Positions 1 to 64,000 of a stretch of DNA of 64,000 nt are shown in pieces. Each line of letters starts with the position of its first letter. The first letter of the stretch is position 1. The notes beneath the pieces were generated by a model. It was not told the origin of the DNA. It made no database searches and saw nothing but the letters and a program-made list of their open reading frames with translations. The stretch is from Verrucomicrobium sp. (lineage in GTDB: Bacteria > Verrucomicrobiota > Verrucomicrobiia > Methylacidiphilales > GAS474), in the NCBI GenBank assembly GCA_028283855.1, contig JAPWJX010000003.1, positions 1 to 64,000 of the forward strand, given 5' to 3'. The position numbers and the translations under genes are program-made.

Positions 1-185
1 ACGCCACAAATCGGAACAAATACGCCCCGCCCACCCCAGCGTCAGCGCATGCTTACGCTGCGCCACAGGCAGCCGCTTCGCCAGCGCCGCCACCGCCAGC
101 GCATTATCCACCGAAAGCAGCCCCTCAATCACCACCAGCGAGCCGATCGCCGGGAGCGCCTCCACCACCTCCGCCCCGGAAGGCA
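1..185 (-). CDS. TerC-family integral membrane protein, partial (N-terminus only)
   Basis: Reading leftward from the ATG at 185, the product contains LPAIGSLVVIEGLLSVDNAL followed by a LP-x-x-QR-K-x-AL segment. This is the first membrane helix and loop of the TerC/YkoY family, whose acidic and Asn residues (E-G-L-L-S-x-D-N-A) lie in the membrane and have been linked to metal-ion export. The gene leaves the window at position 1. Near 20-30 the expected continuation (AYLFRF-like) lies one frame away, because a G-run seems one base short, so the frame is broken or the read is in error there. It starts 12 nt after the pseudouridine synthase stop and is probably co-transcribed with it. Only about 60 residues are visible, so the family call rests on one motif. 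Confidence 0.55.
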
Positions 186-197
186 TCAGAAACCCCG

Positions 198-944
198 TCA
201 CGCCGCCGCCCCCTGCCCGCACCGCTCCGCCAAAAACTCCCGCATATCCGCCGGCAACGGCGCCGCGGAACTCCAGCCGCTTCCCCTGCCACCAAAAGCG
301 CAACGCCGCCGCATGGAGCGCATGGCGCGGCAAAAGCAGCTCCCGCTCCATCTCCGGCGTCCAGCCGCCCTCGATAAACCCCAAAAAAGTGTCCAGCATC
401 CGGGCCATAAATCTTATCCCCCACCACCGGCATCCCGATCGTCGCCAAATGAACCCGGATCTGATGCAGCCGCCCCTGTCCGCGGCGCCGCCCCCACATG
501 CGTAAAGCCTCCCCCGCAGCAATCCGCCACACCCGCGTCTGCGCCGCCACCCCCTCCCCACGCGGCACCACCCCCTGCCGAATACGAACCGGATTCTCCG
601 CCGTGATCCCCAGTTCCTTTAGCGAAGCCTCAATCTCCAACGCATCCAGCGCCGAAGCCATCTCCCCCCAGCAAATCGCCTCGTACTCCTTGTCTAGCGA
701 CCGGCGCTCGATCAGCTTCCCCAGCTTCCCCGTCGTCTCCAGATTCTTCGAGACCAGCACCAGCCCGCTCGTCTCCCGGTCTAGCCGATGCACCAGCGTC
801 AGATAGGCGCCCGGCCCGCTGCGCCCGCAGCCACGTGATAAGAGAGGGCTGCCCATCCAGCCGCGTCGGGTGGAGAGAAAGGATATGAGCCGGCTTATCG
901 ACGACCAAAAAATCGTCCAATTCCGCAAGGATCACCGGCTCCAT
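198..944 (-). pseudogene. RluA-family pseudouridine synthase with three frame breaks
   Basis: The start at 944 gives MEPVILAELDDFLVVDKPA, the usual RluA-family opening. Later pieces are HRLDRETSGL (the catalytic-Asp motif of RluA-type rRNA/tRNA pseudouridine synthases), GRLHQIRVHLA and VVGDKIYGPD. They are followed in a different frame by LGFIEGGWTP and RHALHAAALRF, and in a third frame by PLPADMREFLAERC and the stop. The frame changes near 825, 405 and 265. The first two fall in or beside short G or C runs and each is repaired by a single base. Once joined, the family order is complete and the length is about 250 residues, which is normal. This is either a decayed gene or, more likely given the intact motifs, an intact gene with indel errors in the sequence. 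Confidence 0.75.
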
Positions 945-1021
945 GGGAGAGAGGATGCCGAGGCATTTTGCCCTTGCCAAGGAGGGAGGAATCGCCTTGA
1001 ATTCCCGTCCCTTCGGGCAAT

Positions 1022-1097
<76 letters not shown>

Positions 1098-1134
1098 CTC
1101 TTATAATCAATAGTTTAAGATAAAATCCATCGAA

Positions 1135-1155
1135 AGTGAGAATGCGAGTGAGAAT
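1135..1155 (+). repeat. Left arm-type integrase sites (AGTGAGAAT twice)
   Basis: AGTGAGAAT occurs at 1135-1143 and 1147-1155, with starts 12 bp apart, just inside attL. The same pair with the same 12-bp spacing and orientation occurs at the integrase end. Paired short direct repeats flanking the core are what arm-binding sites of a lambda-type integrase look like. That role is inferred. Confidence 0.55.
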
Positions 1156-1174
1156 AAACACACCCGTGTTCTGG

Positions 1175-1191
1175 GACGTTCATAGACGTTC
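1175..1191 (+). repeat. Short direct repeat GACGTTC twice
   Basis: GACGTTC is present at 1175-1181 and 1185-1191, 10 bp apart, in the gene-free stretch inside the left end. One-helical-turn spacing would suit a protein-binding site such as an Xis site, but nothing else supports this. Confidence 0.25.
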
Positions 1192-1306
1192 GAAAATGCT
1201 TAAACTGTCCCGCTCAGAAACCCCACGCATTTAGAATGCGCCCATGGCTAGGGTTTGATTCCATTAGGGCTCTAAAGAAGCTTATTAAACCGGTGAAGTC
1301 CTGTTG

Positions 1307-1321
1307 CCGCGATTATCGCGG
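1307..1321. repeat. Perfect 15-bp odd palindrome downstream of the 1326-1787 ORF
   Basis: CCGCGAT-T-ATCGCGG is perfectly symmetric and begins 4 nt beyond the stop codon of the leftward ORF at 1326. It has no T tract, so it is a weak terminator candidate. It could equally be a protein-binding site. The surrounding 1098-1325 holds no convincing gene. Confidence 0.35.
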
Positions 1322-1325
1322 AAGA

Positions 1326-1787
1326 TCATGCAGATGCTGTTCGTCTCCCCTTCATTCGCCGAACCTTACGTTTGTGATGCCACTCCCAATAGCTCGGAAG
1401 GTCGAGATAAAGCTGCTGCGTGATATCTGCAAGATGTCGTAAATTATCGACATGCACGAAAGGGGGCTCAACTAATTGAGCATGCTTACCCTTCTTCTCG
1501 CGATAGGTCTCTTTTAAGTGGTGTTCGCAGAAAAGCTCGGTTCCAGTTAGCATAATGACCGCCACTCTGGTCTTTTGCCGATCCTTATCAAATTCGCGTC
1601 CCCATTCAGCAAATCGACGTAATTTCTTGAGTTCTCCTTTGCTGAGTTCGGAGGCCTCCTTCATCGTCGCAAAAACTATGATTGAGCATGGAAATGTTTC
1701 CGCGATTTCCATCATTCGGTCAAAATCATCGTCAAGAAAACACTCCTTTCCGAAACTTTTTGCCTCACTGAAAAGCTGCAGCTCCAA
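1326..1787 (-). CDS. Hypothetical protein, probable 5'-truncated remnant
   Basis: About 150 residues are readable from a possible TTG start at 1787. The frame stays open upstream only to a TGA near 1836, and no ATG or GTG with a ribosome-binding site is present. The sequence begins mid-domain. It has a hydrophobic strand (SIIVFATMKE), a basic segment and a C-terminus rich in His, Trp and Arg (YWEWHHKRK). Upstream of the TGA the same frame reads MPFRDLSCI, so one nonsense change could separate two parts of one gene. It lies 83 nt downstream of the AIPR gene, at the tail of the defence operon. I do not recognise the family. It may be the surviving end of a seventh operon gene. Confidence 0.5.
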   Translation of the reverse strand: MELQLFSEAKSFGKECFLDDDFDRMMEIAETFPCSIIVFATMKEASELSKGELKKLRRFAEWGREFDKDRQKTRVAVIMLTGTELFCEHHLKETYREKKGKHAQLVEPPFVHVDNLRHLADITQQLYLDLPSYWEWHHKRKVRRMKGRRTASA

Positions 1788-1870
1788 AACAGAAATAAAA
1801 GATTGGAGATAAAACCAACGATTTTGCGATCATATGCAGCTGAGATCCCGAAACGGCATAAAATGAGGAA

Positions 1871-3865
1871 TCAAATTTTGAAACCAAGCCGAGAGGATTC
1901 CTCCAGAATGCGCGTGGCATGCTGGAGTTGCTTCTCGCTTGGCTGTTTCCTGTCAGTTAAAACCCTTCCCACGCTGTAGGCCAAAGAACGCTGCCAGGAT
2001 TGCAGATTCCCGGTCTCCTTTGCCCAAGCCGCAAGGCTTTTCCACCCGGCCCCACCGAGAAGGAGCACGGGATGACCGGGATCAATCAGAATTCCCACGG
2101 GCGTCTTCACCTCGCCATTGGTTCCGGATTTGCGCATGGGAATTTTCACTGAAATCTCAGTCTTTCGAAATCCAACCCAGCACTCCTCCCGTTTGGCCCA
2201 TTCTGTGACATTTCTTCCACCAGCGTTGTGAACAAGGTGGTAATGTGCCTGTTCGGCCACCTTGGCGATGACTTCCTTCAGTTCTTCAGATAACCCCTGT
2301 TCCTGCCATATCGGATCAAGCTCAAGCCGTTGACCGGTTTGATGGGAGATCCATGCCAGCGTATAGGTCACAATCTGAGCACGATAACCCCCAAAAGCTT
2401 GAGCTTGGACAACCCGCTCGGTGGTTCGGAACAGGATGAGTTTGGCAACAAGACTCCGGAAAGCCAATTCATCCGGCATCGTCGGCTGTTCCCTCAGTCT
2501 TTCGGTAAATTCGACAAAGTTTTTCTCTGCCCCAAGACACACGAGATTTGGATGCTGTCCCCAAGTATTTTCAGCCTTTGCGAGATCTGTCTTTGTGAAT
2601 TTCTGATGCGGAGGATGCTGAATCTTGAATTCCTTTTTCTTTGCCTCAGTCGGAGCCCGTCCAATCGCGTCCATGTAAGCGCCTCTGGCTCTTTCGTAGA
2701 ACCATTTGGTGAGAATGTTGGAGCCAGCCGGCGCCGGAGCCCATATGGACCTGGACAACTTCTCCATCGCAAGATGATAGGGATCGTTGGCGGAAAAATC
2801 CGCCGTATTCACCTTATTCTGGGTATTGGCATACTGGGAAATTTTCGGTGCCAGAATGTCTATGGAAGCGGGATCGGAAGGACAGGTGAGTTTGATTTGG
2901 ACGAGGATATTGGAGATATCCGCCTTATCCTTTTTCCATGCTGTGTAGAGTGAGGCCGTCGTCTGCCCTCCGTTGACAATCTGGAGACTCTTCACATGAG
3001 TGAGAAAGCAGACTCCCCCCTCATTTTGTGCAAAGCGCACCTCATCTGCAGTAGCGGATAAACCGTTGTTATATGCCAGAAAGCGTGCCGGCTCCTTCAA
3101 AATGGAATTACGAATGCCCTGATTGATCTTGCCTCTGGACTGAAGAAAAGTGCGCACGTTTCTTTCAAGAAGCCGCGGCCCATATTTTTCATATATTCGC
3201 ACCAGCAAGGTTGCGGGCAGAAAACCAAGATAGGTGGCATATTCGCCATCCTGGCTTGCGGTACCCAGACAGGTGAGATGGCCCTCAAAATCGCTTTGGA
3301 AATCAATTTCGATGGCAGCCACCGCACTACCAGAGGTGGAAACCCTGTGAAGACGATTAATGTCCCAGAGATGATGGGTCAGCTTAATGTCACCGATACT
3401 CTGGTCGCTGATGGACTGCTCCCGGGCAATCGCATCTGTGATAAGATAGAGCCTTGCTCTGGTGATTTGATCACGGTGATGATGAATATCATGTGCCGCC
3501 TCCCACTCCGGCGCCGATTCCTCCAATTTCAGCCGAAGATTCGACTGCAGGCATGTCGAAAGAAAACCCCTTAACCATTCAAAGTATTTTTCGACTTCTG
3601 CATTGGAAATTCTTCCCGGGGGGGTGCTTTCATCCCGGCACGTTACAAACAAATCCACACAATCCCCGTCAGAGGAGATATTGTAGGCATTCACCTTCAT
3701 CCCGCGGGCCTTATAGGAACAAAGATGGAAGTCCTCAGCCTCTCCTGCCGCCATGATGATGTTTACGGCCTCTTCCGTGAAGACATCCTCCGGAAACCTG
3801 TCACTGCTTTCCGCATTTGAGGAAACCGATTGCCGAAATTCCAATATCCATTCCTCAAGATTCAT
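1871..3865 (-). CDS. AIPR-family protein (abortive-infection phage resistance)
   Basis: The 664-residue product has the AIPR family core: RNVRTFLQSRGKINQGIRN at about 236-253, YNNGLSATA at 265-273, SLQIVNGGQTTASLY at 293-307 and ISQYANTQNKVNTADFSAND near 345-365. The family is named after a lactococcal abortive-infection protein and recurs in restriction-type gene clusters. Its biochemical activity is not settled. The N-terminal 200 residues carry no signal peptide or membrane segment, so it is cytoplasmic. The ATG overlaps the stop of the upstream nuclease gene by 4 nt, which makes it the last complete gene of the six-gene operon. It may be an effector or a DNA-processing subunit, and the sequence does not decide which. 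Confidence 0.88.
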   Translation of the reverse strand: MNLEEWILEFRQSVSSNAESSDRFPEDVFTEEAVNIIMAAGEAEDFHLCSYKARGMKVNAYNISSDGDCVDLFVTCRDESTPPGRISNAEVEKYFEWLRGFLSTCLQSNLRLKLEESAPEWEAAHDIHHHRDQITRARLYLITDAIAREQSISDQSIGDIKLTHHLWDINRLHRVSTSGSAVAAIEIDFQSDFEGHLTCLGTASQDGEYATYLGFLPATLLVRIYEKYGPRLLERNVRTFLQSRGKINQGIRNSILKEPARFLAYNNGLSATADEVRFAQNEGGVCFLTHVKSLQIVNGGQTTASLYTAWKKDKADISNILVQIKLTCPSDPASIDILAPKISQYANTQNKVNTADFSANDPYHLAMEKLSRSIWAPAPAGSNILTKWFYERARGAYMDAIGRAPTEAKKKEFKIQHPPHQKFTKTDLAKAENTWGQHPNLVCLGAEKNFVEFTERLREQPTMPDELAFRSLVAKLILFRTTERVVQAQAFGGYRAQIVTYTLAWISHQTGQRLELDPIWQEQGLSEELKEVIAKVAEQAHYHLVHNAGGRNVTEWAKREECWVGFRKTEISVKIPMRKSGTNGEVKTPVGILIDPGHPVLLLGGAGWKSLAAWAKETGNLQSWQRSLAYSVGRVLTDRKQPSEKQLQHATRILEESSRLGFKI

Positions 3866-4866
3866 TCTCCTCCCTTGCCCAACAGGGCACTTATTGCCGA
3901 CCCTTCCTTCATGCGAAATGGCTCGCAGGCCGATAAATCCAAACTATACCCCAAGTCCCCAACGCCTTCAGGAATGCTTTCCGAGGCAATATGCGGGAAT
4001 TCCTTTCCCACCTGATACTCGCGCCTTTCAACCAGACGAAGGCTTTCGCCCCGGTATTCCTCCTCATGTGCTGATAGATAACCGCCTTCAAGCAGTTTCG
4101 AGCCAAACATTTGTTCGGCAACCCCCGTGCCAAGCAGGTGTCTGATTGTCGCCACCTCCTCAGGAAGGGAAACCCCGTCGGCCACAACACGCTCAAACAT
4201 CATCGCCACCAATGAAAGCGGGCGATGATCCAGTGATTCAAGCTGTCGTTCGCCGTGTATTCGTATCTTGTATTGCCGTTTGGTGGCAGTTGCCTTGACT
4301 TCGGTTCTTGCATGGGGCGATTGAAAGTCGGTTGTCAGTTTTTCCGGACCGGTCCACCAAGTCAGTACCGAAAGAGGATCCCCTCCCGCCAAAATGAGAT
4401 CCTTGAGGTGTGTCAGCTCGGCAAGCAACCCAAGGCGCTCCTCAAATCCGAGTCCTTCCGTGCGCCTGCTTTCAAAAAGTCGCCTCCATAACAGAAGACG
4501 TCCTGAAAAAACCTCCTCTGCCTCCTGGGAGGGAGATCGCTGTAAAACAGATGTGGCCACATCCTCGCATAGGCTTTCAAACACCGCGATGGGTGTGCCC
4601 GCCGTGCTTTCTATGATGATGCTGGGTTGTGAACGCGAGGACAGATCCAGAACCGCATACTTTGTGGCATAACCCTCACTTGACGTAAGAATCGTACGAA
4701 TTTCCCTAGTGAGAGGTCCCTTGCAGGCAAGCACCAGCATTCTGACATTCCGCGCAGTGTCCATTGCAGCATAAAGCTGATCGGATGGGTTTGGGGAAAG
4801 ACGGCGGGCGATGAATCCGTGGACACCGGACTCCCCGATTTTAGACCACGCCTCTTTGATGTTCAT
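3862..4866 (-). CDS. PD-(D/E)XK-fold nuclease of the DUF4420 family
   Basis: The 334-residue protein has the DUF4420 nuclease signature. GLLAELTHLKDLI places Glu150 in the first helix, followed by WWTGPEKLTTDF with Asp180 and TEVKATATK with Glu189-x-Lys191. This E...D...ExK order is the catalytic set of the PD-(D/E)XK restriction-endonuclease superfamily. DUF4420 proteins are regularly found in gene clusters with Z1 and GHKL proteins. It overlaps both the upstream Z1 gene and the downstream AIPR gene by 4 nt. It is the most likely DNA-cleaving subunit of the system. Cleavage specificity cannot be read from sequence. Confidence 0.85.
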   Translation of the reverse strand: MNIKEAWSKIGESGVHGFIARRLSPNPSDQLYAAMDTARNVRMLVLACKGPLTREIRTILTSSEGYATKYAVLDLSSRSQPSIIIESTAGTPIAVFESLCEDVATSVLQRSPSQEAEEVFSGRLLLWRRLFESRRTEGLGFEERLGLLAELTHLKDLILAGGDPLSVLTWWTGPEKLTTDFQSPHARTEVKATATKRQYKIRIHGERQLESLDHRPLSLVAMMFERVVADGVSLPEEVATIRHLLGTGVAEQMFGSKLLEGGYLSAHEEEYRGESLRLVERREYQVGKEFPHIASESIPEGVGDLGYSLDLSACEPFRMKEGSAISALLGKGGE

Positions 4867-7718
4867 TCCAAATCAAAATCCTGCGTTGCCGCATAGACAT
4901 GGTTCACCATGTAATCAACCCCATCACCCACATTGGCTGTCTCGGAAGGAAAGCTTATCGCAAAACCGAAAACAACCTCTTCCGCTATCGGTAGAAAAAT
5001 AGGTTTCCCCTCCCCAGCGACATACTTGGGATCGAGTGGGTAGAGGAGAAGGAGCCCATTGTTTTTTCCCCGTTGGTTGCGGATATCCGGACCCAATGCA
5101 TAATCGGGCACCTCCTTGTCTTTTTTGGCAGCCGCCTCTTTGCTTGCGGAATAGGCCGCATCATACTGTTCCTTGCTCAGATCGGCCGCCTCGTGTTTTG
5201 GACTGACCAATCTTTTGATGGTATACTTTGTCAACGGTAGTACGGGAGGTTCCAAACCTTCATAGAGCTTTATCTCAAGAGGTTTTCGTTCATAGAGACC
5301 AACTCCCTGAGGAAAACCCGGAAGAACCACTTCCTTCTTCTTATCCTCATTACTGACAATGCCGATTGTCCAGGATGTCAATTCCCCTTGGGAGACTCGG
5401 CGCCTGATGAATTTTGCCAGCATTGCCGAATCAACGCGTTTGGCATCAACATGGGTTTTGTACTGTTCCAAAAACCCGACTACCAAGTCGGGCGACTGAT
5501 TCCGCCAAATTCGGGCCGACCCCTGCGTGGACAGTGAAAAAGGGCCGTTTGCCGCCAGCGAGGCAAGCAATCCTTTGGATGCCTCAAGATTCAAGGCAAG
5601 ACGTGGTGGCGTAAGATCAAAAATGATGGTTTCGTTCAGGGTTCCATTAAATGAAACGCGCATTGGTGTGCCATTGCGCATTTTGTTCAATCCCGTTATG
5701 AGCATCCCGCTGGGATGCATCCTCACTCGGAGCCCGTAGTCCATGGGAGTCGCATGGATATCGGCCATGTGATCCAATTCCAATCTAAGCTCCTCTGATG
5801 CCAGCGCAATATGCCGATACCATTCCCTTAGATCCCCCGGCAGGAACAGACGACAAACATCCACATACCCTGGTCGGTATCCGAACCAACGCCCCATTTG
5901 CATGAGAGTGTCGTACATTTTTGATGTGCGTAGAAAATAACTTACAGAAAGGCCGTCGAGCGTAAGGCCACGGGAAAGCTTGTCCCCACCAATTGCAATC
6001 ACCGAAAGACCATCAGGATGATTGTGATAATCAAGGGCATCGCCGGCCGACCCATTGATTACCCTGACCTGAATCAAGGCGGCCGAATCTTTGATTTCCG
6101 CTTCAATTTTCCCCCAGTTTAACGCGGTGATCATTGGATCATCCGTCACGGATTTTATGGAAGCGAATTTACGTTGAAATTCCGTTTCCCAACGATTCCT
6201 CAGTTCATCAATAATCGAGGGAGTGCGTTCCCCGTCACCATATTTGATCCGATTTTGAAGCAAGGTCAGGTGTTCCCCAATCTGCTCTGCAACCGAGTTC
6301 TGGGTTGAAGTGTAACGCGTAACATGGACCAACATCGAGTTGTGAACCCGGGTCTGTCCCCGGGCCCGTCTGGTGGCACAGGCTAAGATAAAATCGAGGA
6401 TGGCGGTATTCAGTGATTCGGGCAGAGGGCCCGTGGGTCGGGTGCCATTTTTATGAGGTGTGGGCAGCCATGATGACGCATCGTCAACTTCAAGAACAAT
6501 CCCAAGGCCTGGTTCGGCGGGAATCCCCGCATCCGAAGACCCATCAAATCCAAAGACTTTTGCGGGACCAATGTAGTTGGAAGGGACTGGAAGGCTGATA
6601 ATAAAGTTGCGGGGGAAAAGATTGGCACCGTGCTTCTCCGAACTCTCCTCGGGATCGATGAAGATATTTGCGAAGGGCGTGGCGGTATAACCGACATAAG
6701 CGCTTTTCTCAAAGAGACCCAAAAGTTCCCGGATTTTTCCATTGATTGCCGTGACATCGTATTCCGGAAGGGGAACTCCGTCGGAATCGACAGGTATCGC
6801 CTTGGTGTTAATCGATCCGTTATCAGCCTCGTCATCGATGAGAAGAAACGGAAGATCGCGAATAAGGCTGGCTCCTCCATTGCCATCATCCTCCGCCTGC
6901 TGCGAGAGCCACACGATCAGATTTTGAAGGATGCTTTTGTTTTTTTTGACGACCAAGTACACCGGCGTACCACCGCCCGGCTTCACATTGATGCTGGTAG
7001 CCGCCGCCTTTGAAAAATCGCCATTGTCGGCGCTTCCGGTCAGGGCGTCACATCGCAGTTCTTCCGGTGTTTTTACCAATCCGACCCCTGTTCTCTTGGT
7101 GCCTTGGCCATAGGCTGTCGCTCTTGTTGTGTTGAATCCAAAAAAACCCTCGTCGAGACGTATCTGCGTCTGGCTTCTAAGGCTTTTCTGCATTCCACCC
7201 AGAATGATTATCAATTTATATCCGGCATCCGCCGCCTTGCAGACCAATCCGGCATAATTCGCTGTCTTGCCGGACTGAACGCTCCCCATCACCATTCCGC
7301 GGGTATCCCAAGCCCCGGCACGGGTGGGATCCTGAAGCAGGGACAGGATCTTATCCGTTACGCTGTCGAGCTTCGCCACGAGGGGCTCCGGCCAGCCATC
7401 CTTTTTTGTACGAAGCCATGTTGCATATCGGTCCCAGAAGCGCCATTTGATCGACGCTTTCTTTGTGGGCAGCCAAGGAATATGCAGCGTTGAGTCGACC
7501 AAGACGGATTCAACACCGACTGTCACATTGCAATTTGCCAATACCCTGCATATTACCCATTCAGAATCGGGTTTTGTGTCCGCATTGCGGGGGACACTTT
7601 CACATGCCTTTGCCACCGCCTCCCGGATTTCATCCATGGAGGGCGCACGGGTGTGCATCAGAAGAGCCATTGCAACCGTCAAAGCGTGCTGATTGATCCG
7701 GTCTTGAACATCATTCAT
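4863..7718 (-). CDS. P-loop ATPase/helicase with Z1 domain
   Basis: The 951-residue protein opens with about 130 non-conserved residues. A superfamily-II-like motor follows: Walker A GSVQSGKT at 145-152, strand KLIIILGGM at 168-176 and Walker B LLIDDEAD at 292-299. The middle carries the Z1 signature IGGDKLSRGLTLDGL, then TLMQMGRWFGYRPGY, which resembles helicase motif V/VI sequences. Z1 proteins were described from gene neighbourhoods with MORC-like GHKL ATPases and methylases. The role is probably ATP-driven DNA translocation or remodelling that couples recognition to cleavage. Starts and stops overlap the neighbouring genes by 4 nt on both sides. The C-terminal 300 residues have no motif I recognise. 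Confidence 0.9.
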   Translation of the reverse strand: MNDVQDRINQHALTVAMALLMHTRAPSMDEIREAVAKACESVPRNADTKPDSEWVICRVLANCNVTVGVESVLVDSTLHIPWLPTKKASIKWRFWDRYATWLRTKKDGWPEPLVAKLDSVTDKILSLLQDPTRAGAWDTRGMVMGSVQSGKTANYAGLVCKAADAGYKLIIILGGMQKSLRSQTQIRLDEGFFGFNTTRATAYGQGTKRTGVGLVKTPEELRCDALTGSADNGDFSKAAATSINVKPGGGTPVYLVVKKNKSILQNLIVWLSQQAEDDGNGGASLIRDLPFLLIDDEADNGSINTKAIPVDSDGVPLPEYDVTAINGKIRELLGLFEKSAYVGYTATPFANIFIDPEESSEKHGANLFPRNFIISLPVPSNYIGPAKVFGFDGSSDAGIPAEPGLGIVLEVDDASSWLPTPHKNGTRPTGPLPESLNTAILDFILACATRRARGQTRVHNSMLVHVTRYTSTQNSVAEQIGEHLTLLQNRIKYGDGERTPSIIDELRNRWETEFQRKFASIKSVTDDPMITALNWGKIEAEIKDSAALIQVRVINGSAGDALDYHNHPDGLSVIAIGGDKLSRGLTLDGLSVSYFLRTSKMYDTLMQMGRWFGYRPGYVDVCRLFLPGDLREWYRHIALASEELRLELDHMADIHATPMDYGLRVRMHPSGMLITGLNKMRNGTPMRVSFNGTLNETIIFDLTPPRLALNLEASKGLLASLAANGPFSLSTQGSARIWRNQSPDLVVGFLEQYKTHVDAKRVDSAMLAKFIRRRVSQGELTSWTIGIVSNEDKKKEVVLPGFPQGVGLYERKPLEIKLYEGLEPPVLPLTKYTIKRLVSPKHEAADLSKEQYDAAYSASKEAAAKKDKEVPDYALGPDIRNQRGKNNGLLLLYPLDPKYVAGEGKPIFLPIAEEVVFGFAISFPSETANVGDGVDYMVNHVYAATQDFDLE

Positions 7719-9208
7719 TGCTGTTTCTCCATGTATTCAAGAAGGTTTTCCATGATGGCCGGATACAGGTTGAAGGGCTCGGCATTACGGAGATGGTTCA
7801 TGGCATCCTCCCTTGACCTTCCACTTTTAATGATAGATTCCACACACTGGGCAAAGAGTTTGTAGATTTCGATTTCCGGCACGCCCTCAAATGGTCCAGC
7901 CAAGGCGTCCTCCTTCTGGGAGCATTCAAGAACTATGGCTGGCACCGGGATGGACTCCTCGATCAGCCGCAGCAGAGATTCCATCTCTGATTTCCGTTCG
8001 CCCGCAGCCTTTAGGCTGGCGGCTACTGTGGGATGCTTTCGACTGATCTCGTAATGAAGCTTGGATCGGACAGTTTTCTGTATCCAGACAAACGATGCCT
8101 CCGCCTTTTCCCGACCTATGATTTTTCCTCGGTGACGATATACTGCTGCCGCACGGTCCCGGGTTGCCTTTGCAAGCTGGGTGAGCCTTCTCCTCAAACC
8201 ATGAGGAACAACGGCACGGGACTTTTTTACGTCCAGATCCCAATAACGATCGATTGTATTGGGGATATCCACACTGATCCGGGCCAGTTTGTAGTGCTCC
8301 TCCTTGCGGGGTCCCAGACCAAGCCAATCCCCCGCCACCAACAACCGCTTGTTTCGGTAGACGTAAAAGCCCTGATTCGCAAGCCAGCCCGCCGAGCCCC
8401 CCGCCTCCTGCCATTCATGCTCAGGAAGCTTGGTGTGGTGGGGCAAGATATGACAGGAGACAATGATGCGCTCTCCCTTGAAATGGATTTCGCTCTGTTC
8501 CGGATTCTGACACGCCGGATGACCCGTTATAAAGGGATCCCAAGGCTTTACGGTGTTTCCATTGATTTGGAGATGAATTTTCCCGGGTCCGGATATAAAT
8601 CGGTGAAAAGTTATTCCCAGATGCGTTTCCACAGTGGCTGCCAAGCCGAGAAAGCTTTCCTGGCTTGAAAAAATATTCGCATCATCGGACTCAGAATCGC
8701 AAACCCTGTCGAGATTTTCCCAGAGAACCACAGTCCCTGATGTTCGAATGCTTTTTGCGGCTGATTTAAGATTATCCCCCCGGCCTGGCGTGACCTCCCA
8801 GCTTTCTGTCTTTCTGACGTGATCCAAGTCCCAGCAGAGTGAGATTGTCTCCTCGTCAGCCCGCTTGGTTATGACGGTTAGCTTCAGGCATTGAGAGAAG
8901 GAGGCGGTCTTTAAACCAAGGCCGAAACGCCCGAGATCCGATTTTTTTCGCTTTTCCCTAGGATCTTTCGACCCCAACCGCATTGCCTCAATCAGCTCGG
9001 CCTGATCCATTCCATTCCCATTGTCCCAGATCGTGATGAAGGAGTTCCTTCCGGCCCAATGGAAATTGACTCTTATCTCATCCGCACCGGCACTGATGGA
9101 GTTATCAATGATATCGGCCAATGCTGTTGTCGTCTCATAGCCAACCGATCTTAATGACTCCACCATCACTGATGGACGGGGAGGAATGGTGACACCCGCC
9201 TCGCTCAT
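7715..9208 (-). CDS. GHKL ATPase, paraMORC type
   Basis: The start was placed at the ATG at 9208. It overlaps the methyltransferase stop as ATGA, has an AGGGAAGAG ribosome-binding site and begins the conserved domain. An upstream in-frame start would only add shadow sequence. The 497-residue product shows the Bergerat ATP-binding fold: N-box ADIIDNSISAGA at 31-42 (Asn36), G1 box DNGNGM at 62-67 and G2 box GRFGLGLKTAS at 93-103. Position 32, where MutL and GyrB have the catalytic Glu, is Asp. The ATPase domain is followed by an S5-like segment and a basic helical C-terminus. MORC-like GHKL proteins next to Z1 and methylase genes are known from R-M-like neighbourhoods, where a clamp-like remodelling role was predicted. 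Confidence 0.87.
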   Translation of the reverse strand: MSEAGVTIPPRPSVMVESLRSVGYETTTALADIIDNSISAGADEIRVNFHWAGRNSFITIWDNGNGMDQAELIEAMRLGSKDPREKRKKSDLGRFGLGLKTASFSQCLKLTVITKRADEETISLCWDLDHVRKTESWEVTPGRGDNLKSAAKSIRTSGTVVLWENLDRVCDSESDDANIFSSQESFLGLAATVETHLGITFHRFISGPGKIHLQINGNTVKPWDPFITGHPACQNPEQSEIHFKGERIIVSCHILPHHTKLPEHEWQEAGGSAGWLANQGFYVYRNKRLLVAGDWLGLGPRKEEHYKLARISVDIPNTIDRYWDLDVKKSRAVVPHGLRRRLTQLAKATRDRAAAVYRHRGKIIGREKAEASFVWIQKTVRSKLHYEISRKHPTVAASLKAAGERKSEMESLLRLIEESIPVPAIVLECSQKEDALAGPFEGVPEIEIYKLFAQCVESIIKSGRSREDAMNHLRNAEPFNLYPAIMENLLEYMEKQQ

Positions 9209-10734
9209 CTCTTCCCTGCCATTATTTTCCAGACCACGTTTGCAAGCTTGCGGGCAAGAAGAGGGGGAACCGCATTTCCAACCTGACGATACTGGGCTGT
9301 TCTGGATCCACAAAAGAAGTAATTATCGGGAAATGTCTGAATTCTTGCCGCCTCCCTTACAGTGAAACTTCTGCACTGCGTTGGATCATAATGAATGTAG
9401 TAATGGCCATCCTTTGCAATATGGCTGGTTATGGTTCGGCAAGGTTGTGATGCCGGGTTTGCCCGAAAACGGTCATTGAAAAACCGCTCCTTGTTTTGAT
9501 CGAAAATATTGGCGTGATCCGGAAGCAATTCGTCTGGAAACTTCTGAAGATTGGGCGAGACCCCCTCTGATTTGGCATGGCAGGAGGAAAATAGGTATCG
9601 GTGTAGATCGGATTCGATGTGCGCCCGCGAACTGTGGTTGGCAACACCCCCCATATGCGGGTCGATAAACCATGTTGCTTCCGAGTGGAGGGTGTAGGGC
9701 CTGCATGCAACAAACTCACCGCCACGATCTTTTTGAGGGCGGTTGATTCCATCCAAGGACTCCTCAATGGTTTCAGCCAGCTTTTCACCCCCCCTCCTTT
9801 TGATTGAGGAAAGATGTGTGCGGATGCCACGCACCGCCGTCACCCATTTCTCAAAGTTATCCTCCCCACTCTGGGACAGTCCGCTTCGAAGTCTTGGCAG
9901 TCCCTGAAGAACCTGTGAAATTGAGCATGGTTTTGATGACTTGAGAAGAATGCTAGGCTGATCCACATCCAGATCCTCCCGAATTCCGAGAAGGATCACA
10001 CGATGCCGCATCTGTGGTATGCCATAATTTTCACATTCAATGATGTAATCGGCCGCCTTGAATTCCGGAGACTTTCCAGAGGGACGGCTCCTAGCCTCTT
10101 TTGAAAATGAAAATATCCGGTAGCGCTTTCCACCAATGATTCCTGTCGCGCCTCCGGGATCACGCAAATCCTCAAGAATTCTCTGGAAAATCGAGCCATC
10201 AATGTCGGCACTCAACAATCCCTTCACGTTTTCCATTACAAAAACAGATGGACGAAAACGCGCAACAATGCCCAAATATTCCCGATAGAGCCCGACTCGC
10301 ACATCGGTCTTTTTGATGCCCCTGTTTCTGGCGCGCCCGATTGTTGAATAAGCCTGACAGGGGGGGCCGCCAACAAGAACCCAGTCCTTTGCGCCGTTCA
10401 GGGCCGCCGCAATTCTGCGATGGACTTCACCGGCCGGGGTGATACCCAGGGTGGCTCTCCAAGCCTCCTCCTCCGCCTGTTGTCTTTGAAATGGCCACGC
10501 CTCGTAAAGATTCTCAAGTGAGATTTCCCCACGGATCATCCTGTAGTAGTCGTCCGGTTTTCGACGCGTGAATGCGCGATAAAAGGCACGAAGACTGAGC
10601 GTGGAGTGCGCCCACTCCTCCATTTCAATCGAAAGCCTGATGTGGAAGGGGTGGCTGCCGACCTTGGAATAGGATGAGAATCCTTCCCCGAGTCCACCAG
10701 GTCCGGCAAACAAGTCAATTACAGGAATGTTCAT
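9205..10734 (-). CDS. dcm: DNA (cytosine-5) methyltransferase
   Basis: The 509-residue protein has the C5-methyltransferase motifs in canonical order. Motif I is DLFAGPGGLGEGF at 7-19. Motif IV is GGPPCQAYS with catalytic Cys126. Motif VI is ENV at 168-170 and motif VIII is QMRHRVILLG at 241-250. Motif IX is PCRTITSHIAKDGHYY and motif X is RQVGNAVPPLLA near the C-terminus. The target-recognition region between VIII and IX is long, about 200 residues. It should mark self DNA for the restriction subunits downstream. It overlaps the Vsr-like gene before it and the GHKL gene after it by 4 nt each. The gene symbol denotes the family, not the E. coli recognition site. Confidence 0.95.
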   Translation of the reverse strand: MNIPVIDLFAGPGGLGEGFSSYSKVGSHPFHIRLSIEMEEWAHSTLSLRAFYRAFTRRKPDDYYRMIRGEISLENLYEAWPFQRQQAEEEAWRATLGITPAGEVHRRIAAALNGAKDWVLVGGPPCQAYSTIGRARNRGIKKTDVRVGLYREYLGIVARFRPSVFVMENVKGLLSADIDGSIFQRILEDLRDPGGATGIIGGKRYRIFSFSKEARSRPSGKSPEFKAADYIIECENYGIPQMRHRVILLGIREDLDVDQPSILLKSSKPCSISQVLQGLPRLRSGLSQSGEDNFEKWVTAVRGIRTHLSSIKRRGGEKLAETIEESLDGINRPQKDRGGEFVACRPYTLHSEATWFIDPHMGGVANHSSRAHIESDLHRYLFSSCHAKSEGVSPNLQKFPDELLPDHANIFDQNKERFFNDRFRANPASQPCRTITSHIAKDGHYYIHYDPTQCRSFTVREAARIQTFPDNYFFCGSRTAQYRQVGNAVPPLLARKLANVVWKIMAGKR

Positions 10735-11183
10735 TTGCCCTTCAAAGCGGTCTTTTCAAAAGCATTAGATCTTTGGGAAATTAATCTGGTGAGACGGGAG
10801 ATGCAGTATCCTGGATTTCTGCGCAGATCACCCTCCCAGAATCTGACTGGCATCCATCCTTTTTCTTTTAGGATCCGATTGACGTGACGATCCCGCCTCC
10901 GGTTGCCCTCAATTTTTTTCCGCCAAAATTCCACATTGGTTCCTGGAAGCTTTGAGCGGGTTGGATGTCCATGCCAGAAATCACCATCCACAAACACCGC
11001 CAGCCGGATGGACCGGAATACGAAATCAGGTCGTCCGTAAAGATTCTGCCTTCTTCTCCAGCCTGTAATTCCAAATTTCTTCATCAAAGTGATCAGGCAA
11101 AGCTCCGTCGAGGCATTGCCGCCCCCCCGTATTTGAGCCATGACCAGAGATCGCTTTTCCACTGTAAAAACATCGGGACACAT
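10731..11183 (-). CDS. vsr: Vsr-type endonuclease, first gene of the defence operon
   Basis: The 150-residue product aligns with very-short-patch-repair endonucleases: RSLVMAQIRGGGNASTE, GRPDFVF with catalytic Asp53, AVFVDGDFWHGHP at 62-74 and NVEFWRKKIEGNRRRD. Vsr nicks T:G mismatches formed by deamination of 5-methylcytosine and commonly sits beside dcm. Here the Cys of the usual GCFWH motif is Asp, and the later Cys of the EC-x-L element is Gly. The structural zinc ligands of E. coli Vsr are therefore missing. It may still repair mismatches or may act as a restriction nuclease. The ATG at 11183 has no obvious ribosome-binding site. The next gene starts in its stop codon (ATGA). Confidence 0.88.
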   Translation of the reverse strand: MCPDVFTVEKRSLVMAQIRGGGNASTELCLITLMKKFGITGWRRRQNLYGRPDFVFRSIRLAVFVDGDFWHGHPTRSKLPGTNVEFWRKKIEGNRRRDRHVNRILKEKGWMPVRFWEGDLRRNPGYCISRLTRLISQRSNAFEKTALKGK

Positions 11184-11307
11184 CTGAACGGAACAGGGTG
11201 AGAGATGAGAGGCTAGATGGCCTAAAAATACAGGGCGAGGCTGATTTTAAAGGATCGAAATGTACAGTGATCAGATCCCCAAAATTGAACCCGTCTGTGA
11301 GACTCGA
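11184..11307 (-). promoter_or_regulatory. Gene-free stretch expected to hold the defence-operon promoter
   Basis: This 124-bp interval separates the FGE-sulfatase gene stop from the vsr start, both leftward. It is A/T-richer than the genes and contains TTAAAAT on the minus strand near 11250, which could be a -10 element. No convincing -35 box or terminator hairpin was found. It is the only sizeable gap upstream of the six overlapping genes, so transcription of the operon should start here or be read in from upstream. Confidence 0.35.
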
Positions 11308-12249
11308 TCACCTGACCACTAAAACGATTCGAAAGCCAATGGTGGAGCGATGGGTGCCAGGGAAGGCGTAATCACGTGCTGAAGTCTTGATGTCCAAACC
11401 GTCCTGCCATGAAGAACCTCGCAAAATCCGATGGGTCTTTCCTTCGTCCGGCACATATTGCTTCTCAACGAAATTTTGCGAAAAAGGCATTCCGTCCGGC
11501 CCGGCGGTCATTTCTGGATCCTTCACTCGGATCTCTTCGCCAAACCAGTCCATGCACCACTGCCAAACATTCCCACTCATATCGTAAAGCCCGTAAACAT
11601 TTGGAAGAAAGCTACCGACCGGACTCGTTCGAGGAAATGAATCATTGTACCCTGAGATAATCTCAAGGTTTGTCGGCCAATCGGGCGCACGCACTTCCTC
11701 TCCCGCAAAATTCGCCGCGTCTTTGGGAGGAGGCCATTGATTGCCCCAAGGATACACTCCAGGGCCGGCGGCCTGACTCCATTCGTCATCCGTCGGCAGG
11801 CGATATTCTTGTTCGGCCTTCAACGTTCCGTCGGCACGCTCTTTCCCCGTCAACCAAGCACAAAAGGCCATGGCATCGTCCCAGCTTACATCCACCACCG
11901 GGTCATCCGCACTCTGCTTAAAACCGGGCTTTTTCCAATCCCCTGAGGGTTTTCCATCGGGGTCATTCTCCTGATAAACCCCTTCCGGGATGTATCCAGA
12001 CTGTGCCACAAAAGCCTCAAAATCCTTTACACGCACGTCGTATATCCCAAATAGAACTTGGCGATCGGGAATAGGACAAAATTTCATTCCCAAACTATTT
12101 TGCCAAGGTTCCCCATCCTTAAGATCGATACCCTCTGCGGCAAAGATTCCAAATTGAAAAACGAGGATAAAAACAAAAGGAAGTCCCCCAAGCAGACGCC
12201 ACTCGCGATTGCTGAAGTCTTGCATGTTAATGAGGGATGACAAAGGCAT
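11308..12249 (-). CDS. Secreted FGE-sulfatase (SUMF1-like) domain protein
   Basis: An N-terminal hydrophobic stretch (LLGGLPFVFILVFQFGIFAA) is a signal peptide or anchor. The rest is a formylglycine-generating-enzyme/SUMF1-type domain with NSLGMKFCPIP, VVDVSWDDAMAFCAWLTG, YRLPTDDEW, PWGN, YDMSGNVWQWCMDW and RGSSW...GFRI. The paired cysteines of true FGE (the RGGSW-xx-C region) are absent, so sulfatase activation is unlikely. Such domains also occur as ligand-binding (CLec-fold) modules. The start is uncertain: ATG at 12249 follows a GGTGG stretch, GTG at 12258 lies upstream and ATG at 12225 gives a tighter signal peptide. It follows, and depending on the start overlaps, the coiled-coil gene. 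Confidence 0.8.
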   Translation of the reverse strand: MPLSSLINMQDFSNREWRLLGGLPFVFILVFQFGIFAAEGIDLKDGEPWQNSLGMKFCPIPDRQVLFGIYDVRVKDFEAFVAQSGYIPEGVYQENDPDGKPSGDWKKPGFKQSADDPVVDVSWDDAMAFCAWLTGKERADGTLKAEQEYRLPTDDEWSQAAGPGVYPWGNQWPPPKDAANFAGEEVRAPDWPTNLEIISGYNDSFPRTSPVGSFLPNVYGLYDMSGNVWQWCMDWFGEEIRVKDPEMTAGPDGMPFSQNFVEKQYVPDEGKTHRILRGSSWQDGLDIKTSARDYAFPGTHRSTIGFRIVLVVR

Positions 12250-13021
12250 TACCGCCACCCAGTCCGATCACCGAATAACTGGAGGGATCGCTTTTTCCTG
12301 CTGGGTCGCCTTGTTCATCTGACAAGCTCGAGCCGTATAACTCCGCCTTTCTCTCGTAAGCCATTTGTACGCCTGGAGAAAGCTTCTGCCACTCCTGCTC
12401 TGCGTATATTTCCGCTTGGGCATTGCTCAAGCCCGCGAGCGGACCTCCAGTATAATGCGCTCCTTTGTTGTTCAATATGTACCGTCCCGATTGGCTCTTT
12501 AATTCGTTGAGATAGCGCCTAAAGCCATTGACGGTCGGTTTTGGAGACGTCGAATCAACCGATTTTTGGGCACCATTTTGAGCCAGCTTGGTTTGAATGC
12601 CCCTGAGTTGCTCCTGAAGCTTGTTGATCATCTCCTCCTTTTCATTCGCGGCATCCAAGGCGTGAGCCAGCCCGTCAGACAACTCACTGTCCTTTTGGGA
12701 AAGGGCAGCAACCACCGACCTTTCTGCTTCCGCTTTTTGCACAGCCTTCTCCTTTTCGCGCAAAGCCTCCTCCCGATCTGCTTGGAGCTTTTTTAGATTT
12801 TCCTTAAGCGATGCCTGCTGCCCGTTCATCTCAGCAAGAAGCTGCTGTTTCTCCGCCAATGCGTTTTGAAGTCCCTCTACCACTGTCTGGGAGTCTTTTC
12901 TGGCAGCCTCCATCATGGACACCGTTTTCTGGCGTTCATATTGGTGAACAAGAATCATTCCTCCCGTTGTGCAGATGATTGCCGATATCAATGCCCCCAT
13001 AGCCTGTTGAAAGATGCCCAT
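12227..13021 (-). CDS. Membrane-anchored coiled-coil protein with HMG-box-like C-terminus
   Basis: The 264-residue protein has one membrane helix at about 8-27 and then a long charged coiled coil at about 35-148 rich in Glu, Lys, Gln and Ala. A Ser/Pro linker and a globular tail follow. The tail (about 160-230) reads PTVNGFRRYLNEL...LSNAQAEIYAEQEWQKLSPG-x-Q-x-AYERKAELY. Its pattern of an aromatic helix, a W-x-x-LS turn and Y-x-x-KAE is that of an HMG-box. I know no bacterial family with this exact layout, so function is unassigned. It is transcribed divergently from the XRE regulator and followed by the FGE-sulfatase-domain gene, with which it probably forms an operon. Confidence 0.7.
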   Translation of the reverse strand: MGIFQQAMGALISAIICTTGGMILVHQYERQKTVSMMEAARKDSQTVVEGLQNALAEKQQLLAEMNGQQASLKENLKKLQADREEALREKEKAVQKAEAERSVVAALSQKDSELSDGLAHALDAANEKEEMINKLQEQLRGIQTKLAQNGAQKSVDSTSPKPTVNGFRRYLNELKSQSGRYILNNKGAHYTGGPLAGLSNAQAEIYAEQEWQKLSPGVQMAYERKAELYGSSLSDEQGDPAGKSDPSSYSVIGLGGGNAFVIPH

Positions 13022-13058
13022 AAATTTGTTCCGAAAAGCGTTAGTAAGATGAATTAAG

Positions 13059-13112
13059 TACGCCCCGTTGGGCCGTGTTGGTCAACATTCAAATACGGCG
13101 TAATGGGGCGTA
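13059..13112. promoter_or_regulatory. Inverted repeat between the XRE regulator and the coiled-coil operon
   Basis: TACGCCCCGTTGGGCCGT at 13059-13076 and ACGGCGTAATGGGGCGTA at 13095-13112 are inverted copies matching at 15 of 18 positions, separated by 18 bp. The right half overlaps the first start codon of the XRE gene. The location in the divergent gap fits an operator used by this regulator for autoregulation and control of the leftward genes. This is inferred from position and symmetry. Confidence 0.55.
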
Positions 13113-13339
13113 TGCCCTTGACGGCTGAAGAACACAAAGTTCTGAAGAGACTGGGAGAAAATGTCCGACGCTCTCGCGTTGCTTCTGGCTCCACACAGGA
13201 GCAGCTGGCAGAAAAGGCTGATCTGAATCCGAGAACGGTCCAGAAGATCGAAGCGGGCCGCCTCAATATCCTTGCTACGACCATTTACCGCATTAGCCGG
13301 GCCCTGAAGGTGGGTGCGACTGACCTGCTGGGCCCTTAA
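13103..13339 (+). CDS. XRE-family HTH transcriptional regulator
   Basis: The 78-residue protein is a single lambda-Cro/CI-type helix-turn-helix domain: LKRLGENVRRSRVASGSTQEQ, LAEKADLNPRTVQKIEAGR and TIYRISRALKVGATDLLG. There is no second domain, as in small phage and island regulators. Two start codons are possible, ATG at 13103 and ATG at 13112. The inverted repeat ends exactly at the second, which would suit self-repression. It is divergent from the membrane coiled-coil gene. It may control the element's accessory operon or its excision and replication genes. Confidence 0.88.
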   Translation: MGRMPLTAEEHKVLKRLGENVRRSRVASGSTQEQLAEKADLNPRTVQKIEAGRLNILATTIYRISRALKVGATDLLGP

Positions 13340-13389
13340 ATTGGTTAAAAAGACGACCTTTATCCCTATCCTTACGGCGGCGGGATGGC

Positions 13390-13413
13390 TTTGTTAACCG
13401 GTTTTTAAGACTG
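13390..13413 (+). repeat. Repeat copy A (TTTGTTAACC...GACTG)
   Basis: A 24-bp sequence beginning TTTGTTAACC and ending GACTG recurs at 14695-14716 with one mismatch and a 2-bp gap. This copy lies between the convergent XRE gene and the small gene at 13405. Confidence 0.4.
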
Positions 13414-13421
13414 GCTTAAAA
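13403..13421. terminator. Possible bidirectional weak terminator
   Basis: TTTTAAG-ACTGG-CTTAAAA is a perfect 7-bp A/T-rich inverted repeat between convergent genes, followed rightward by TTATTTT. The stem is weak, and it overlaps the stop codon of the leftward small gene. Confidence 0.35.
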
Positions 13422-13593
13422 TTATTTTCTGATCGAGCTGGCGCTCCAAGGTAGCGACGCGTTCCTGAAGGCACTTGCTTATCTTCACCTGCATTTCCAC
13501 CTCCACTTTCAGACTGCCTACCATCTCAAGCATTGCATTGAAGAGAACTGGATCAATGGGCGGTTCCGGAGGCTTATTCTTTTTGAAAATCAT
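13405..13593 (-). CDS. Small hypothetical coiled-coil protein
   Basis: The 62-residue product has a basic Pro-rich start (MIFKKNKPPEPP) and then one continuous amphipathic helix (MLEMVGSLKVEVEMQVKIS...VATLERQLDQ). It looks like a small coiled-coil or oligomerisation protein. The ATG at 13593 has a GAAGAG-like stretch a little upstream. No family is recognised. Composition is like its island neighbours. It is convergent with the XRE gene. Confidence 0.5.
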   Translation of the reverse strand: MIFKKNKPPEPPIDPVLFNAMLEMVGSLKVEVEMQVKISKCLQERVATLERQLDQKIILSQS

Positions 13594-13744
13594 GGAGTGC
13601 TCTTCAGTGACAACTTGATCCTGCCCCTAAAGCCTCAATCACAATCCTCTTCGGACCTATAGCCGAATGATTTAAGAAGCCGCTCCCACACCCGTTCAAT
13701 AGTTTGCTCCATCGCGGGCATTGAATTTGAAAATACAACTCTAG

Positions 13745-14668
13745 CTAGTCCTCTTCAGCTTCTGGTGGCTTACCAGGAGGATCAAGAAGGTTCTGGCGCA
13801 CACATTCAACGACCCCGTCCATGTCATGGTAGAACTCTATCGGTAGTTTATCGAGGCGCTTCAGGCGGTTGTTATTGTCCAGCTTCCAACCCGCAGAATC
13901 GTTGATGCTACAAAATTCCCCACTTCCATTACCGTAATCCCATATGCAGGGCACAAGCTCTTCTCGTGCCACGTTGGTCATTCCAAAAAAACCATCCTTA
14001 AGCACCAAGATGCGCTCAGGGCTCATAAACGAGATGTCGTCGTAGATTTTGGGAAGGACCTCCAAGCCCTTTTCATCGAAGACTCCCCATCGCCCATTGA
14101 AGATTAAAGGTTTTCCTGTTCGCACCGCATGGGCGGGGGCTCCGTGATAGCCAAAGCATATTAATAACCCGCAAAAAAGTGAAAGAGCAGGGGTAATATT
14201 GATACCCTTCGGATGACGGTAAAGATTGAGGCCCACCTCAAAATAGCCATCGCTCCAAGAGGTGACCATATGATAGCGGGGCGGAAGAACCCAGGTTCCA
14301 TCCATTGACAATACACCGAATAAATCACCCCGGCGGACATGAGCGTAATGGTTAATAATCCTGATTTCATCCCATTCCGCATCGAGCAACTGCTCCCCCA
14401 GATAGTTATAAAGACCGAATTGATTCAGTCTCCTGACCCGAATGAATCCCTGCCCTCTTCCTCTTGCAAATCGAGGAACATGGTCATAGAGCATTTCAAG
14501 CTTCAGGCTTTCGATCACCTGCTGTTCAAGCTCATGGGAAAGCTCAGGGTTCCATGCTTCGTCGGGAGATGTGTCTCCGTTAAGAAGCCGTGGATGGTAC
14601 AGCATGGATTCATGGCCATGGGCTGCCCGATAGTAAGAGCCATCCGCCTTGCGAAGAGCTGGGTACAT
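13745..14668 (-). CDS. WG-repeat protein
   Basis: The 307-residue protein has at least four degenerate WG (KWG) repeats of about 35 residues: FGLYNYLGEQLLDAEWDEI, FGVLSMDGTWVLPPRYHMV, WGVFDEKGLEVLPKIYDDI and FGMTNVAREELVPCIWDYG. WG repeats form small beta-propeller-like or solenoid units. They are found in bacterial proteins of mostly unknown role, some linked to contact-dependent or stress functions. There is no signal peptide. It is divergent from the sigma factor gene with a 75-bp gap. The 13594-13744 stretch downstream holds no gene I would defend. Confidence 0.75.
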   Translation of the reverse strand: MYPALRKADGSYYRAAHGHESMLYHPRLLNGDTSPDEAWNPELSHELEQQVIESLKLEMLYDHVPRFARGRGQGFIRVRRLNQFGLYNYLGEQLLDAEWDEIRIINHYAHVRRGDLFGVLSMDGTWVLPPRYHMVTSWSDGYFEVGLNLYRHPKGINITPALSLFCGLLICFGYHGAPAHAVRTGKPLIFNGRWGVFDEKGLEVLPKIYDDISFMSPERILVLKDGFFGMTNVAREELVPCIWDYGNGSGEFCSINDSAGWKLDNNNRLKRLDKLPIEFYHDMDGVVECVRQNLLDPPGKPPEAEED

Positions 14669-14694
14669 AATAGCCTCTACGTTCTGCCGCCTAT

Positions 14695-14716
14695 TTTGTT
14701 AACCAGTTTTTGACTG
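14695..14716 (+). repeat. Repeat copy B, upstream of the sigma factor
   Basis: This 22-bp sequence starting TTTGTTAACC and ending TTTTTGACTG matches 13390-13413 with one mismatch and a 2-bp gap. It lies in the divergent gap between the WG-repeat gene and the sigma factor, where it could be a binding site or part of a promoter. TTGACT inside it resembles a -35 box, but no -10 box at proper spacing is clear. Confidence 0.4.
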
Positions 14717-14743
14717 ACGGAACGGGGTTGGTAAGCTGACTTC

Positions 14744-15454
14744 ATGCCCGTCCCATCCCCGGATGATGCCTCTTTGACGGAAGATCACTCCAAGTTGGTC
14801 ACGGATCACCTTCACCTCGCGCAGGTCGTGGCGGGTGACTACAGCAATATTTCTGGGCTGGACCGTGACGATGTTCTTCAGGAGGCCCGGAAAGCCTTAA
14901 TCCACGCCGCCCTGAAATTTGATCCCTCACGGGGAACGAAGTTTTCCAGTTACGCGGGCCAAGCCATTCGCAATACGCTGAAGGATCTCTATGGCCGCCA
15001 AAAGAAAATCAAAGAAATGGAAGCCGTCCATTTGGAAGAACCGATTTTCAGAGAGGGCGAGAGGAATGAGGACAATCTAACGGGCTATGATGTGACGACA
15101 GAGCAACGGGAAAATGACCAGCAAATTGAAAAAAGAGAGTCCAATGCCATCATCGCCAGCCAAATTGCCCGATTGCCGGAAAGAACCCAAATAATGGTGC
15201 GCGGTTTTATGGCAGGAAAAACCTACGCTATTTTGGCCGAGGAAATGGGGATAAGCCGACCTGCGATATGCACCATTCTGCATGATGCCTTCAAAACCCT
15301 GCGGCAAAGGCTATACGAGGGGGGATATCAAAGCGACGGGAGCGCCCTCTATGCTCCCCGTACCCATCGGGAAATCTCCGGCGAGGAGATGCTTCTTGCC
15401 TATCAGGAGCTTTTAAATGAAGCGCGTGCCATCCAACAGACAGGCTCCAGATAG
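14744..15454 (+). CDS. Element-encoded sigma-70 family RNA polymerase sigma factor
   Basis: The 236-residue protein has region 2 (DRDDVLQEARKALIHAALKF, then DPSRGTKFSSYAGQAIRNTL) and region 4 (LPERTQIMVRGFMAG, then YAILAEEMGISRPAICTILH), joined by a charged linker. Regions 1 and 3 are absent. This two-domain layout is that of small alternative sigma factors. The core region-2 sequence is closer to sporulation/phage-type sigma factors than to ECF ones. On a mobile element it could drive late or excision-related genes. The ATG at 14744 is preceded by a poor ribosome-binding site. A tail of about 50 residues after region 4 has no known motif. Confidence 0.85.
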   Translation: MPVPSPDDASLTEDHSKLVTDHLHLAQVVAGDYSNISGLDRDDVLQEARKALIHAALKFDPSRGTKFSSYAGQAIRNTLKDLYGRQKKIKEMEAVHLEEPIFREGERNEDNLTGYDVTTEQRENDQQIEKRESNAIIASQIARLPERTQIMVRGFMAGKTYAILAEEMGISRPAICTILHDAFKTLRQRLYEGGYQSDGSALYAPRTHREISGEEMLLAYQELLNEARAIQQTGSR

Positions 15455-15475
15455 ACCCAATTAGGTTCTGAAACA

Positions 15476-15949
15476 CTATCCATCTTGGAAGTTCACGCTC
15501 GGCATTTGATCATCTGGAGCGGACGGGTTGAGTTTTTTGGCGGCCTTAGCCGCCGCTTGGTCGAGAACGGCTTGGAGAGACTTTCGCATGGCGGGGCTGT
15601 TCTCCAGCCGTTCGCGGATGGTGTCGAGGCTTTCCTTTTGCACGCTGACAATCTCCTGACGCTGGATGGGCAAGCCAATCATGTAGGAGGCGTACATCTT
15701 TGCACCAGCCTCGCGGGCACTCCAATCAGGCACATCTCCGTAAACTTGATGATTCACCAATGCCCGCTTGGTGGCAGTCATCAGGTTTAGAAGGTTCTGC
15801 GCAAATACCTCAGGTGGGCATAGTGTCGCCATTGCCCGCGTAATGGATGGAGCGATCTCTGTAGGAGTAGGCGTGTGGCCTGCGAGGATTTTCTCCGCTC
15901 GTGCCTGCATATCGGCCTTTATTTTAGCTGAAATACTTTGAGGTTTCAT
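15476..15949 (-). CDS. Hypothetical protein, possibly small-terminase-like
   Basis: The 157-residue protein is largely helical. A central block (LLNLMTATKRALVNHQVYGD, then VPDWSAREAGAKMYASYMIG, LP) resembles the VPDxxAR...AL/YxxxxG block seen in many phage small-terminase-like proteins. A charged helix and an Ala/Lys-rich tail follow. If so, it is the only packaging-type gene here, which is typical of satellites that redirect a helper phage's packaging. The match is a motif-level impression only. The ATG at 15949 lies next to a GTACTGTAC site. Confidence 0.4.
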   Translation of the reverse strand: MKPQSISAKIKADMQARAEKILAGHTPTPTEIAPSITRAMATLCPPEVFAQNLLNLMTATKRALVNHQVYGDVPDWSAREAGAKMYASYMIGLPIQRQEIVSVQKESLDTIRERLENSPAMRKSLQAVLDQAAAKAAKKLNPSAPDDQMPSVNFQDG

Positions 15950-15951
15950 AT

Positions 15952-15960
15952 GTACTGTAC
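15952..15960. promoter_or_regulatory. GTACTGTAC site at a gene start
   Basis: GTACTGTAC lies 2 nt upstream (on the minus strand) of the 15949 start codon. A one-mismatch version, GTATTGTAC, lies 7 nt upstream of the Xis-like gene at 17686. Shared placement over the ribosome-binding region suggests a common operator. Confidence 0.3.
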
Positions 15961-16054
15961 GCGCACGCGGGCGCGAGGGATTTTCATGTAATACTAGTGA
16001 TTCTATAAGACAGCGTCCAAATTGAGACGTCTGTAAAAAGTTAAGACATCTCGG

Positions 16055-16726
16055 TTATTTTCGATAAGAAGGCCAATCGCAGATAACGACGCCACCCGTC
16101 TCACAGGCTCGAGTCCAAATGGATGGACCAAGCACTTCTTCCGCCTCCCGCTCGGTGAGATTGGCAATGAGCAAAGTCGTCAGCATGCTGCCATACCGAT
16201 GGTCTAGAATATTGTTGAAAACTTGACGCTCCCAAGAGGTTCCCAAGGCCTCATTTAGTTCGTCGATCACCAAGAATTTCACGGTGCGGAAACGCTCCAT
16301 GATCGCTCCTTGGTCCGGCGTGCCCGTGCGCTCACTCCATGTAGCCTTGATAGCTCCGAAGAGATCGACGGCGCGGTAGTAACGGCCTGGCGATTTCTTG
16401 GCTACCGCCCGACGATTAGCAAGCCATGTGGCAATTTGGGTCTTTCCAGGTCCTCGATCGCCCAAAAGAAGCACCGTGCTGCCGCTGAGAGCCCCAACCA
16501 GTTCGCGAGCCTTTGCCAAGCTGGGGCCCCGCATTTTATGAAGCTTGAGAATATGCCGTAGGGGGTATCCCGCCTCTTGAAGCGCCTCTAGGACACGTTT
16601 TTCCTCCCGTTCCTTCTCAGTGGGTATAAAGCTTGTTTTAGAGCCGTTTAAGGGGGTTCTTGGCTCGCTGCTCCATGTCGAGAGGGCCGCTTCCGCCGCA
16701 GCCTTTGCTGTCATTATTCTTTCCAT
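16055..16726 (-). CDS. DnaC/IstB-type AAA+ ATPase (helicase loader)
   Basis: The start chosen is ATG at 16726, which has an AAAGGAACC ribosome-binding site. A longer frame upstream is only the shadow of the preceding gene. The 223-residue protein has Walker A GDRGPGKTQIA, Walker B FLVIDELNEA, a sensor-1 strand MLTTLLIANL and an Arg-finger-like WTRACETG. This is the AAA+ layout of DnaC/IstB replication helicase loaders. The first 90 residues carry a charged helical N-terminus. It begins 89 nt inside the 3' end of the replication-initiator-like gene, so the two are transcribed and probably translated together. Role: loading the host replicative helicase at the element's origin. Confidence 0.82.
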   Translation of the reverse strand: MERIMTAKAAAEAALSTWSSEPRTPLNGSKTSFIPTEKEREEKRVLEALQEAGYPLRHILKLHKMRGPSLAKARELVGALSGSTVLLLGDRGPGKTQIATWLANRRAVAKKSPGRYYRAVDLFGAIKATWSERTGTPDQGAIMERFRTVKFLVIDELNEALGTSWERQVFNNILDHRYGSMLTTLLIANLTEREAEEVLGPSIWTRACETGGVVICDWPSYRK

Positions 16727-17396
16727 AGGTTCCTTTCTTTTGGGGTTTTTCTCCTTTGCACCACTTTTCCAGTTGGGACTGCCAATTGGTGATGGCCCGA
16801 CCTGCACCGTCCACCCAGCTGACGGCTTCGTAGTGATGCCAAAATTCCTCCGCTTCGGCCCGAGACATGCGCCTGTTGGCTCCAACCGCCAGAACATCTT
16901 CCAAGCAACCAGGCCAGAACGGCAACCGATCACGTTGTGGGGAATGTACTTGTTCTTTAATCGAAGATGAAATTGAAGATGAAGGGGTTGAGTTTTGGTT
17001 AACCTGGATGGTTGGAGCTTGCTTACCCCCTCCGTTAACCAAAATAGGGTTTCCCCCTAACTTTCCGAATTCCGTACGCATCTTTCTCAGCTTTTCGTCC
17101 CGGACCATTCGCCGGTTCACCAAAGCACCGCTCTCTAAGTCTCGATCGGCCACCCCTCGTTCCATAATACAGCTTAGGGTCTCAGTTAAATTTTGCTTCT
17201 TCAGACCCAGAATGTGCGCCAACGACTCTTCGGACATCGCCTTTCCATTTGGCAGCAAGAGCACCCCACGAACCGGCGACTCATGCATGAGGCAGAGAAT
17301 TTCAAACCAGATGCCTCGCTGGTGAAAAGACATCGACTGCACGCCGGGGTCTTTACGCCAATCGGCTGGATAGAACTGGAAGGCCGGCATCTTCAT
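16638..17396 (-). CDS. Phage-type replication initiator (DUF1376-like N-terminus)
   Basis: The start at 17396 follows GGAGTAGGC and is 2 nt after the upstream stop. The 252-residue product begins MKMPAFQFYPADWRKDPGVQ, then SMSFHQRGIWFEILCLMHES, the winged-helix opening of DUF1376/phage replication proteins (O-like). Then come a low-complexity Ser/Gln linker (STPSSSISSS) and a C-terminal helical domain with EAEEFWHHYEAVSW, like the loader-interaction end of such initiators. With the DnaC-type gene that follows, it forms a replication module. The origin is probably inside or near these genes. The A/T-rich linker region around 16960-17040, with two GTTAACC motifs, is a candidate. Confidence 0.75.
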   Translation of the reverse strand: MKMPAFQFYPADWRKDPGVQSMSFHQRGIWFEILCLMHESPVRGVLLLPNGKAMSEESLAHILGLKKQNLTETLSCIMERGVADRDLESGALVNRRMVRDEKLRKMRTEFGKLGGNPILVNGGGKQAPTIQVNQNSTPSSSISSSIKEQVHSPQRDRLPFWPGCLEDVLAVGANRRMSRAEAEEFWHHYEAVSWVDGAGRAITNWQSQLEKWCKGEKPQKKGTYGKNNDSKGCGGSGPLDMEQRAKNPLKRL

Positions 17397-17398
17397 GC

Positions 17399-17686
17399 CT
17401 ACTCCGATGCTGACACGACATGGCCACAATTCTCCTGGATGGCGGTCAGGAAGCTGAGAATGGATTCCAGTTCGAAAAGCCTGGTACCCTTGATCTGACC
17501 AGATGCTCGAATGGAGACCGACCGGATCAGGCCTTTGGTCGCCAAATCGTAGAGTTTGGTTCTGCTGAGGCCCGAGTAGAACTCCAAGCCCCCCTTAGGA
17601 GCCCTAATCCAAACGGGGCGTGAATTATGCCGTTCGGCCAACAATGCCCCGGCCTGACTGGGTCGGGTAAAGGTGTTTTGTTTCAT
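17399..17686 (-). CDS. Excisionase-like winged-HTH DNA-binding protein
   Basis: The 95-residue protein has a MerR/Xis-type winged helix: GLSRTKLYDLATKGLIRSVS, then IRASGQIKGTRLFELESILS. This is the helix-turn-helix plus wing typical of AlpA/Xis proteins that bind near att sites and bias integrase toward excision. It is first of the leftward trio with the replication initiator (2-nt gap) and loader. Its start is 7 nt from a GTATTGTAC site. It may also act as a repressor of this operon. Confidence 0.75.
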   Translation of the reverse strand: MKQNTFTRPSQAGALLAERHNSRPVWIRAPKGGLEFYSGLSRTKLYDLATKGLIRSVSIRASGQIKGTRLFELESILSFLTAIQENCGHVVSASE

Positions 17687-17693
17687 CTGGACC

Positions 17694-17702
17694 GTATTGT
17701 AC
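17694..17702. promoter_or_regulatory. GTATTGTAC site upstream of the Xis-like gene
   Basis: One mismatch from GTACTGTAC at 15952-15960 and similarly placed just upstream of a start codon. It may be an operator for the xis-rep-loader operon. Confidence 0.3.
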
Positions 17703-17742
17703 GACGGTCTCAGGGATGAATTGCCGAAACAGAAGGGTAATC

Positions 17743-18600
17743 TTATTTCGGCAATTGGCGACGCGCTTTCATCTCCTTAATGTCAGCAAAAAAGGAATGC
17801 ATAAAACCTTGGGGATCAATCTGAAGAGCAAGCTTCGCCATGCGGGGCAGCTTTGCATTCAGGTTTTTTCTACCTCGGGGAGCCGCCACAAGCTGCAGCC
17901 TCAAGATTTTGCGGCAGTGGATCCCCATGTCCTCCGCCCTATCGTAAGGATATCCGGTTTTATCGAACTTTTCTGCCGCAACCCTCTGCAGCTGATCACA
18001 ATTCCAATTGTACTCCTCAATTATCGGCGCAATCAGGGTTAACCAAGCGTCCAACTCCGGGTGCGCCCATCTTGCCGGCTGGGGATCAAGAGCTTTCGAT
18101 CTAAACACCTTGTATTGCTTGGGGGTCGCATTCTGAATGAATTCCCAAATCCGCGGGTCGCTTCTCATTGCATAATTAGCGGCTAACCAACCCATTCGAG
18201 AGGCAAGAGCCATTCCTTCATCCGGATGATCGTGCTCCGGACATCCTTTTCTTTTGAGAAGACTGAGATAGTTGTTGGCCGCAAAAGCCCATTCGTAAAA
18301 GCGAACGGTAAACCACCGTCGAAAGCTCGTGCTGAAATTCCACTGCGATAGGTTTTCACCCCTTATGTGAAATTCCTTCACAAGCGAAGTAAAAGCGAAT
18401 TTGTAGAGCTCATGATCAGTCCTATCAAAAACTGTCAAAAGGCGACCTTTTCCATTTTTTAAATCGTCCAACGCCTTTTTGATTTTCTTGAACGTAAGCC
18501 CGGTAAACTCCCACTCCTTTTGGTCTTCTTCGCTTTGCAGGTGAGCACTCAGGGATCGGTTCGGGTCAACATCGTAGGAAAGTGGGCGACTCAAACCCAT
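17743..18600 (-). CDS. Hypothetical protein of the element
   Basis: The protein is 285 residues from ATG at 18600, 11 nt after the integrase stop. An alternative ATG at 18705 would overlap the integrase by 95 nt and add a basic Ser/Lys-rich leader. The body is mostly helical and rich in Trp, Phe and Lys, for example FRRWFTVRFYEWAFAANNYL and EFIQNATPKQYKVFR. No catalytic motif, signal peptide or membrane segment is visible. It is co-directional with the integrase and may be an element-specific accessory gene. Family not recognised. Confidence 0.6.
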   Translation of the reverse strand: MGLSRPLSYDVDPNRSLSAHLQSEEDQKEWEFTGLTFKKIKKALDDLKNGKGRLLTVFDRTDHELYKFAFTSLVKEFHIRGENLSQWNFSTSFRRWFTVRFYEWAFAANNYLSLLKRKGCPEHDHPDEGMALASRMGWLAANYAMRSDPRIWEFIQNATPKQYKVFRSKALDPQPARWAHPELDAWLTLIAPIIEEYNWNCDQLQRVAAEKFDKTGYPYDRAEDMGIHCRKILRLQLVAAPRGRKNLNAKLPRMAKLALQIDPQGFMHSFFADIKEMKARRQLPK

Positions 18601-18610
18601 GTTGAGATCG

Positions 18611-19789
18611 CTATTTTTCCTTAATTTGGAAGGAGGTGAGGAATGAGGGGACTTTTTGGATTTCTTTGCGCATCGCTTCGAGTTCATGGTGGGTATATCG
18701 CTCATGCACTTTGCTCTTATGCCCCGAGAGTTTCATTCGAATCTCCTGAGAGACTCCTTGATTAGCCTGCTCGGATATGGCTGTGTGCCTGAAGCTGTGA
18801 AAGCCGAGTGAGAAGAAACGACGTCCCTTTCCAGGGGCTTTGGGGACAGATTCCTCTTCAGCATAAATACCGGCTTGAGCCATTAGGCGACGGAAGGCCA
18901 AAGACAAACCGCCCACACCTCCGGTTTTTTTTGCACTCAGTGATGGGAACAAAGAGGCCTTAGCAGTCTTGGAGTTGACGGACAGACCACTCAAATAGTC
19001 AATGATGTCGGGATGCAGGGGATACTCTTCCCCCCTTCCCTTGTTGGTATGCCGGGTCTTCTGCGGCCTTAAGCGAAGGCTTTGGCGTTCGGCATCGATG
19101 TTCTCCCACGTCAATTTTGCGGCATCACCAATTCGCAAACCATGACAGGCCCCAAAAAGAATCATTCCTCTCCATTCAATGTCAGCCACCGAAAAAAGAG
19201 CTCCTATCTGCTCACGGGTGAAGGTGTCACGGGTGTTATGGCTGGCAGAGAGAAGATCAACCGCTTCGGCAGGGTTACTTAAAATCAGACCTTGTCGCCT
19301 GGCGGTGTTGAATGGAATGCGGAGGGTTTTCACCGCCATGTTGGCGGTGGTTGAGCTTTTGCCCTGCTCCACCTGCAGATCGCGAAATCCCTCGATGTGC
19401 CTGGGAGTGATGGCGGAAAGGGGCTGAGTGGCTTTCTTGTCCAAGAAGACAATGAAGTCTTCGACTGTCTTCCGATAACGGAGAGATGTCCCCTGAGCCT
19501 TGGTCATCGTTTTGCTTTGAACCCACTCCAGAAGGAAACTTTTTGTATCTGTAAACGAGAGGCTTTCTCCTTGGGCACGCTGATAGATGTCCCCGATGAT
19601 CTTTCGAGCCTGAACCTCAGTCAGCTGTCCTTGGCGGGCAATTTGAGCGGTACGTTCGATTTCCATGCACACCTGCATGGCCTGCGCACGGTTTCGTTGT
19701 TTAGTGCTTCGCTTTAGCTGCTTCCCGTCAGGGGCGGTGTAGCAACAGATCCAGTAGGGGCTGTTTTCGCGCTTCCAAAGGCTGGCCAT
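18611..19789 (-). CDS. int: Tyrosine recombinase (integrase)
   Basis: The chosen start, ATG at 19789, gives 392 residues and begins MASLWKRENSPYWICCYTAP, the usual arm-binding N-terminus. A GTG at 19816 would start inside the arm repeats. A SAM-like core-binding domain follows (about 80-180). The catalytic domain has Arg219 (HGLRIGD), Lys244 (QKTRH), His331 and Arg334 (HSFRHT), His357 (LSGHKS) and Tyr365 (ERYTHHELEAM). All catalytic residues are present, so it should be active. It lies immediately inside attR with its promoter region over the AGTGAGAAT repeats, so binding there could both recombine and autoregulate. Confidence 0.95.
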   Translation of the reverse strand: MASLWKRENSPYWICCYTAPDGKQLKRSTKQRNRAQAMQVCMEIERTAQIARQGQLTEVQARKIIGDIYQRAQGESLSFTDTKSFLLEWVQSKTMTKAQGTSLRYRKTVEDFIVFLDKKATQPLSAITPRHIEGFRDLQVEQGKSSTTANMAVKTLRIPFNTARRQGLILSNPAEAVDLLSASHNTRDTFTREQIGALFSVADIEWRGMILFGACHGLRIGDAAKLTWENIDAERQSLRLRPQKTRHTNKGRGEEYPLHPDIIDYLSGLSVNSKTAKASLFPSLSAKKTGGVGGLSLAFRRLMAQAGIYAEEESVPKAPGKGRRFFSLGFHSFRHTAISEQANQGVSQEIRMKLSGHKSKVHERYTHHELEAMRKEIQKVPSFLTSFQIKEK

Positions 19790-19810
19790 AGTGAGAATAT
19801 AAGTGAGAAT
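19790..19810 (+). repeat. Right arm-type integrase sites (AGTGAGAAT twice)
   Basis: AGTGAGAAT occurs at 19790-19798 and 19802-19810, starts 12 bp apart, identical in sequence, spacing and orientation to the pair at 1135-1155. The pair lies directly upstream of the integrase start, so the sites also overlap its promoter or leader. Confidence 0.55.
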
Positions 19811-19885
19811 ATTCACCCATGTTTTTGATGTGCGTCAATGCTTATTATAAGTGATTTATGCGAGCTAAAGAGGCCGAGATAGAAT

Positions 19886-19915
19886 CGCGAGTTCGAGTCC
19901 TATCATTCGCTCCAG
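19886..19915 (+). repeat. attR: degenerate second copy of the tRNA-Gly 3' end
   Basis: It shares the 15-bp core TCGCGAGTTCGAGTC and the terminal CGCTCCA with attL, 25 of 30 identical. The acceptor-strand remnant CATTCGC can still pair with the tRNA 5' strand through two G-U wobbles. The T-stem 3' strand is ruined, so this is a displaced and drifted tRNA end. Confidence 0.7.
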
Positions 19916-19959
19916 TTTCAGTCGTTACTTCAAAAATCAAGAGGCGTCGGCTTATAGCC

Positions 19960-20064
19960 TCATGGTAGACGGCGCTGACCTATGGCTCTAAGGCAGTGAA
20001 CGATTGCCTCGTCTTTCGTATGACAGGTGATGCTGAATTTGAACTTGGTGTAGTCGGCCTTCAT
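19960..20064 (-). CDS. Possible 34-residue small ORF outside attR
   Basis: An ATG at 20064 with GGAAAA just upstream opens MKADYTKFKFSITCHTKDEA and ends at 19960. It lies in the otherwise gene-free 19916-20186 stretch between attR and the GH3 gene. The alternating polar/hydrophobic start resembles two beta strands and a helix of a tiny globular protein, or the end of a lost gene. No family is recognised and the evidence is thin. Confidence 0.25.
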   Translation of the reverse strand: MKADYTKFKFSITCHTKDEAIVHCLRAIGQRRLP

Positions 20065-20186
20065 ATGTTTTTCCGGTTTTAGACTCTCGCCCGCTCAAGC
20101 TTGAGCACAAGCTCTCCTCCCAGGCCCTCAAGCATTGACAGGCTTATGGGCTCTATGGATGGTTGACCGCCCTTTGGGGCTTCTTC

Positions 20187-22610
20187 ATGACGCATTCGAG
20201 TTCTGATTCACAACGGGTGGTGACATTCCGCATCCAATATCCGGCTGCCTGGGCGGCGGGGATTTTGGTTGGCTTAATTCTTCTGGTGGCGGCTTCTCGG
20301 GGCTATCAGCGGTGGGTGGATAAGCGGCGGATTGAGCCGAAGGGGTCGATTCCCAGTCCGGAGCTGGTGGATAGGCAGCTGAATCGGCGGGTGGAGACGC
20401 TTCTCCGCTCGCTGACGCTGGAGGAGAAGGTGGGGCAGTTGGTCCAGTATACCGGCGGGGTGAAGACGGGGCCGGGGACGGGGCGGCCGGATTACAATAA
20501 GCTGGTGGCGGAGGGGAAGATCGGCTCGCTCTTTAACGTCGTCGGGGCGAAGGATGTGAACTTTTTCCAGCGCCTGGCGGTGGAGAAGGGGCCGCACCAT
20601 ATTCCTCTTCTCTTTGGTTACGATGTGATTCATGGGGACCGGACGATTTTCCCGGTGCCGCTGGCGCTGGCGGCCAGTTTTGATCCGGGACTGATTCAGG
20701 AGGTTGCCCATATTTCCGCGCATGAGGCGGCGGAGGACGGGGTGCGCTGGGTTTTCTCGCCGATGGTGGATATTGCCCGCGACGCGCGCTGGGGCCGGAT
20801 CACGGAGGGCGCGGGGGAGGACACTTATCTAGGCTCGGTGCTGGCGGCGGCTTATGTGCGCGGGTATCAGGGGGAGAGGCTTTCGAAGCCCGGATCGGTG
20901 GCGGCCTGCGTGAAGCACTTCGCGGCCTACGGCGCGCCGAACGCGGGGCGGGAGTACAATACGGTGGATATGTCGGAGCTGACGCTGCGGCAGGTTTACC
21001 TGCCTCCCTATCTGACGGCGATCGACGCGGGGGCGGCGACGGTGATGACGGCGCTCAATCCTCTTAACGGGGTGCCCGCGACGGCCAACCGCTTTCTTTT
21101 GACGACGCTGCTGCGGCACGAGTGGCGCTTTGCCGGGGTGGTGGACAGTGATTACGGGGCGGTGGAGGAGCTGATGAATCACGGCGTGGCGCAGACGGAG
21201 GAGGTGGCGGCGCGCAAGGCGATCAGCGCGGGCGTGGATATGGATATGGAGAGCGGCCTTTACGGCGCGACGCTGGCGAAGCTGGTGCAGGCGAAGAAGC
21301 TGCCCGTCTCCACGCTGGATGAGGCGGTGCGGCGGGTGCTGCGGCTGAAGTTTGCCCTGGGGCTTTTTGAGCATCCCTATGCGGACGAGAAGAAGCCTTC
21401 CTACGTGGCGACGCCGGCGAAGCGGGAGGCCGCGCGCCGGGCGGCGGAGGAGACGCTGGTGCTGCTGAAGAATGGCGGGGTGCCGGCCGGGACGCTGCCC
21501 GCGCTGCCGATTTCAAGGACGGCGACGCACGCGGTGGCGCTCATCGGGCCGCTGGCCGACTCGGCCGATGACATGCTGGGCTCCTGGCCGGCGGCGGGCG
21601 ATTCCGACGATGTGGTGACGCTGCGCGCCGCGCTGCAGGCGCGTTGCGAGGCGGCGCACATCGCCTTTCAATACGCGCGGGGGACGGAGATTTTGACCTC
21701 TTCGGACAGCGGCTTTGCGGAGGCGGTGGAGGCGGCAAAGAAGGCGGATGTGGTGGTGCTGGCCCTGGGCGAGTCGGGCGAAGGGATGTCGGGCGAGTCG
21801 TCTTCCGTGACGCGCCTGGATCTGCCGGGCAATCAGGAGCGCCTGCTGGAGGCGGTGGCCGCCGCGGGGAAGCCGGTGGTGCTGGTCCTTTTCAGCGGCC
21901 GCCCGCTGACGGTGACGTGGGCGGCGGCGCATGTGGCGTCCATCGTGGAGGCGTGGTTCCCGGGCATCGAGGCGGGCAACGCGGTGGCCAATGTGCTTTT
22001 CGGCGAGGTAAATCCCTCCGGCAAGCTCCCCGCGACGTTCCCGCGCACGGTGGGGCAGGAGCCGCTCTTTTACAATCAGTTGCCTACCGGGCGCCCGGCG
22101 CGGGGGGTCGACCTGACGCGGCCGCCCGCGGGACCGACGGAGAAATACCTCTCCCGCTATATCGACGAGGTGAACGCGCCGCTTTTCCCCTTCGGCTTCG
22201 GCCTTTCGTACACTTCCTTTTCCTATTCCGACGTGAAGGTGGACCGCCACACGATCTCCGCTCAGGACCTGGCTTACCGCACGGAGGGCAAGACCCTTTC
22301 CCGCGCGAAGCAGGTGCGCGTCACCGCGACGGTGCGGAACAGCGGGCCTGTGGCGGGGACGGAGGTGGTGCAGCTCTACGTGCGGAATGTGGGCGGCAGC
22401 ATCGAGCAGCCGGTGCGGGAGTTGAAAGGCTTTACCCGCGTGACGCTGGCGCCGGGCCAGGCGAAGCAGGTGGAATTCTCCCTGGGCTTCGGGGAACTTT
22501 CCCATTACAATCTGCAAATGGAGCCCGCCGTGGAGCCCAGCGACTGCACGGTGTGGGTGGGCGGCAGCTCGGAAGCCGAGCAGAGCGCCTCTTTCCAGAT
22601 CACTCCGTAA
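20187..22610 (+). CDS. Membrane-anchored GH3 beta-glucosidase
   Basis: The product from ATG at 20187 is 807 residues. An upstream TTG at 20163 is also in frame. After a short tail comes one membrane helix (AAGILVGLILLVAAS), so it is probably an inner-membrane-anchored periplasmic enzyme. The GH3 N-domain starts at LTLEEKVGQL and has the nucleophile motif GVVDSDYGAVEEL (Asp in SDY, usually SDW). The second domain has LALGESGEGMSGESSS, and a C-terminal fibronectin-III-like domain begins near RVTATVRNSGPVAGTE. The reaction is hydrolysis of beta-linked glucosides. It is 24 nt upstream of opgG, suggesting action on periplasmic beta-glucans. In the gap to attR (19916-20186) I see no promoter I can defend. 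Confidence 0.92.
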   Translation: MTHSSSDSQRVVTFRIQYPAAWAAGILVGLILLVAASRGYQRWVDKRRIEPKGSIPSPELVDRQLNRRVETLLRSLTLEEKVGQLVQYTGGVKTGPGTGRPDYNKLVAEGKIGSLFNVVGAKDVNFFQRLAVEKGPHHIPLLFGYDVIHGDRTIFPVPLALAASFDPGLIQEVAHISAHEAAEDGVRWVFSPMVDIARDARWGRITEGAGEDTYLGSVLAAAYVRGYQGERLSKPGSVAACVKHFAAYGAPNAGREYNTVDMSELTLRQVYLPPYLTAIDAGAATVMTALNPLNGVPATANRFLLTTLLRHEWRFAGVVDSDYGAVEELMNHGVAQTEEVAARKAISAGVDMDMESGLYGATLAKLVQAKKLPVSTLDEAVRRVLRLKFALGLFEHPYADEKKPSYVATPAKREAARRAAEETLVLLKNGGVPAGTLPALPISRTATHAVALIGPLADSADDMLGSWPAAGDSDDVVTLRAALQARCEAAHIAFQYARGTEILTSSDSGFAEAVEAAKKADVVVLALGESGEGMSGESSSVTRLDLPGNQERLLEAVAAAGKPVVLVLFSGRPLTVTWAAAHVASIVEAWFPGIEAGNAVANVLFGEVNPSGKLPATFPRTVGQEPLFYNQLPTGRPARGVDLTRPPAGPTEKYLSRYIDEVNAPLFPFGFGLSYTSFSYSDVKVDRHTISAQDLAYRTEGKTLSRAKQVRVTATVRNSGPVAGTEVVQLYVRNVGGSIEQPVRELKGFTRVTLAPGQAKQVEFSLGFGELSHYNLQMEPAVEPSDCTVWVGGSSEAEQSASFQITP

Positions 22611-22634
22611 GCCCTTTTCCCGTTTCCGTTCCGC

Positions 22635-24191
22635 ATGCGTCTGCACGTCACCCTGGCCCTGGTCACCGCGCTCATTCTCTACGTGGCGATCCGGCATACG
22701 CCCGGGCGGGCTTTCCGCTTCGCGCAGGTGGAGGCGATGGCCGCGAAGCTGGCCCAGGAGAGGTTTGTCCCCGCGCCGGACGTGCTCCCGCCCGCGCTGC
22801 GGAAGTTGACCCCGGAGCAGGAGGGGAAGATTACCTGGAAGGAGGCTTACCGCGTCTGGCGGGACAAGGGGCTCCCCTTCCAAGTCGACTTTTACCACGT
22901 TACCCGGGAGTTCCCCACCGGGCCGCGCATCAATGTGGTCGACCGCCGCGGGCCGCATCCGCTGGCTTATGCGCCTTCCTTCTTCGACTTCAAGGACCTG
23001 GACCTTCGTCCTCCGCTTCCCGCCGCGCTGCCGTACGCCGGCTTCTACCTGCGCTACCCGCTGAACAAGCCCGACTCCCTCGACGGGTTCTTTTCCGCCA
23101 TGGGGGCCAGCTATTTCCGCGCCATCGGGCGGCACGAGGTCTACGGCCTTTCCGCGCGCGGCCTGGCCATCGACACCGCCTCGCCGGAGCACAAGGAGGA
23201 GTTTCCCGCCTTCACCGAATGGTGGCTTCAGCGGCCCGTCTCCGACGCCACGGAAATGACTCTCTACGCACTTCTGGACAGTCCCAGCGTGGCCGGGGCC
23301 TACGAGTTCAAGGTGAGGCCGGGCAACCACACCGCCGTCGACGTCCATGCCGTCCTCCATTTCCGCAAGAGCATGCGGCAGGTCGGCCTGGCTCCCTTCT
23401 CCAGCATGTATTTCTACGGGGAGAACAGCGGCAGCCACTACGGCGACACGCTCCACCCGGAGATCCACGACTCCGACGGGCTCCTCCTCTGGACGGGCAA
23501 TGACGAGTGGGTCTGGCAGCCCCTGCACACGGAGCCTTTCATCCAGCTCTATCAGCGGCCGGAAAAGAGCCCGCGCGGGTTCGGCCTTCTCCAGCGGGAC
23601 CGGGACTTCCAGCACTATCAGGACCTGGAGACGCTTTACAACGTGCGGCCCAGCGCCTGGGTGACGCCGCACGGGGACTGGGGCAAGGGGAATGTCACCC
23701 TCATGCAGCTGCCGACGGACAACACGAACACGGACAATGTTGTCCTCTTCTGGCAGCCGGAAAAGGCCCCGCAGGCGGGCGACCGGATGGAGTTCTCCTA
23801 CACGATCGATTTCTACATGACCGACAACCAGCGCCCGCCGCTGGGCACCGCGGAGGCGACCCACGTCAGCACCCCGCCGCCGCCCGCGCCGGGGGCCAAG
23901 CCCGTCCTCTCCCCCACGGGCACCGTGCCCGTCACCTTCGTCATCGATTTTTGGAGCGACGCTCTTAAGGCCCTCCCCGCCCATCACCCGCCTGACCTGG
24001 AGCTGGCCGCCGAACCCGCCGGCACCGTCATCCGCACGCAAAAGCTGGAGCGCAACGGCTACGACGGCTCCTGGCGCGTCACCTTCACCGCCGAGCCGCT
24101 CAAGCGCCAGGTGCCCACCGTGCTGCGCTGCCGCCTCCTGCGCGGCGGCAAGCCGATGACGGAAACCTGGACGTACACATGGCATCAATAA
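22635..24191 (+). CDS. opgG: Periplasmic glucan biosynthesis protein OpgG/MdoG
   Basis: The 518-residue protein has an N-terminal signal/anchor (HVTLALVTALILYVAI) and the OpgG core: ITWKEAYRVWRDKGLPFQVD, YPLNKPDSLDGFFSAMGASY, FRAIGRHEVYGLSARGLAID, APFSSMYFYGENS and RDFQHYQDLET. The C-terminal immunoglobulin-like domain follows. OpgG acts in the periplasm with OpgH to make branched osmoregulated periplasmic glucans. Length matches the family. It lies between the GH3 glucosidase and a small membrane protein gene (1-nt gap), with opgH next. Confidence 0.93.
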   Translation: MRLHVTLALVTALILYVAIRHTPGRAFRFAQVEAMAAKLAQERFVPAPDVLPPALRKLTPEQEGKITWKEAYRVWRDKGLPFQVDFYHVTREFPTGPRINVVDRRGPHPLAYAPSFFDFKDLDLRPPLPAALPYAGFYLRYPLNKPDSLDGFFSAMGASYFRAIGRHEVYGLSARGLAIDTASPEHKEEFPAFTEWWLQRPVSDATEMTLYALLDSPSVAGAYEFKVRPGNHTAVDVHAVLHFRKSMRQVGLAPFSSMYFYGENSGSHYGDTLHPEIHDSDGLLLWTGNDEWVWQPLHTEPFIQLYQRPEKSPRGFGLLQRDRDFQHYQDLETLYNVRPSAWVTPHGDWGKGNVTLMQLPTDNTNTDNVVLFWQPEKAPQAGDRMEFSYTIDFYMTDNQRPPLGTAEATHVSTPPPPAPGAKPVLSPTGTVPVTFVIDFWSDALKALPAHHPPDLELAAEPAGTVIRTQKLERNGYDGSWRVTFTAEPLKRQVPTVLRCRLLRGGKPMTETWTYTWHQ

Positions 24192-24192
24192 G

Positions 24193-24741
24193 ATGAGCTC
24201 CCCTTCCGCCGCTAACCAGGAGGCCTGGAACGAAGCCCACCGCCGCCTCGTCGACTACCTCGACTCCTTCGCCTGGGCCGACGCCCGTCGCGTCGCGCAA
24301 ATGGCGCTGGAAATCGGCGCGGACGCGCAGTCCCTCCACGCCGCCGAGCCCGCCCGGGATCCCGTCTCCGTGACCATGGGCCTGGCGCAGGAGCGCGTCG
24401 CCGCGTGGCTGGCGGCCGGCCTGGGGGACGCCTCCCCGGAACGCCACGGCACCGCCTGCCTGCCGCTGCTCCTCAGCGGCATCCCGCAGCGGCAGCCCGC
24501 CGCCTTCCTGGCGGAGCCCCCGTCCGAGGCGGTCCGCCAGGCCATGCAGAAACCCCTCCTCATGGTCGGCCCGGACCTGGCCATCTCCAGCATGACGCCG
24601 CGCCACCTGGACTACGGCGCGCTGCGCGGCCTGGCCAGCCAGACCTGGCACCGCTGGGAGCCGCGGGAAGCCCTCGTCGCCGTCCTCCTATGGACGACCA
24701 TCGGCATCCTCCTTTACCACTGGATCCCCGAATGGCTGTGA
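24193..24741 (+). CDS. Unknown C-terminally anchored protein between opgG and opgH
   Basis: The 182-residue protein has a soluble Ala-rich helical body and a single C-terminal membrane segment (ALVAVLLWTTIGILLYHWIP). It starts 1 nt after opgG and its end overlaps the opgH start by 10 nt, so it is translationally coupled to the glucan synthase. It has features of a tail-anchored or extended OpgH N-terminus: large OpgH proteins carry a long N-terminal extension ending in membrane helices. This gene may be that extension encoded separately. Motifs such as LLMVGPDLAISSMTPRHLDY are not ones I recognise. Confidence 0.7.
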   Translation: MSSPSAANQEAWNEAHRRLVDYLDSFAWADARRVAQMALEIGADAQSLHAAEPARDPVSVTMGLAQERVAAWLAAGLGDASPERHGTACLPLLLSGIPQRQPAAFLAEPPSEAVRQAMQKPLLMVGPDLAISSMTPRHLDYGALRGLASQTWHRWEPREALVAVLLWTTIGILLYHWIPEWL

Positions 24742-26840
24742 CCTCCCCTTCCCGCCCCCCGCGCCTCGACGGCCTGCGGCGCACCCTCTTCGTCGGGCTC
24801 GTGCTGCTTTTGACCGGCGTCGGCTTCTCCTTCTTCCTGGACACCTTCGCCGACCAGCGGCTGAGCACCGGGGACTACATCGCCCTCTCCCTCTTTCCCC
24901 TCCTTTTCAGCCAGGTGGTGATCGGCTGCGTGCTGGCCCTCTTCGGCTTCTTTGACCGTCTGCGCGGAGGGGATCCCTGGCACCTCATGCGCGGGGAGTG
25001 GCGGGAGCGGGAGGAAGAGATCCCCCTGGCCGCCACCGCCGTGGTCATCCCGGTCTATAATGAGGACGTGGCCCGCGTCAGCCGCGGGATCGAGAACATG
25101 TGGCGCAGCCTGGAAAAGACCGGGCAGATCGAGAATTTCGACTTCTACCTCCTGAGCGATTCCAACAGCCCCGACCACTGGGTTGAGGAAGAGTGCGCCT
25201 GGCTCCATCTTTGCCGCCGCCTGGGCGGCTTCGGGAGGATCTTCTACCGGAAGCGCCGCCACGCCATCCACGGAAAGAGCGGCAACGTGGCCGACTTTTG
25301 CCGCCGCTGGGGCCGCCGCTACCGCTACATGATCGCCCTGGACGCCGACAGCGTCATGTCCGGCCCGCTCATGGTCCGGCTGGTGCGGGCCATGGAGGCC
25401 AACCCCACCGTGGGCATCCTCCAGACTCATCCCCGGCTGGTCCTGGGCAGCTCCCTCTTCCGCCGCGTCCGCCAGTTTTCCGCCGCCCTCTATGGCGACA
25501 TCTTTGTGCGCGGGTGCAGCTTCTTCCAGACGGCCTCCGGCTCTTACTGGGGGCACAACGCCATCCTGCGGCTGGAGCCCTTCATGGAGCACTGCGGCCT
25601 CCCCTTCCTGCCCGTGCCGGACCGCTCCCAACGCCACATCCTGAGCCACGACACCGTGGAGGCAGCCCTCATGCAGAAGGCGGGCTACGAGGTCTGGATC
25701 GCGGGTGAGGAGGAAGGGAGCTACGAGGAGGGCCCGCCCAACCTGAGCGACATGCTCAAGCGGGACCGCCGCTGGTGCGCGGGCAACCTCCAGCACTTCT
25801 GGTTCCTCTTCGCCCACGGCATCAGCCTGGGCAGCCGCCTGCAGATCTGGATCGGCCTCATGGCCTACCTCAGCTCCCCTCTGTGGCTCGGCTTCCTCTT
25901 GGCCGGTTCCTGGGGCCTCTACGACCGGACGCGCTTCCTCAATCTCTCCGCCGGCCCGGAGGAACTGGGCGCGCTGGGCGCCTCCGCCTCCGCGGCGGCC
26001 ATTCCCCTGGGGCTCATCACCCTCTTCCTCCTCTTTTTGCCGCAGATCTTCGGCCTCTTCGTCGGCTTCTTCCGGCGGCGGGAATTCGGGGGCTTTGCGG
26101 CCCTCTTGCGCGGCATTTTCCTGGAAACGGCCCTCTCCATCCTCACCGCGCCCGTGCTCATGGTCTTCCACACCATCTTCGTCGCGGCGGCGATCCTCAA
26201 GATCCAGATCCAGTGGTCGACGCAGAACCGCGTCGACCACGGCCTCTCCTGGTCTCACTGCCTGAAGGCCTACGGCTGGCTGACGCCCTGCGGCGTCCTG
26301 GCCCAACTGGCCGCGCTCCATTGGCTGGGGAAACCCGGCTTTTGGCTGGCGCCCATCTGCCTGGGCTGGGTTTTGGCCCCCCTCCTGGCCTGGTACACCG
26401 CCCGCGGCGACGCCGGGGCGGCGGCCCGCCGGGCCGGTCTGTTTCTCATCCCGGAAGAGATCGCCCCGCCGCAAGAACTGGAAGGCCTGGCGGAGGAAAC
26501 CGCCGCGCCCGAACCCGACCTCTGGGCCCAGGCGATCCTTTGCCCCTACGTGCTGGCCGTCCACCTCTCCATGATGCGCCGCCGCCTGAAGGTGCCCGAC
26601 GAGGAGACGGACCCCGCCCGGGCGCTGCTGCGCCAGCGCCTCGTGGAAGCGGGCCCCGCCGCGCTCGACCGGAAAGACCGCTTCCGCCTGCTGGGGAGCG
26701 CGGGCTTCCTGGTCCAGCTCCACCGCACGCTGTGGGCCGCGCCGGAAGCCGCCCTCCACCCCGACTGGCGAACGCTCATGGACCGCGCGGGAAAAAGCTT
26801 CCTCCTGCGGCGTTACTTAGTCCCCGCCGAGCGATCTTGA
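24732..26840 (+). CDS. opgH: Glucans biosynthesis glucosyltransferase OpgH/MdoH
   Basis: Starting at ATG 24732 (the longer frame upstream is a shadow), the 702-residue protein has two N-terminal membrane helices and a cytoplasmic GT2 domain. The domain shows TAVVIPVYNED, RKRRHAIHGKSGN, IALDADSVMSG, TASGSYWGHNAIL and the processive-synthase motif KRDRRWCAGN. At least four C-terminal membrane helices follow. It polymerises UDP-glucose into beta-1,2-linked backbones and extrudes them. It is shorter than the E. coli enzyme (847 residues) because the N-terminal extension is missing or is supplied by the preceding gene. Confidence 0.93.
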   Translation: MAVTSPSRPPRLDGLRRTLFVGLVLLLTGVGFSFFLDTFADQRLSTGDYIALSLFPLLFSQVVIGCVLALFGFFDRLRGGDPWHLMRGEWREREEEIPLAATAVVIPVYNEDVARVSRGIENMWRSLEKTGQIENFDFYLLSDSNSPDHWVEEECAWLHLCRRLGGFGRIFYRKRRHAIHGKSGNVADFCRRWGRRYRYMIALDADSVMSGPLMVRLVRAMEANPTVGILQTHPRLVLGSSLFRRVRQFSAALYGDIFVRGCSFFQTASGSYWGHNAILRLEPFMEHCGLPFLPVPDRSQRHILSHDTVEAALMQKAGYEVWIAGEEEGSYEEGPPNLSDMLKRDRRWCAGNLQHFWFLFAHGISLGSRLQIWIGLMAYLSSPLWLGFLLAGSWGLYDRTRFLNLSAGPEELGALGASASAAAIPLGLITLFLLFLPQIFGLFVGFFRRREFGGFAALLRGIFLETALSILTAPVLMVFHTIFVAAAILKIQIQWSTQNRVDHGLSWSHCLKAYGWLTPCGVLAQLAALHWLGKPGFWLAPICLGWVLAPLLAWYTARGDAGAAARRAGLFLIPEEIAPPQELEGLAEETAAPEPDLWAQAILCPYVLAVHLSMMRRRLKVPDEETDPARALLRQRLVEAGPAALDRKDRFRLLGSAGFLVQLHRTLWAAPEAALHPDWRTLMDRAGKSFLLRRYLVPAERS

Positions 26841-26874
26841 TGGCCACCCGCCCCGGAGCCGCCTACAAGGTCTG

Positions 26875-28584
26875 ATGCAGAAGAAGCCGTTTTCCGAACT
26901 GGGGCTTTCCCCCGAAGTCCTCAAAGCCGTCGCCCAGATGGGCTTTGAGGAAGCCTCCCACATCCAGTCCCAGGCCATCCCGCCGCTGCTGGCCGGGTCC
27001 GACGTCGTCGGCCAGTCCCAGACCGGTTCCGGCAAGACGGCGGCCTTCGCCATCCCCGCCATCGAGGCCGTCGACCCCGCCCTGCGCGCGCCGCAGGTGC
27101 TCATCCTCTGCCCCACCCGGGAGCTGGCCGTGCAGGTGGCGGAGGAAGTGGCGAAGCTGGCCGCCTTCAAGCGCGGCGTGCGCGAGCTGCCCGTCTACGG
27201 CGGCCAATCCTACGAGCGCCAGTTTCGCGGCCTCCAGCAGGGGGCGCAGATCATCATCGGCACGCCGGGCCGGATCATGGACCACCTGGACCGGGGGACG
27301 CTGAAGATGGACCAGATCCGCATGGTCATCCTGGACGAGGCCGACCGGATGCTCGACATGGGCTTTTTGGACGACATCCGCAAGGTGCTGGACCAGGCCC
27401 CGCCGAAGCGGCAGACCGTCTTCTTCTCCGCCACCATGCCCCGCCCCATCCAGGGGCTCATCAAGACCTTCACCAAGGACCCCGTCCACGTCGCCATCGA
27501 AGCGCAGGCCCGCACCATGCCCGCCATCGACCAGGTCTACTATGAGGTCGACCGCCGGGCCAAAGTCGACGTCCTCTGCCGCCTCATCGACCTGCAGGAC
27601 ATCAAGTTCGGCATCGTCTTCTGCGCGACCAAGTCGATGGTCGACGAATTGACGGAGCACCTCACCGCCCGCGGCTACGCCGCCGACAAGATGCACGGGG
27701 ACATGACCCAGACCATGCGGGAGCGCGTCATGGCCAAGTTCCGCAAGCGGGGGATCGAGTTCCTTGTCGCCACGGATGTGGCCGCGCGCGGCCTGGACGT
27801 CGACGACGTGGAGGCGGTCTTCAACTACGACCTGCCGAACGACGGGGAGGACTACATCCACCGCATCGGCCGCACGGGCCGCGCCGGCCGCAGCGGGCGG
27901 GCGATCACCTTCGTCGCCGGGCGGGAGATCTACAAGATGCAGAACATCATCCGCTTCACCAAGAGCACCGTGCGGCGGGAGCGCGTCCCCTCCGAGGAAG
28001 AGGTCGAGCAGAAGCGCGCCGACGTTTTCCAGGACTCCCTGCGCCAAGTGCTCGAAGAGGGCAAATACGAGCGGCAGGACGCCCTCATCGGCCGCCTGCT
28101 CGACCAAGGCCACGCCGCCACCGACATCGCCTCCGCCCTCATCCACCTCTTCCGAGCCAAGGAGGAAAAGCCCCGCGCGCAGGAGGAGCCTTCCTCCTTC
28201 CGGCCCGGGCACCGGCCGCGGGAGGATCGCTATGAGCGCGAGCGCCCGGAACGCCCGGAACGGCGCGAGCGTCCCGGCCGACGCGACGACTACCCCTCCC
28301 TGCAGGGGGACCGCTCCACGCGGGAAAGCGGCGCCGTCTCCCACGAGGCCGGGATGGTCCGCCTCCTTTTGGGCGTGGGCAAGGAGCACGACGTCCGCCC
28401 GGGCGACGTGATCGGCGTCATCCTCGGCACGACGAAGCTGCCGAAGGAGGCCGTCGGCGTCATCCGCCTGCAAGGCCGCCAGACGTTCGTCGACGTCGCG
28501 GAGGAACACGCCGACCTGATCGTTTCCAAGCTTTCCGGCATCTCCTTCAAGGGGCGGAAGCTCTGGTGCAAACGGCCCGCCTAA
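26875..28584 (+). CDS. DEAD-box RNA helicase with DbpA-type RNA-binding domain
   Basis: The 569-residue protein has all DEAD-box motifs: Q-motif (FSELGLSPEVLKAV, then IQSQAIP), Walker A GQSQTGSGKT, PTRELAVQ, TPGR, DEADRMLDMGF, SAT, ARGLDVDDVEAV and HRIGRTGRAGR. An Arg/Glu/Pro-rich linker (about 430-480) leads to a C-terminal DbpA/CsdA-type RRM-like domain, VRLLLGVGKEHDVRPGDVIG to FKGRKLWCKRP. Such helicases act in ribosome assembly and cold-shock RNA remodelling. The start 34 nt after opgH suggests run-on transcription. Whether it is DeaD or DbpA cannot be decided from sequence alone. Confidence 0.93.
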   Translation: MQKKPFSELGLSPEVLKAVAQMGFEEASHIQSQAIPPLLAGSDVVGQSQTGSGKTAAFAIPAIEAVDPALRAPQVLILCPTRELAVQVAEEVAKLAAFKRGVRELPVYGGQSYERQFRGLQQGAQIIIGTPGRIMDHLDRGTLKMDQIRMVILDEADRMLDMGFLDDIRKVLDQAPPKRQTVFFSATMPRPIQGLIKTFTKDPVHVAIEAQARTMPAIDQVYYEVDRRAKVDVLCRLIDLQDIKFGIVFCATKSMVDELTEHLTARGYAADKMHGDMTQTMRERVMAKFRKRGIEFLVATDVAARGLDVDDVEAVFNYDLPNDGEDYIHRIGRTGRAGRSGRAITFVAGREIYKMQNIIRFTKSTVRRERVPSEEEVEQKRADVFQDSLRQVLEEGKYERQDALIGRLLDQGHAATDIASALIHLFRAKEEKPRAQEEPSSFRPGHRPREDRYERERPERPERRERPGRRDDYPSLQGDRSTRESGAVSHEAGMVRLLLGVGKEHDVRPGDVIGVILGTTKLPKEAVGVIRLQGRQTFVDVAEEHADLIVSKLSGISFKGRKLWCKRPA

Positions 28585-28694
28585 AGCCCTTTCATCGGGC
28601 GGTTTGCAAGAAATCGCCGCCCCCCGGATATTCTTTAACCTGTTTATTACAAACAAGTTATTTTGGGTGGCATACCGCCTGCACCTTAGCAGGC

Positions 28695-28979
28695 ATGACT
28701 ACCTATACTGCATATACTCCTTCCGACCTGGAAACGGTGGCCGTCAGCCCGCAGGCCCGGACGACGGCCAAGGTGATGGGGTGGCTCTGCTTCGTCGGCG
28801 GCTTCGCCTCGATCATTGCCTCCATCCTATTCTGGTACAATTCCGGCGGCCTGAGCGCCGACCCCATCGCCATGGCGCACGGCGAGCGCTTCGGCATCTT
28901 CATCGGCCTCTGGGCGCCTACGTTCTTCATCCTAAGCAACCGCTTCGACCGGTCCGCCCATAGCCCCACCGGCCTCTAA
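28695..28979 (+). CDS. Small membrane protein, unknown function
   Basis: From ATG at 28695 the product is 94 residues: a polar Thr/Ser-rich start ([15 protein letters not shown]), one clear membrane helix ([20 protein letters not shown]) and a second ([19 protein letters not shown]). It ends in a short polar tail. The A/T-rich 28620-28690 leader probably holds its own promoter. It is followed by a strong terminator, so it is likely a single-gene unit. No family recognised. Confidence 0.65.
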
Positions 28980-29017
28980 GGTTTTTCCGCCACCACCGAC
29001 AACCAACACGCCTGCCC

Positions 29018-29054
29018 GCGGCGCTCCGGTTCCCCGGAGCGCCGCTTTCTTTTT
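29018..29054 (+). terminator. Intrinsic terminator after the small membrane protein gene
   Basis: A perfect 12-bp stem GCGGCGCTCCGG/CCGGAGCGCCGC with a TTCC loop is followed by TTTCTTTTT. It lies 39 nt after the stop codon and separates this unit from rnhA. Confidence 0.9.
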
Positions 29055-29080
29055 CCGGGCCGATCCCCCATGCTGGCCGG

Positions 29081-29599
29081 GTGAAAGAAGTGACGATCCA
29101 CACCGACGGCGCCTGCCAGGGCAACCCCGGGCCGGGCGGCTGGGCCGCAGTCCTCGTCTCCGGCGGCGCGCGCAAGGAAATCTCCGGCGGCGACCCGGCG
29201 ACGACGAACAACCGGATGGAACTGACCAGCGCGGTGGAGGCGTTGCGCACCCTCAAAGAGCCGTGCCGCGTCCTCTTCCACACCGATTCCCAATATCTGC
29301 GCCAGGGCATCACCTCCTGGATCGCCTCCTGGAAGCGGAAAGGCTGGGTGACGGCCGCCAAGACGCCGGTGAAGAACGCCGACCTCTGGCGGGAGCTGGA
29401 CGCCGCCGCCGCGCCCCACCGGATCGAGTGGCGCTGGGTGAAAGGCCACGCGGGCGACACGGAGAACGAGCGGTGCGACGCGCTGGCCACGGCGGAAGTC
29501 GCCCAGATCCGCGCGGGCTATCGGGCGGAGGAGCTGCGCTCCCTGCTGGAGGAATTCGTCCGCGCCCAGCAGCCCCCGGCGGAGCCAACCCTCCTGTGA
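29081..29599 (+). CDS. rnhA: Ribonuclease HI
   Basis: The 172-residue protein starts at a GTG (29081). The type-1 RNase H catalytic set is present: Asp9 ([11 protein letters not shown]), Glu47 ([13 protein letters not shown]), Asp69 (FHTDSQYL), His123 ([13 protein letters not shown]) and Asp133. It degrades the RNA strand of RNA/DNA hybrids. A C-terminal extension of about 30 residues is rich in Glu, Arg and Pro. The next gene starts with a GTG overlapping its TGA stop. Confidence 0.95.
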
Positions 29600-30081
29600 A
29601 CCCCGCCCCCATCGACCCCGGCGTCCGCATCGGCCACGTCCACCTGAAGGTGGCCGACCTGGAACGCTCCCTGGCCTTTTACCGCGGCGTCCTGGGCTTC
29701 CAGCTCATGCAGCGCTTCGGCCGGCAGGCGGCCTTCGTCTCCGCGGGCGGTTACCACCACCACCTGGGGCTCAACACCTGGGAAAGCCGCGGAGGCTCCC
29801 CTCCCGCGCCGGGCACCACCGGCCTCTACCATGCCGCCATCCTCTATCCCACCCGCGCCGCGCTGGCCGACGCCCTGCGGCGGCTGGTGGAGGCGGGGAT
29901 CCCGCTCGACGGCGCGGCCGACCACGGCGTGAGCCAGGCCCTCTACCTCCGCGATCCCGACGGCAACGGGCTGGAACTTTACTGGGACCGCCCGCAGGCG
30001 GAATGGCCCCGCACCGCCACGGGCGAGCTGGCCATGGTGACCGAGCCCCTCGACTTGGGCGACCTCCTGCGCGCAATATAG
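29596..30081 (+). CDS. VOC-family (glyoxalase/dioxygenase-like) protein
   Basis: From GTG at 29596 (overlapping the rnhA stop), 161 residues carry a VOC repeat: [54 protein letters not shown] and the C-terminal metal motif [16 protein letters not shown]. His and Glu positions fit a metal-binding VOC enzyme resembling CatE-like catechol dioxygenase or glyoxalase-related proteins. Substrate cannot be assigned. It is translationally coupled to rnhA. Confidence 0.85.
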
Positions 30082-30089
30082 GCAGACCG

Positions 30090-32230
30090 ATGCGGCCCCT
30101 CCTCGCCCTTTGCCTCGGACTCGCCTTTCTGGCCTGTGCCGGGACCGCGCCGTCCGCGCCGCTTTGGAAAGAGGACTTCGCCGGGCCTGGCCTGGGCGGA
30201 TGGCGGGTAGAAACCCACGGCGACGCCAAGGGCGCCGCCGCTCTCGACCCGGAATCCCCCGACGGCAGCCCCGCCCTCCGCCTGGCCGCCGCGCCCCCCT
30301 CGGCGCGATCCTCGACTTCGCCGCCCCCGGCTCCTTCCCCGTCCAGGCGGGAGAGGAACTGGCCCTGCGCGTCCGCGCCGCCGGCCGCCGCGCGGGAACT
30401 GCCTTTCTGGCCGTCCGCTTCGAGCCGACGGGCGGCGAGGCCCGGCTGGAACTGCCGGAAGGGACGTTCGAGAGCCGCCTCTTCACCCAATCCTTCCTGG
30501 TCCCGCCGGGAGCCACGCAGGCCCGCGTCATCGGCGCGGTGCTGGGGGCGACCGACGCCCTCTGGCTCAATGCCCTTTCCGTCGGCTACCCCCTGCTGCC
30601 CCGCACCGGCCTGCGCGCCCCGCTGGGCGTGCCCGCGCGGGACACGCTCTTTCCCCCCACCCCCGCGCCCGCGCGGGAGCTGCTGGCCCTGGACGTCTCC
30701 AAACTGCCGCCGGACGCCATCCTCTTCGCCGTCACGCTCCAGGGACTGGTCAACCGGAGCCAGCCGCGCCTCTACCTCTTCCACAAGCCGGACGACCGCT
30801 TCTGGGCCGACTGGCTGGTGGAGGCGGGCTACGTCGGCGCGATCAAGGAATTGTCCGGCCTGCCCGCGCTGGTCGCCGCCTTTCGCGCGGAAATCCCCGC
30901 CGTAGTCGTCTACGATCCGGCCCTCCCCGCCAGCCGCCACGCCGCCGCGCTCCTCGGCGCGCTGCAGGGCTGCCCCGCCACCGGGCGGGAGACGGCCAAC
31001 ACCCTGGGCCTCCCCGTGGCCTCCGACCTGACCGGCCGCTGGAAACGGAACGTCGACGCCTACCGGGAACTGTGGGCCAAATACCGCGACCGCTTCGACG
31101 GCGCCTCCCTGGCCGTCCACAATCCCCTGCGGAGCCGTCCCGGCGGCCTCGACTTTCTTGTCCAAAAACGGGTCTTCACCTTCTGGGTTTCCGGCCCGCG
31201 CGACCAAGACCCGGGCGGAGATCCTGCGGCGGAACTCGACTTCGCCCACGAGGTGCTGGCCGCCCTGCCGCCGAACACCCCGGTCCTGGGCTGGCAGGAA
31301 AACGACGTCCACGGCCTATTTCCCGACGAAGCCCTGCGCCTGGCCTCTTCCTACGCGAAGTTCATCGTGGGGGGCGATTTTTGCACGAACCTCTCCGTCC
31401 TGAGCGGCCTGCGCGTCCCGCCCGACGTCTTCCGCCAATCGGCCCACAGCGTCGGCCTGGTCTGGTCGGGCTCCGCCCAGCCGGACGTAGAGGAGCCCAG
31501 GCTCCTCTACGCCACCTTGAGCGCCCTTTCCGGCGGCGAGAGCCCCGGCATGTGGCAGCATGAGATGGCCGCCCTGTGGCGCGATCCCGCCCGGGGCCGC
31601 GTGCCGGTGAACTGGTCCGTGCCGCCCGCCGCGGCGGAGCTGATGCCGCCCGTCCTGGCCTGGTTCTACCGGCAGGCGACGCCGCATGACCTCCTGCTCT
31701 GCGCCCACTCCGGCCTGGGCGCCATCGACCCCCGCTTCTACGCCCTGCGCTACCGGGCCGCGGACCGGGATGCCATCTGGAACGCCTACCTGGGCCGCCT
31801 GGACGGGGCGCTGCGCGCGCTCGACCTCGACATCCTGAGCCTCCATGCGGGCGGCGCGGCGGCCGACGCGCGCTTCTTCAGGGGAGCGCCCGCCCTGCGC
31901 GGCATCCTGGCCGGCCTGGACCGGCAGGAAGGCGCCACCGCCCTCAACCCGGTGGAGGCGGTCGACGGCAAGCCGGTCTTCCACACGCTGACACGGGAAC
32001 GGACGCGCCTCGACCTCCTGGCGGGGGAAAAGGCGGCGGCCGAATACGCACTGCGGGAATTCCTGGGCAGCGCGCCGAAGGAGCGGCCCGCCTACATGAG
32101 CGCCCTGCTTCCCCTGGGCGCGCTCCGCCCCGCCCTGGCGGCAAAGCTGGCCGCCTCCCTGCCGCCGGACGTGAGGCTGGTTGACGCCGACGCGCTGGTC
32201 GACCTGTGGACGAAACGGCTGAAGCCGTAG
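30090..32230 (+). pseudogene. Secreted GxGYxYP-domain protein, split by one frameshift
   Basis: The ATG at 30090 opens a lipoprotein or signal-peptide-like start (RPLLALCLGLAFLACAGTA), then LWKEDFAGPGLGGW, a carbohydrate-binding-like strand. Near 30297, after a run of six C, the frame ends, and the homologous continuation (GAILDFAAPGSFPV onward) lies in the other frame to 32230. One extra C restores a protein of about 713 residues. The second part has the GxGYxYP-like region: LQGLVNRSQPRLYLF, VLGWQENDVHGLFPDE and KFIVGGDFCTNLSVLSGL. This domain is a putative glycoside hydrolase found in polysaccharide-using bacteria. A sequencing error is as likely as a real pseudogene. Confidence 0.7.
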
Positions 32231-32236
32231 CGGACG

Positions 32237-33241
32237 CTAGCGCGGCTTGACCGCCTCGATCGTGGGGCCCTGGCCCGCCTCGGCCGCCGCCACGCCGGGA
32301 CGCCGCGCGGCGTCGAGGCCGCCTCCCGCCAGCATCTGCGCCGGGGTCGGCTTGCGGGAAAAGCCGTAGTTGAGGAGGAGCGGCGCGTCGGTCCACTTGT
32401 TCGCGCTGTGGAGGATGATGAGCTGCAGCTCCCGCCCATTGCGGATGACGGAGGCGGCGAAGGTATGGAGCGCCCCGTCCTTGGAGCCGCCGCTGGGGCC
32501 GTTCCGGTACCAGCCGGTCTTGGCCGCTTCCATGCCGGGGTAGACGCCCAGCAGGCGGTTGTGGTTGTGGACGACGGCTTTCTTGCTCTCCAGCGCGTAG
32601 GACTTCATCCGCATGATATCCCGCAAGGCGGGCTGCTCCACGGCGGCGCGGAAGATTTTCAAAAGATCCACGGCCGTGGTGTGGACACCCGGCGCGGGCC
32701 AGCCGTTGGGGTTGACGAAGTGGGTGCGGGTGCAGCCCAGCTCCTTGGCCCGCTCGTTCATCATGTCGACGAAGGCGGGGACCGACCCGGCGACGTGCCG
32801 CGCCAGCGCCAGCGCGGCGTCGTTGGCGGAGGAAATGAGGAGGGCGTGGACCAGGTCCTTCACGGAAACCGTCTCCCCCGCCTTGAGCGGGACGTGGGTG
32901 GGCTGGAGGAGGTCCCCCTTCTCGATGCGGACGTCACCCTTCAGCCCGGTCTTTTCCAGGACCAGGAGGGCGGTGAGCATCTTCGTCGTGCTGGCAGGGG
33001 GCAGCTCCATGTCGGCGTTTTTCTGGAAGAGGATCTCGCCCGTCTGGGGATCGACCAGGAGGGCGGCGGTGGCCTTCAGACCCTTGAGCGGGTCTTTGGA
33101 CGGAGCTTCGTGAAGCCGCTTCGGCGCAGAAGCGGCGGGCGTGCGCGGGGTAAGCGCCTGCGCCGGATGCGCCCAGGCGTCCAGGAACGCCAGGCTGCCA
33201 AGACCCAGAAAGGAACGCCGGGAAAGGGACGCGCGATTCAT
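32237..33241 (-). CDS. D-alanyl-D-alanine carboxypeptidase (PBP5/6 family)
   Basis: The 334-residue serine peptidase has a Tat-like leader (SRRSFLGLGSLAFL) and the three active-site motifs: SxxK at 84-87 (PPASTTKML), SxN at 138-140 (ISSANDA) and KTG at 241-243 (AAKTGWY). It trims the terminal D-Ala of peptidoglycan stem peptides in the periplasm. The C-terminal beta domain and membrane anchor of E. coli DacA are not evident; instead there is a short Ala/Pro-rich tail. It is convergent with the GxGYxYP gene (6-nt gap), where CGGCT-GA-AGCCG makes a small hairpin. Confidence 0.92.
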   Translation of the reverse strand: MNRASLSRRSFLGLGSLAFLDAWAHPAQALTPRTPAASAPKRLHEAPSKDPLKGLKATAALLVDPQTGEILFQKNADMELPPASTTKMLTALLVLEKTGLKGDVRIEKGDLLQPTHVPLKAGETVSVKDLVHALLISSANDAALALARHVAGSVPAFVDMMNERAKELGCTRTHFVNPNGWPAPGVHTTAVDLLKIFRAAVEQPALRDIMRMKSYALESKKAVVHNHNRLLGVYPGMEAAKTGWYRNGPSGGSKDGALHTFAASVIRNGRELQLIILHSANKWTDAPLLLNYGFSRKPTPAQMLAGGGLDAARRPGVAAAEAGQGPTIEAVKPR

Positions 33242-33319
33242 GCGGTCCTGCAGGAAGCTATTTTCAGGCCAAAAACCGGCAAAAGTTCACGCCCAGAAAA
33301 GAAACCGACGCCGCCCGGG

Positions 33320-34396
33320 CTACATCGGCCCCAAGTAAACCGCCTCACTCTCCGTCCAGGCGGCGCTGCGGACGATGCGCAGGAGCTGGCGGTTGAGCGC
33401 CTCCCGCCAGGGACTCCCTTCCCGCAGGGCGATGGAGAAATTCGACGGGGCCAGGATCTCCGGCAGGACAACCAGCGGGCTGTCCGCGTCCTCCCGGGCC
33501 AGGTAGCGGAGGATCGCCTCGTTATGGATGAGGACGTCGCACTGGCCGCGCAGAAGGGCCGACTGGGCCTCGAAGACGCTGGGGAAAACGGTGCGTCGGA
33601 GATGGCCCGCGGCGGCGAACTCGTCCCCCGCCGATCCTGCCACCACGGCCACGCGGAGCTTCCCCAGGTCACCGCGCAGGGAGGAGCCGTCCTGGATGTT
33701 TTTCACCGTGACGACGGAGATGATGGTGGCGGTGAAGATGGAGGTGACGACCAGGCTGGCGAACATGAGGGCGACGGCGACCGACCGGCCCGCGAAAGTG
33801 TGGGGAATCTTGTCCCCGTAGCCCACGCCCGTGACGGTGACCGAAGACCACCACAGGCCGGAGCCGACTCCCTTCCAGCCGCTGCCGGCGAAGGAGGCGT
33901 TCTTACGGCGTTCCAGGAACCAGATGAGGAATCCGGCCCCCATCACCAGGAGCGCCACCAGGCCGACGACGCTCAGGACCGGCCAGGAAAAAACGCTCTG
34001 GCGCATCAGGCGGGTGATGGACTTGCCCCCCGGCAGCACCTGCATGGCCAGGCCGGTATGGAAATAGGCGTCGGTGAAATCGACGACCGACTCGGTCTCC
34101 TCGTTCATCGGATAGGGGCGCAGGGCGACGTCAGCCTCCCCCCCGGCGATGCAGGCCAGGGAGGTGTCCGGCTTGACCTCGACGAAGCGGTAGGGAATCC
34201 CCAGGTCGTGGGCCACCTGCTTCCACAGATCGACGGAGATCCCCCGCCAGGCGCCGCCCTGGTCCCTGATGACGAAGGGGGGGAACTCCTCCACCGCCAC
34301 GGTCAAAGAGCCGCCGCTGCCGGGAATATGCGCGGGAGCCGCCCGCGCGCCGCAAAGGAAGACGGCCAGGAAAAAGCCGAGGAAAACCCGGAGCAT
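33320..34396 (-). CDS. Prokaryotic glutamate-receptor-like ligand-gated ion channel (GluR0 type)
   Basis: The 358-residue protein has the GluR0 layout. A signal peptide (about 1-20) is followed by the first half of a periplasmic ligand-binding domain (LTVAVEEFPPFVIRD, then GGEADVALRPYPM). TM1 is at about 137-162. A re-entrant pore loop follows with filter TGVGYGD at 189-195, then TM at about 203-230 and the second half of the binding domain (LGKLRVAVVAGSAGDE...GQCDVLIHNEAI). The filter is of K+ channel type. It should be an inner-membrane K+-selective channel opened by an amino acid or similar ligand. It is not a transporter component, because no permease or ATPase gene is adjacent. Confidence 0.9.
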   Translation of the reverse strand: MLRVFLGFFLAVFLCGARAAPAHIPGSGGSLTVAVEEFPPFVIRDQGGAWRGISVDLWKQVAHDLGIPYRFVEVKPDTSLACIAGGEADVALRPYPMNEETESVVDFTDAYFHTGLAMQVLPGGKSITRLMRQSVFSWPVLSVVGLVALLVMGAGFLIWFLERRKNASFAGSGWKGVGSGLWWSSVTVTGVGYGDKIPHTFAGRSVAVALMFASLVVTSIFTATIISVVTVKNIQDGSSLRGDLGKLRVAVVAGSAGDEFAAAGHLRRTVFPSVFEAQSALLRGQCDVLIHNEAILRYLAREDADSPLVVLPEILAPSNFSIALREGSPWREALNRQLLRIVRSAAWTESEAVYLGPM

Positions 34397-34483
34397 GCGG
34401 GCCAGCTTACGCCGGATCTCTGGCGAGACAAGGCTGGGCCGCCCCTCTACCGGCCTTATCGGGAAAGGGCGGCGCAGCGGACT

Positions 34484-35527
34484 TTACGAATGCCGCCGGG
34501 ATGAAGCTTTACCACGGGGCCGCCGCTCCACGGCGGCTTGGGGAGAAGGCCTCTCCCTCGACGGCGGCGGGGCAGGCTCCCGGATCACCCCTCGAGCGCC
34601 CTTGTCCTCCCGCAGGCCGATGTAAGAGGGATGCCGCAGCGCGCCGTCATCGGTCCATTCGGTGAAGCGGACCTGGACGACCAGCTTCGGCTTAACCCAG
34701 CGGTTTTCCGAAGGCTTCCAGCCGGGCGGGCGCCAGCGGCCGCCTGGTTCCCGAAATCCCTCGAAGCGCGGCGCGGGCACCTCCAGCGCCAGGAGCTTCT
34801 TGTGGAGCAGGGCCAGGGACTTGCCGTTAAAGCCGGTGCCGACCTTGCAAACGTAGACCAGTTTTCCCCGGACGTCGCGGCAGCCCAGGAGGAGGGCGCC
34901 GAAGTGTTTCCGGCTCTTGCGCGGCAGGCTGTAGCCGACGACGACGAATTCCTGCTCCCGGACGAACTTGATCTTCACCCACGCGCGGGAACGGCGGCCG
35001 GCCTCGTAGCGGGAGTCCTTCCGCTTGGCGATGGCCCCCTCCCCGCCGAGCTTCCGCAGCGTCTCCAGGACCCGGGCCGGGTCCTCCGCGAAGAAGGCGG
35101 AGGGGCGGACGGGATCGCGCGCCCGGGCCAGGATCGCGGCCAGCCGTTCCTTCCGCTCCAGGAGCAGCAGGGCGCGCAGGTCTTTTCCCTCCGCCATGAG
35201 GACGTCGAAGACGTAGTAGACGAGCGGCGCTCCGCTCTCCGCCTGGTTCTGCAAGATCTGGAAGGAGGAAGCTCCCTTGGCATCCAGGGCGCAGACCTCC
35301 CCGTCGAGGATGCACTCCCGCACCGGCAACCGGGCGACGGCGGCGGCGACCTCCGGAAAGCGCTCCTCCAGCGGCTTGCGGTTGCGCGACCAGAGATGGA
35401 CCGTTTTCCCCCGCTTCACCGCCAGGGCGCGGAAGCCGTCGAACTTCACCTCGTAGAGCCAGCGGCCGTCGTGGGGCGGCGGCGCGGTGACGGCCGCCTT
35501 CATCGGCTCGACGAAGCCTGCGCGCAT
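34484..35527 (-). CDS. ligD: ATP-dependent DNA ligase (LigD ligase domain, stand-alone)
   Basis: The 347-residue protein has the nucleotidyltransferase motif I K-F-D-G with Lys28 (YEVKFDGFRA), motif III (YYVFDVL), motif IV EGAIAKR and motif V WVKIK, followed by an OB-fold domain ending VVQVRFTEWTDDGALRHPSY. These are the LigD-type ligase features. The polymerase and phosphoesterase domains of full-length LigD are absent. The C-terminal 35 residues are Arg/Pro/Ser-rich and disordered-looking. It lies 9 nt downstream of ku, so it forms a two-gene end-joining module. Confidence 0.92.
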   Translation of the reverse strand: MRAGFVEPMKAAVTAPPPHDGRWLYEVKFDGFRALAVKRGKTVHLWSRNRKPLEERFPEVAAAVARLPVRECILDGEVCALDAKGASSFQILQNQAESGAPLVYYVFDVLMAEGKDLRALLLLERKERLAAILARARDPVRPSAFFAEDPARVLETLRKLGGEGAIAKRKDSRYEAGRRSRAWVKIKFVREQEFVVVGYSLPRKSRKHFGALLLGCRDVRGKLVYVCKVGTGFNGKSLALLHKKLLALEVPAPRFEGFREPGGRWRPPGWKPSENRWVKPKLVVQVRFTEWTDDGALRHPSYIGLREDKGARGVIREPAPPPSRERPSPQAAVERRPRGKASSRRHS

Positions 35528-35536
35528 GGCGGGCTC

Positions 35537-36397
35537 CTAGCGCTTCCGCTTGGCGGCGCGTCGGCGGGTGGAGGTCCCCTTCGGCGCCACGCCGCGGCGC
35601 GGGGCGGCCATCCGGTTGCCCCGCTGATATTCCCGCACGCTGCGCTCCAGCATGGAGACCAGGTCGACGCCGGAGGCCTTCGCCTTCGGCTCCTTGGCGG
35701 CGGGGGCCTTCTTGCGGGGGTGCTTGGCCTTCTCCTCGATCATGGCCAGGACTTGCTCCTTGTATTCGTCCTTGTAGCGCTCCGGGTTCCACTCCCGCGT
35801 CATGCCGTCGATCAGCTTGCGGGCCATGTCGACCTCCCGCGGCCGGGTGTGCGCGGCCTTGGGCAGCTTGATCTCGGAGGGGTCGGCCAATTCGTCGGCG
35901 AAGTGCATGATCTCCAGGACCAGGGCCTGGCCCTGCGCCTTGAGCCCCGCCAGGTGCTCCCGCGCGCGGATGACGACCTTGGCGATGCCGATCTTGCCCG
36001 AGTTACGCAGCGCCTCGCGCAGGAGGGCGTAGGCCTTGTCGCCGCCTTTCTGCGGCTCCAGGTAGTAGGGTTTCCGGAAATACATCGGGTTGATCTCCTC
36101 CTGGGGGACGAAGTCGAGGATGTCGACCGTCTGCGCCGCCGCCTCGATGTCGACCCGCTTGAAATCTTCCTCCCTCAGGACGACGAAGCGGCCCTTCTCG
36201 TATTCGTATCCCTTCACGATCTCCTCCCAGGGGACTTCCTTTCCGTCCGCTTCGGCGACGCGCTTGTAGTTGACCGGGGAAAGGTCCGACTTCCGCAGCA
36301 GGCGGAAGGACAGCTCTTCCCGCCGGGTGGCCGGGAAAAGCCCGACGGGGATGGTGACGAGGCCGAATGTGATGGAACCTTTCCAGAGCGCTCTCAT
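35537..36397 (-). CDS. ku: Non-homologous end-joining protein Ku
   Basis: From ATG at 36397 the 286-residue protein starts MRALWKGSITFGLVTIPVGL, the standard bacterial Ku opening. It continues with ELSFRLLRKSDLSPVNYKRV, VPQEEINPMYFRKPYYLEPQ and GQALVLEIMHFADEL. The homodimeric ring binds double-strand ends and recruits LigD. The C-terminus is a long Lys/Arg/Ala-rich tail (RRRAAKRKR), common in Ku forms that bind DNA strongly. A longer upstream frame is a shadow. Confidence 0.95.
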   Translation of the reverse strand: MRALWKGSITFGLVTIPVGLFPATRREELSFRLLRKSDLSPVNYKRVAEADGKEVPWEEIVKGYEYEKGRFVVLREEDFKRVDIEAAAQTVDILDFVPQEEINPMYFRKPYYLEPQKGGDKAYALLREALRNSGKIGIAKVVIRAREHLAGLKAQGQALVLEIMHFADELADPSEIKLPKAAHTRPREVDMARKLIDGMTREWNPERYKDEYKEQVLAMIEEKAKHPRKKAPAAKEPKAKASGVDLVSMLERSVREYQRGNRMAAPRRGVAPKGTSTRRRAAKRKR

Positions 36398-36422
36398 CGC
36401 CCAATGTAAGCCGGAAAGGCGC

Positions 36423-37484
36423 TTAGGCAAATTGGCCCAAAGCTGGAGCGACGCGGAGCCAGGGCTGGTCGTAGAAATCTGTCTCCGGACCGTAGAGGAC
36501 GGCCCGATCTTCCGAATAGAAATAGCGGCAAGCGCGCGGCAGGAAGCGGCGGTGGAGGCCGGGCAGGGCGGGCCGCAGCATCTCGAAAGAGGCGGGGGCG
36601 TCGACGCAGAAGAGGGCCGTCTGGACCGCCACGCCGTCCTTCTTGAGGTTCTTGAGGGGATGGGTGGAGAAGGAGGCGAATTCCTGCCGCAACTCGAAAC
36701 GGAAGAGGGGGCCCAGGTCGGCCAGGGCCCGCCGGAAACGCTCCATCTCCCGGCGGTCCGCCTCGGCGGCGCCGGAGGAGGCCTTATGGGCCAGCGTGGC
36801 CTGAAAGGCCTGTCCGACGGCCGGAGGCAATTCCTGCACGGTGGTCTTTTGCGCGTAGCCCGCCCAATGCCAGAGCCGGACGCGGGCTTCCCCTTTTCGC
36901 AGAACCGCGCCGTCCCAGCTCCAGGGGCCGGGCTCGTCATAGTAGGAGATATTGTAGTAATCGCGCGCCTCCCGCTCCGGTACCATTTGATAGGGCACCG
37001 CCTTGTTCATGCAGAGCATGCGCAGGGAAAACTGGTCGAAGAAAATGCCGAGCGGCGGAATAAGGTGGGAATAATTCGTCACCATCCAGAGCCGCCAGAT
37101 ATCCGGATCGGAAAGGGCGAAGACGCCGATGTTGATGGGGGCGACGGGCAGGCCGTAGTCGACGTTTTGCACGTCGTGGGTAAAGAGGGCCTTTTCCTCC
37201 CCCTCCGTCAGGGCGGGAAGGCGGTCAAGGATGAGAACGTCCGAGTCGAAGTAAAGGACGCGCCCGTAGAGGCGGGAAAGAAAACCGCCGACGACCAGGC
37301 GCAGCCCGACGATCTCCCCCGGATGGCCGATCTCCTCCTGCCCGGCGAACGCGGCGTAAAGGGCGTCGTCGATCAGGAGGAAGGGAATTTCCGGATGATG
37401 CGCCTTGAAGGTGAGGCGCAGCAGCCTGGCCGCCGCGCGCGCCTCCGGGCCGATGGCGATGGTGAAGGCGACGGTGGGTCCCAT
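36423..37484 (-). CDS. GT8-like glycosyltransferase/nucleotide-diphospho-sugar transferase
   Basis: The 353-residue protein has a Rossmann-like start (AFTIAIGPEARAAARLLRLT) and a DxD metal motif in VLYFDSDVLIL (Asp80, Asp82). NIGVFAL and a HWAG motif near residue 215 match the GT8/nucleotide-diphospho-sugar transferase pattern. The C-terminal third shows no motif I can place. Donor and acceptor cannot be assigned. It follows the PDH E2 gene by 33 nt in the same direction, with no sign of a functional link. Confidence 0.65.
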   Translation of the reverse strand: MGPTVAFTIAIGPEARAAARLLRLTFKAHHPEIPFLLIDDALYAAFAGQEEIGHPGEIVGLRLVVGGFLSRLYGRVLYFDSDVLILDRLPALTEGEEKALFTHDVQNVDYGLPVAPINIGVFALSDPDIWRLWMVTNYSHLIPPLGIFFDQFSLRMLCMNKAVPYQMVPEREARDYYNISYYDEPGPWSWDGAVLRKGEARVRLWHWAGYAQKTTVQELPPAVGQAFQATLAHKASSGAAEADRREMERFRRALADLGPLFRFELRQEFASFSTHPLKNLKKDGVAVQTALFCVDAPASFEMLRPALPGLHRRFLPRACRYFYSEDRAVLYGPETDFYDQPWLRVAPALGQFA

Positions 37485-37517
37485 GGCCGCCCCGGTTCCG
37501 GCCTTCCGCCTTTCCCC

Positions 37518-38765
37518 TTAGAGGAGGAGTTGCGCGGGCTTTTCGATCAGGGTCCGCAGCTCCTGGAGGAACTGGGCGCCGATCGCCCCGTCGACGACGC
37601 GGTGGTCGCAGGAAAGGGTGAAGCTCTGGCGGTGGCCGACGACGATCCCCCCTTCCTCGTTCACCACGGGCTTCTTCACGATGTTGCCGACGGCCAGGAT
37701 GGCCGCCTGGGGCGGGTTGATGATGGCGGAGAAGCGGTCGATGCCGTACATGCCCAGGTTGGAGATGGTGAAGGTGCCGGTGGTGTATTCCTCCGGCTTG
37801 AGCTTCCCTTCCTTGGCCCGGACGGCCAGGGCCTTGGCCTCGTCGCTGAGGGCCTTGAGGCTTTTGTCCTGGGCGTCGCGCAGGACGGGGGTGATGAGCC
37901 CCTGGGCGATGGCGACGGCGAAGGCGAGGTGGACGGAAGCGAACTGCTGGATCGAATCGCCCAGGAAGGAGGCGTTGACCGCCGGGACGCGGCGGATGGC
38001 CTCCGCGGTGGCCTTCAGGACGAAGTCGTTGAGGCTCAGCTTGAAGGGCTTGGGCAGCTTCTCGAAGCCCGCGTTGAGCTCCGCGCGCAGGGCGACGAGG
38101 GGGGCCGCGTCGACCTCGATCTCCAGGTAGAAGTGGGGGATGGTGGTCTTGCTCTCCAGGAGGCGCCGGGCGATGGTCTGGCGCATGTTGGAGAGGGAGA
38201 TCTTCTCCTCCTTGGCGATGGCGCCGGCGGGATGCAGTCCCCAGCCGCCGCCGGAGCCGGCACGAGATCCGCCCGCGACGACGTCTTTCTTCACGATGCG
38301 GCCGCCGGGGCCGCTGCCGATCAGGCCGGAAAGGGAAACGTTCATTTCCCGCGCGACCTTCTTGGCCAGCGGGGAGGCCTTGGCGCGGTCGGCGGAGGCC
38401 GGGGCGGAAACCGCCGCGGGCGCGGGGGCCGGGGCGGCGGAGCCGTTGGCGGGGGCGGCCGCTTCGGCCTTGGCGGGAGCCGCCGGGGCCGCGGCGGGGG
38501 CGGGGGCGCTCTCGTCGATCTTCTCGTCGGCGGTGCCGATGATGGCGATGCGGGAATTGACCGCGGCCTTGGAGCCGGCGGCGACGAAGATCTTGCGCAG
38601 GATGCCGGAGTCGAAGGCCTCCAGGTCCATCGTCGCCTTGTCCGTCTCAACCTCGGCGATCACATCACCCGATTTGACGCTGTCGCCCTCTTTTTTAAGC
38701 CATTTGACGAGGGTGCCCTCCGTCATGGAGGGGCTCAAAAGGGGCATGGTGACGTCTTTAGCCAT
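37518..38765 (-). CDS. pdhC: Dihydrolipoamide acetyltransferase (PDH E2)
   Basis: The 415-residue protein has one N-terminal lipoyl domain with Lys43 (VETDKATMDLEA) and an Ala/Pro-rich hinge. A peripheral subunit-binding domain (ASPLAKKVAREMNVSLSGLI, then GSGPGGRIVKKDV) and the catalytic domain ending LSCDHRVVDGAIGAQFLQEL (catalytic His) follow. It transfers the acetyl group to CoA in the pyruvate dehydrogenase complex. It follows E1-alpha and E1-beta in one operon. Confidence 0.95.
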   Translation of the reverse strand: MAKDVTMPLLSPSMTEGTLVKWLKKEGDSVKSGDVIAEVETDKATMDLEAFDSGILRKIFVAAGSKAAVNSRIAIIGTADEKIDESAPAPAAAPAAPAKAEAAAPANGSAAPAPAPAAVSAPASADRAKASPLAKKVAREMNVSLSGLIGSGPGGRIVKKDVVAGGSRAGSGGGWGLHPAGAIAKEEKISLSNMRQTIARRLLESKTTIPHFYLEIEVDAAPLVALRAELNAGFEKLPKPFKLSLNDFVLKATAEAIRRVPAVNASFLGDSIQQFASVHLAFAVAIAQGLITPVLRDAQDKSLKALSDEAKALAVRAKEGKLKPEEYTTGTFTISNLGMYGIDRFSAIINPPQAAILAVGNIVKKPVVNEEGGIVVGHRQSFTLSCDHRVVDGAIGAQFLQELRTLIEKPAQLLL

Positions 38766-38813
38766 AGGGGGTCTTTCTTTCTCTCTGGGAAGCGGTGCGG
38801 GAAGCGCCGCGGG

Positions 38814-39791
38814 TTATTGCAGCACGTCCCGGACGGCGGCGATGATCCGTTGCTCGTTGGGCATGACGGCCTGTTCCATCCGCCCGTTGTAGGGCTGGGG
38901 CACGTCCATGCCGGTGACGCGGGTGATCGGGGCGTCGAGCTCGTCGAAGAGGCGGCGCTGGACGTCGTAGGCGACCTGCGCGCCCCATCCGGCGTAGGGC
39001 TTGTTCTCTTCCACGATGACCAGGCGGTGGGTCTTGGCGACCGACTCGGCGATGAGGTCGAAGTCGTAGGGCTTGATGGTGCGCAGGTCGATGACCTCCG
39101 CCTCGATGCCGTCCTTGGCCAGTTCCTCGGCGGCGGCCAGGGCGCGGTGGGTGGAGGCGCTGTTGGCCACCAGGGTGACGGAGGAGCCTTCCCGGCGGAT
39201 GCGGCCCTTGCCGATGGGAACGAGGAAGTCCCCTTCGTCCGGCACTTCGCCTTTAAAGCCGTAGAGCTTCTCGTTCTCGATGAAGCAGACGGGGTTGTTG
39301 GAGCGGATGGCGCTCTTCAGCAGGCCCTTGGCGTCGTCCGGGAAGGCCGGGGTGATGACGGTGAGGGCGGGGACGTTGGCGTACCAGTTCTCCGGGGTGT
39401 GGGAGTGGGTGGCGCCGACCTGGAGGCCGCCGCCGGAGGAGCCGCGCAGGACCAGCGGCACGGAGAACTGCCCGCCGGACATGTAGCGGATCTGGCCCGC
39501 GTTGTTGACGATTTGGTCGAAGGCGACGAGGGAGAAGCTCCACGTCATGAACTCGACGATGGGGCGCAGGCCGTAGGTGGCCGCGCCGACGCTCAGGCCG
39601 ACGAAGCCTGCCTCGCTGATCGGGGTGTCGATGACCCGCTTGGGGCCGAATTTCTTGAGGAGGCCCTGGCTGACCTTGTAGGCGCCGTCGTACTCGGCCA
39701 CTTCCTCGCCCATGAGGAAGACTTTCTCGTCGCGCTCCATTTCCTCGGCCATGGCCTGGTTGAGCGCCTCGCGCATCGTGATCGTCTGCAT
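38814..39791 (-). CDS. pdhB: Pyruvate dehydrogenase E1 component, beta subunit
   Basis: The 325-residue protein starts MQTITMREALNQAMAEEMER, then FLMGEEVAEYDGAYKVSQGL, and contains DTPISEAGFVGLSVGAA, WYANVPALTVITPAFPDDAKG and VTGMDVPQPYNGRMEQAVMP. These are typical E1-beta transketolase-like sequences. It forms the heterotetramer with the alpha subunit encoded 16 nt upstream and supplies the Glu that activates thiamine diphosphate. Confidence 0.95.
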   Translation of the reverse strand: MQTITMREALNQAMAEEMERDEKVFLMGEEVAEYDGAYKVSQGLLKKFGPKRVIDTPISEAGFVGLSVGAATYGLRPIVEFMTWSFSLVAFDQIVNNAGQIRYMSGGQFSVPLVLRGSSGGGLQVGATHSHTPENWYANVPALTVITPAFPDDAKGLLKSAIRSNNPVCFIENEKLYGFKGEVPDEGDFLVPIGKGRIRREGSSVTLVANSASTHRALAAAEELAKDGIEAEVIDLRTIKPYDFDLIAESVAKTHRLVIVEENKPYAGWGAQVAYDVQRRLFDELDAPITRVTGMDVPQPYNGRMEQAVMPNEQRIIAAVRDVLQ

Positions 39792-39807
39792 CGTCGGGAA
39801 GGTCTTT

Positions 39808-40863
39808 CTAGAAGTGGTTGTAGTTGCCGCGCGGGATCTCGGGGATCTGGTCCTCCGGGGACAGCATGTCGTCGTAGATCTCGGAGGGATCGGGCTCCGG
39901 GCTCTGCTCGGCGAAGTCGTAGGCTTCCTGGACTTCCTGCTTCACCTCTTCGTCGAGCTTTTCCAGATCGCCCTCGTTCTTGACGACCTTCTGCTCCAAG
40001 AGGCGGGCCTTGTAGAGGAGGATGGGGTCGGACTCCTTGTGCTTTTCGATTTCTTCCTTGGTCCGGTAGTTGCCGGGGTCGGACATGGAGTGGCCGCGGT
40101 AGCGGTAGGTCCGGATCTCCATGAGGGTGGGCATGCTCTCCGTGCGGGCCAGGGCGACGGCCTCGGCGGTCTTCGCCCGGACGTCGTCCAGGTCCATGCC
40201 GTTGGCGACCAGGCCGGCCATGTCGTAGCCGTGGGCGCGGTTGACCAGCGGCAGGCCGGCGGAGGAGCGGGCCAGGCTGGTGCCCATCGACCACTCGTTG
40301 TTTTCGATGATGTAGATGATGGGCAGCTTCCACAGGGCGGCCAGGTTGAGCGACTCGTGGAAGGGGCCCTGGTTCACCGCGCCGTCTCCCAGGTAGCAGA
40401 GGGTGACGCGCTGGGTGCCCAGATACTTCTGGGCAAAGGCCAGGCCTGCGCCGAGCGGCGTCTGCCCGCCGACGATGCCGTGGCCGCCGTAGAAGTGCTT
40501 TTCCTTGGAAAAGAAGTGCATGGAGCCGCCCTTGCCCTTGGAGCAGCCGGTGGCCTTGCCGAAGAGCTCGGCCATGCACTCCTTCGGAGTCATGCCGCGG
40601 GCCAGGGCGTGGCCGTGGTCGCGGTAGGCGGTGATGACGGCGTCATCCGGCTGGAGGACGGAAATGGTGCCGACGCCCAGGGCTTCCTCGCCGATGTAAA
40701 GGTGGCAAAAGCCCTTGATCTTGCTCTGGGTAAAGGCCTGGGCGGCCTTTTCCTCAAAGCGGCGGATGAGCAGCATCTGGCGGTAAAGCCGGAGCTTTTC
40801 CGCAGGCGGCAGTTCCAGAGAAGAACCTTTTTGGGGAGCGGACTTGGTCTCGGCGGAACTCAT
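39808..40863 (-). CDS. pdhA: Pyruvate dehydrogenase E1 component, alpha subunit
   Basis: The 351-residue protein has the thiamine-diphosphate motif (LGDGAVNQGPFHESLNLAAL, ending IIENN) and the phosphorylation-loop-like region RYRGHSMSDPGNYRTKEE. SMHFFSKEKHFYGGHGIVGG and YRDHGHALARGM are also present. It is the decarboxylating subunit of the complex and the first gene of the leftward pdh operon. The 99-bp gap to the divergent cysE (40864-40962) must hold both promoters, but no clear -10/-35 pair was found. Confidence 0.95.
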   Translation of the reverse strand: MSSAETKSAPQKGSSLELPPAEKLRLYRQMLLIRRFEEKAAQAFTQSKIKGFCHLYIGEEALGVGTISVLQPDDAVITAYRDHGHALARGMTPKECMAELFGKATGCSKGKGGSMHFFSKEKHFYGGHGIVGGQTPLGAGLAFAQKYLGTQRVTLCYLGDGAVNQGPFHESLNLAALWKLPIIYIIENNEWSMGTSLARSSAGLPLVNRAHGYDMAGLVANGMDLDDVRAKTAEAVALARTESMPTLMEIRTYRYRGHSMSDPGNYRTKEEIEKHKESDPILLYKARLLEQKVVKNEGDLEKLDEEVKQEVQEAYDFAEQSPEPDPSEIYDDMLSPEDQIPEIPRGNYNHF

Positions 40864-40962
40864 ATACGGCGGAGAGTATGGCGGGGGACAAGGCGCTTTT
40901 CAAGCACGTCGCGTAATAAGAGAAGGGATTGATCGTTTTAGGATACCTACTAGGTTCAGGCC

Positions 40963-41850
40963 ATGGCCGAAACCCGCCGCAGCCCCCTGGACGCCCTGCT
41001 CGATTCCTACGCGGCCTGCGGAGGGATCAACCACCTGCAGGGGGCCAATCTTCCCTCCCGGGCCGCCGTCGGCGCCCTGACGGAGGAGCTGCTCCACCTC
41101 CTCTTTCCCGGCTTTTTCTCCGGGCAGGCCCTGGCGCCCCGGGAGGTCCCGGCCTTCCTCTCCGGGCTCCTCGACTCCCTCCGGCCCCGGCTGGAAGTGG
41201 AGATCGCCAAGAGCCTGGAATTCGCCGCCCCCGGAGGAGACGCCGCCGCCCTGGCGGAAGACTTCCTGGAGGAGCTGGCACCCCTGCGCGCCATTCTGCA
41301 GACGGACGTGGAGGCCGCCTTCGACGGCGATCCGGCCGCCACCAGCACGGAGGAAGTCATGCTGGCCTATCCGGGCATCGAGGCGATCGCCGTCCAGCGG
41401 ATGGCCCACCTTCTCTATAAGAAAGGGGTCCCCCTTCTCCCCCGCATGATGACGGAGTGGGCCCACGGCCGCACCGGCATCGACATCCATCCCGGCGCGG
41501 AGATCGGCACCCATTTCTTCATCGACCACGGGACGGGCATCGTCATCGGGGAAACCTGCAAGATCGGCGACCACGCGAAGATCTACCACGGCGTCACCCT
41601 GGGGGCCCGCTCCACCTCCGGCGGGCAGCAGCTGCGCGGCAGGAAGCGCCACCCCACCCTGGAAGACCACGTCACCATCTACCCCGGCGCCACCATCCTG
41701 GGCGGGGAAACGGTCATCGGCGCCCGCACGGTCATCGGCGGCAACGTCTGGCTGGTCCAGTCCGTCCCGCCCGATTCCCAGGTCATCCTGCCGGAGCAGC
41801 GGATGCAGATCCGCAACCACCACGCCGCCGGCGGCGATTGGGAAATTTAA
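40963..41850 (+). CDS. cysE: Serine O-acetyltransferase
   Basis: The 295-residue protein has a helical N-terminal domain and a left-handed beta-helix of hexapeptide repeats: GRTGIDIHPGAEIGTHFFID, HGTGIVIGETCKIGDHAKIY, VTIYPGATILGGETVIGART and IGGNVWLVQSVP. The catalytic His/Asp region (EWAHGRTGIDIHPGAEIG) is present. It makes O-acetylserine for cysteine synthesis. It is the first gene of a ten-gene rightward run that later includes a cysteine desulfurase. Confidence 0.93.
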   Translation: MAETRRSPLDALLDSYAACGGINHLQGANLPSRAAVGALTEELLHLLFPGFFSGQALAPREVPAFLSGLLDSLRPRLEVEIAKSLEFAAPGGDAAALAEDFLEELAPLRAILQTDVEAAFDGDPAATSTEEVMLAYPGIEAIAVQRMAHLLYKKGVPLLPRMMTEWAHGRTGIDIHPGAEIGTHFFIDHGTGIVIGETCKIGDHAKIYHGVTLGARSTSGGQQLRGRKRHPTLEDHVTIYPGATILGGETVIGARTVIGGNVWLVQSVPPDSQVILPEQRMQIRNHHAAGGDWEI

Positions 41851-41856
41851 GCCTTC

Positions 41857-42639
41857 ATGAAAAAGCCCCTCCTGTTCCTCCTCCTGGCCTGCCTGCCCCT
41901 GCCCGCCTGGGCCAAGCTCGTCACCCGCGACGTCGACTACGCCGACGAGGCCGGCACCGCCCTGCAGGGCTACCTGGCCTATGACGACGCCGTCTCCGGA
42001 AAGCGCCCCGCCGTCGTCGTCCTGCCGGACTGGCGCGGCATGACCGCCACGCCGAAGGAGCGGGCCGACATGCTCGCGCAGCTCGGCTACGTCGCCTTCG
42101 TCGCCGATATTTACGGGAAGAGCGTCCGCCCGCAGAGCGTCCCGGAATACGTGGCGCAGATCAAAATCTACAAGGGGGACCGCGCCCTCTACCGGGAGCG
42201 CGCCCGCGCGGCCTACAAGGAGCTGCTCCGCCAGCCCCAGGCGGACGCCGCCCGCACCGCCGCCATCGGCTACTGCTTCGGCGGCACGGGCGTCGTCGAG
42301 ATGGCGCGGGACGGCCTGCCCCTCCTGGGCGTCGTCAGCTTCCACGGCGGCCTGGACGCCCAGCCCAGCCCGGCGGGCAAGGCGATCCGCGCCAAGGTCC
42401 TGGCCCTCTGCGGGGCGGACGATCCCATGCAGCCCGCCGTCGACCTCGTCGCCTTCGAAAAGCAGCTGCGGGACGGCGGCGTCGACTACCAGATCGTCTC
42501 CTACGGCCACGCCCAGCACGCCTTCACGGACAAGGACGTCGACGCCCTGAAGATCCCCGGCGCGGTCTACGACGCCAAGGCAGACCGCCGCTCCTGGCAG
42601 GCGATGCGCGACTTCTTCGAAGAACTCTTCGCCCGGTGA
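41857..42639 (+). CDS. Secreted dienelactone-hydrolase family protein
   Basis: The 260-residue protein has a signal peptide (KKPLLFLLLACLPLPAWA) and an alpha/beta-hydrolase DLH fold. The nucleophile elbow is GYCFGG with Cys140, the acid is in LCGADDPM and the His in YGHAQHAFTD, so the Cys-Asp-His triad of DLH is intact. The substrate is unknown; the periplasmic location is unlike classical chlorocatechol-pathway DLH. It lies 6 nt after cysE and 1 nt before the desulfurase gene. Confidence 0.87.
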   Translation: MKKPLLFLLLACLPLPAWAKLVTRDVDYADEAGTALQGYLAYDDAVSGKRPAVVVLPDWRGMTATPKERADMLAQLGYVAFVADIYGKSVRPQSVPEYVAQIKIYKGDRALYRERARAAYKELLRQPQADAARTAAIGYCFGGTGVVEMARDGLPLLGVVSFHGGLDAQPSPAGKAIRAKVLALCGADDPMQPAVDLVAFEKQLRDGGVDYQIVSYGHAQHAFTDKDVDALKIPGAVYDAKADRRSWQAMRDFFEELFAR

Positions 42640-42640
42640 C

Positions 42641-43807
42641 GTGACGACGCGCCTCTACCTGGACCACAACGCCACCACGCCGCTGGACCCCGCCGTCCGC
42701 GCGGCGATGGAGCCGTACCTGGGCCAGGGCGGCAACCCCTCCTCCATCCACGCGGAGGGCCGCCGCGCCCGCGCCGCCGTGGACGACGCGCGCGACCGCG
42801 TCGCCGCCCTCCTGGGGGCCAAGCCGGGGGAAATCGTCTTCACCTCCGGCGGCACGGAGAGCTGCAACCTGGCCATCCGCGGCCTGGCCCTGGCCTCCGC
42901 CGGGGGCGCGCGCGGCCACCTCGTCACCGCCGCCACGGAGCATCACGCCGTCCTGGACTGCTGCCACGCGCTGGAAAAAGAGGGCTGGGCCCTCACCGTC
43001 CTGCCCGTCGGCCCGGAGGGGCGGATCGACCTGGCCGCGCTGGAAGCCGCCCTGCGGCCGGACACCGCGCTGGCCACCCTCATGACGGCGAACAACGAGA
43101 CCGGCGCGCGCCAGCCGGTCGCCGCCGCCGCGGCCCTCTGCGCGGCGCGGGGCGTCCGCTTCCACACGGACGCCGTGCAGAGCGCGGGCAAGGAGCCCCT
43201 CCCCGGCACGGGCGGCGGCGTCGTCGCCTTAAGCCTGGCCGCGCACAAGTTCTACGGCCCGGCGGGCGCCGGCGTCCTGCGGCTGCGCGCCGGGGAGCCC
43301 CTGGCCCGCCTCCACCACGGCGGCAGCCAGGAGAACACCCGGCGGCCCGGCACGGAGAACGTCGCCGCCATCGTCGGCCTGGCGGAGGCCCTGGCCCGCG
43401 CGGAGGTCGCGCGGGAGACGGAGGCGCCCCGGCAGGCCGCCCTCGTCGAGCGCCTGTGGGAGGGCCTGCGCGGCCTGCCCGGCGCGGCCCGCCACGGCGA
43501 TCCCGCCGACCGGATCTGCAACACCCTCTCCGCCACCTTCGCCGGGCTGGATGGGGAAGCCCTCCTCATGGCCCTCGACCTGGAGGGGCTGGCCCTTTCC
43601 TCCGGCTCCGCCTGCTTGGTCGGCTCGGTGGAGCCCTCCCACGTCCTTTTGGCCATGGGCGTGCCGGAGGAGCGCGCCCGCGCCGCCGTCCGCTTCTCCC
43701 TGGGCCGCTCCACCACGGAGGCCGACGTCGACGAGGCCGTCCGCCGGACCGCCCGCGTCGTCGCCCGGCAAGCCGCCTTGCAGCGCGGCGGAACCGCCGT
43801 AACCTAA
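42641..43807 (+). CDS. Cysteine desulfurase (IscS/NifS family)
   Basis: The 388-residue PLP enzyme starts at a GTG with the motif YLDHNATTPLDP. The PLP Lys203 is in LAAHKFYGPAG and the conserved His is at 101-102 (TEHHAVLDCC). The persulfide-forming Cys325 is in SSGSACLVGSVEPSHVL. It supplies sulfur for Fe-S clusters or thio-modification. No iscU, sufE or mnmA is adjacent. The operon position after cysE suggests a link to cysteine supply, but the rest of the operon is not sulfur-related. Confidence 0.93.
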   Translation: MTTRLYLDHNATTPLDPAVRAAMEPYLGQGGNPSSIHAEGRRARAAVDDARDRVAALLGAKPGEIVFTSGGTESCNLAIRGLALASAGGARGHLVTAATEHHAVLDCCHALEKEGWALTVLPVGPEGRIDLAALEAALRPDTALATLMTANNETGARQPVAAAAALCAARGVRFHTDAVQSAGKEPLPGTGGGVVALSLAAHKFYGPAGAGVLRLRAGEPLARLHHGGSQENTRRPGTENVAAIVGLAEALARAEVARETEAPRQAALVERLWEGLRGLPGAARHGDPADRICNTLSATFAGLDGEALLMALDLEGLALSSGSACLVGSVEPSHVLLAMGVPEERARAAVRFSLGRSTTEADVDEAVRRTARVVARQAALQRGGTAVT

Positions 43808-43814
43808 GGCTTCC

Positions 43815-44861
43815 ATGACCGCGGCCCTCCTTCCCGACCTGCAGGAAGCCTCCGCGCGGCTGGAGGAGTTCCTCTCCGGCTTCCTCCACCGCAACGCGGA
43901 GCGGTACGCCTACGGCGCGCTCTTCGAACCCCTCTACGACGACCTGGCCGAGCACCTCCTCCACCGGGGCAAGCGGCTGCGCCCCCTCCTCTTTCTGGGA
44001 ACCTACCGGCTCTGCGGCGGCGCCCGCCCGTGGAACGATCCCGGCCTCCTGAGCGCCGCGGCGGCGCTGGAACTCCTCCACTCCTTCATCCTGATCCATG
44101 ACGACGTGATCGACCGCGCCGAGCGCCGCCGGGGCCGCCCCACCCTGCACCGCCGGATGGCGGAGCGGCTGGGCCGCCTGCCCGGCGCCGACCGGCTGGG
44201 GGAAAACCTGGCCGTCGTCCTGGGAGACATGCTCCACGCCCTGGCCGTCGACACGCTGCTGGAGGCCGACTTCCCCGCCCCCGTCCGGGAGGCCGCCCTG
44301 CGCCGCTTCCTCCAATACGCCGGGGACACCGGCGGCGGCGAGGCGCTCGACATCCTCCTCTCCACCCAGGACATCGCCCGCGTCACGCCGGAGGAGATCG
44401 AGCGGATGTACCACCTGAAGACGACGCGCTACACCTTCGAGGCGCCCCTCCTCCTGGGCGCGCTCCTGGCGGGAGCGCCCGCGGAGACGGCCGAGGCCCT
44501 CGCGGCGTCCGCCGAGCTCCTCGGCCTCGCCTTTCAGATCCGCAACGACCTGGAGGAATACGCCCACTTCGACCTGCTCGACCCCGCCCTTCAAACCGAC
44601 CTGCTGGAGGGGAAGAAGACCCTCCTCCTCCGCGCGGCCTACGAGGGGCTGGGCGAGACCGACCGCTCCTTCCTCCAGCTTTGCCTCGACGCGCCCGGCA
44701 GCCGGGGCGTCTCCCTGCGGAAAATCCGCGAGCTGATCGAGAAATCGGGCGCCGCCGCCACGCTGGAGCGGCGGCAGGAGGAACTGCTGGCCCGCGCCCA
44801 GGCGGGCCCCGCGCCGTGCGGGGAGGTCGTCTCCCTGGCCCGGCGCATCCTGCGCGGATGA
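43815..44861 (+). CDS. Trans-polyprenyl diphosphate synthase
   Basis: The 348-residue protein has the first Asp-rich motif in HDDVIDRAERRRGRPTLH and lysine/arginine motifs GKRLRPLLFLGTYRL. YHLKTTRYTFEAPLLLGAL is typical of FPP/GGPP synthases. The second Asp-rich motif is altered: FQIRNDLEEY in place of DDxxD, so the first Asp is Asn and the last is Glu. It probably provides C15-C20 diphosphates to the adjoining phytoene/squalene synthase. The altered motif leaves activity or product length open. Confidence 0.88.
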   Translation: MTAALLPDLQEASARLEEFLSGFLHRNAERYAYGALFEPLYDDLAEHLLHRGKRLRPLLFLGTYRLCGGARPWNDPGLLSAAAALELLHSFILIHDDVIDRAERRRGRPTLHRRMAERLGRLPGADRLGENLAVVLGDMLHALAVDTLLEADFPAPVREAALRRFLQYAGDTGGGEALDILLSTQDIARVTPEEIERMYHLKTTRYTFEAPLLLGALLAGAPAETAEALAASAELLGLAFQIRNDLEEYAHFDLLDPALQTDLLEGKKTLLLRAAYEGLGETDRSFLQLCLDAPGSRGVSLRKIRELIEKSGAAATLERRQEELLARAQAGPAPCGEVVSLARRILRG

Positions 44862-45763
44862 GAGAAGCCGCCGCGCCCCCCCTGTGGCAGGGGGCCGTCG
44901 CCTCCGAGGCGGCCTGGGAACGCCTCGTCGCCCCGTGCGAGGAGATGACCCGCCGCCACGCCCGCAGCTTCTACTACGCCTCCCATTCCCTGCCGCGCGG
45001 CAAGCGCCAGGCGGCCTACGCCGTCTACGCCTTCTGCCGCCACGTCGACGACGCCGTGGACCTGGCCCCGGACGGCGCCGCCCTGGCCGCCGCTCTCGAC
45101 CGCCAGCGCACCCTCCTGGACGACTTGGAGCGGGGCCGCGCCGGGAGCCTGCCGTGGGCGCCCGCCTTCATCGCCGTCTGGCGCTGGGCCCGCATCCCGC
45201 GCCGCTACCTGGAAGACCTCCTCGCCGGCATGGCCATGGACCGGGGCCGCGTCCGGCTGCAAAACTGGGCCGAGCTGGAACGCTACTGCTACCACGTCGC
45301 CGGGGTCGTCGGCCTGGTCATGACCCACGTCTTCCTGCGGGAGCCGGAGGAGCGCCTCCTGCTCCCCGCCCGGGACCTCGGCACCGCCATGCAGCTGACC
45401 AACATCCTGCGCGACGTGGGGGAGGACTTCTCCCGGGACCGCGTCTACCTCCCCGCCGACGAGCTGGCCGCCCACGGCGTGACGGAGGCCGACCTGGCCG
45501 CGGGCCGCGTCACCCCCGCCTGGCGGGCATTCATGGCCGTCCAGATCGCCCGCGCGCGGGACCACTACCGGCGGGCGGAGCCGGGCATCGACGCGCTGCC
45601 GCGCGACGGCACCCGCCGCACCGTCTGGACGATGCGGGAGGTCTACGGCGGCATCCTGGGCCGGATCGAGGCGGCCGGCAGCGACGTCTTCACCCGCCGG
45701 GCCCGCGTCGGCGCGGCGGGCAAGGCACTGCTGGCCTTCCGCGCGTGGAGGAAAAGCCGGTGA
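44858..45763 (+). CDS. Phytoene/squalene synthase family protein
   Basis: The ATG at 44858 overlaps the polyprenyl synthase stop (ATGA). The 301-residue protein carries both substrate-binding motifs, RHVDDAVD and NILRDVGEDFSRDRVYLP, plus ARSFYYASHSLP and AYAVYAFCR. These enzymes condense two prenyl diphosphates head-to-head to phytoene, dehydrosqualene or squalene. Product choice is not readable. The absence here of desaturase (crtI/crtN) or shc genes leaves the carotenoid-versus-hopanoid question open. Confidence 0.9.
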   Translation: MREAAAPPLWQGAVASEAAWERLVAPCEEMTRRHARSFYYASHSLPRGKRQAAYAVYAFCRHVDDAVDLAPDGAALAAALDRQRTLLDDLERGRAGSLPWAPAFIAVWRWARIPRRYLEDLLAGMAMDRGRVRLQNWAELERYCYHVAGVVGLVMTHVFLREPEERLLLPARDLGTAMQLTNILRDVGEDFSRDRVYLPADELAAHGVTEADLAAGRVTPAWRAFMAVQIARARDHYRRAEPGIDALPRDGTRRTVWTMREVYGGILGRIEAAGSDVFTRRARVGAAGKALLAFRAWRKSR

Positions 45764-46482
45764 TCCCCGCCCGGCCCAGCCGCGTCCTGGACGCGCTCTT
45801 CTACCCCTACCTGCGGCGCAAGCTGCGGCAGCGGTTCCAGAACGTCTACCTGCGCGGGGCCGGCCGTCTGGCCGCGCTCCCGGCGGACCGTCCCGTGATC
45901 GCCTACGCCAACCACACGAACTGGTGGGACCTCCTCCTCCTCTACCGCCTGACCCGGGAGATCCCGAAGCGGTGCTACGGCATGATGGAGGAGAAGCACC
46001 TCCGCAAGTATCCCTTCTTCCGCGCCATCGGCGGCTTCGGCGTCGACCTGGAGCGGCCCGATCCCGCCGCCCTCCGCTACGCCCTGCGCCTATTGGACGA
46101 CCCGCGCGCCCTTCTCTGGATCTTTCCCCAGGGACGGCTGGCGACGCCCTACGAGCCCTTGGAAATCCGGCCCGGCCTCCCCTTCCTCTGCCGCCGGGCC
46201 CCGCGCGCCGTGATCCTGCCCGTCGCCTTCCGCTACGAGTTCTTCCGGGACGACCTGCCCGTGGCTTTGATCGAAATCGGCGCGCCGCTGGAGAGTCCGG
46301 ACGCGGAGACGCTCCGCGCGGCGGGCCAGGCCGCCGCCGACCGCCTGGCGGAGGCCGCCCGCGCGCGGGACCTCGCCGGCTTCGCCCCCCTGCTGCCGCC
46401 CCGCCTTTCCATCAACAAAAAATGGGAATGGGCCTGCCGCGCCGCGACGGGTAGGCTCCGCGGCTTCGATCCCAGCAATTAG
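45760..46482 (+). CDS. PlsC-like acyltransferase
   Basis: The GTG at 45760 overlaps the previous stop (GTGA). The 240-residue protein has the acyltransferase HX4D motif in ANHTNWWDLLLLY and the later FPQGR block (usually FPEG), with VILPVAFRYEFF. It is a lysophospholipid-type acyltransferase. Placed after a phytoene/squalene synthase, it could acylate a glycosylated carotenoid, as CrtO-type acyltransferases do, or a lipid. The assignment to carotenoid acylation is contextual only. Confidence 0.82.
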   Translation: MIPARPSRVLDALFYPYLRRKLRQRFQNVYLRGAGRLAALPADRPVIAYANHTNWWDLLLLYRLTREIPKRCYGMMEEKHLRKYPFFRAIGGFGVDLERPDPAALRYALRLLDDPRALLWIFPQGRLATPYEPLEIRPGLPFLCRRAPRAVILPVAFRYEFFRDDLPVALIEIGAPLESPDAETLRAAGQAAADRLAEAARARDLAGFAPLLPPRLSINKKWEWACRAATGRLRGFDPSN

Positions 46483-46485
46483 ACC

Positions 46486-47118
46486 ATGCACCTGCTCCAC
46501 ACCCTCGACCTCGCCATCCTGCGCCAGATCAACCTGGCCTGGGCCAACCCCTTCTTCGACCGGCTGATGCCGATCGTCTCCGATCCCAATTTCTTCCGCT
46601 GGCCCATCCTGATCGCGGCGGTCCTCTTCCTCCTCTTCGGCGGGTTCCGGGGGCGGGTTTTCGTCTTCCTCATCCTGCTGGCCGTGGGCGTGGGAGACGG
46701 CGTCATCGTGGAGCACGGGAAGAAATGGGTCCGCCGCGCGCGGCCGAACGAGGCGATCGCCGGGCTGCGCATGCCCAGCCGCCAGGGGCTGAAGGAATCC
46801 CAGGTCCTCCCCCATCCCGGGCGGCGCTCCTTCCCCTCCGGCCACACGTGCAACAACGTGGCCCTGGCCGTCGTCGCCTGCGCGGTCTACGGCCTGCGCC
46901 GGGCCTGGTGGCTTTGGCTCTGGGCGGCGCTCATGGGCTATTCCCGCGTCTACCTGGCCGCCCACTATCCCACGGACGTCTTCTTCTCCGCCCTCTTCTC
47001 CGCCGCCTATACCCTGGCCCTGCTGGCCCTGGCGCGGCTGGCCTGGAACCACTGGACGCCGCGCCGCTGGCGGGCAGCCCATCCGGATTTGTTGCCCCTC
47101 TGGGGCAAGGCGGCCTAG
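46486..47118 (+). CDS. PAP2-family membrane phosphatase
   Basis: The 210-residue protein has about five membrane segments and the three PAP2 signature parts: KKWVRRARP, PSGHTCNN and SRVYLAAHYPTDV, with the catalytic His residues of motifs two and three. Family members dephosphorylate lipid phosphates such as undecaprenyl or prenyl diphosphates and phosphatidate. After prenyl-synthase genes, a prenyl diphosphate substrate is plausible. Confidence 0.88.
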   Translation: MHLLHTLDLAILRQINLAWANPFFDRLMPIVSDPNFFRWPILIAAVLFLLFGGFRGRVFVFLILLAVGVGDGVIVEHGKKWVRRARPNEAIAGLRMPSRQGLKESQVLPHPGRRSFPSGHTCNNVALAVVACAVYGLRRAWWLWLWAALMGYSRVYLAAHYPTDVFFSALFSAAYTLALLALARLAWNHWTPRRWRAAHPDLLPLWGKAA

Positions 47119-47127
47119 TCTTCCCGC

Positions 47128-48339
47128 ATGCTCTACCGCGCCGCCGTCGTCCTGGCCGGGGACGGGATCCCCGTCGCCGACGGAGCCGTGCGCGTGGAAG
47201 GGGAGCGGATCGCCGCCGTCGGCCCCGCCGCGGAATTGCCGCCGCTGCCGGGCGAGGAGGTCCGCGACCTGGGCCCGCAGGTCCTCTCCCCCGGCTTCAT
47301 CAACGCCCACTGCCACCTGGACTACTCCCGCATGCGCGGCCTCCTGCCGGGGCAGCGCTTCGTCCGGTGGATCGAGTCGATCAACGCCCTCAAGCGGAGC
47401 TTTTCCGACGACGACTACCTGGAGGCGATCGCCTACGGCTTCACCCTCCTCCAGCAGGGCGGGACGACGACGGTAGCCAACATCGAGAGCTTCCCGGAGC
47501 TGCTCCCCCGCCTGGGCCCGCCGCCGATCCGCGCCTGGTGGTTCCTGGAGCTGACCGACCTGCGCCAGCGCGTCCCGCAGGACGAATACTACTTCGGCAT
47601 GCTCTCCTTCTTTCAGGAGCGGACCGACTGGCTGGGCGGCTTCGGCCTTTCCCCGCACTCCCCCTACACCGCCTCCCTGGACCTCTACCACCTGGCCAAG
47701 CGGTGCAGCGAGGAATACGGGATGCCCTTCACCACCCACATCGCCGAATCCCTGGAGGAACAGGAGATGTTCCTCTACGGCCAGGGGCCCCTCTACGAGA
47801 TGATGCACAAGCTGGGCCGGGACACCTCCGACTGCGGCCAGGGCTCCCCCCTCTCCCACCTGGTCGAGAACGGCCTCCTCACCCCGCGCTGCCTGGCCGT
47901 CCACCTCAACTACCTCCAGGAATACGACTGGCCGCTGCTCGTCGCCAGCGGGGCCAGCGTCGTCCACTGCCCGAAGTCCCACGCCTACTTCGGCTACGCC
48001 CCCTTCGAGCTGGAGCGGATGCAGGGGGAAGGGATCAACCTCTGCCTGGCCACCGACAGCCTGGCCAGCAACACCAGCCTGGACCTCCGCGCGGAGGCGC
48101 GCGCCGCGATCGCCGCGCACCCGGGCCTGACGGACGCCGACGCCTGGCGGATGATCACCCGCAACCCGGCCCGCGCCCTGGGCCAGGCCGGGCGGCTGGG
48201 GGAAATCTCCCCCGGCGCGCTGGCCGACCTCGTCGCCTTCCCCTTCCTTCCCCATGGCGACCCGTTCGCCAGCCTGCTGGAATCGGCCGGCAGACCCGGC
48301 CTCCTCGTCGTCAACGGCCAGGCCCTCTCCGTGCCATGA
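47128..48339 (+). CDS. Amidohydrolase/deaminase of the MTA/SAH-aminofutalosine deaminase group
   Basis: The 403-residue metal enzyme has SPGFINAHCHLDYSRMRG (metal HxH), FTTHIAES, LAVHLNYL and CLATDSLASNTSLDLRAE (metal Asp). A C-terminal composite-domain strand ends ADLVAFPF. These are cytosine/adenine-type deaminase features shared by methylthioadenosine/SAH deaminase and aminofutalosine deaminase (MqnX). Other menaquinone-pathway genes are not in view, so the exact substrate is open. Its stop overlaps the next start (ATGA). Confidence 0.83.
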   Translation: MLYRAAVVLAGDGIPVADGAVRVEGERIAAVGPAAELPPLPGEEVRDLGPQVLSPGFINAHCHLDYSRMRGLLPGQRFVRWIESINALKRSFSDDDYLEAIAYGFTLLQQGGTTTVANIESFPELLPRLGPPPIRAWWFLELTDLRQRVPQDEYYFGMLSFFQERTDWLGGFGLSPHSPYTASLDLYHLAKRCSEEYGMPFTTHIAESLEEQEMFLYGQGPLYEMMHKLGRDTSDCGQGSPLSHLVENGLLTPRCLAVHLNYLQEYDWPLLVASGASVVHCPKSHAYFGYAPFELERMQGEGINLCLATDSLASNTSLDLRAEARAAIAAHPGLTDADAWRMITRNPARALGQAGRLGEISPGALADLVAFPFLPHGDPFASLLESAGRPGLLVVNGQALSVP

Positions 48340-48992
48340 GCGGCCGCGCGGTCATCACCGGCGGCGCGGGCCACCTGGCCCGCGCGGCGGCCCACGAGCT
48401 GGAAGCGGCGGGCTGGCACGTGGATCGGCCCGGGCGCGAGGCGCTCGACGTCCTGGAGGAAAACTCCGTCGACGCCTATTTCTCCGCGCGCCCGGAGCCC
48501 CTGGACCTCCTCATCGCCAACGCCGGGGTGATCGACGACCGCCCCGTCCCCTCCCTGACGGAGGCCTCCTGGGACCGCGTGGTGGGGACCAACCTGCGCG
48601 GGGCCTTCCTCTGCGCCCGCGCCGCCCTGCCGCTCCTGCGCGCCGCGCGGGGGCAGATCCTCTTCCTCGGCTCCCGCTCCGCCCGCAGCGGCCCGGCGGG
48701 CCAGGCGGCCTACGCGGCGGCCAAGGCGGGCCTCATCGGCTTCTCCCAGTCCCTGGCGCGGGAGTGGGGCCCGGAGGGGATCCGCTGCAACGTCGTCCTT
48801 CCCGGATTCCTGGAAACGCGGATGACCGACTCCCTGACTCCGGAAGCCCGCCACCGCGCGCTGGAAGACCACGCCCTGGGCCGCTTCAACACGCCGGAGG
48901 AAGCCGCGCGGGGCCTGGCGCTCCTGGCCACCCTTAAGAACGTCTCCGGCCAGGTTTTCCAATTCGACTCCCGCGTCGACCGCTGGTCCTGA
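48336..48992 (+). CDS. Short-chain dehydrogenase/reductase
   Basis: The 218-residue protein from ATG 48336 has the NAD(P) motif TGGAGHLARA (usual TGxxxGIG altered to GAGHLA) and the NAG motif LLIANAGVIDD. The catalytic YAAAK appears in GQAAYAAAKAGLIGFSQSLA, with Ser in LGSRSARSGP. The LxETxMTD region is typical of FabG-like SDRs. It is coupled to the deaminase before it and 2 nt before bioF. A role in reducing a keto intermediate is possible but unproven. Confidence 0.85.
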   Translation: MSGRAVITGGAGHLARAAAHELEAAGWHVDRPGREALDVLEENSVDAYFSARPEPLDLLIANAGVIDDRPVPSLTEASWDRVVGTNLRGAFLCARAALPLLRAARGQILFLGSRSARSGPAGQAAYAAAKAGLIGFSQSLAREWGPEGIRCNVVLPGFLETRMTDSLTPEARHRALEDHALGRFNTPEEAARGLALLATLKNVSGQVFQFDSRVDRWS

Positions 48993-48994
48993 AC

Positions 48995-50107
48995 ATGGGC
49001 TGGGACTTGGAAAACGACCTCGCCGCGCGGGAAGCCGCCGGGCTGCGCCGCCGCCTGGCCCCGCCCGCGGACGGCCTTTCCCGCGCCTTCTGCACGAACG
49101 ACTACCTGGGCCTCTCCCGCCATCCGCGCCTCATCGAGGCCGCGCGGGAGGCCGCCGCGCGTTACGGCGCGGGGGCGGGCGCGTCCCGGCTGGCGGGCGG
49201 CAACCTGGAACCCCACGCCGCGCTGGACGAGGCGCTGGCCGCCTTCAAGGGCCGCCCCGCCGCCCTTTCCTTCTCCTCCGGCTACGCCGCCGCGCTGGGG
49301 ACGATCCCCGCCCTGGCCGGCAAGGAGGACGCCGTCCTCCTGGACAAGCGGGCCCACGCCTCCCTCATCGACGGCGCGCGCCTCTCCGGCGCGACGCTCC
49401 GCGTCTTTCCCCACAACGACCTGGACTACCTGGAAAAGCTCCTGCAAAAAACCGCCGCGCCGAAATACCGGAGGACCCTCATCGTCACCGAGTCGGTCTT
49501 CTCCATGGACGGCGACCTGGCCCCGCTGCGCGCCCTGGCCGACCTGAAGGACCGCCACGGCGCGTGGCTCCTGGTGGACGAGGCCCACTCCACCGGCATT
49601 TACGGCCCCGGCCGCCGGGGCCTGGCGGAGGCGGAGGGGCTGACCGGCCGGATCGAGGTCCAGCTGGGCACCCTCAGCAAGGCGCTGGGGACCAGCGGCG
49701 GCTTCGTCGCCGGATCGCGCGCGCTCGTCGACACGCTCCTGAACCACGCGCGGAGCCTCATCTACTCCACCGGCCCGAATCCCGCCGCCTGCGGCGCGGC
49801 CCGGGCGGCTCTGGATCTGGCCGCCTCGGAAGAGGGGGAGCGGCTCTGCCGCCGGCTGTGGGAGAACGCCGCCCGCTTCGGCGCGCTCACGGGGCTCTCC
49901 TCCCCTTCCCCCATTTTCCCCGTCCTCTGCGGGGCGGAGGAGCGCGCGGTGGCCGCCCAGGCCGCACTGGCCGCAAAGGGGTTTCAAATTCCCGCCATCC
50001 GCTATCCCACCGTGGCGCGGGGGCAGGCCCGGCTGCGGGTGACCCTCACCGCCGCCGCGGCGGAAGGGGAGATCGCGGCGCTGGCCGACGCGCTGCGGAA
50101 TATTTAG
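48995..50107 (+). CDS. bioF: 8-amino-7-oxononanoate synthase
   Basis: The 370-residue PLP enzyme has [68 protein letters not shown] (Asp195, His198) and the PLP Lys229 in GTLSKALG. Details such as GAGASR fit BioF better than serine palmitoyltransferase or KBL. It condenses pimeloyl thioester with alanine in biotin synthesis. No bioA, bioB or bioD is in the window. The last 4 nt overlap the convergent GHMP-kinase-like gene. Confidence 0.9.
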
Positions 50108-50919
50108 TAGCCGTCGACGCGGGCCGCCGCGGCGGCCTGCGTGCAAAGGCAGGAGACGCCCGGCAGGGCGGCGTTCAGGGCCTTGAGGAATTGGGGCTCC
50201 CGCCCCGCGTCGATCATCTGGATGGGGACCATGCCTTCGCGGCCCGCGTCGGCCAGGAGCGCGCCGAAGGCGGCCGCGTCCCCCCGGCGGAGCGCCTCGG
50301 CCCCCGCCTCGACCCGCGCGTCCTCCCGGCGGTTCTCGTCGCCGTCGACCGGCGCGATGACGAAGCTGGCCCCGGCGGGCAGCGGCAGATACTCGATCTC
50401 CTCCGATCCCTTTTCGATCCGCGCGGCGTGGCCCGCGCGGCCGAAGAAGGGGGAGAGGGTGTCGGCCAGGGCGACGGGGCCGGGCGCGAATTCCTGCAGG
50501 GCTTCCTGGACCAGGTGGGCCAGCGCGGCGGCGTCGGGCTCCGGCTGGTCCGGCGCAAAGGCCCGGTGGAGAAAGAGGACGGCGGCGGAGGCCAGCGCGG
50601 CGGGGCCGCCCAGCCCCTCCCCGGCGGGCAGGTCGCTCTGGATCGTCAGGTTGGCGCCGCCGACGGGCAATCCCTTGCGGCGGAAGACGGAGAAGACGGC
50701 CAGGAGCGGGTCGGCCCACGGCTTTTCCGCCGAGGGTTCCAGGCGGCGGAGCGACCCCTCATACGTCGCCGGGATATCCCGGGCGTAGACCAGGATCTCG
50801 TCATTGTCCCGGCGGCTGCCGGAAAGGAGGATGCCCTGCTCGATGGCGATGAAGAGGGCGGGCCCTTCGACGCCGTCTCCCAAGAGGACGGCGCGGCCCG
50901 GAGCGTAGCTTTTGATCAT
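50104..50919 (-). CDS. Degenerate GHMP-kinase (galactokinase-like) protein
   Basis: The 271-residue protein opens with APGRAVLLGDGVEGP, resembling the galactokinase signature APGRVNLIGEHxDY but lacking GEHTDY. The ATP-loop segment is LPAGEGLGGPAALASAAV, where the usual GLSSSAA serines are replaced by GGP. Kinase activity is therefore doubtful, and it may be a sugar-binding or otherwise diverged paralogue. The start codon is 1 nt from a perfect palindrome. It is convergent with bioF. Confidence 0.7.
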   Translation of the reverse strand: MIKSYAPGRAVLLGDGVEGPALFIAIEQGILLSGSRRDNDEILVYARDIPATYEGSLRRLEPSAEKPWADPLLAVFSVFRRKGLPVGGANLTIQSDLPAGEGLGGPAALASAAVLFLHRAFAPDQPEPDAAALAHLVQEALQEFAPGPVALADTLSPFFGRAGHAARIEKGSEEIEYLPLPAGASFVIAPVDGDENRREDARVEAGAEALRRGDAAAFGALLADAGREGMVPIQMIDAGREPQFLKALNAALPGVSCLCTQAAAAARVDGY

Positions 50920-50920
50920 A

Positions 50921-50939
50921 CCGGCTTAATTTAAGCCGG
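50921..50939. repeat. Perfect 19-bp palindrome at the GHMP-kinase gene start
   Basis: CCGGCTTAATTTAAGCCGG has 9-bp perfect arms around one central base. It lies immediately before the start codon at 50919 and after the porin terminator. It could be an operator or an mRNA hairpin hiding the start region. The ribosome-binding-site position falls inside it. Confidence 0.55.
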
Positions 50940-50943
50940 GAGG

Positions 50944-50963
50944 AAAAGCCCCGCAAATGGGGC
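50944..50963 (-). terminator. Intrinsic terminator of the porin gene
   Basis: Read on the minus strand, GCCCC-ATTTGC-GGGGC is followed by TTTT. It lies about 42 nt after the porin stop and before the GHMP-kinase gene. Confidence 0.75.
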
Positions 50964-51004
50964 GATTACTTAGGGAGGTGGACTTAGGCGGCAGCGTGGC
51001 CGTC

Positions 51005-52351
51005 TTAGAAGCTGTACACCACTTCCAGGTCAACCAGCTGGGCGGGGCCGCTGCCGGTGGAGACGGTGCTGGCCACGGTGGGCGTGGAGGCGCTGGGGGA
51101 AAGGTCGGTCGCCGTGGCGCCCCAGTCCAGGCGGTATTCGGCGCGGAGCAGGACGTTCTCCCACGCGTTGAATTCCGCGGTAAGGGTGTAGCTGTAGATG
51201 TCCTGGCTGCCGGTCAGGTTGCCCGCGTTGATGTTGCGGAATTTCTGCCCATCGTCGCTGTGGATCCAGTCGGCGCGGCCCGCCAGGCTCCAGAGCTTGC
51301 TGAACTGGTATTTGGCGTAAAGGGCGGCGCCGGTCCAGGTGGTGTTGTTGTCGCCCGCGCCCGGGACGGAGGTGGCGTAGGAGCCCAGGTCGCCGTTGAA
51401 GCCCAGGGAGAGCTTGTTGCCGGCAAACTTCGGCTTCCACTGGCCCCAGACGTCGTAGAGCCAGGCGGTGCGGCGGGAGGCGGTGTAGGCGGAGCCGTCG
51501 TTCGGGTTGCCCAGGATGTTGCCGGTGCCGGAGGTGTTGGAGGAGGGGTTGAGGCCGACGTAGCCGCCGTGCTGGAGGTTGGCGTTGCCGCCGGGGGCGG
51601 TGAAATTGATGGTGCCCAGGATGCCCGCGCCGTCGGTCCCCGTGGCGTTGCCGAAGGAGGTGCCGGTGGAGCTGTTCCAGCCGTCGACCACGCCGCCCTT
51701 CACGTCGATGTTGTCGTTGAACTTGTAGCTGGCCAGGACGCCGGTGTGGAAGTTGGGCGTCAGGGAGTAGAGGTTTCCGTAGGTGATGTTGGCGTTGGAG
51801 GGGCGCTCGATCACCTCGTAGCCCAGGGGGGTGGCGAACTTGCCGATGATGAACTTGATGCCGTTGCCGACCGGCGCGTTGAGCTGGACGAAGGCCTGCT
51901 CCAGGAAGACGTTGTTGGCGCCGGAGTAGCCGCCGTCGGTCGCGCCGCTGGTGGTGCCGTCGATGGAGGAGCCGTCCTGGCCGACCATGACGTCGGCGCG
52001 GAAGCCGGCCGACATCTCGTTCTGGTCGGAAAGGGGCTTTTCCAGGGCCAGCTTCAGGGCGTTGAGGTTGAAGTTGCTGCCCGGCTTGCCGTCGGCAGGG
52101 AGGCGGGAGGGGACGGCGCTGGAATTGCCCTGGAAGCCGTAGGTGTAGCTGGCGTCGACGTAGCCGGAGAGGACGATGCCCGGCTTGGACGTGTTCAGAT
52201 AGATGCCCTGGTCCTGGATGAGCTTCTGCATCTCCTCCTGGCTCATGGAAGAGGAGGCGGCGGCGGGCGCGTTCGTCTCATCCTGGGCCGCCGCCGTGAA
52301 CGGGGCGACCAGGGCGAGGAAAGCGGCGGCGCGGACGAGGAAGGCTTTCAT
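51005..52351 (-). CDS. Outer-membrane beta-barrel porin
   Basis: The start at ATG 52351 begins a clear signal peptide (KAFLVRAAAFLALVAPFTAAA). The remaining 448-residue precursor is a beta-barrel: short amphipathic strands rich in Gly, Asn, Tyr and Thr such as LSGYVDASYTYGFQG and LVDLEVVYSF, with an aromatic C-terminal Phe typical of barrel recognition. A short helical segment (SQEEMQKLIQDQGI) precedes the barrel. It resembles the BBP2-type porins of Verrucomicrobiota and Planctomycetota. Substrate unknown. It has its own terminator and is divergent from the GH63-type gene. Confidence 0.88.
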   Translation of the reverse strand: MKAFLVRAAAFLALVAPFTAAAQDETNAPAAASSSMSQEEMQKLIQDQGIYLNTSKPGIVLSGYVDASYTYGFQGNSSAVPSRLPADGKPGSNFNLNALKLALEKPLSDQNEMSAGFRADVMVGQDGSSIDGTTSGATDGGYSGANNVFLEQAFVQLNAPVGNGIKFIIGKFATPLGYEVIERPSNANITYGNLYSLTPNFHTGVLASYKFNDNIDVKGGVVDGWNSSTGTSFGNATGTDGAGILGTINFTAPGGNANLQHGGYVGLNPSSNTSGTGNILGNPNDGSAYTASRRTAWLYDVWGQWKPKFAGNKLSLGFNGDLGSYATSVPGAGDNNTTWTGAALYAKYQFSKLWSLAGRADWIHSDDGQKFRNINAGNLTGSQDIYSYTLTAEFNAWENVLLRAEYRLDWGATATDLSPSASTPTVASTVSTGSGPAQLVDLEVVYSF

Positions 52352-52410
52352 GGCTTTGGGGGCGGGAAAGGGTGGCGTACCTTCCCGGGGAGTCAACTTT
52401 TTCCTGCCGG

Positions 52411-52440
52411 TTGCGGCCTTCCTCCTTTTGTTCGTATAGT
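52411..52440 (+). promoter_or_regulatory. Candidate promoter of the GH63-type gene (leaderless)
   Basis: TTGCGG at 52411-52416 and TATAGT at 52435-52440 are separated by 18 bp. The ATG is at 52449, only 8 nt after the -10 box, so the transcript would begin at or next to the start codon. No ribosome-binding site precedes the ATG. Confidence 0.45.
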
Positions 52441-52448
52441 GAACAGGC

Positions 52449-55127
<2,679 letters not shown>

Positions 55128-55140
55128 CCGAGGCCTAGGC

Positions 55141-55635
55141 CTAGCAGCAGCGGGCGGCCATCAGCAGCGCCTCGGCGACGCGGCGGGCGCCTTCGCCCGC
55201 GGGCCGCCGGGTGGAACCGGAGAGGTCCAGGCCGAAGGAGGCCAGGGAGGCCTTCAAGTGGTCATGGCGGGCCTGGACGGACGCCGGGGAGGAGGTGAAG
55301 AGGCCGCGCGGATCGGCGCTGCGGCGGATGGCTTCCAGATTTTCCCGGGCCTTGGCCGCGATGGGCTCCCGCAGCGCCTGGGGCGTCTGCTTCCAGACGA
55401 GCCGGCCGATCTCCGCGTAATCGGCGCGGGAGGCCTTCGCCAGCATGGAGCGGGAGACGAGGCCGTCGGCTGCGTTCCGCAGGGTGTTGTAAAAGGCGGT
55501 GGCCTGGCGCTCGGCGTCGCCGGAGGCGTGGACTTTCTTGGCGTCCAGGATGCGGGGGGCCACGTCGGCCAGGCGGCTGGCGCTAAAGTGACAGTATTGG
55601 CTCAGATCGACGCTCTTTAAGGACGGACGGCTCAT
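55141..55635 (-). CDS. Hypothetical protein
   Basis: The 164-residue protein is helical and rich in Ala and Arg, with segments such as FYNTLRNAADGLVSRSMLAK and LEAIRRSADPRGLFTSSPAS, and ends in AARCC. No signal peptide or catalytic motif is visible. The frame is well defined by an ATG (MSRPSLKSVDLSQYC) and a clean stop. Its end faces the GH63-type gene across AGGCCTAGGCCT, a perfect 12-bp palindrome that may act at convergent ends. Family not recognised. Confidence 0.6.
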   Translation of the reverse strand: MSRPSLKSVDLSQYCHFSASRLADVAPRILDAKKVHASGDAERQATAFYNTLRNAADGLVSRSMLAKASRADYAEIGRLVWKQTPQALREPIAAKARENLEAIRRSADPRGLFTSSPASVQARHDHLKASLASFGLDLSGSTRRPAGEGARRVAEALLMAARCC

Positions 55636-55679
55636 GGGTACGGAGTAATTCGGCTATTTTTCCCGCGCCGCTTAAAAAA

Positions 55680-56000
55680 TTACTGCGCGCCGCCGAGCCG
55701 CAGGGCGACGACGCCGACGATGATGGCCAGGAGGCCGCCGATCTTCACCGGCGTCATCGTTTCCTTGAAGAAATAGTAGCCGATCAGGGAGAGGAGGGCG
55801 ACGCCGACGCCGCTCCAGATGGCGTAGGCGGTGCTGACCTCCATCCGCTTCACCGTGAAGGTGAGGAAGACGAAGCAGCCGATGTAGCAAACCATCATGG
55901 AGGCGACCCACTTGCCGTGCTTGAAGCCGTCGGAAAGCTTCATGGAGGTGGTGCCGCCGATCTCAAAGACGATGGCCAAAGCCAGAAAGAGCCACTTCAT
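55680..56000 (-). CDS. Small multidrug resistance (SMR) family transporter
   Basis: The 106-residue protein has four membrane helices and the SMR signature: WLFLALAIVFEIGGTTSMKL (Glu13 in the first helix) and YAIWSGVGVALLSLIGYYFF. Such proteins form dimers that export cationic drugs or guanidinium with proton antiport. The SMKLSDGF segment is like EmrE/YkkC-type members. It is 3 nt downstream of the lptF-like gene and co-transcribed. Confidence 0.93.
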   Translation of the reverse strand: MKWLFLALAIVFEIGGTTSMKLSDGFKHGKWVASMMVCYIGCFVFLTFTVKRMEVSTAYAIWSGVGVALLSLIGYYFFKETMTPVKIGGLLAIIVGVVALRLGGAQ

Positions 56001-56003
56001 AAA

Positions 56004-57122
56004 TTAACGTTGGTTGGCGCGGATGATGAGGACGAAGCCGACGATCTCGAAGACGATGTTCGGCATCCAAATGATGATCTCCGGCAGGAAGTGGGTGCGG
56101 GTCTTGAGCGCCTCCGCGACGACGATGACCAGGTAGTAGGTGGTGACGATGCCCAGGGAGAGGGCCAGGCCCACGGAGGTTTCCCGCCGCTGGGCCTGGA
56201 TGGCCAGCGGGATGCCGACGAGGACGAAGGTGAAGGAGGCCATGGAAAGGGCCAGGCGCTTCTGCAGCTCGGTGAGGAGCGGCGTCATGTTCGGCGTGCG
56301 GATGATCTGGAGGGGGTCGAAGATGAGGCGGCCGATCTCCCCCAGGGTCAGGACGCCCACGCTCTTGTGCTCCCGCAGGCGGGCGATGATGGGGGTGAGG
56401 GAGATCTGCAGCGGCAGCTGCCGCGCGCGCGTGCCGGAGGAGATGCGGTGGATGTCGTCCGGGGCGACGCTGGAACGCTCGTCCTGCTGCGCGTCGGAAA
56501 GGTTCAGGAGGATGCGGTCGTTCGGCAGGTCCGGGACGATCTCCGCGTGGGCGGCGCGGATGGAGCGCAGGACGCGGTTGTGGTCGTCGATCTCCCAGAT
56601 GTGCAGATCGGTCAATTCCGCCCCCTTGCGCTCGCCGACGTAGAGGCGGAAGCCGTCGAACTCGTCGATGACCCGGCCCGTGGTGAAGAAGCTCAAGGGA
56701 TCGCTGCGGAGCAGCTCGGCGAAGTTCTCCTTGAACGCCTCGCGGCTGCGCGGGGCCAGGGAGGCGTTGATCCAGAAGGAAAAGAGGCTGAAGAGGAAGG
56801 CCAGGAGCATGACCGGCGCGATGAGCGGGGCCAGGCCGATGCCGCTCGACTTGAGGGAGGTCAGCTCCTGGTCGCGCGACAATCTTCCAAACACCAGGAG
56901 GACCGCCAGGAGGAGCCCCCACGGCAGGGTGAAGGTGAGGATAAAGGGGATGAGGAGGCAGACCAGCTTCACGATGACCAGGACGGGCACTTCCTTGTTG
57001 AGGAGGAGGGCGAAGATGTCCCGGAACGCGTTGGCGATGAGGAGGAAGAGAGTCAGCACGCCCGTGGCCGCCAGCGAGACGACGAGGATCTCCTGGTAGA
57101 GGTAGCGGTAAAAGATTTTCAC
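56004..57122 (-). CDS. LPS export permease of the LptF/LptG (YjgP/YjgQ) family
   Basis: The 372-residue protein has three N-terminal membrane helices (about 13-35, 48-70, 95-115), a soluble periplasmic domain and three C-terminal helices ending VGFVLIIRANQR. The YRYLYQEILVV start and RLSRDQELTSLKSSGIGLAP motif are typical of the LptF/G permeases. These extract lipopolysaccharide from the inner membrane with LptB. The paired partner gene is not in the window. A Gram-negative envelope is implied. Confidence 0.92.
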   Translation of the reverse strand: MKIFYRYLYQEILVVSLAATGVLTLFLLIANAFRDIFALLLNKEVPVLVIVKLVCLLIPFILTFTLPWGLLLAVLLVFGRLSRDQELTSLKSSGIGLAPLIAPVMLLAFLFSLFSFWINASLAPRSREAFKENFAELLRSDPLSFFTTGRVIDEFDGFRLYVGERKGAELTDLHIWEIDDHNRVLRSIRAAHAEIVPDLPNDRILLNLSDAQQDERSSVAPDDIHRISSGTRARQLPLQISLTPIIARLREHKSVGVLTLGEIGRLIFDPLQIIRTPNMTPLLTELQKRLALSMASFTFVLVGIPLAIQAQRRETSVGLALSLGIVTTYYLVIVVAEALKTRTHFLPEIIIWMPNIVFEIVGFVLIIRANQR

Positions 57123-57206
57123 GGGCGATGGCGGACCGTTTCTAATAACTTATTTGGGACCGCTTGTAAGCCTTTAAAAATAGGGTTTTTTGCGCAGGAT
57201 GTGCCG

Positions 57207-58616
57207 GTGAGCGTCCTCGTCCTCTCCCGCATCCAGTTCGCCTTCACCATCGCCTTCCACTACATCTACCCGCCCCTGAGCATCGGGCTGGGGGTGCTCC
57301 TGGTCCTCATGGAGGGCCTTTGGCTGGCCACGAAGAAGCCGGTCTACCACCAGATGGCCCACTTCTGGACGAAGATCTTCGCCCTCACCTTCTCCATCGG
57401 GGTGGCCACGGGGATCGTCATGGAATTCGAGTTCGGCACCAATTGGGCCACCTACTCCCGCTACGTGGGGGACATCTTCGGCAGCGCGCTGGCGGCGGAG
57501 GGGATCTTCGCCTTCTTCCTGGAGTCGGGCTTTTTGGCCCTCCTCCTCTTCGGCTGGGACAAGGTGGGGCCCCGTCTCCACTTCTTCGCCACCTGCATGG
57601 TCTGCCTGGGGGCCCATTTCAGCGCCGTCTGGATCGTGGTGGCCAATTCCTGGCAGCAGACCCCGGCGGGCTACCACATCGTCGGCGAGGGGCTGCAGGC
57701 CCGCGCCCAGGTGACCGACTTCTGGGCCATGGTCTTCAATCCCTCCTCCGTCGAGCGCCTCACCCACACCGTCTGCGGCGCCTGGCAGGCCGGGGCGTGG
57801 CTGGCGGTGAGCGTGGCCGCCTGGTACCTGCTGAAGGGGAAGCACACCGACTTCGCCCGGCGGACGATGAAAGTGGGCCTGGGCGTGGCGGTCTTCGCCT
57901 CCCTCTTCCAGCTCTACACCGGGCACGAGAGCGCCGACGGCGTCAGCCGCAACCAGCCGGCGAAGCTCGCCGCCTTCGAGGGGCACTTCCCGAAATCGGA
58001 GGCCGCGCCGCTGAACCTCTTCGGCTGGGTCGACGAGAAGGGAGAGCGGGTCCGCTTCGGCCTGGCCATCCCCGGCGGCCTTAGCTACCTGATCACCGGC
58101 AAGTGGGACGCCCCCGTCACCGGCCTGAACGCCTTCAAGCCGGAGGACCGTCCCCCCGTCCAATTCGTCTTCCAGACCTATCACGCCATGGTCGGCATCG
58201 GCATGGCCCTCATCGGCCTCTCCCTCTTGAGCGCCTATCTCCTGTGGCGGGGGACCCTCTTCGAAAAGCGGTGGCTGCTCTGGCTGTTGGTCTTCTCCGT
58301 CTTCGGCCCGCAGCTGGCCAACCAGCTGGGCTGGTTCACCGCGGAGGTGGGCCGCCAGCCGTGGATCGTCTACGGCCTGCTGCGGACCTCCGACGCGCTC
58401 TCGAAAAGCGTGCAGGCCGGCGCGGTGATCTCCTCCCTCATCCTCTTCTCCCTGGTCTACGCGCTCCTCTTCTCCGTCTTCGTCTACCTGCTCAACCACA
58501 AGATCCACGACGGCCCGAGCGAGGCCGACCTGCACCCCGCCGACAAGCTGGCCGGCGTCTCCGCCGCCCAGTTCGACGCGCCGCGCACCCTGGAGGACGA
58601 AGACGATGCACGCTGA
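57207..58616 (+). CDS. cydA: Cytochrome bd ubiquinol oxidase subunit I
   Basis: The start is placed at GTG 57207, which has AGGA 8 nt upstream. GTG 57201 is too near that site. The 469-residue protein starts [20 protein letters not shown] with the heme-ligand His region, then [20 protein letters not shown] and [13 protein letters not shown]. The Q-loop is of the short type. It is the quinol-oxidising, heme-bearing subunit of a high-affinity terminal oxidase in the inner membrane. Its stop overlaps the cydB start by 11 nt. Confidence 0.95.
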
Positions 58617-59628
58617 CCTGAACACCGTCTGGTACGTCCTGGTGGGCGTCCTCTTCGCCGGCTACGCCATCCTGGACGGCTTCGACCTGGGCGTCGGCGC
58701 GGTCCACCTCTTCACCCGCACGGACGAGGAACGGCGCATCTGCCTCAACGCCATCGGCCCCGTCTGGGACGGGAACGAGGTCTGGCTGGTCACGGGCGGC
58801 GGCGCGCTCTTCGCCGCCTTCCCGGAAGTCTACGCCACCACCTTCTCCGGCTTCTACCTGGCCTTCATGCTCCTCCTGGTGGCCCTCATCTTCCGCGCGG
58901 TGGCCATCGAGTTCCGCAGCAAGCAGCCGATGCTCTGGTGGCGGCGGATGTGGGACATCGGCTTTTCCGCGGGCAGCCTCCTCTCCGCCTTCCTCATCGG
59001 CGTGGCCATGGGGAACGTGGCCTGGGGCGTGCCGCTCGACGCGGAGCACGAGTTCGCCGGGACCTTCCTGGGCCTCCTCCACCCCTACGCGCTGCTCATG
59101 GGGATCACCACGGTGGCCCTCTTCATGATGCACGGCTCCATCTACCTGGTCATGAAGACGGAGGGGGAGATCCACGAGCGGGTCCGCCGCTGGATCAACC
59201 GCAGCATCATCTTCTTCATCATCTGTTACGGGCTGGTGACGATGGCCTCCCTCCTCTACGTGGAGCCGCTGGTCCGCGCCATCAAGGAGCGGCCCGCCTT
59301 CTTCCTCATCGCGATGGCCAACATGCTGGCCATCGCCAACATCCCGCGGGAAATCCAGCGCCGGAACGATTTCCGCGCCTTCCTCTCCTCCTGCGCCTCC
59401 ATCGTGCTCCTCATGACCCTCTTCGGCATCGGACGCTATCCCTACCTTCTCTTCAGCAACCCGGACCCCTCCCACAGCCTGGACATCTACAACGGGGCCT
59501 CCTCCCAAAAGACCATGGGGATCATGCTGGTCATCGCCGTCATCGGCGTGCCGCTGGTGCTGACCTACACGGCCTGCATCTACTGGGTCTTCCGGGGGAA
59601 GGTGAAGCTGGACCGGCGCAGCTACTGA
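58606..59628 (+). CDS. cydB: Cytochrome bd ubiquinol oxidase subunit II
   Basis: The 340-residue protein has the CydB opening NTVWYVLVGVLFAGYAILDG, then FDLGVGAVHLF and GPVWDGNEVWLVTGGGALFA. Eight or so membrane helices and the C-terminal SVGxxxPLVLTYTACIYWVF-like helix follow. It overlaps cydA by 11 nt. Its 3' end overlaps the stop of the convergent CCA enzyme gene by 7 nt. Confidence 0.95.
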   Translation: MHADLNTVWYVLVGVLFAGYAILDGFDLGVGAVHLFTRTDEERRICLNAIGPVWDGNEVWLVTGGGALFAAFPEVYATTFSGFYLAFMLLLVALIFRAVAIEFRSKQPMLWWRRMWDIGFSAGSLLSAFLIGVAMGNVAWGVPLDAEHEFAGTFLGLLHPYALLMGITTVALFMMHGSIYLVMKTEGEIHERVRRWINRSIIFFIICYGLVTMASLLYVEPLVRAIKERPAFFLIAMANMLAIANIPREIQRRNDFRAFLSSCASIVLLMTLFGIGRYPYLLFSNPDPSHSLDIYNGASSQKTMGIMLVIAVIGVPLVLTYTACIYWVFRGKVKLDRRSY

Positions 59629-60959
59629 CGGAGCCCGCGCAGGAAAGCCAGCGCCCCCTCGCGGTCGGCCACCGCCCCCTCCAGCTGCGCTTCCCGCAGC
59701 TGCTTGAGGAGGGCGCCCAGCTCCTTGCCCGGCTTGAGTCCCAGCTCCGCCATCACGTCGTGGCCGGTGAGGAGCGGCTCGGGATCGACCTCCTCCGGCG
59801 GCATCGTCGCCAGCTTCTCCTTTAAAAACTCGTAGATATCGAGCAGCCCGTGGCTGGAAGAGCAGTCGATCCGGTGCAGCTCCAGCTCCTCCGGGAAGGT
59901 CGGGCGGGCCAGGAACCGCTTGAGGGTGGAAAGGCGCATCTGCGGCGCGTCCTTGAACGACATGTGGTTCTCCACGCAGGCGACGACCTGGCCGATCACC
60001 TCGTTGCTGTAGCGCAGCCGCCCCAGGATCTCCTCCGTCATCCGCGCGCCGACCGTCTCATGCCCGTTGAAGCGGATGCGGCCCGTGGGGTCGACCTGGA
60101 AGGTGGCGGGCTTGCCGATGTCGTGGAAGAGGACGGAGAGAGCCAGGACGCGGGAAGGCTGCGGCGGCAGCTTGGAGAGCATGAGCCGGGTGTGCTTGTA
60201 GACGTCCCCTTCCGGGTGGAACTGCGGCGGCTGCTCGACGCCGTGCAGGGCGACGACCTCCGGCAGCACCGCCTGGAGCAGGCCGCTTTGGTCCAGCAGG
60301 TCGAGGCCGCGCGCCGGGTCGGGGCCGGTCCAGATCTTGTCCAGCTCCTCCCGGATCCGCTCCGGGCTGACGCCGCCCTCCGCCGCCACGGCCGGGGCGG
60401 CGGCGCGGACGGCCTCCCAGGTGGCCGGATCGATCGCGAAGCCGAGCGTGGTGGCGAAGCGGACCGCGCGCAGGAGCCGCAGCCGGTCCTCCCGGAAGCG
60501 GGCGGCCGGATCGCCGATGGCGCGCAGGACTTTCCTTTCCAGGTCCGCCTGCCCGCCGACGAAGTCGATCACCTTCCCCGCCACCGGATCGTAGAAGAGG
60601 CCGTTGACGGTGAAGTCCCGCCGCTGGGCGTCCTCCTGCGCGGTGACGAAGCGGACCCCCTCCGGGCGGCGTCCGTCCCTGTACTCGAGGTCCTGGCGGA
60701 AGGTGGCCACCTCGATCGCGCCCGCCTCCGTCATCACGCCGACGACGCCGAAGCTTTTGCCGATCAGCCCCGTGGTGCGGGGGAAGAGGGCGATGACCTG
60801 GTCCGGCACGGCGTCCGTGGCCACGTCAAAGTCGTGCGGCGCGCGGCCCAGGAGCCGGTCCCGCACGCAGCCCCCGGCGAAGTAGGCGGCGTGCCCGGCC
60901 TCCTGCAGGCGGCGGACGACCCCGGCGGCCGCGCGCTCCATGAGGGCGGCGTCGCTCAC
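59622..60959 (-). CDS. cca: CCA tRNA nucleotidyltransferase with HD domain
   Basis: From GTG at 60959, 445 residues carry the class-II nucleotidyltransferase signature GGCVRDRLLGRAPHDFDVAT (Asp-x-Asp) and the RRDFTVNGLFYDP segment. RFREDRLRLLRAVRFATTLG and a C-terminal HD domain with VLFHDIGKPAT also appear. It adds or repairs the CCA end of tRNAs. The HD domain would give phosphohydrolase activity. The start overlaps the previous gene's stop (GTGA). Confidence 0.93.
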   Translation of the reverse strand: MSDAALMERAAAGVVRRLQEAGHAAYFAGGCVRDRLLGRAPHDFDVATDAVPDQVIALFPRTTGLIGKSFGVVGVMTEAGAIEVATFRQDLEYRDGRRPEGVRFVTAQEDAQRRDFTVNGLFYDPVAGKVIDFVGGQADLERKVLRAIGDPAARFREDRLRLLRAVRFATTLGFAIDPATWEAVRAAAPAVAAEGGVSPERIREELDKIWTGPDPARGLDLLDQSGLLQAVLPEVVALHGVEQPPQFHPEGDVYKHTRLMLSKLPPQPSRVLALSVLFHDIGKPATFQVDPTGRIRFNGHETVGARMTEEILGRLRYSNEVIGQVVACVENHMSFKDAPQMRLSTLKRFLARPTFPEELELHRIDCSSSHGLLDIYEFLKEKLATMPPEEVDPEPLLTGHDVMAELGLKPGKELGALLKQLREAQLEGAVADREGALAFLRGLRQ

Positions 60960-61948
60960 GCCGCGACCTCTTCCAAATGAAGCGGGTGGCGGTAGCGCAG
61001 GTAGAAGAGCCCGCCGACGACGCTCCAGAACAGGGTCAGGGCAAAGCCGATGAGGGAGGCGGCCACCGCCGCCTCGTCCGAGACGCCGCCCAGGCCCAGG
61101 AAGAGGACGAAGAGGCTCTCCCGCACGCCCAGCCCGGCCACGCTGACCGGCACGGCGATGAGGACGTTGACCACCCCGGCCACCGCCGCCACCACGCCCA
61201 GCGAAAGCTCGATCCCCAGGGCGCGCGTCACCGCGTATTGCGCGAAAAGGGTCAGCCCGTGCGAGGCGATGGAAAGGAGGAAGGCCTGCGCGTTGACCCG
61301 GCGGGCGCGGGACTGGTGGCGCAGCGTTTCGCCCAGGCGCTCGATCCGCTCGTGAAAGGGAAGGCGCCGCTCCCAGGCGGCGAAGTTGGTGAAGTGCATG
61401 AGCCACGGCAGCAGGGCCGCGCCCGCCAGGACGCCGCCGATCCCGGCGGCGATGGCGCAGAAAGTGGCCAGCGCCCGGACGGCGGCGGGCGTGGCCGTCA
61501 GGTAGCGATGGTAGACGAAGGCCAGCGCCAGGGTGATGAGGACCAGGGCGACGAGGCCGATGACCCGGTCGACGACGACGGAGAGGCCCGCCGCCCCCTT
61601 TTTCCGGGGCGCGCTGCGGACGATGTAGAGGATCTTCACCACGTCCCCGCCGGTCGTCCCCAAAAGGAAGGCGTTGAAGAACTGGCCGATCATCGTCACC
61701 TGAAAGACGTGGGAGAAGCCGGGCTCGATGTGGTGGATGCGCAGGAGGCGCTGCCAGCGCCAGGCCGTGAGGGCCAGGACCAGGCCCATCGCCAGGGCGG
61801 CCAGGAGAATCCAGCCGGGCCGGTGCCCGGCGCGGGCGAACTCCTCCCCCATCTGCGCCCAGTCGATCCGCCGGGACAGCCACCAGAGGATGCCGCCGGA
61901 AATGAAAAGCCGCAGGGCGAGCCCTAGATTGCGGCGGAGGCGGTCCAT
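60956..61948 (-). CDS. Flippase-like membrane protein (LPG synthase TM domain / UPF0104)
   Basis: The 330-residue protein has about eight membrane helices. It shows the LPG_synthase_TM pattern: LFISGGILWWLSRRIDWAQM, AWRWQRLLRIH, FFNAFLLGTTGGDVVKILYI and VSVAGLGVRESLFVLFL. Members lacking the catalytic domain are often lipid-linked sugar or dolichol-type flippase-like proteins; no substrate is known here. It overlaps the TIM-barrel gene end by 25 nt and cca by 4 nt. Confidence 0.82.
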   Translation of the reverse strand: MDRLRRNLGLALRLFISGGILWWLSRRIDWAQMGEEFARAGHRPGWILLAALAMGLVLALTAWRWQRLLRIHHIEPGFSHVFQVTMIGQFFNAFLLGTTGGDVVKILYIVRSAPRKKGAAGLSVVVDRVIGLVALVLITLALAFVYHRYLTATPAAVRALATFCAIAAGIGGVLAGAALLPWLMHFTNFAAWERRLPFHERIERLGETLRHQSRARRVNAQAFLLSIASHGLTLFAQYAVTRALGIELSLGVVAAVAGVVNVLIAVPVSVAGLGVRESLFVLFLGLGGVSDEAAVAASLIGFALTLFWSVVGGLFYLRYRHPLHLEEVAA

Positions 61949-62838
61949 GATTCCCTACTGTTAATCACTTCCTCCCGGGGGACGCGAGGACTTAATTCGA
62001 GCACCCGGACGGCCTCCGCCGGGAGGAGCGGCGCCAGCGCGCCGAAGGGGATCAGGCCCTTGCCCAGGGGCAGGTGGTCCCGGTCGGGCGGGGCGGCGTC
62101 GTGGATGTGGCAGCCGATGAGGCGCTCCCGCCGGGCGCGCAGGGTGGCGGCGTGGTCGTGCCAGCCCAGGAACTCCTTCCGCGCCCCGTGGCCGAAGTCG
62201 TGCCAGTAGCCCGCCACCTCCGCCGGGAAGTCGGCCAGGAACCGCTCCATCTCCACCTCGTCCGGGAACTCGGCGTAATCCTCCCGGATCTCGAAGCCCA
62301 GGCGCAGCTTCCGCTCCTGCGCCGCGGGGGCGATCTTCTCCAGGCAGGGACGGACGCGTCCGTAAATGGTTTCAAAAAGGCCGCGGCGCTCCCGCACCGC
62401 CTCCACCTTCAGGCGGCCCGCGTCCTTCGTCAGGACCCGGCCCTTCCGCCACAGGTCCTCCAGGGCCCGGCCCACGCCGCGCGGCCCCGCCGTCCCCAGG
62501 TGGAGGACGACGACCGGCGCGCCGACCCGGGCGGCGAAGTCGAGGGTGTCGAGGGTGGCCCGCACCGCCCGCTCCCGGACGGAGGCCCTCTCGTCGGAAA
62601 ACTCGAAGCAATTGGGCCCCGCGTAGGGCGCGCCGACCGGCACGGGGCAGAAATTATGGACGGAGGCGACGCGGACCACGCCCCCCGCCACCGCCTTGAG
62701 GATGCCGGGCCCCAGCTCATAGCCGATCATGTGGCTTAGCTCCGCCCGCTCGAAGCCGAGTTCCCGGATCTCCGCCAGCATCGCCTCCCCATCCCGGTGG
62801 CGGGTCGAGTTCCAGGAAGTGGAGAGGGCAAGGGCCAT
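61924..62838 (-). CDS. Sugar-phosphate isomerase/epimerase-like TIM-barrel protein
   Basis: From ATG at 62838 the 304-residue protein has the AP-endonuclease-2/xylose-isomerase-like barrel: ALSTSWNSTRHRDGEAMLAE, FERAELSHMIGYELGPGILK, GAPVVVLHLGTAG, KLRLGFEIREDYAEFP, YWHDFGHGARKEFLGWHDH and LIGCHIHDAAPPDRDHLPLG. Glu and His residues at strand ends would bind a divalent metal. Substrate unknown. The longer frame upstream is a shadow. First of the leftward unit with the flippase-like and cca genes. Confidence 0.82.
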   Translation of the reverse strand: MALALSTSWNSTRHRDGEAMLAEIRELGFERAELSHMIGYELGPGILKAVAGGVVRVASVHNFCPVPVGAPYAGPNCFEFSDERASVRERAVRATLDTLDFAARVGAPVVVLHLGTAGPRGVGRALEDLWRKGRVLTKDAGRLKVEAVRERRGLFETIYGRVRPCLEKIAPAAQERKLRLGFEIREDYAEFPDEVEMERFLADFPAEVAGYWHDFGHGARKEFLGWHDHAATLRARRERLIGCHIHDAAPPDRDHLPLGKGLIPFGALAPLLPAEAVRVLELSPRVPREEVINSRESWTASAAI

Positions 62839-62877
62839 GCGCTGCCGTTGTAATAGCCGAATTATGGGTACCGCGCC

Positions 62878-64000
62878 ATGCCCACGTTCCCGAGCACCCC
62901 CTCCCTCTCCCCGCCCGATTGGGACGGCCTGGCCGCCCGCGGGCCGATGTGGGTCGACCGGCGCTCTCTTTTGGAAGCCGCCTTTGGCGGGCCCATCCCC
63001 GGCATCGCCCCCGACCCGGAGGAGCCGCCCCTGCGCCTTTTCTTCGCGCGCACGAAATTCGAGGCCGCCGAAAACGGCCTCCGCGCCATGGCGGAAGCCT
63101 TCGGCCCCCACCTGAAGCCCGGAGAGGAGTGGGACGCCGCCGCCCGCGCCGCCCAGGTGTGGAATTGGGGGCGGGACGCCCACCGCATTTCCTACGACCC
63201 CCATTTCGAGACGGATGACGCCTCCTTCGTCATCCCCCTCATGGGGCACGAGGGGATCCACGTCTGCCAGTTCGAGGACGCCCTGACCGACCTCCTCATC
63301 GCCCCCCGGTCCGCCGCCCTGACCTCGATCGGGGAAAACCCGTTCTGGGGCCACGGCCCGGCGTTGGAGCGGCTCATCCAGGACCGGGAAACCTTTGCCC
63401 AGCTCGCCGCCCGGCACCACATCCTGCAGCGCCTCCAGATGGAGGAAACGCAGAACCTCGCCGTCCCCCGCCTGCCCTATCTGGCCGATACCCACCTCTA
63501 CCTCCTCCTGGGCGTCGAGCTGGAAGCCCGCGTGGGGGAGCTGGTCTGCGGCATGTCCCACGGCGGCGCCTGGCCCCGGCTGCCGGAGAGCCGGGAGGAA
63601 CTGGAGCAGGTCTTCCAGGTCGTCCGCCTGCCCAGCGATCCGAAGAGCCTTTCCCACTGGCACGCCGATTTCTCCCGGAAGCGTTTTCACAACTGGATGG
63701 ACCCCGCCGCGGGCGTCGCCCGCAACGCGGCGCACGATCTTCAGGAAGCCAGCCGGGCCTTCCCGGCGGGCGCGGCGCGCGGGGCCTTCTTCGAGACGGT
63801 GCTGACGGAGGCCTACGCCTCCTTCGCCGAGCGGTGCGGCGATTACGGCATCCGCGCAAAGCTGGGCCTGGACCCCGGCACGCCCCACGGGCGGAAGGCG
63901 GGCCGCCAGCTCCGCTACGAGGTCGTGGCCCCGGACGACCGCCGGTGGACCGAGGCCCAGTGGGCCCGCAACGCGGCCCGGGCGGAGGGCGGCGCCCTCC
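62878..64000 (+). CDS. Unknown protein, 3' end outside the window
   Basis: An uninterrupted frame from ATG 62878 to the window end gives at least 374 residues, starting MPTFPSTPSLSPPDWDGLAA. It is soluble and rich in Trp, His and Arg, with repeated acidic/aromatic segments such as VWNWGRDAHRISYDPHFETD, GHEGIHVCQFEDALTDLLIA and LSHWHADFSRKRFHNWMDPA. It has no signal peptide. The His-rich segments may bind metal, but I do not recognise the family. It is divergent from the TIM-barrel gene with a 39-bp gap. Confidence 0.75.
   Translation, partial: MPTFPSTPSLSPPDWDGLAARGPMWVDRRSLLEAAFGGPIPGIAPDPEEPPLRLFFARTKFEAAENGLRAMAEAFGPHLKPGEEWDAAARAAQVWNWGRDAHRISYDPHFETDDASFVIPLMGHEGIHVCQFEDALTDLLIAPRSAALTSIGENPFWGHGPALERLIQDRETFAQLAARHHILQRLQMEETQNLAVPRLPYLADTHLYLLLGVELEARVGELVCGMSHGGAWPRLPESREELEQVFQVVRLPSDPKSLSHWHADFSRKRFHNWMDPAAGVARNAAHDLQEASRAFPAGAARGAFFETVLTEAYASFAERCGDYGIRAKLGLDPGTPHGRKAGRQLRYEVVAPDDRRWTEAQWARNAARAEGGAL

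Follow-up and report, generated by a model that had tools for sequence, protein, structure and literature searches.

The six minus-strand genes at positions 1871-11183 of the window (the whole stretch of 64,000 nucleotides analysed here) raise the question of what function they share, which of their products cuts DNA and what the AIPR protein does. The comparisons described below suggest, with a probability of about 60%, that these genes, which lie on an integrative island, encode an MZA-like restriction-modification system of the MORC-Z1 kind that depends on ATP. The open reading frames delineated in the first-pass annotation, and the Pfam domains assigned to them, both hold:

1871..3865, minus strand: MzaE-like AIPR protein, an N-terminal PD-(D/E)XK-like domain followed by the AIPR domain (Pfam AIPR 317 bits, AIPR_N 142 bits; NCBIfam MzaE 425 bits)
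3862..4866, minus strand: MzaD-like DUF4420 putative PD-(D/E)XK nuclease (Pfam DUF4420, PF14390, 186 bits; NCBIfam MzaD 124 bits)
4863..7718, minus strand: MzaC-like SF2 helicase/translocase with a Z1 domain (NCBIfam MzaC 744 bits, cut-off 1500; Pfam Z1 275 bits)
7715..9208, minus strand: MzaB-like MORC-family GHKL ATPase (NCBIfam MzaB 473 bits, cut-off 850; PADLOC MzaB 422 bits; Pfam HATPase_c_3 112 bits)
9205..10734, minus strand: C5-cytosine DNA methyltransferase with catalytic Cys126 (Pfam DNA_methylase, PF00145, 149.8 bits; motifs conserved, 57 sequences)
10731..11183, minus strand: Vsr-like very-short-patch repair endonuclease (Pfam Vsr 63.3 bits)

An upstream TTG at 9313 is also available to the GHKL open reading frame. 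All five junctions consist of an ATGA overlap (10731-10734, 9205-9208, 7715-7718, 4863-4866 and 3862-3865), from which a fixed subunit stoichiometry by translational coupling had been proposed. Among the readable junctions of 80 homologous loci, however, the 4-nt overlap is present in 32/71 cases for MzaB/C, 23/70 for MzaC/D and 18/66 for MzaD/E, and all three core junctions overlap in this way in 4 loci, so that the pattern is a local, poorly conserved feature. Furthermore, a purine-rich, Shine-Dalgarno-like stretch (identified by eye) precedes every downstream start in the window; thus, the overlaps permit coupling without demonstrating fixed stoichiometry, and the proposal is not supported. 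The gene order itself, on whose recurrence elsewhere the first-pass annotation had staked the operon, does recur: the six genes follow each other on the same strand in 7/80 loci and in 4/47 further loci (one of these four, L170, is a near-copy of a first-set locus), and with a divergent Vsr gene in 11/80 loci and 2/47 further loci (one of these two, L154, is likewise a near-copy).

The operon is carried on a low-GC integrative island of ~19 kb at a tRNA-Gly gene, which is delimited and accompanied by the following features:

1022-1097: tRNA-Gly(gcc)
1068..1097, plus strand: probable attachment repeat, the 3' end of tRNA-Gly(gcc), a direct repeat of 30 nt that shares 83% identity with 19885-19914
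14744-15454, plus strand: sigma-70 gene near the operon (236 aa; 36 bits to MzaA, sigma part only)
18611..19816, minus strand: tyrosine integrase of the operon-bearing island (Pfam Phage_integrase 51 bits)
19885..19914, plus strand: probable attachment repeat, distal copy of the same 30-nt pair

The sigma-70 gene was considered as a candidate MzaA and rejected: it lies on the plus strand, outside the six genes, and its match is confined to the sigma part. For the island end within positions 1-2722 of the window, two differing assembled versions exist.

The motifs expected of the core proteins are present. In the MzaB-like protein, the sequence GFYVYRNKRLL, which begins at residue 280, fits the MORC motif GhXhhpXXRhl. 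The MzaC-like protein contains a Walker A motif (GSVQSGKT), DDEAD and DTLMQMGRWFG (conservation assessed across 80 sequences), the last of which corresponds to the SFII helicase pattern DThhQXuRhFG and is found in 80/80 aligned sequences. The residues singled out in the first-pass annotation are also present and conserved, namely Cys126 of the methylase (56/57), the Walker A Lys151 of the Z1 protein (80/80 aligned), and Glu150 and Lys191 of the DUF4420 protein (48/48 aligned). In the latter, MzaD, E150, D180 and E189-x-K191 are invariant in 48/48 aligned sequences, in agreement with the E-D-ExK motif. Its structure model (pLDDT 94) gives no convincing match in the PDB: the top Foldseek hit reaches E 0.013 at a TM of 0.18, and the best VIA hit, with Z 5.2, covers the N-terminal part only and names no relative; a sequence search of solved structures found none at E < 0.1 for MzaC, MzaD or MzaE. 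MzaD is best described as a putative PD-(D/E)XK nuclease, the fold being assigned from Pfam, the motif and topology.

A second nuclease-like fold is detected in MzaE. Comparison of its N-terminal domain identifies AF1548 (Z 9.2, 113 aligned residues, 3.3 A; an entry titled unknown function), FokI (Z 8.6) and MspJI (Z 8.1), followed by HamA, BspD6I and SduA; support is moderate, the tool's stated background for a best row being Z 7-8. Foldseek alone finds no match for this domain at E < 0.001. The column that holds Asp in nuclease-type AIPRs is occupied in MzaE by N (25), S (18) or T (3) in 46/46 aligned sequences, and the strand of residues 70-77 contains Lys in 0/46, the placement of the Lys column being uncertain. 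In a wider set of 32 MzaE proteins, Asp is kept in 10/32 and Lys in 1/32 (L160), and AIPRs that are not located beside Z1 genes (L102 and L105-L108) carry D...QxK. Thus, the N-terminal domain of MzaE resembles a PD-(D/E)XK nuclease, apparently without the catalytic residues in the branch to which the window protein belongs. These observations bear on the possibility of abortive infection, in which AIPR would be a killing effector freed when a phage disturbs the complex, with the remaining genes as sensors: the AIPR name and family (Pfam) and the occurrence of AIPR away from Z1 genes are compatible with such a role, but with the aligned catalytic Asp and Lys absent from the N-terminal domain in 46/46 relatives, obvious toxic activity seems gone, and we consider this scenario very doubtful.

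The conserved AIPR domain that follows may bind a nucleotide. Its NGGQT/DGQQR motifs, together with weak fold scores (Z 5.8 to ParB-N, Z 4.4-4.5 to SspE), prompted a comparison with the DUF262/ParB group, which is retained as a lead only, given that an hhalign comparison of the domain with 30 DUF262 sequences gave no support, with the positive control (other AIPRs) at 99.9%. Some other activity of the AIPR domain could remain despite the dead-looking N-terminal domain.

The Vsr-like protein scores 96.4 bits to TIGR00632, slightly below the cut-off of 97.85, and aligns with 1CW0 at 5e-15. It retains D53, H71, D98 and E117, the first three of which are conserved in 45/45 aligned sequences, and has Asp68 and Gly118 at positions where most relatives have Cys (45 sequences). 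Its conserved residues, and the missing cysteines, owing to which specificity could differ, could be reconciled with the defence nuclease implied in the first-pass annotation; nevertheless, Vsr is not found in 20/64 core-plus-methylase loci, five of which have a MIG-like glycosylase instead, and the gene is frequently on the opposite strand, so that a restriction role is scarcely plausible. Across the 80 loci, Vsr is present in 46 and the MIG-like glycosylase in 5, never both. Given the glycosylase in five methylase loci without Vsr, Vsr is better interpreted as probably the mismatch-repair partner of the methylase. No repair enzyme was detected in 10 scanned open reading frames (5 of the 39 flanking candidates of methylase loci without Vsr and 5 further ones; the other 34 were aligned only). 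The methylase itself scores best to DrmMII (304 bits); membership in DISARM was rejected because no Drm model is matched by the six further proteins that were scanned, and the DrmA/DrmB partners that stand beside the methylase in DISARM are lacking in the operon.

The four core genes are found together in 73/80 homologous loci, 64 of which also encode a C5 methylase. In a second set, the methylase is present in 28/29 core-complete loci (25/26 without near-copies) and in 5/6 of the MzaA-bearing loci, and it is encoded in both named plasmids that were opened (38 plasmid records matched). This linkage would argue for one function. It also weighs against the idea of two adjoining modules, a self-standing methylase-Vsr pair and an MzaB-E defence complex that responds to replicating phage or to DNA ends independently of methylation, which we regard as unlikely. 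Compatible with two modules are the differences in strand and place of the methylase and Vsr genes between loci, the naming of MZA for mzaABCDE, a set without a methylase, and the harm that, in the relevant part of PMC12907096, a Vsr-like protein does to Caulobacter lacking a solitary cytosine methylase, such pairs being able to self-stabilise. Moreover, the evolution of the methylase and of Vsr is almost independent of that of the core. Methylase and core distances are nearly uncorrelated (rho -0.07 to 0.15), which is odd for one system, whose nuclease and methylase must share one site.

A specificity determinant was sought by covariation. With core distance removed, residues 281-350 of MzaB followed the methylase across 52 loci (r 0.33, family-wise label-permutation p ~0.001). 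In 31 independent loci, however, the 281-330 segment ranked 15th of 69 and a Walker A segment came top at p 0.001, which indicates that label permutation does not control for phylogeny. Although pooling all 83 loci leaves the MzaB segment in first place (r 0.21), it was dropped as a candidate because the signal failed to replicate, and no core segment tracking the methylase was replicated in the second set. One might also imagine MzaB-E as a single co-evolving machine without a site of its own that takes its target from the adjacent C5 methylase as an exchangeable specificity subunit, with the AIPR pseudo-nuclease reading the state of the site. We find this quite unlikely; if true, a methylase swap would re-aim the nuclease.

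Under the restriction-modification reading, the C5 methylase would mark host DNA as self, the MORC ATPase MzaB would close as a clamp on unmarked incoming DNA, MzaC might translocate on DNA, as N.CglI is thought to, and MzaD would make the cut. MzaE would be a non-cutting sensor or scaffold that combines a decayed nuclease domain with the AIPR domain, and Vsr would repair T:G mismatches arising from deamination of the system's own 5-methylcytosine, with no role in restriction. The comparisons show the gene content, the conserved motifs, the catalytic residues missing from the MzaE N-terminal domain in the window's branch, the alternation of Vsr and glycosylase and the conserved linkage; complex formation, the order of these steps and restriction itself are inferred. 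The reading is supported by the homology of MzaB-E, the linkage of core and C5 methylase, the conserved helicase, GHKL, methylase and MzaD motifs, the FokI/MspJI match of an MzaE domain devoid of the catalytic Asp and Lys, the Vsr/glycosylase alternation, Z1-driven cutting in CglI/NgoAVII, and the active Prevotella methylase beside AIPR and Z1 genes. Counted against the reading are the methylase-core distance mismatch, the lack of a convincing PDB match for MzaD, the Asp in 10/32 wider-set MzaE proteins and Lys in L160, and the tabling of the Prevotella methylase as an orphan.

In eukaryotes, MORC ATPases are chromatin proteins of which little is understood; for their bacterial relatives, a role in systems like this operon is predicted. 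The analysis yields testable assignments, with MzaD as the predicted cutting subunit, the AIPR nuclease-like domain as apparently dead in the window's branch and Vsr as the probable repair enzyme. MZA is catalogued as a set lacking a methylase; the present comparisons suggest that it usually belongs to a restriction-modification system, and they bring to light a mismatch between methylase and core evolution.

Among the closest known systems is MZA, an anti-phage system (mzaABCDE) reportedly described by Gao et al. in 2020. Homologs of MzaB, C, D and E are present here in the common B-C-D-E order. Their PADLOC scores are 422, 642, 80 and 317 bits, and their NCBIfam scores (473, 744, 124 and 425) are all below the equivalog cut-offs (850, 1500, 420 and 1050), for which reason the operon is denoted MZA-like rather than an MZA equivalog. 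It further differs in that none of the six genes encodes the MzaA sigma factor, and in that the methylase and Vsr are operon members, whereas the set for which MZA is named contains no methylase in the section of PMC9523054 concerned. In PMC2292703 (Iyer, Abhiman and Aravind 2008), neighborhoods that share with the operon the MORC and SFII-helicase motifs, an RE-fold nuclease, Dcm, Vsr and AIPR, which is named there, were predicted to be restriction systems, as the first-pass annotation had stated; that work is a prediction and, in the parts covered, gives no mechanism for AIPR. Similarly, PMC9523054 (2022) outlines a putative type II defence system composed of Z1, a PD-(D/E)XK protein (the DUF is printed as DUF4220), a C5 methylase and AIPR, with MORC association; its relevant section ties "known DNA repair endonucleases" to type I and does not name Vsr, which is present here. 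In Prevotella intermedia, the C5 methylase Pin25611FIII acts on GCWGC and shares its segment with AIPR and Z1 genes, but a C-protein gene precedes it, the authors table it as an orphan and a nuclease role is predicted at most (PMC5608340). CglI/NgoAVII likewise combine a DNA methylase with a Z1-containing SF2 ATPase, the N-protein that drives ATP-dependent cutting, but, as far as PMC4267653 was covered, consist of three genes with a PLD+B3 nuclease instead of DUF4420 and no MORC or AIPR gene; the Pfam domain of this R-protein has no match in any of the six proteins. Thus, the defence prediction stands, given the MZA homology, the core-methylase linkage and the integrative island, whereas the implied novelty of the gene set does not: homology places the operon in a previously described family of systems predicted to cut DNA in defence against viruses. 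The analysis adds clues to AIPR as a disabled nuclease, to Vsr as the probable repairer of mutations caused by the system's own mark, and to the almost independent evolution of methylase and Vsr relative to the core.

The products of the six minus-strand open reading frames (1871-11183) are a Vsr-like endonuclease, a C5 methylase, and GHKL ATPase, Z1-domain, DUF4420 and AIPR proteins; the ORFs and junctions, read in the window sequence, bear out the first-pass annotation of a six-gene set with an ATGA overlap at all five junctions. This operon is real, well conserved and of a kind already known, and its gene identity and conservation are far above chance. Searches against NCBIfam and PADLOC identify the GHKL, Z1, DUF4420 and AIPR proteins (the core) as matches to MzaB, MzaC, MzaD and MzaE, all four under the NCBIfam equivalog cut-offs. 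The anti-phage system MZA (mzaABCDE) reportedly originates from Gao et al. 2020. GFYVYRNKRLL at residue 280 of the GHKL protein is the MORC motif defined in PMC2292703, and DTLMQMGRWFG of the Z1 protein is the helicase motif given there. That paper predicts restriction systems in whose neighbourhoods MORC, SFII helicase, RE-fold nuclease, Dcm, Vsr and AIPR recur, in agreement with the earlier statement that MORC/Z1/methylase/nuclease neighbourhoods had been so predicted by comparative genomics. PMC9523054 groups a Z1 protein, a PD-(D/E)XK protein, a C5 methylase and AIPR into a putative defence system and likens it to mzaABCDE. The surroundings are as follows.

11308-12258, FGE-sulfatase-domain gene, upstream of the operon
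1326-1787, short ORF, downstream of the operon
tRNA-Gly, downstream of the operon
18611-19816, tyrosine integrase, in the island
1068-1097 and 19885-19914, imperfect 30-nt repeat of the tRNA-Gly end (83% identity)

The GC content is 0.49-0.53 across 2-20 kb of the window and 0.65-0.75 past that. The integrase and the tRNA-Gly end repeat mark a low-GC integrative element of about 18.8 kb at tRNA-Gly (1022-19914), with other cargo including a WG-repeat protein, an FGE-sulfatase-domain protein, a small sigma-70 and an IstB-like ATPase. The island end is repeated, at about 97% identity over window 1-2722, in contig C4 (L196, G000:C4:1-6000), another assembled version in which a 2.7 kb segment (955-3685) is present that is absent from the window at 1772-1774; this difference may be an assembly error or a strain variant. 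Since a 754-aa ORF of C4 (1711-3975) shares its terminal sequence with window ORF 1326-1787, the latter may be a truncated remnant of it; Pfam and PADLOC searches gave no match for this island-end ORF.

A Z1 query of genome contigs gave at least 584 relatives, the best 80 of which form the first set (loci bear L numbers), so that the counts concern close relatives. In these best 80, the four core genes occur anywhere within the locus in 73, and 64 of the 73 also contain a C5 methylase; six of the nine methylase-free core loci lie on contigs ending near the core. A stricter rule (methylase close, at least 330 aa) leaves 52 loci, the window included. The second set has 47 loci: the window's phylum contributes 9 of its 14 further genomes with Z1, and the phyla to which L031, L049 and L023 belong contribute 38 places. 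A complete core occurs in 29 of these, 28 with a methylase (25 of 26 without near-copies), the sole exception, L151, being cut off by a contig end; AIPR was undetected in 15 of the 47, chiefly at loci that score lower for Z1 or are truncated at an end. Sigma factors of the MzaA type occur in 20 of the 80 loci (14 with methylase) and in 6 of the 47; because five of these six also hold methylase and Vsr, MzaA is no substitute for the methylase. Two of 38 matched plasmid records were examined, picked because they were annotated: pDG3-1d of Agrobacterium salinitolerans has the gene order vsr (divergent), dcm, ATPase, Z1, PD-(D/E)XK, AIPR, and pCSC3H3 of Thalassospira marina has sigma factor, ATPase, Z1, PD-(D/E)XK, mzaE, restriction endonuclease and C5 methylase. 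At E<1e-40, MzaC matches occur in 19/398 genomes for the phylum of L031, 13/395 for that of L049 and 8/396 for that of L023 (seed genomes counted); Z1 occurs in 15 of 387 genomes of the window's phylum, its own counted, and was not found in the single other congener sampled in that screen.

Several variants were observed. Cyanobacterial loci L008-L011 have Z1 and DUF4420 genes, with GHKL and AIPR genes undetected, a reduced version of the system. Second GHKL genes occur in some MZA-type loci (L019, L051, L053, L074, L078); L078:13723-17363 encodes a further GHKL protein of about 720 aa, with HATPase domains at both ends, adjoining a protein of about 490 aa, and such pairs are perhaps the two-component-like elements tied to restriction systems in PMC8011034. 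Five short human-gut 'Bacteriophage sp.' records (MT836521, MT836482, MT839664, MT835895, MT838009) contain Z1-protein relatives, which may be cargo of prophages or else host DNA that was given the wrong label.

A 4-nt overlap is a frequent spacing in operons. Among the junctions readable in the 80 homologous loci, it occurs at 32/71 for MzaB/C, 23/70 for MzaC/D, 18/66 for MzaD/E, 3/26 for methylase/MzaB and 1/9 for Vsr/methylase, and four loci have it at all three core junctions. The window operon stands at the far end of a loose tendency, and SD-like purines (seen by eye) precede each of its internal starts. The overlaps are thus less special than the gene identity and conservation, and the proposal that they fix stoichiometry by translational coupling is not supported.

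Pairwise distances correlate between core proteins (rho 0.57-0.76), as against 0.00-0.15 for methylase versus core, 0.13-0.24 for Vsr versus core and 0.33 for methylase versus Vsr. Under the stricter rule (52 loci), correlations of the methylase with the core are weak, yet they exceed label shuffles for MzaB (0.15, p 0.007), AIPR (0.14, p 0.023) and MzaD (0.12, p 0.04), and not for MzaC. Among 31 independent loci, the coefficient for MzaB-MzaC is 0.82, that for MzaB-methylase -0.07. By these distances, the core is a single unit, with methylase and Vsr swapped; the swapped methylases presumably differ in target site. An apparent covariation of MzaB residues 281-350 with the methylase, seen in the first 52 loci, was unreplicated in the 31 others.

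Vsr is present in 46 of the 80 loci and 36 of the 47. A MutY/MIG-type glycosylase is encoded in 5/80 (L003, L004, L018, L019, L051; three are from Methanocalculus, Methanoculleus and Methanosarcina), all five with methylase and none with Vsr, and was undetected in the second set; by a hand calculation that ignores kinship, the probability of such avoidance by chance is about 0.012 for all 80 loci and about 0.003 for the 66 that have a methylase. The 229-aa L003 glycosylase matches MutY (1.5e-37) and 1KEA (2.3e-37), the structure of a G-T mismatch repair enzyme, equally well; by eye, it has 'LHRT' in place of the 'LQQT' of MutY structures and shares 'RHTRDPY' and 'VDAN' with 1KEA. Such alternation would be the pattern expected of a T:G repair partner to a 5mC methylase. 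The window Vsr retains D53, H71, D98 and E117, and has Asp at the Cys68 column (Cys in 39/45 sequences) and Gly118 (Cys in 33/45); the cysteines of these columns take part in zinc binding.

In MzaD, E150, D180, E189 and K191 are invariant (n=48, the window and 47 of 69 listed ORFs), and in the model (pLDDT 94) E150 lies in a helix and E189-x-K191 in a strand, the expected order; structure comparison gave no convincing PDB match. For MzaE (pLDDT 88, pTM 0.61), residues 1-183 resemble AF1548 (Z 9.2), FokI (8.6), MspJI (8.1), HamA (7.6), BspD6I (7.0) and SduA (6.4), a best Z of 7-8 being usual without a clear relative; Foldseek with the model gave no match at E<0.001. With moderate confidence, the model suggests a nuclease-like fold for this region. 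Among 46 aligned MzaE (the window and 45 of 62 listed ORFs; the L018 row is the second AIPR of that locus), the column with Asp in nuclease-type AIPRs has N in 25, S in 18 and T in 3, and none has Lys within residues 70-77. The wider set retains Asp in 10/32 and Lys in 1/32 (L160), so that only in the window's branch is the loss total. Of 11 aligned comparison AIPRs, none adjoining a Z1 match of the window-phylum screen (truncated L103 and the weak matches L112 and L113 excluded), six have D...(Q/T)xK (L102, L104-L108), L114 is without its Lys, and L109, L110, L111 and L115 are without the motif.

A literature search, with most subscription journals outside its scope, gave no mechanism paper for MZA or Z1/MORC systems among the records listed, which for one set were 20 of 42, and the view that the full gene set has no proven mechanism stands for the literature searched. 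The sequence and model findings, combined with the precedents below, favour ATP-dependent restriction, in which the MORC ATPase would act as a clamp, the Z1 protein as a translocase, MzaD would make the cut and AIPR would be a sensor without cutting activity. According to PMC4267653, the Z1-containing N-protein of CglI/NgoAVII is a dsDNA-dependent ATPase required for cutting, and in PMC12137116 the authors propose, as a hypothesis, a GHKL-gated nuclease for VcSduA. For the methylase step, the precedent is a Prevotella enzyme shown by bisulfite in PMC5608340 to act on GCWGC, with 66% of 11 sites protected; its authors tabulate it as an orphan and note a potential endonuclease close by.

Follow-up and report, generated by a model that had tools for sequence, protein, structure and literature searches.

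Gene content and boundaries of the island

The window analysed here, a stretch of 64,000 nucleotides from Verrucomicrobium sp., contains a foreign island of 18.8 kb (~1098-19914) that starts directly 3' of a tRNA-Gly gene. The GC content of the island is ~51%, against ~68% for the genome and 65-70% for the right flank, and the break in GC coincides with the island edge. The following features were recognised:

1022..1097, + strand: tRNA-Gly(GCC) (ARAGORN), the probable attachment gene
1068-1097, + strand: 30-base tail of the tRNA-Gly gene, att core, element-side copy
1326..1787, - strand: gene remnant, the C-terminal part of a 754-aa gene; the same genome has an intact copy on contig C4
1871..3865, - strand: MzaE, AIPR protein (PADLOC E 5e-95)
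3862..4866, - strand: MzaD, DUF4420 PD-(D/E)XK nuclease (PADLOC E 7e-23; PF14390 E 2e-54)
4863..7718, - strand: MzaC, Z1-domain helicase-like protein (PADLOC E 4e-193)
7715..9313, - strand: MzaB, MutL/MORC-like GHKL ATPase (PADLOC E 7e-127)
9205..10734, - strand: C5 cytosine DNA methylase, cargo (PF00145 E 2e-43)
10731..11183, - strand: Vsr-type nicking endonuclease, cargo (PF03852 E 2e-17)
11308..12258, - strand: FGE-sulfatase (SUMF1-like) domain protein, accessory (PF03781 E 1e-40)
12227..13021, - strand: orf264, with an N-terminal hydrophobic stretch, a coiled coil and a C-terminal HMG-box-like domain
13103..13339, + strand: XRE-type HTH (HTH_3 E 8e-11; PADLOC Control_protein E 2e-8)
13745..14668, - strand: WG-repeat protein, accessory (PF14903 E 1e-13)
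14744..15454, + strand: stand-alone sigma-70 family factor, 236 aa (PF04542 E 7e-11; PHROG sigma E 9e-24)
15476..15949, - strand: small terminase (TerS) homologue, whose homologues adjoin the large terminase (TerL) gene in phages
16055..16933, - strand: DnaC-type helicase loader (PHROG 50 E 6e-25) with an intact Walker A motif (GDRGPGKT)
16638..17429, - strand: replication initiator / replisome organizer (PHROG 13246 E 2.8e-8)
17399..17686, - strand: AlpA/Xis-like HTH_17 protein (weak Pfam HTH_17 match, E 0.007)
17743..18705, - strand: orf320, which follows the integrase, of no assigned family (Pfam and PHROG without a match)
18611..19789, - strand: tyrosine integrase (PF00589 E 1.5e-13; PHROG integrase E 3e-45; R-HxxR-H-Y residues visible)
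19885..19914, + strand: attR-like repeat of the tail of tRNA-Gly, 25/30 identical, with 15 exact bases and then drifted

The attR-like copy lies 95 bases from the start of the integrase gene, and the second-best match to the 30-base tRNA tail within the 64 kb reaches only 19/30. Its drift at 5 of 30 bases suggests that the integration may be old. In the complete genome of the same genus (G002) no empty site could be read because the flank is rearranged: synteny ends 466 bases to the right of attR, and no tRNA is found there. The earlier note had delimited the element as 13103-19789; the genes it listed are present in that span, but the element extends further, over 1098-19914.

All components of the integration and replication backbone proposed at first reading (integrase, Xis, initiator, DnaC-type loader and sigma factor) are present, and each was identified independently (Pfam, PHROG, BLAST). 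The integrase, initiator, loader and TerS genes all face one direction, and the integrase and replication module show the organisation that is conserved in phage-inducible chromosomal islands (PICIs). In tblastn the initiator matched replisome organizers of phages (E 3e-12 and 1e-8). The HTH_17 protein corresponds to a protein at the equivalent position of a TerL-less element in another genome (L068:6353-6664; BLAST E 8e-8), which is itself recognised as HTH_17 (E 1.3e-6), and the integrases of the two elements share ~31% identity across their full length. No homologue of orf320 besides itself was found in 289 genomes of the phylum, and the slot after the integrase is occupied in other islands by ORFs unrelated to it.

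About half of the island is cargo, and its restriction-type character, suggested earlier, is borne out by the presence of MzaB-E together with the C5 methylase and Vsr. This set resembles the MzaABCDE / Dcm-Vsr-MORC-Z1-DUF4420-AIPR systems (PMC9523054, PMC2292703), but differs from MzaABCDE in that no full-length MzaA is encoded in the island. Judged from its sequence, the XRE-type HTH protein is possibly the restriction-modification control protein of the cargo.

The TerS homologue and the HMG-box-like domain have counterparts beside TerL in phages

The identification of 15476-15949 as TerS, first guessed from the letters, is now well supported by genomic context. In eight phage contexts, which comprise five verrucomicrobial genomes (G021, G277 with a Luteolibacter phage, G427, G262 and G135) and three IMG/VR lineages, a TerL gene is found at a distance of 0.03-3.3 kb from the homologue. 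All clear TerS homologues with readable surroundings either adjoin TerL or sit in islands with integrase and replication genes, and none sits in a bare defence locus. The TerL proteins of these phages match annotated large terminases in tblastn (E 2e-28 and 1e-25, with Stx phages down to E 3e-7) and the PHROG terminases (E 1e-8 to 2e-10). Single-protein scans of IMG/VR returned no close relatives of the TerS, orf264 or orf320 proteins of the window. The structure search proposed in the earlier note was weakly positive: with a low-confidence TerS model (pLDDT 66), Foldseek yielded no match below E 0.05 in BFVD (the top named one, at 0.058, is a TerS), but small terminases headed the second look at the PDB, where cores of SPP1-like TerS lead with Z 3.3-3.9 across 48-56 residues, below significance. 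The tree built from TerS sequences has poor resolution and recovers no single island lineage; it offers no support for a single origin of the island TerS genes. One further locus with a weak TerS match (L069 in G471, E 6e-4) was set aside.

A second link to the same phages is provided by orf264, whose HMG-box-like C-terminal domain is also found in the gene that follows TerL in phages of the TerS family. Its similarity to the gene from the G021 phage was detected by BLAST (E 5e-12) and by a domain HMM trained without orf264 (E 1e-13), and across 4,453 ORFs the domain HMM matches only phage genes located after TerL and genes from two islands. The top four matches of the orf264 model (pLDDT 83) in the second look at the PDB are HMG boxes (Z 4.0-5.2); a BFVD search with the HMG-box model gave nothing significant.

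Pfam and PHROG scans found no TerL, portal, capsid or tail gene in the island, nor any convincing phage structural or lytic gene. The reported absence of capsid, portal and tail genes thus holds, but a claim that the late region is wholly unrepresented would go slightly too far, because 12227-13021 carries the domain common to a TerL-adjacent phage gene.

Two other Verrucomicrobiae genomes contain comparable TerL-less elements (L068 and L065), with the order integrase - orf - HTH_17 - primase/helicase - TerS. In L065 an HMG-box-like gene lies beside TerS, and a type I hsdM is found further to the right. These hosts belong to two other families of the class, and their elements follow the same plan but differ from the island in cargo and in replication genes; no att repeats were found for either element. 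The TerL of the TerS-family phages is absent from the genome of the window and from the island hosts G399 and G487 (each ~96% complete), and a resident helper prophage carrying this TerL was sought in the genome of the window and not found.

Interpretation of the island

The combination of a TerS and integration/replication genes with no genes for the phage body makes the island look like a hitchhiker in the particles of other phages, and the satellite logic seen in the earlier note is supported. We consider it likely that the island is a PICI-like phage satellite that carries a Mza/MORC-type restriction cassette. The direct basis for this reading is the gene set and its order, the likely att copies, the phage links of TerS and of the HMG-box-like protein, the missing TerL, and the two further TerL-less elements; excision, replication, packaging, the identity of the helper and the role of the cargo are what we infer. 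The drift of attR, a size above that typical of PICIs and the sub-threshold structure matches of TerS count against it, as do the poorly resolved TerS tree, the unreadable empty site in G002 and the failure to identify a pac site, a capsid-size or interference gene or an Stl-type repressor. In such a satellite, the integrase and the AlpA/Xis-like protein would direct integration at and excision from tRNA-Gly, the initiator and the DnaC-type loader would replicate the island via the host DnaB, and TerS, by binding to a site in the island, would redirect the TerL and the empty heads of a phage, whether infecting or resident, toward island DNA, while the left half could earn its keep as a restriction cassette directed against competing phages.

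The main rival to the satellite reading is a frozen island of prophage origin, in which the integrase-replication-TerS arm was kept, TerL and the structural genes were replaced by the defence cassette, and movement by packaging has ceased. The drifted attR copy would fit such a history, as would the fact that TerS and the HMG-box gene retain the phage order and direction (TerS, TerL, HMG-box gene), minus the TerL between them. Moreover, in one genome (G036) the contig breaks off after the series integrase - orf - xis - replication - TerS - resolvase; since several phages of the TerS family likewise have a resolvase after TerS, this arm may also be part of some complete prophages. On the other hand, every backbone ORF of the island is intact, and the same TerL-less plan with other cargo and replication genes is not readily produced by independent decay. 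The G021 phage contig also speaks against this rival: among backbone genes it matches the island only in TerS, the HMG-box gene and, marginally, xis, and it has no homologue of the island integrase, initiator or loader. We therefore regard a prophage remnant as a serious but clearly less probable explanation.

The sigma factor was proposed in the earlier note to be a switch that couples induction of the island to infection by a helper. It is a complete two-domain protein whose gene adjoins TerS and is transcribed toward it, which speaks for such a switch, but the phage and other island loci of the TerS family examined contain no homologue, and its nearest relative is a chromosomal, non-phage sigma factor beside an Hsp70/DnaJ/kinase cluster. 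In addition, the original Mza defence system has a sigma-factor protein of its own, MzaA; among related type II systems, mzaA occurs in just a few (PMC9523054). The island protein matches the 683-aa MzaA model only at positions 430-523 (~95 residues, sigma region 2; E 5e-9, bits 32.9). Coupling to helper infection is therefore improbable. As a conserved part of the satellite the sigma factor is rejected for want of support, because no homologue was found in the other TerS-family loci examined and its phage matches are remote; it probably stands outside the conserved island backbone.

The TerS-like protein might instead serve some other function, such as phage sensing or regulation of the cargo by DNA binding, within a generic integrative defence island. 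This reading would agree with the sub-threshold TerS fold match and with the share of the island taken by the Mza cassette, but it is the least probable of all, since a defence island does not need a replication module and the clear TerS homologues occur in the contexts described above.

Comparison with known satellites

PICIs, including SaPIs, resemble the island in their terminal integrase, AlpA-like regulator (putative in the island), replication module, phage-resistance cargo and lack of structural and lysis genes, and some members have their own TerS (PMC6092414). In contrast to PICIs, the island resides in Verrucomicrobiota, has an initiator and a DnaC-type loader instead of pri-rep, encodes a TerS akin to the one found in a verrucomicrobial phage family, and contains the additional HMG-box-like protein and sigma factor. 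Its induction and packaging are putative, and no PICI-specific gene was recognised in it; no pac site, capsid-size gene, phage-interference gene or Stl-type repressor was identified either. The candidates for a PICI master regulator (Stl/Rpr or AlpA/MerR type) are the HTH_17 protein, with its weak Pfam match and L068 homologue, and the HTH at 13103, which resembles restriction-modification control proteins. At 18.8 kb the island is outside the typical PICI range of 12-15 kb, which is not a strict limit (PMC6092414).

The satellite reading also invites comparison with two other groups. The PICMI satellites of Vibrionaceae are, by their description, likewise small and without capsid-remodelling genes, but they are restricted to that family and reduced in gene content (PMC10803314). 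P4-like satellites share a hotspot for defence genes and a Vis/AlpA-type regulator, putative in the island (PMC6092414). None of the alpha primase, psu, sid and delta was recognised in the island, which, unlike P4, encodes a TerS.

P4 itself carries these four genes and uses the cos of its helper. By analogy with its delta activator, the sigma factor might switch on late genes of the element or the helper, as part of a bolder proposal that we make tentatively and hold to be rather unlikely as a whole: the island would belong to a distinct, recurrent class of Verrucomicrobiota satellites with a two-gene helper interface, composed of TerS and the HMG-box-like DNA-binding protein as counterparts of the genes flanking TerL in the local phage family, the latter helping to capture or compact DNA at the packaging motor.

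Implications

Descriptions of satellites concern mainly Firmicutes, Gammaproteobacteria and a small number of actinobacterial hosts, and our search of a collection of open-access papers turned up none that deals with satellites in Verrucomicrobia or Verrucomicrobiota. The present analysis adds three candidate satellites in Verrucomicrobiota, names a phage family as their possible helper, and supplies a signature by which more can be sought, namely a TerS without TerL, an integrase at the end, an HTH_17 protein and replication genes. The HMG-box-like protein would be a second gene from the TerL side that a satellite may have in common with phages, which is unusual, and the island represents another possible mobile route for large Mza/MORC-type restriction cassettes.

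Extent and gene content of the island

All the genes that the earlier note placed at 13103-19789 are present, namely the integrase, an HTH_17/Xis-like protein, the initiator, the DnaC-type loader, the small terminase (TerS) candidate and the sigma factor, together with an XRE-type HTH protein. Family searches back each of them except the Xis-like protein, whose match is weak, and the TerS candidate (15476-15949, 157 aa), which matches no PHROG or Pfam family. The span itself was too short: the last 30 bases of tRNA-Gly are repeated at 19885-19914 (25/30 identical, 15 in a single exact run; the next-best site in the 64 kb reaches 19/30), 95 bases from the start codon of int, which with the start directly after the tRNA gives an element of ~18.8 kb. 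The GC content is ~51% from shortly inside the left end of the window up to ~19.9 kb, and 65-70% further right.

Features of the left part:
1022-1097, tRNA-Gly, directly after which the element starts
1871-11183, MzaE, MzaD, MzaC, MzaB, C5 methylase and Vsr endonuclease

Window 1-2722, which spans the left flank, tRNA-Gly and the island start, recurs with 97% identity at the beginning of contig C4 in the same genome, where it carries 2.7 kb extra (C4:1-5464, locus L041). The extra DNA holds an intact 754-aa gene without family match, whose C-terminus corresponds to the window ORF 1326-1787 (~150 residues). This difference, which leaves the island backbone untouched, might stem from the contig ends, from strain variation or from a deletion. 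A pseudouridine-synthase-like gene at 125-980 is split by a frameshift, probably a sequencing error at the contig end; on C4 it is a single 258-aa frame (L041:4490-5266).

The cargo is a MORC/MutL-like restriction cassette of a described kind (PMC2292703) and is similar to the type II systems in PMC9523054. Additional accessories are a WG-repeat protein and an FGE-sulfatase (SUMF1/FGE-like) protein, the latter (11308-12258) flanked by the HMG-box gene on one side and the Mza cassette on the other. The sigma factor is complete (regions 2 and 4). The proposal that it senses a helper phage is unsupported: the other TerS-family loci examined contain no homologue, and among 40 related genomes the relative closest to it is chromosomal and adjoins an Hsp70/DnaJ/kinase cluster. 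The PADLOC MzaA model matches it over sigma region 2 only, but one member of the Mza system is a sigma-factor protein (PMC9523054). The window's sigma factor may be part of the cargo or an accessory. At L054 (G012:C63) a stand-alone sigma factor lies by kinase, DnaJ-like and Hsp70-like genes, possibly a stress or defence operon.

The TerS candidate and the HMG-box-like gene

The reading of 15476-15949 as a putative TerS is supported mainly by genomic context. Genome searches found homologues in the Verrucomicrobiales MAG G021 (E 1.6e-15), Luteolibacter pohnpeiensis (G277) and G036, profile searches added G487, G427, G262, G399 and G135, and IMG/VR yielded more, up to 40% identical. In G021 a gene like that for a large terminase (TerL) starts 30 bases after the homologue; in G277, G427, G262, G135 and three IMG/VR lineages the distance is at most 3.3 kb, and in one of these contexts (L021, a short contig) it is on the opposite strand. 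This TerL is genuine, matching annotated large terminases (E 2e-28, 1e-25) and Stx-phage terminases (E 3e-7). In G262 (L067:10669-13533) the TerL profile is matched in two halves ~360 residues apart, as an intein would give. The L. pohnpeiensis homologue grazes a PHROG small-terminase family (E 0.006). The structure search suggested in the earlier note was weakly positive: for the predicted model (mean pLDDT 66) Foldseek gave nothing significant, the top BFVD match being a TerS (E 0.058), but a second comparison, with 248 PDB chains, is headed by four SPP1-like small terminases (Z 3.3-3.9), with G20c TerS in eighth place.

The C-terminal part of the protein encoded at 12227-13021 matches the product of the gene that follows TerL, both in the phage of G021 (BLAST E 5e-12) and in that of Luteolibacter (E 9e-6). 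A domain alignment of seven members was made, and a model built without the window's copy still recovers it (E 1e-13); its hits among 4,453 ORFs are confined to phage genes that lie downstream of TerL and to genes of two islands. The predicted domain is of good quality (pLDDT 83, core >90), and in a second comparison with PDB its best four matches are HMG boxes (Z 4.0-5.2). HMG boxes of eukaryote type are unexpected in tailed phages. In Verrucomicrobiota phages HMG-box-like domains lie downstream of TerL at L008:11507-13764, L010:2960-3943, L020:15166-15858 and L005:12216-13781, and in an IMG/VR phage contig (L023:13625-14165) tRNA-Arg and tmRNA separate TerL from the HMG-box-like gene.

Recurrence, class and proposed mechanism

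The TerL-less arrangement is not a one-off, as it recurs in G399 and G487. Locus L068 (G399) reads int, orf329, HTH_17 protein, 765-aa primase/helicase and TerS, without TerL; its int is ~31% identical to the window's over the whole length, and the HTH_17 proteins match with E 8e-8. L065 (G487, same genus code as L. pohnpeiensis) reads int, orf272, HTH_17, CHC2/Toprim primase, DUF3987 helicase, TerS and an HMG-box-like gene, with a type I hsdM further right. In a profile search, TerL of the TerS-linked phage family was found nowhere in the window's genome, G399 or G487 (each ~96% complete), nor in G036. L009 (G036, 11873-18022, at a contig end) runs int, orf, HTH, primase, AAA, TerS, resolvase and may be a fourth island or, since the contig stops after the resolvase, a truncated full prophage. 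The ORF following int differs among all four. In the TerS tree, which is poorly resolved, the islands do not group together as a single lineage.

In plan the element is PICI-like. We do not class it as a PICI, because at 18.8 kb it is larger than PICIs usually are, and because a regulator of PICI type, exclusive use of the att site, PICI-specific genes and dependence on a helper are putative at most. The strongest competing reading is an island derived from a prophage, which would have retained TerS and lost movement; this is made less likely by the intact ORFs and by the recurrence of the plan with different cargo and replication genes.

Gram-negative PICIs are induced through AlpA, and some encode a TerS themselves (PMC6092414); the mechanism proposed for the satellite-like element would follow the same route. 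What was observed is which genes it carries and in what order, their homologies, the recurrence of the plan and the lack of a TerL. In the mechanism inferred, Int and the AlpA/Xis-like protein would mobilise the element, the initiator and loader would begin replication using host DnaB, and TerS would mark the island's DNA for a helper of the G021/G277 type, which would supply TerL and heads.
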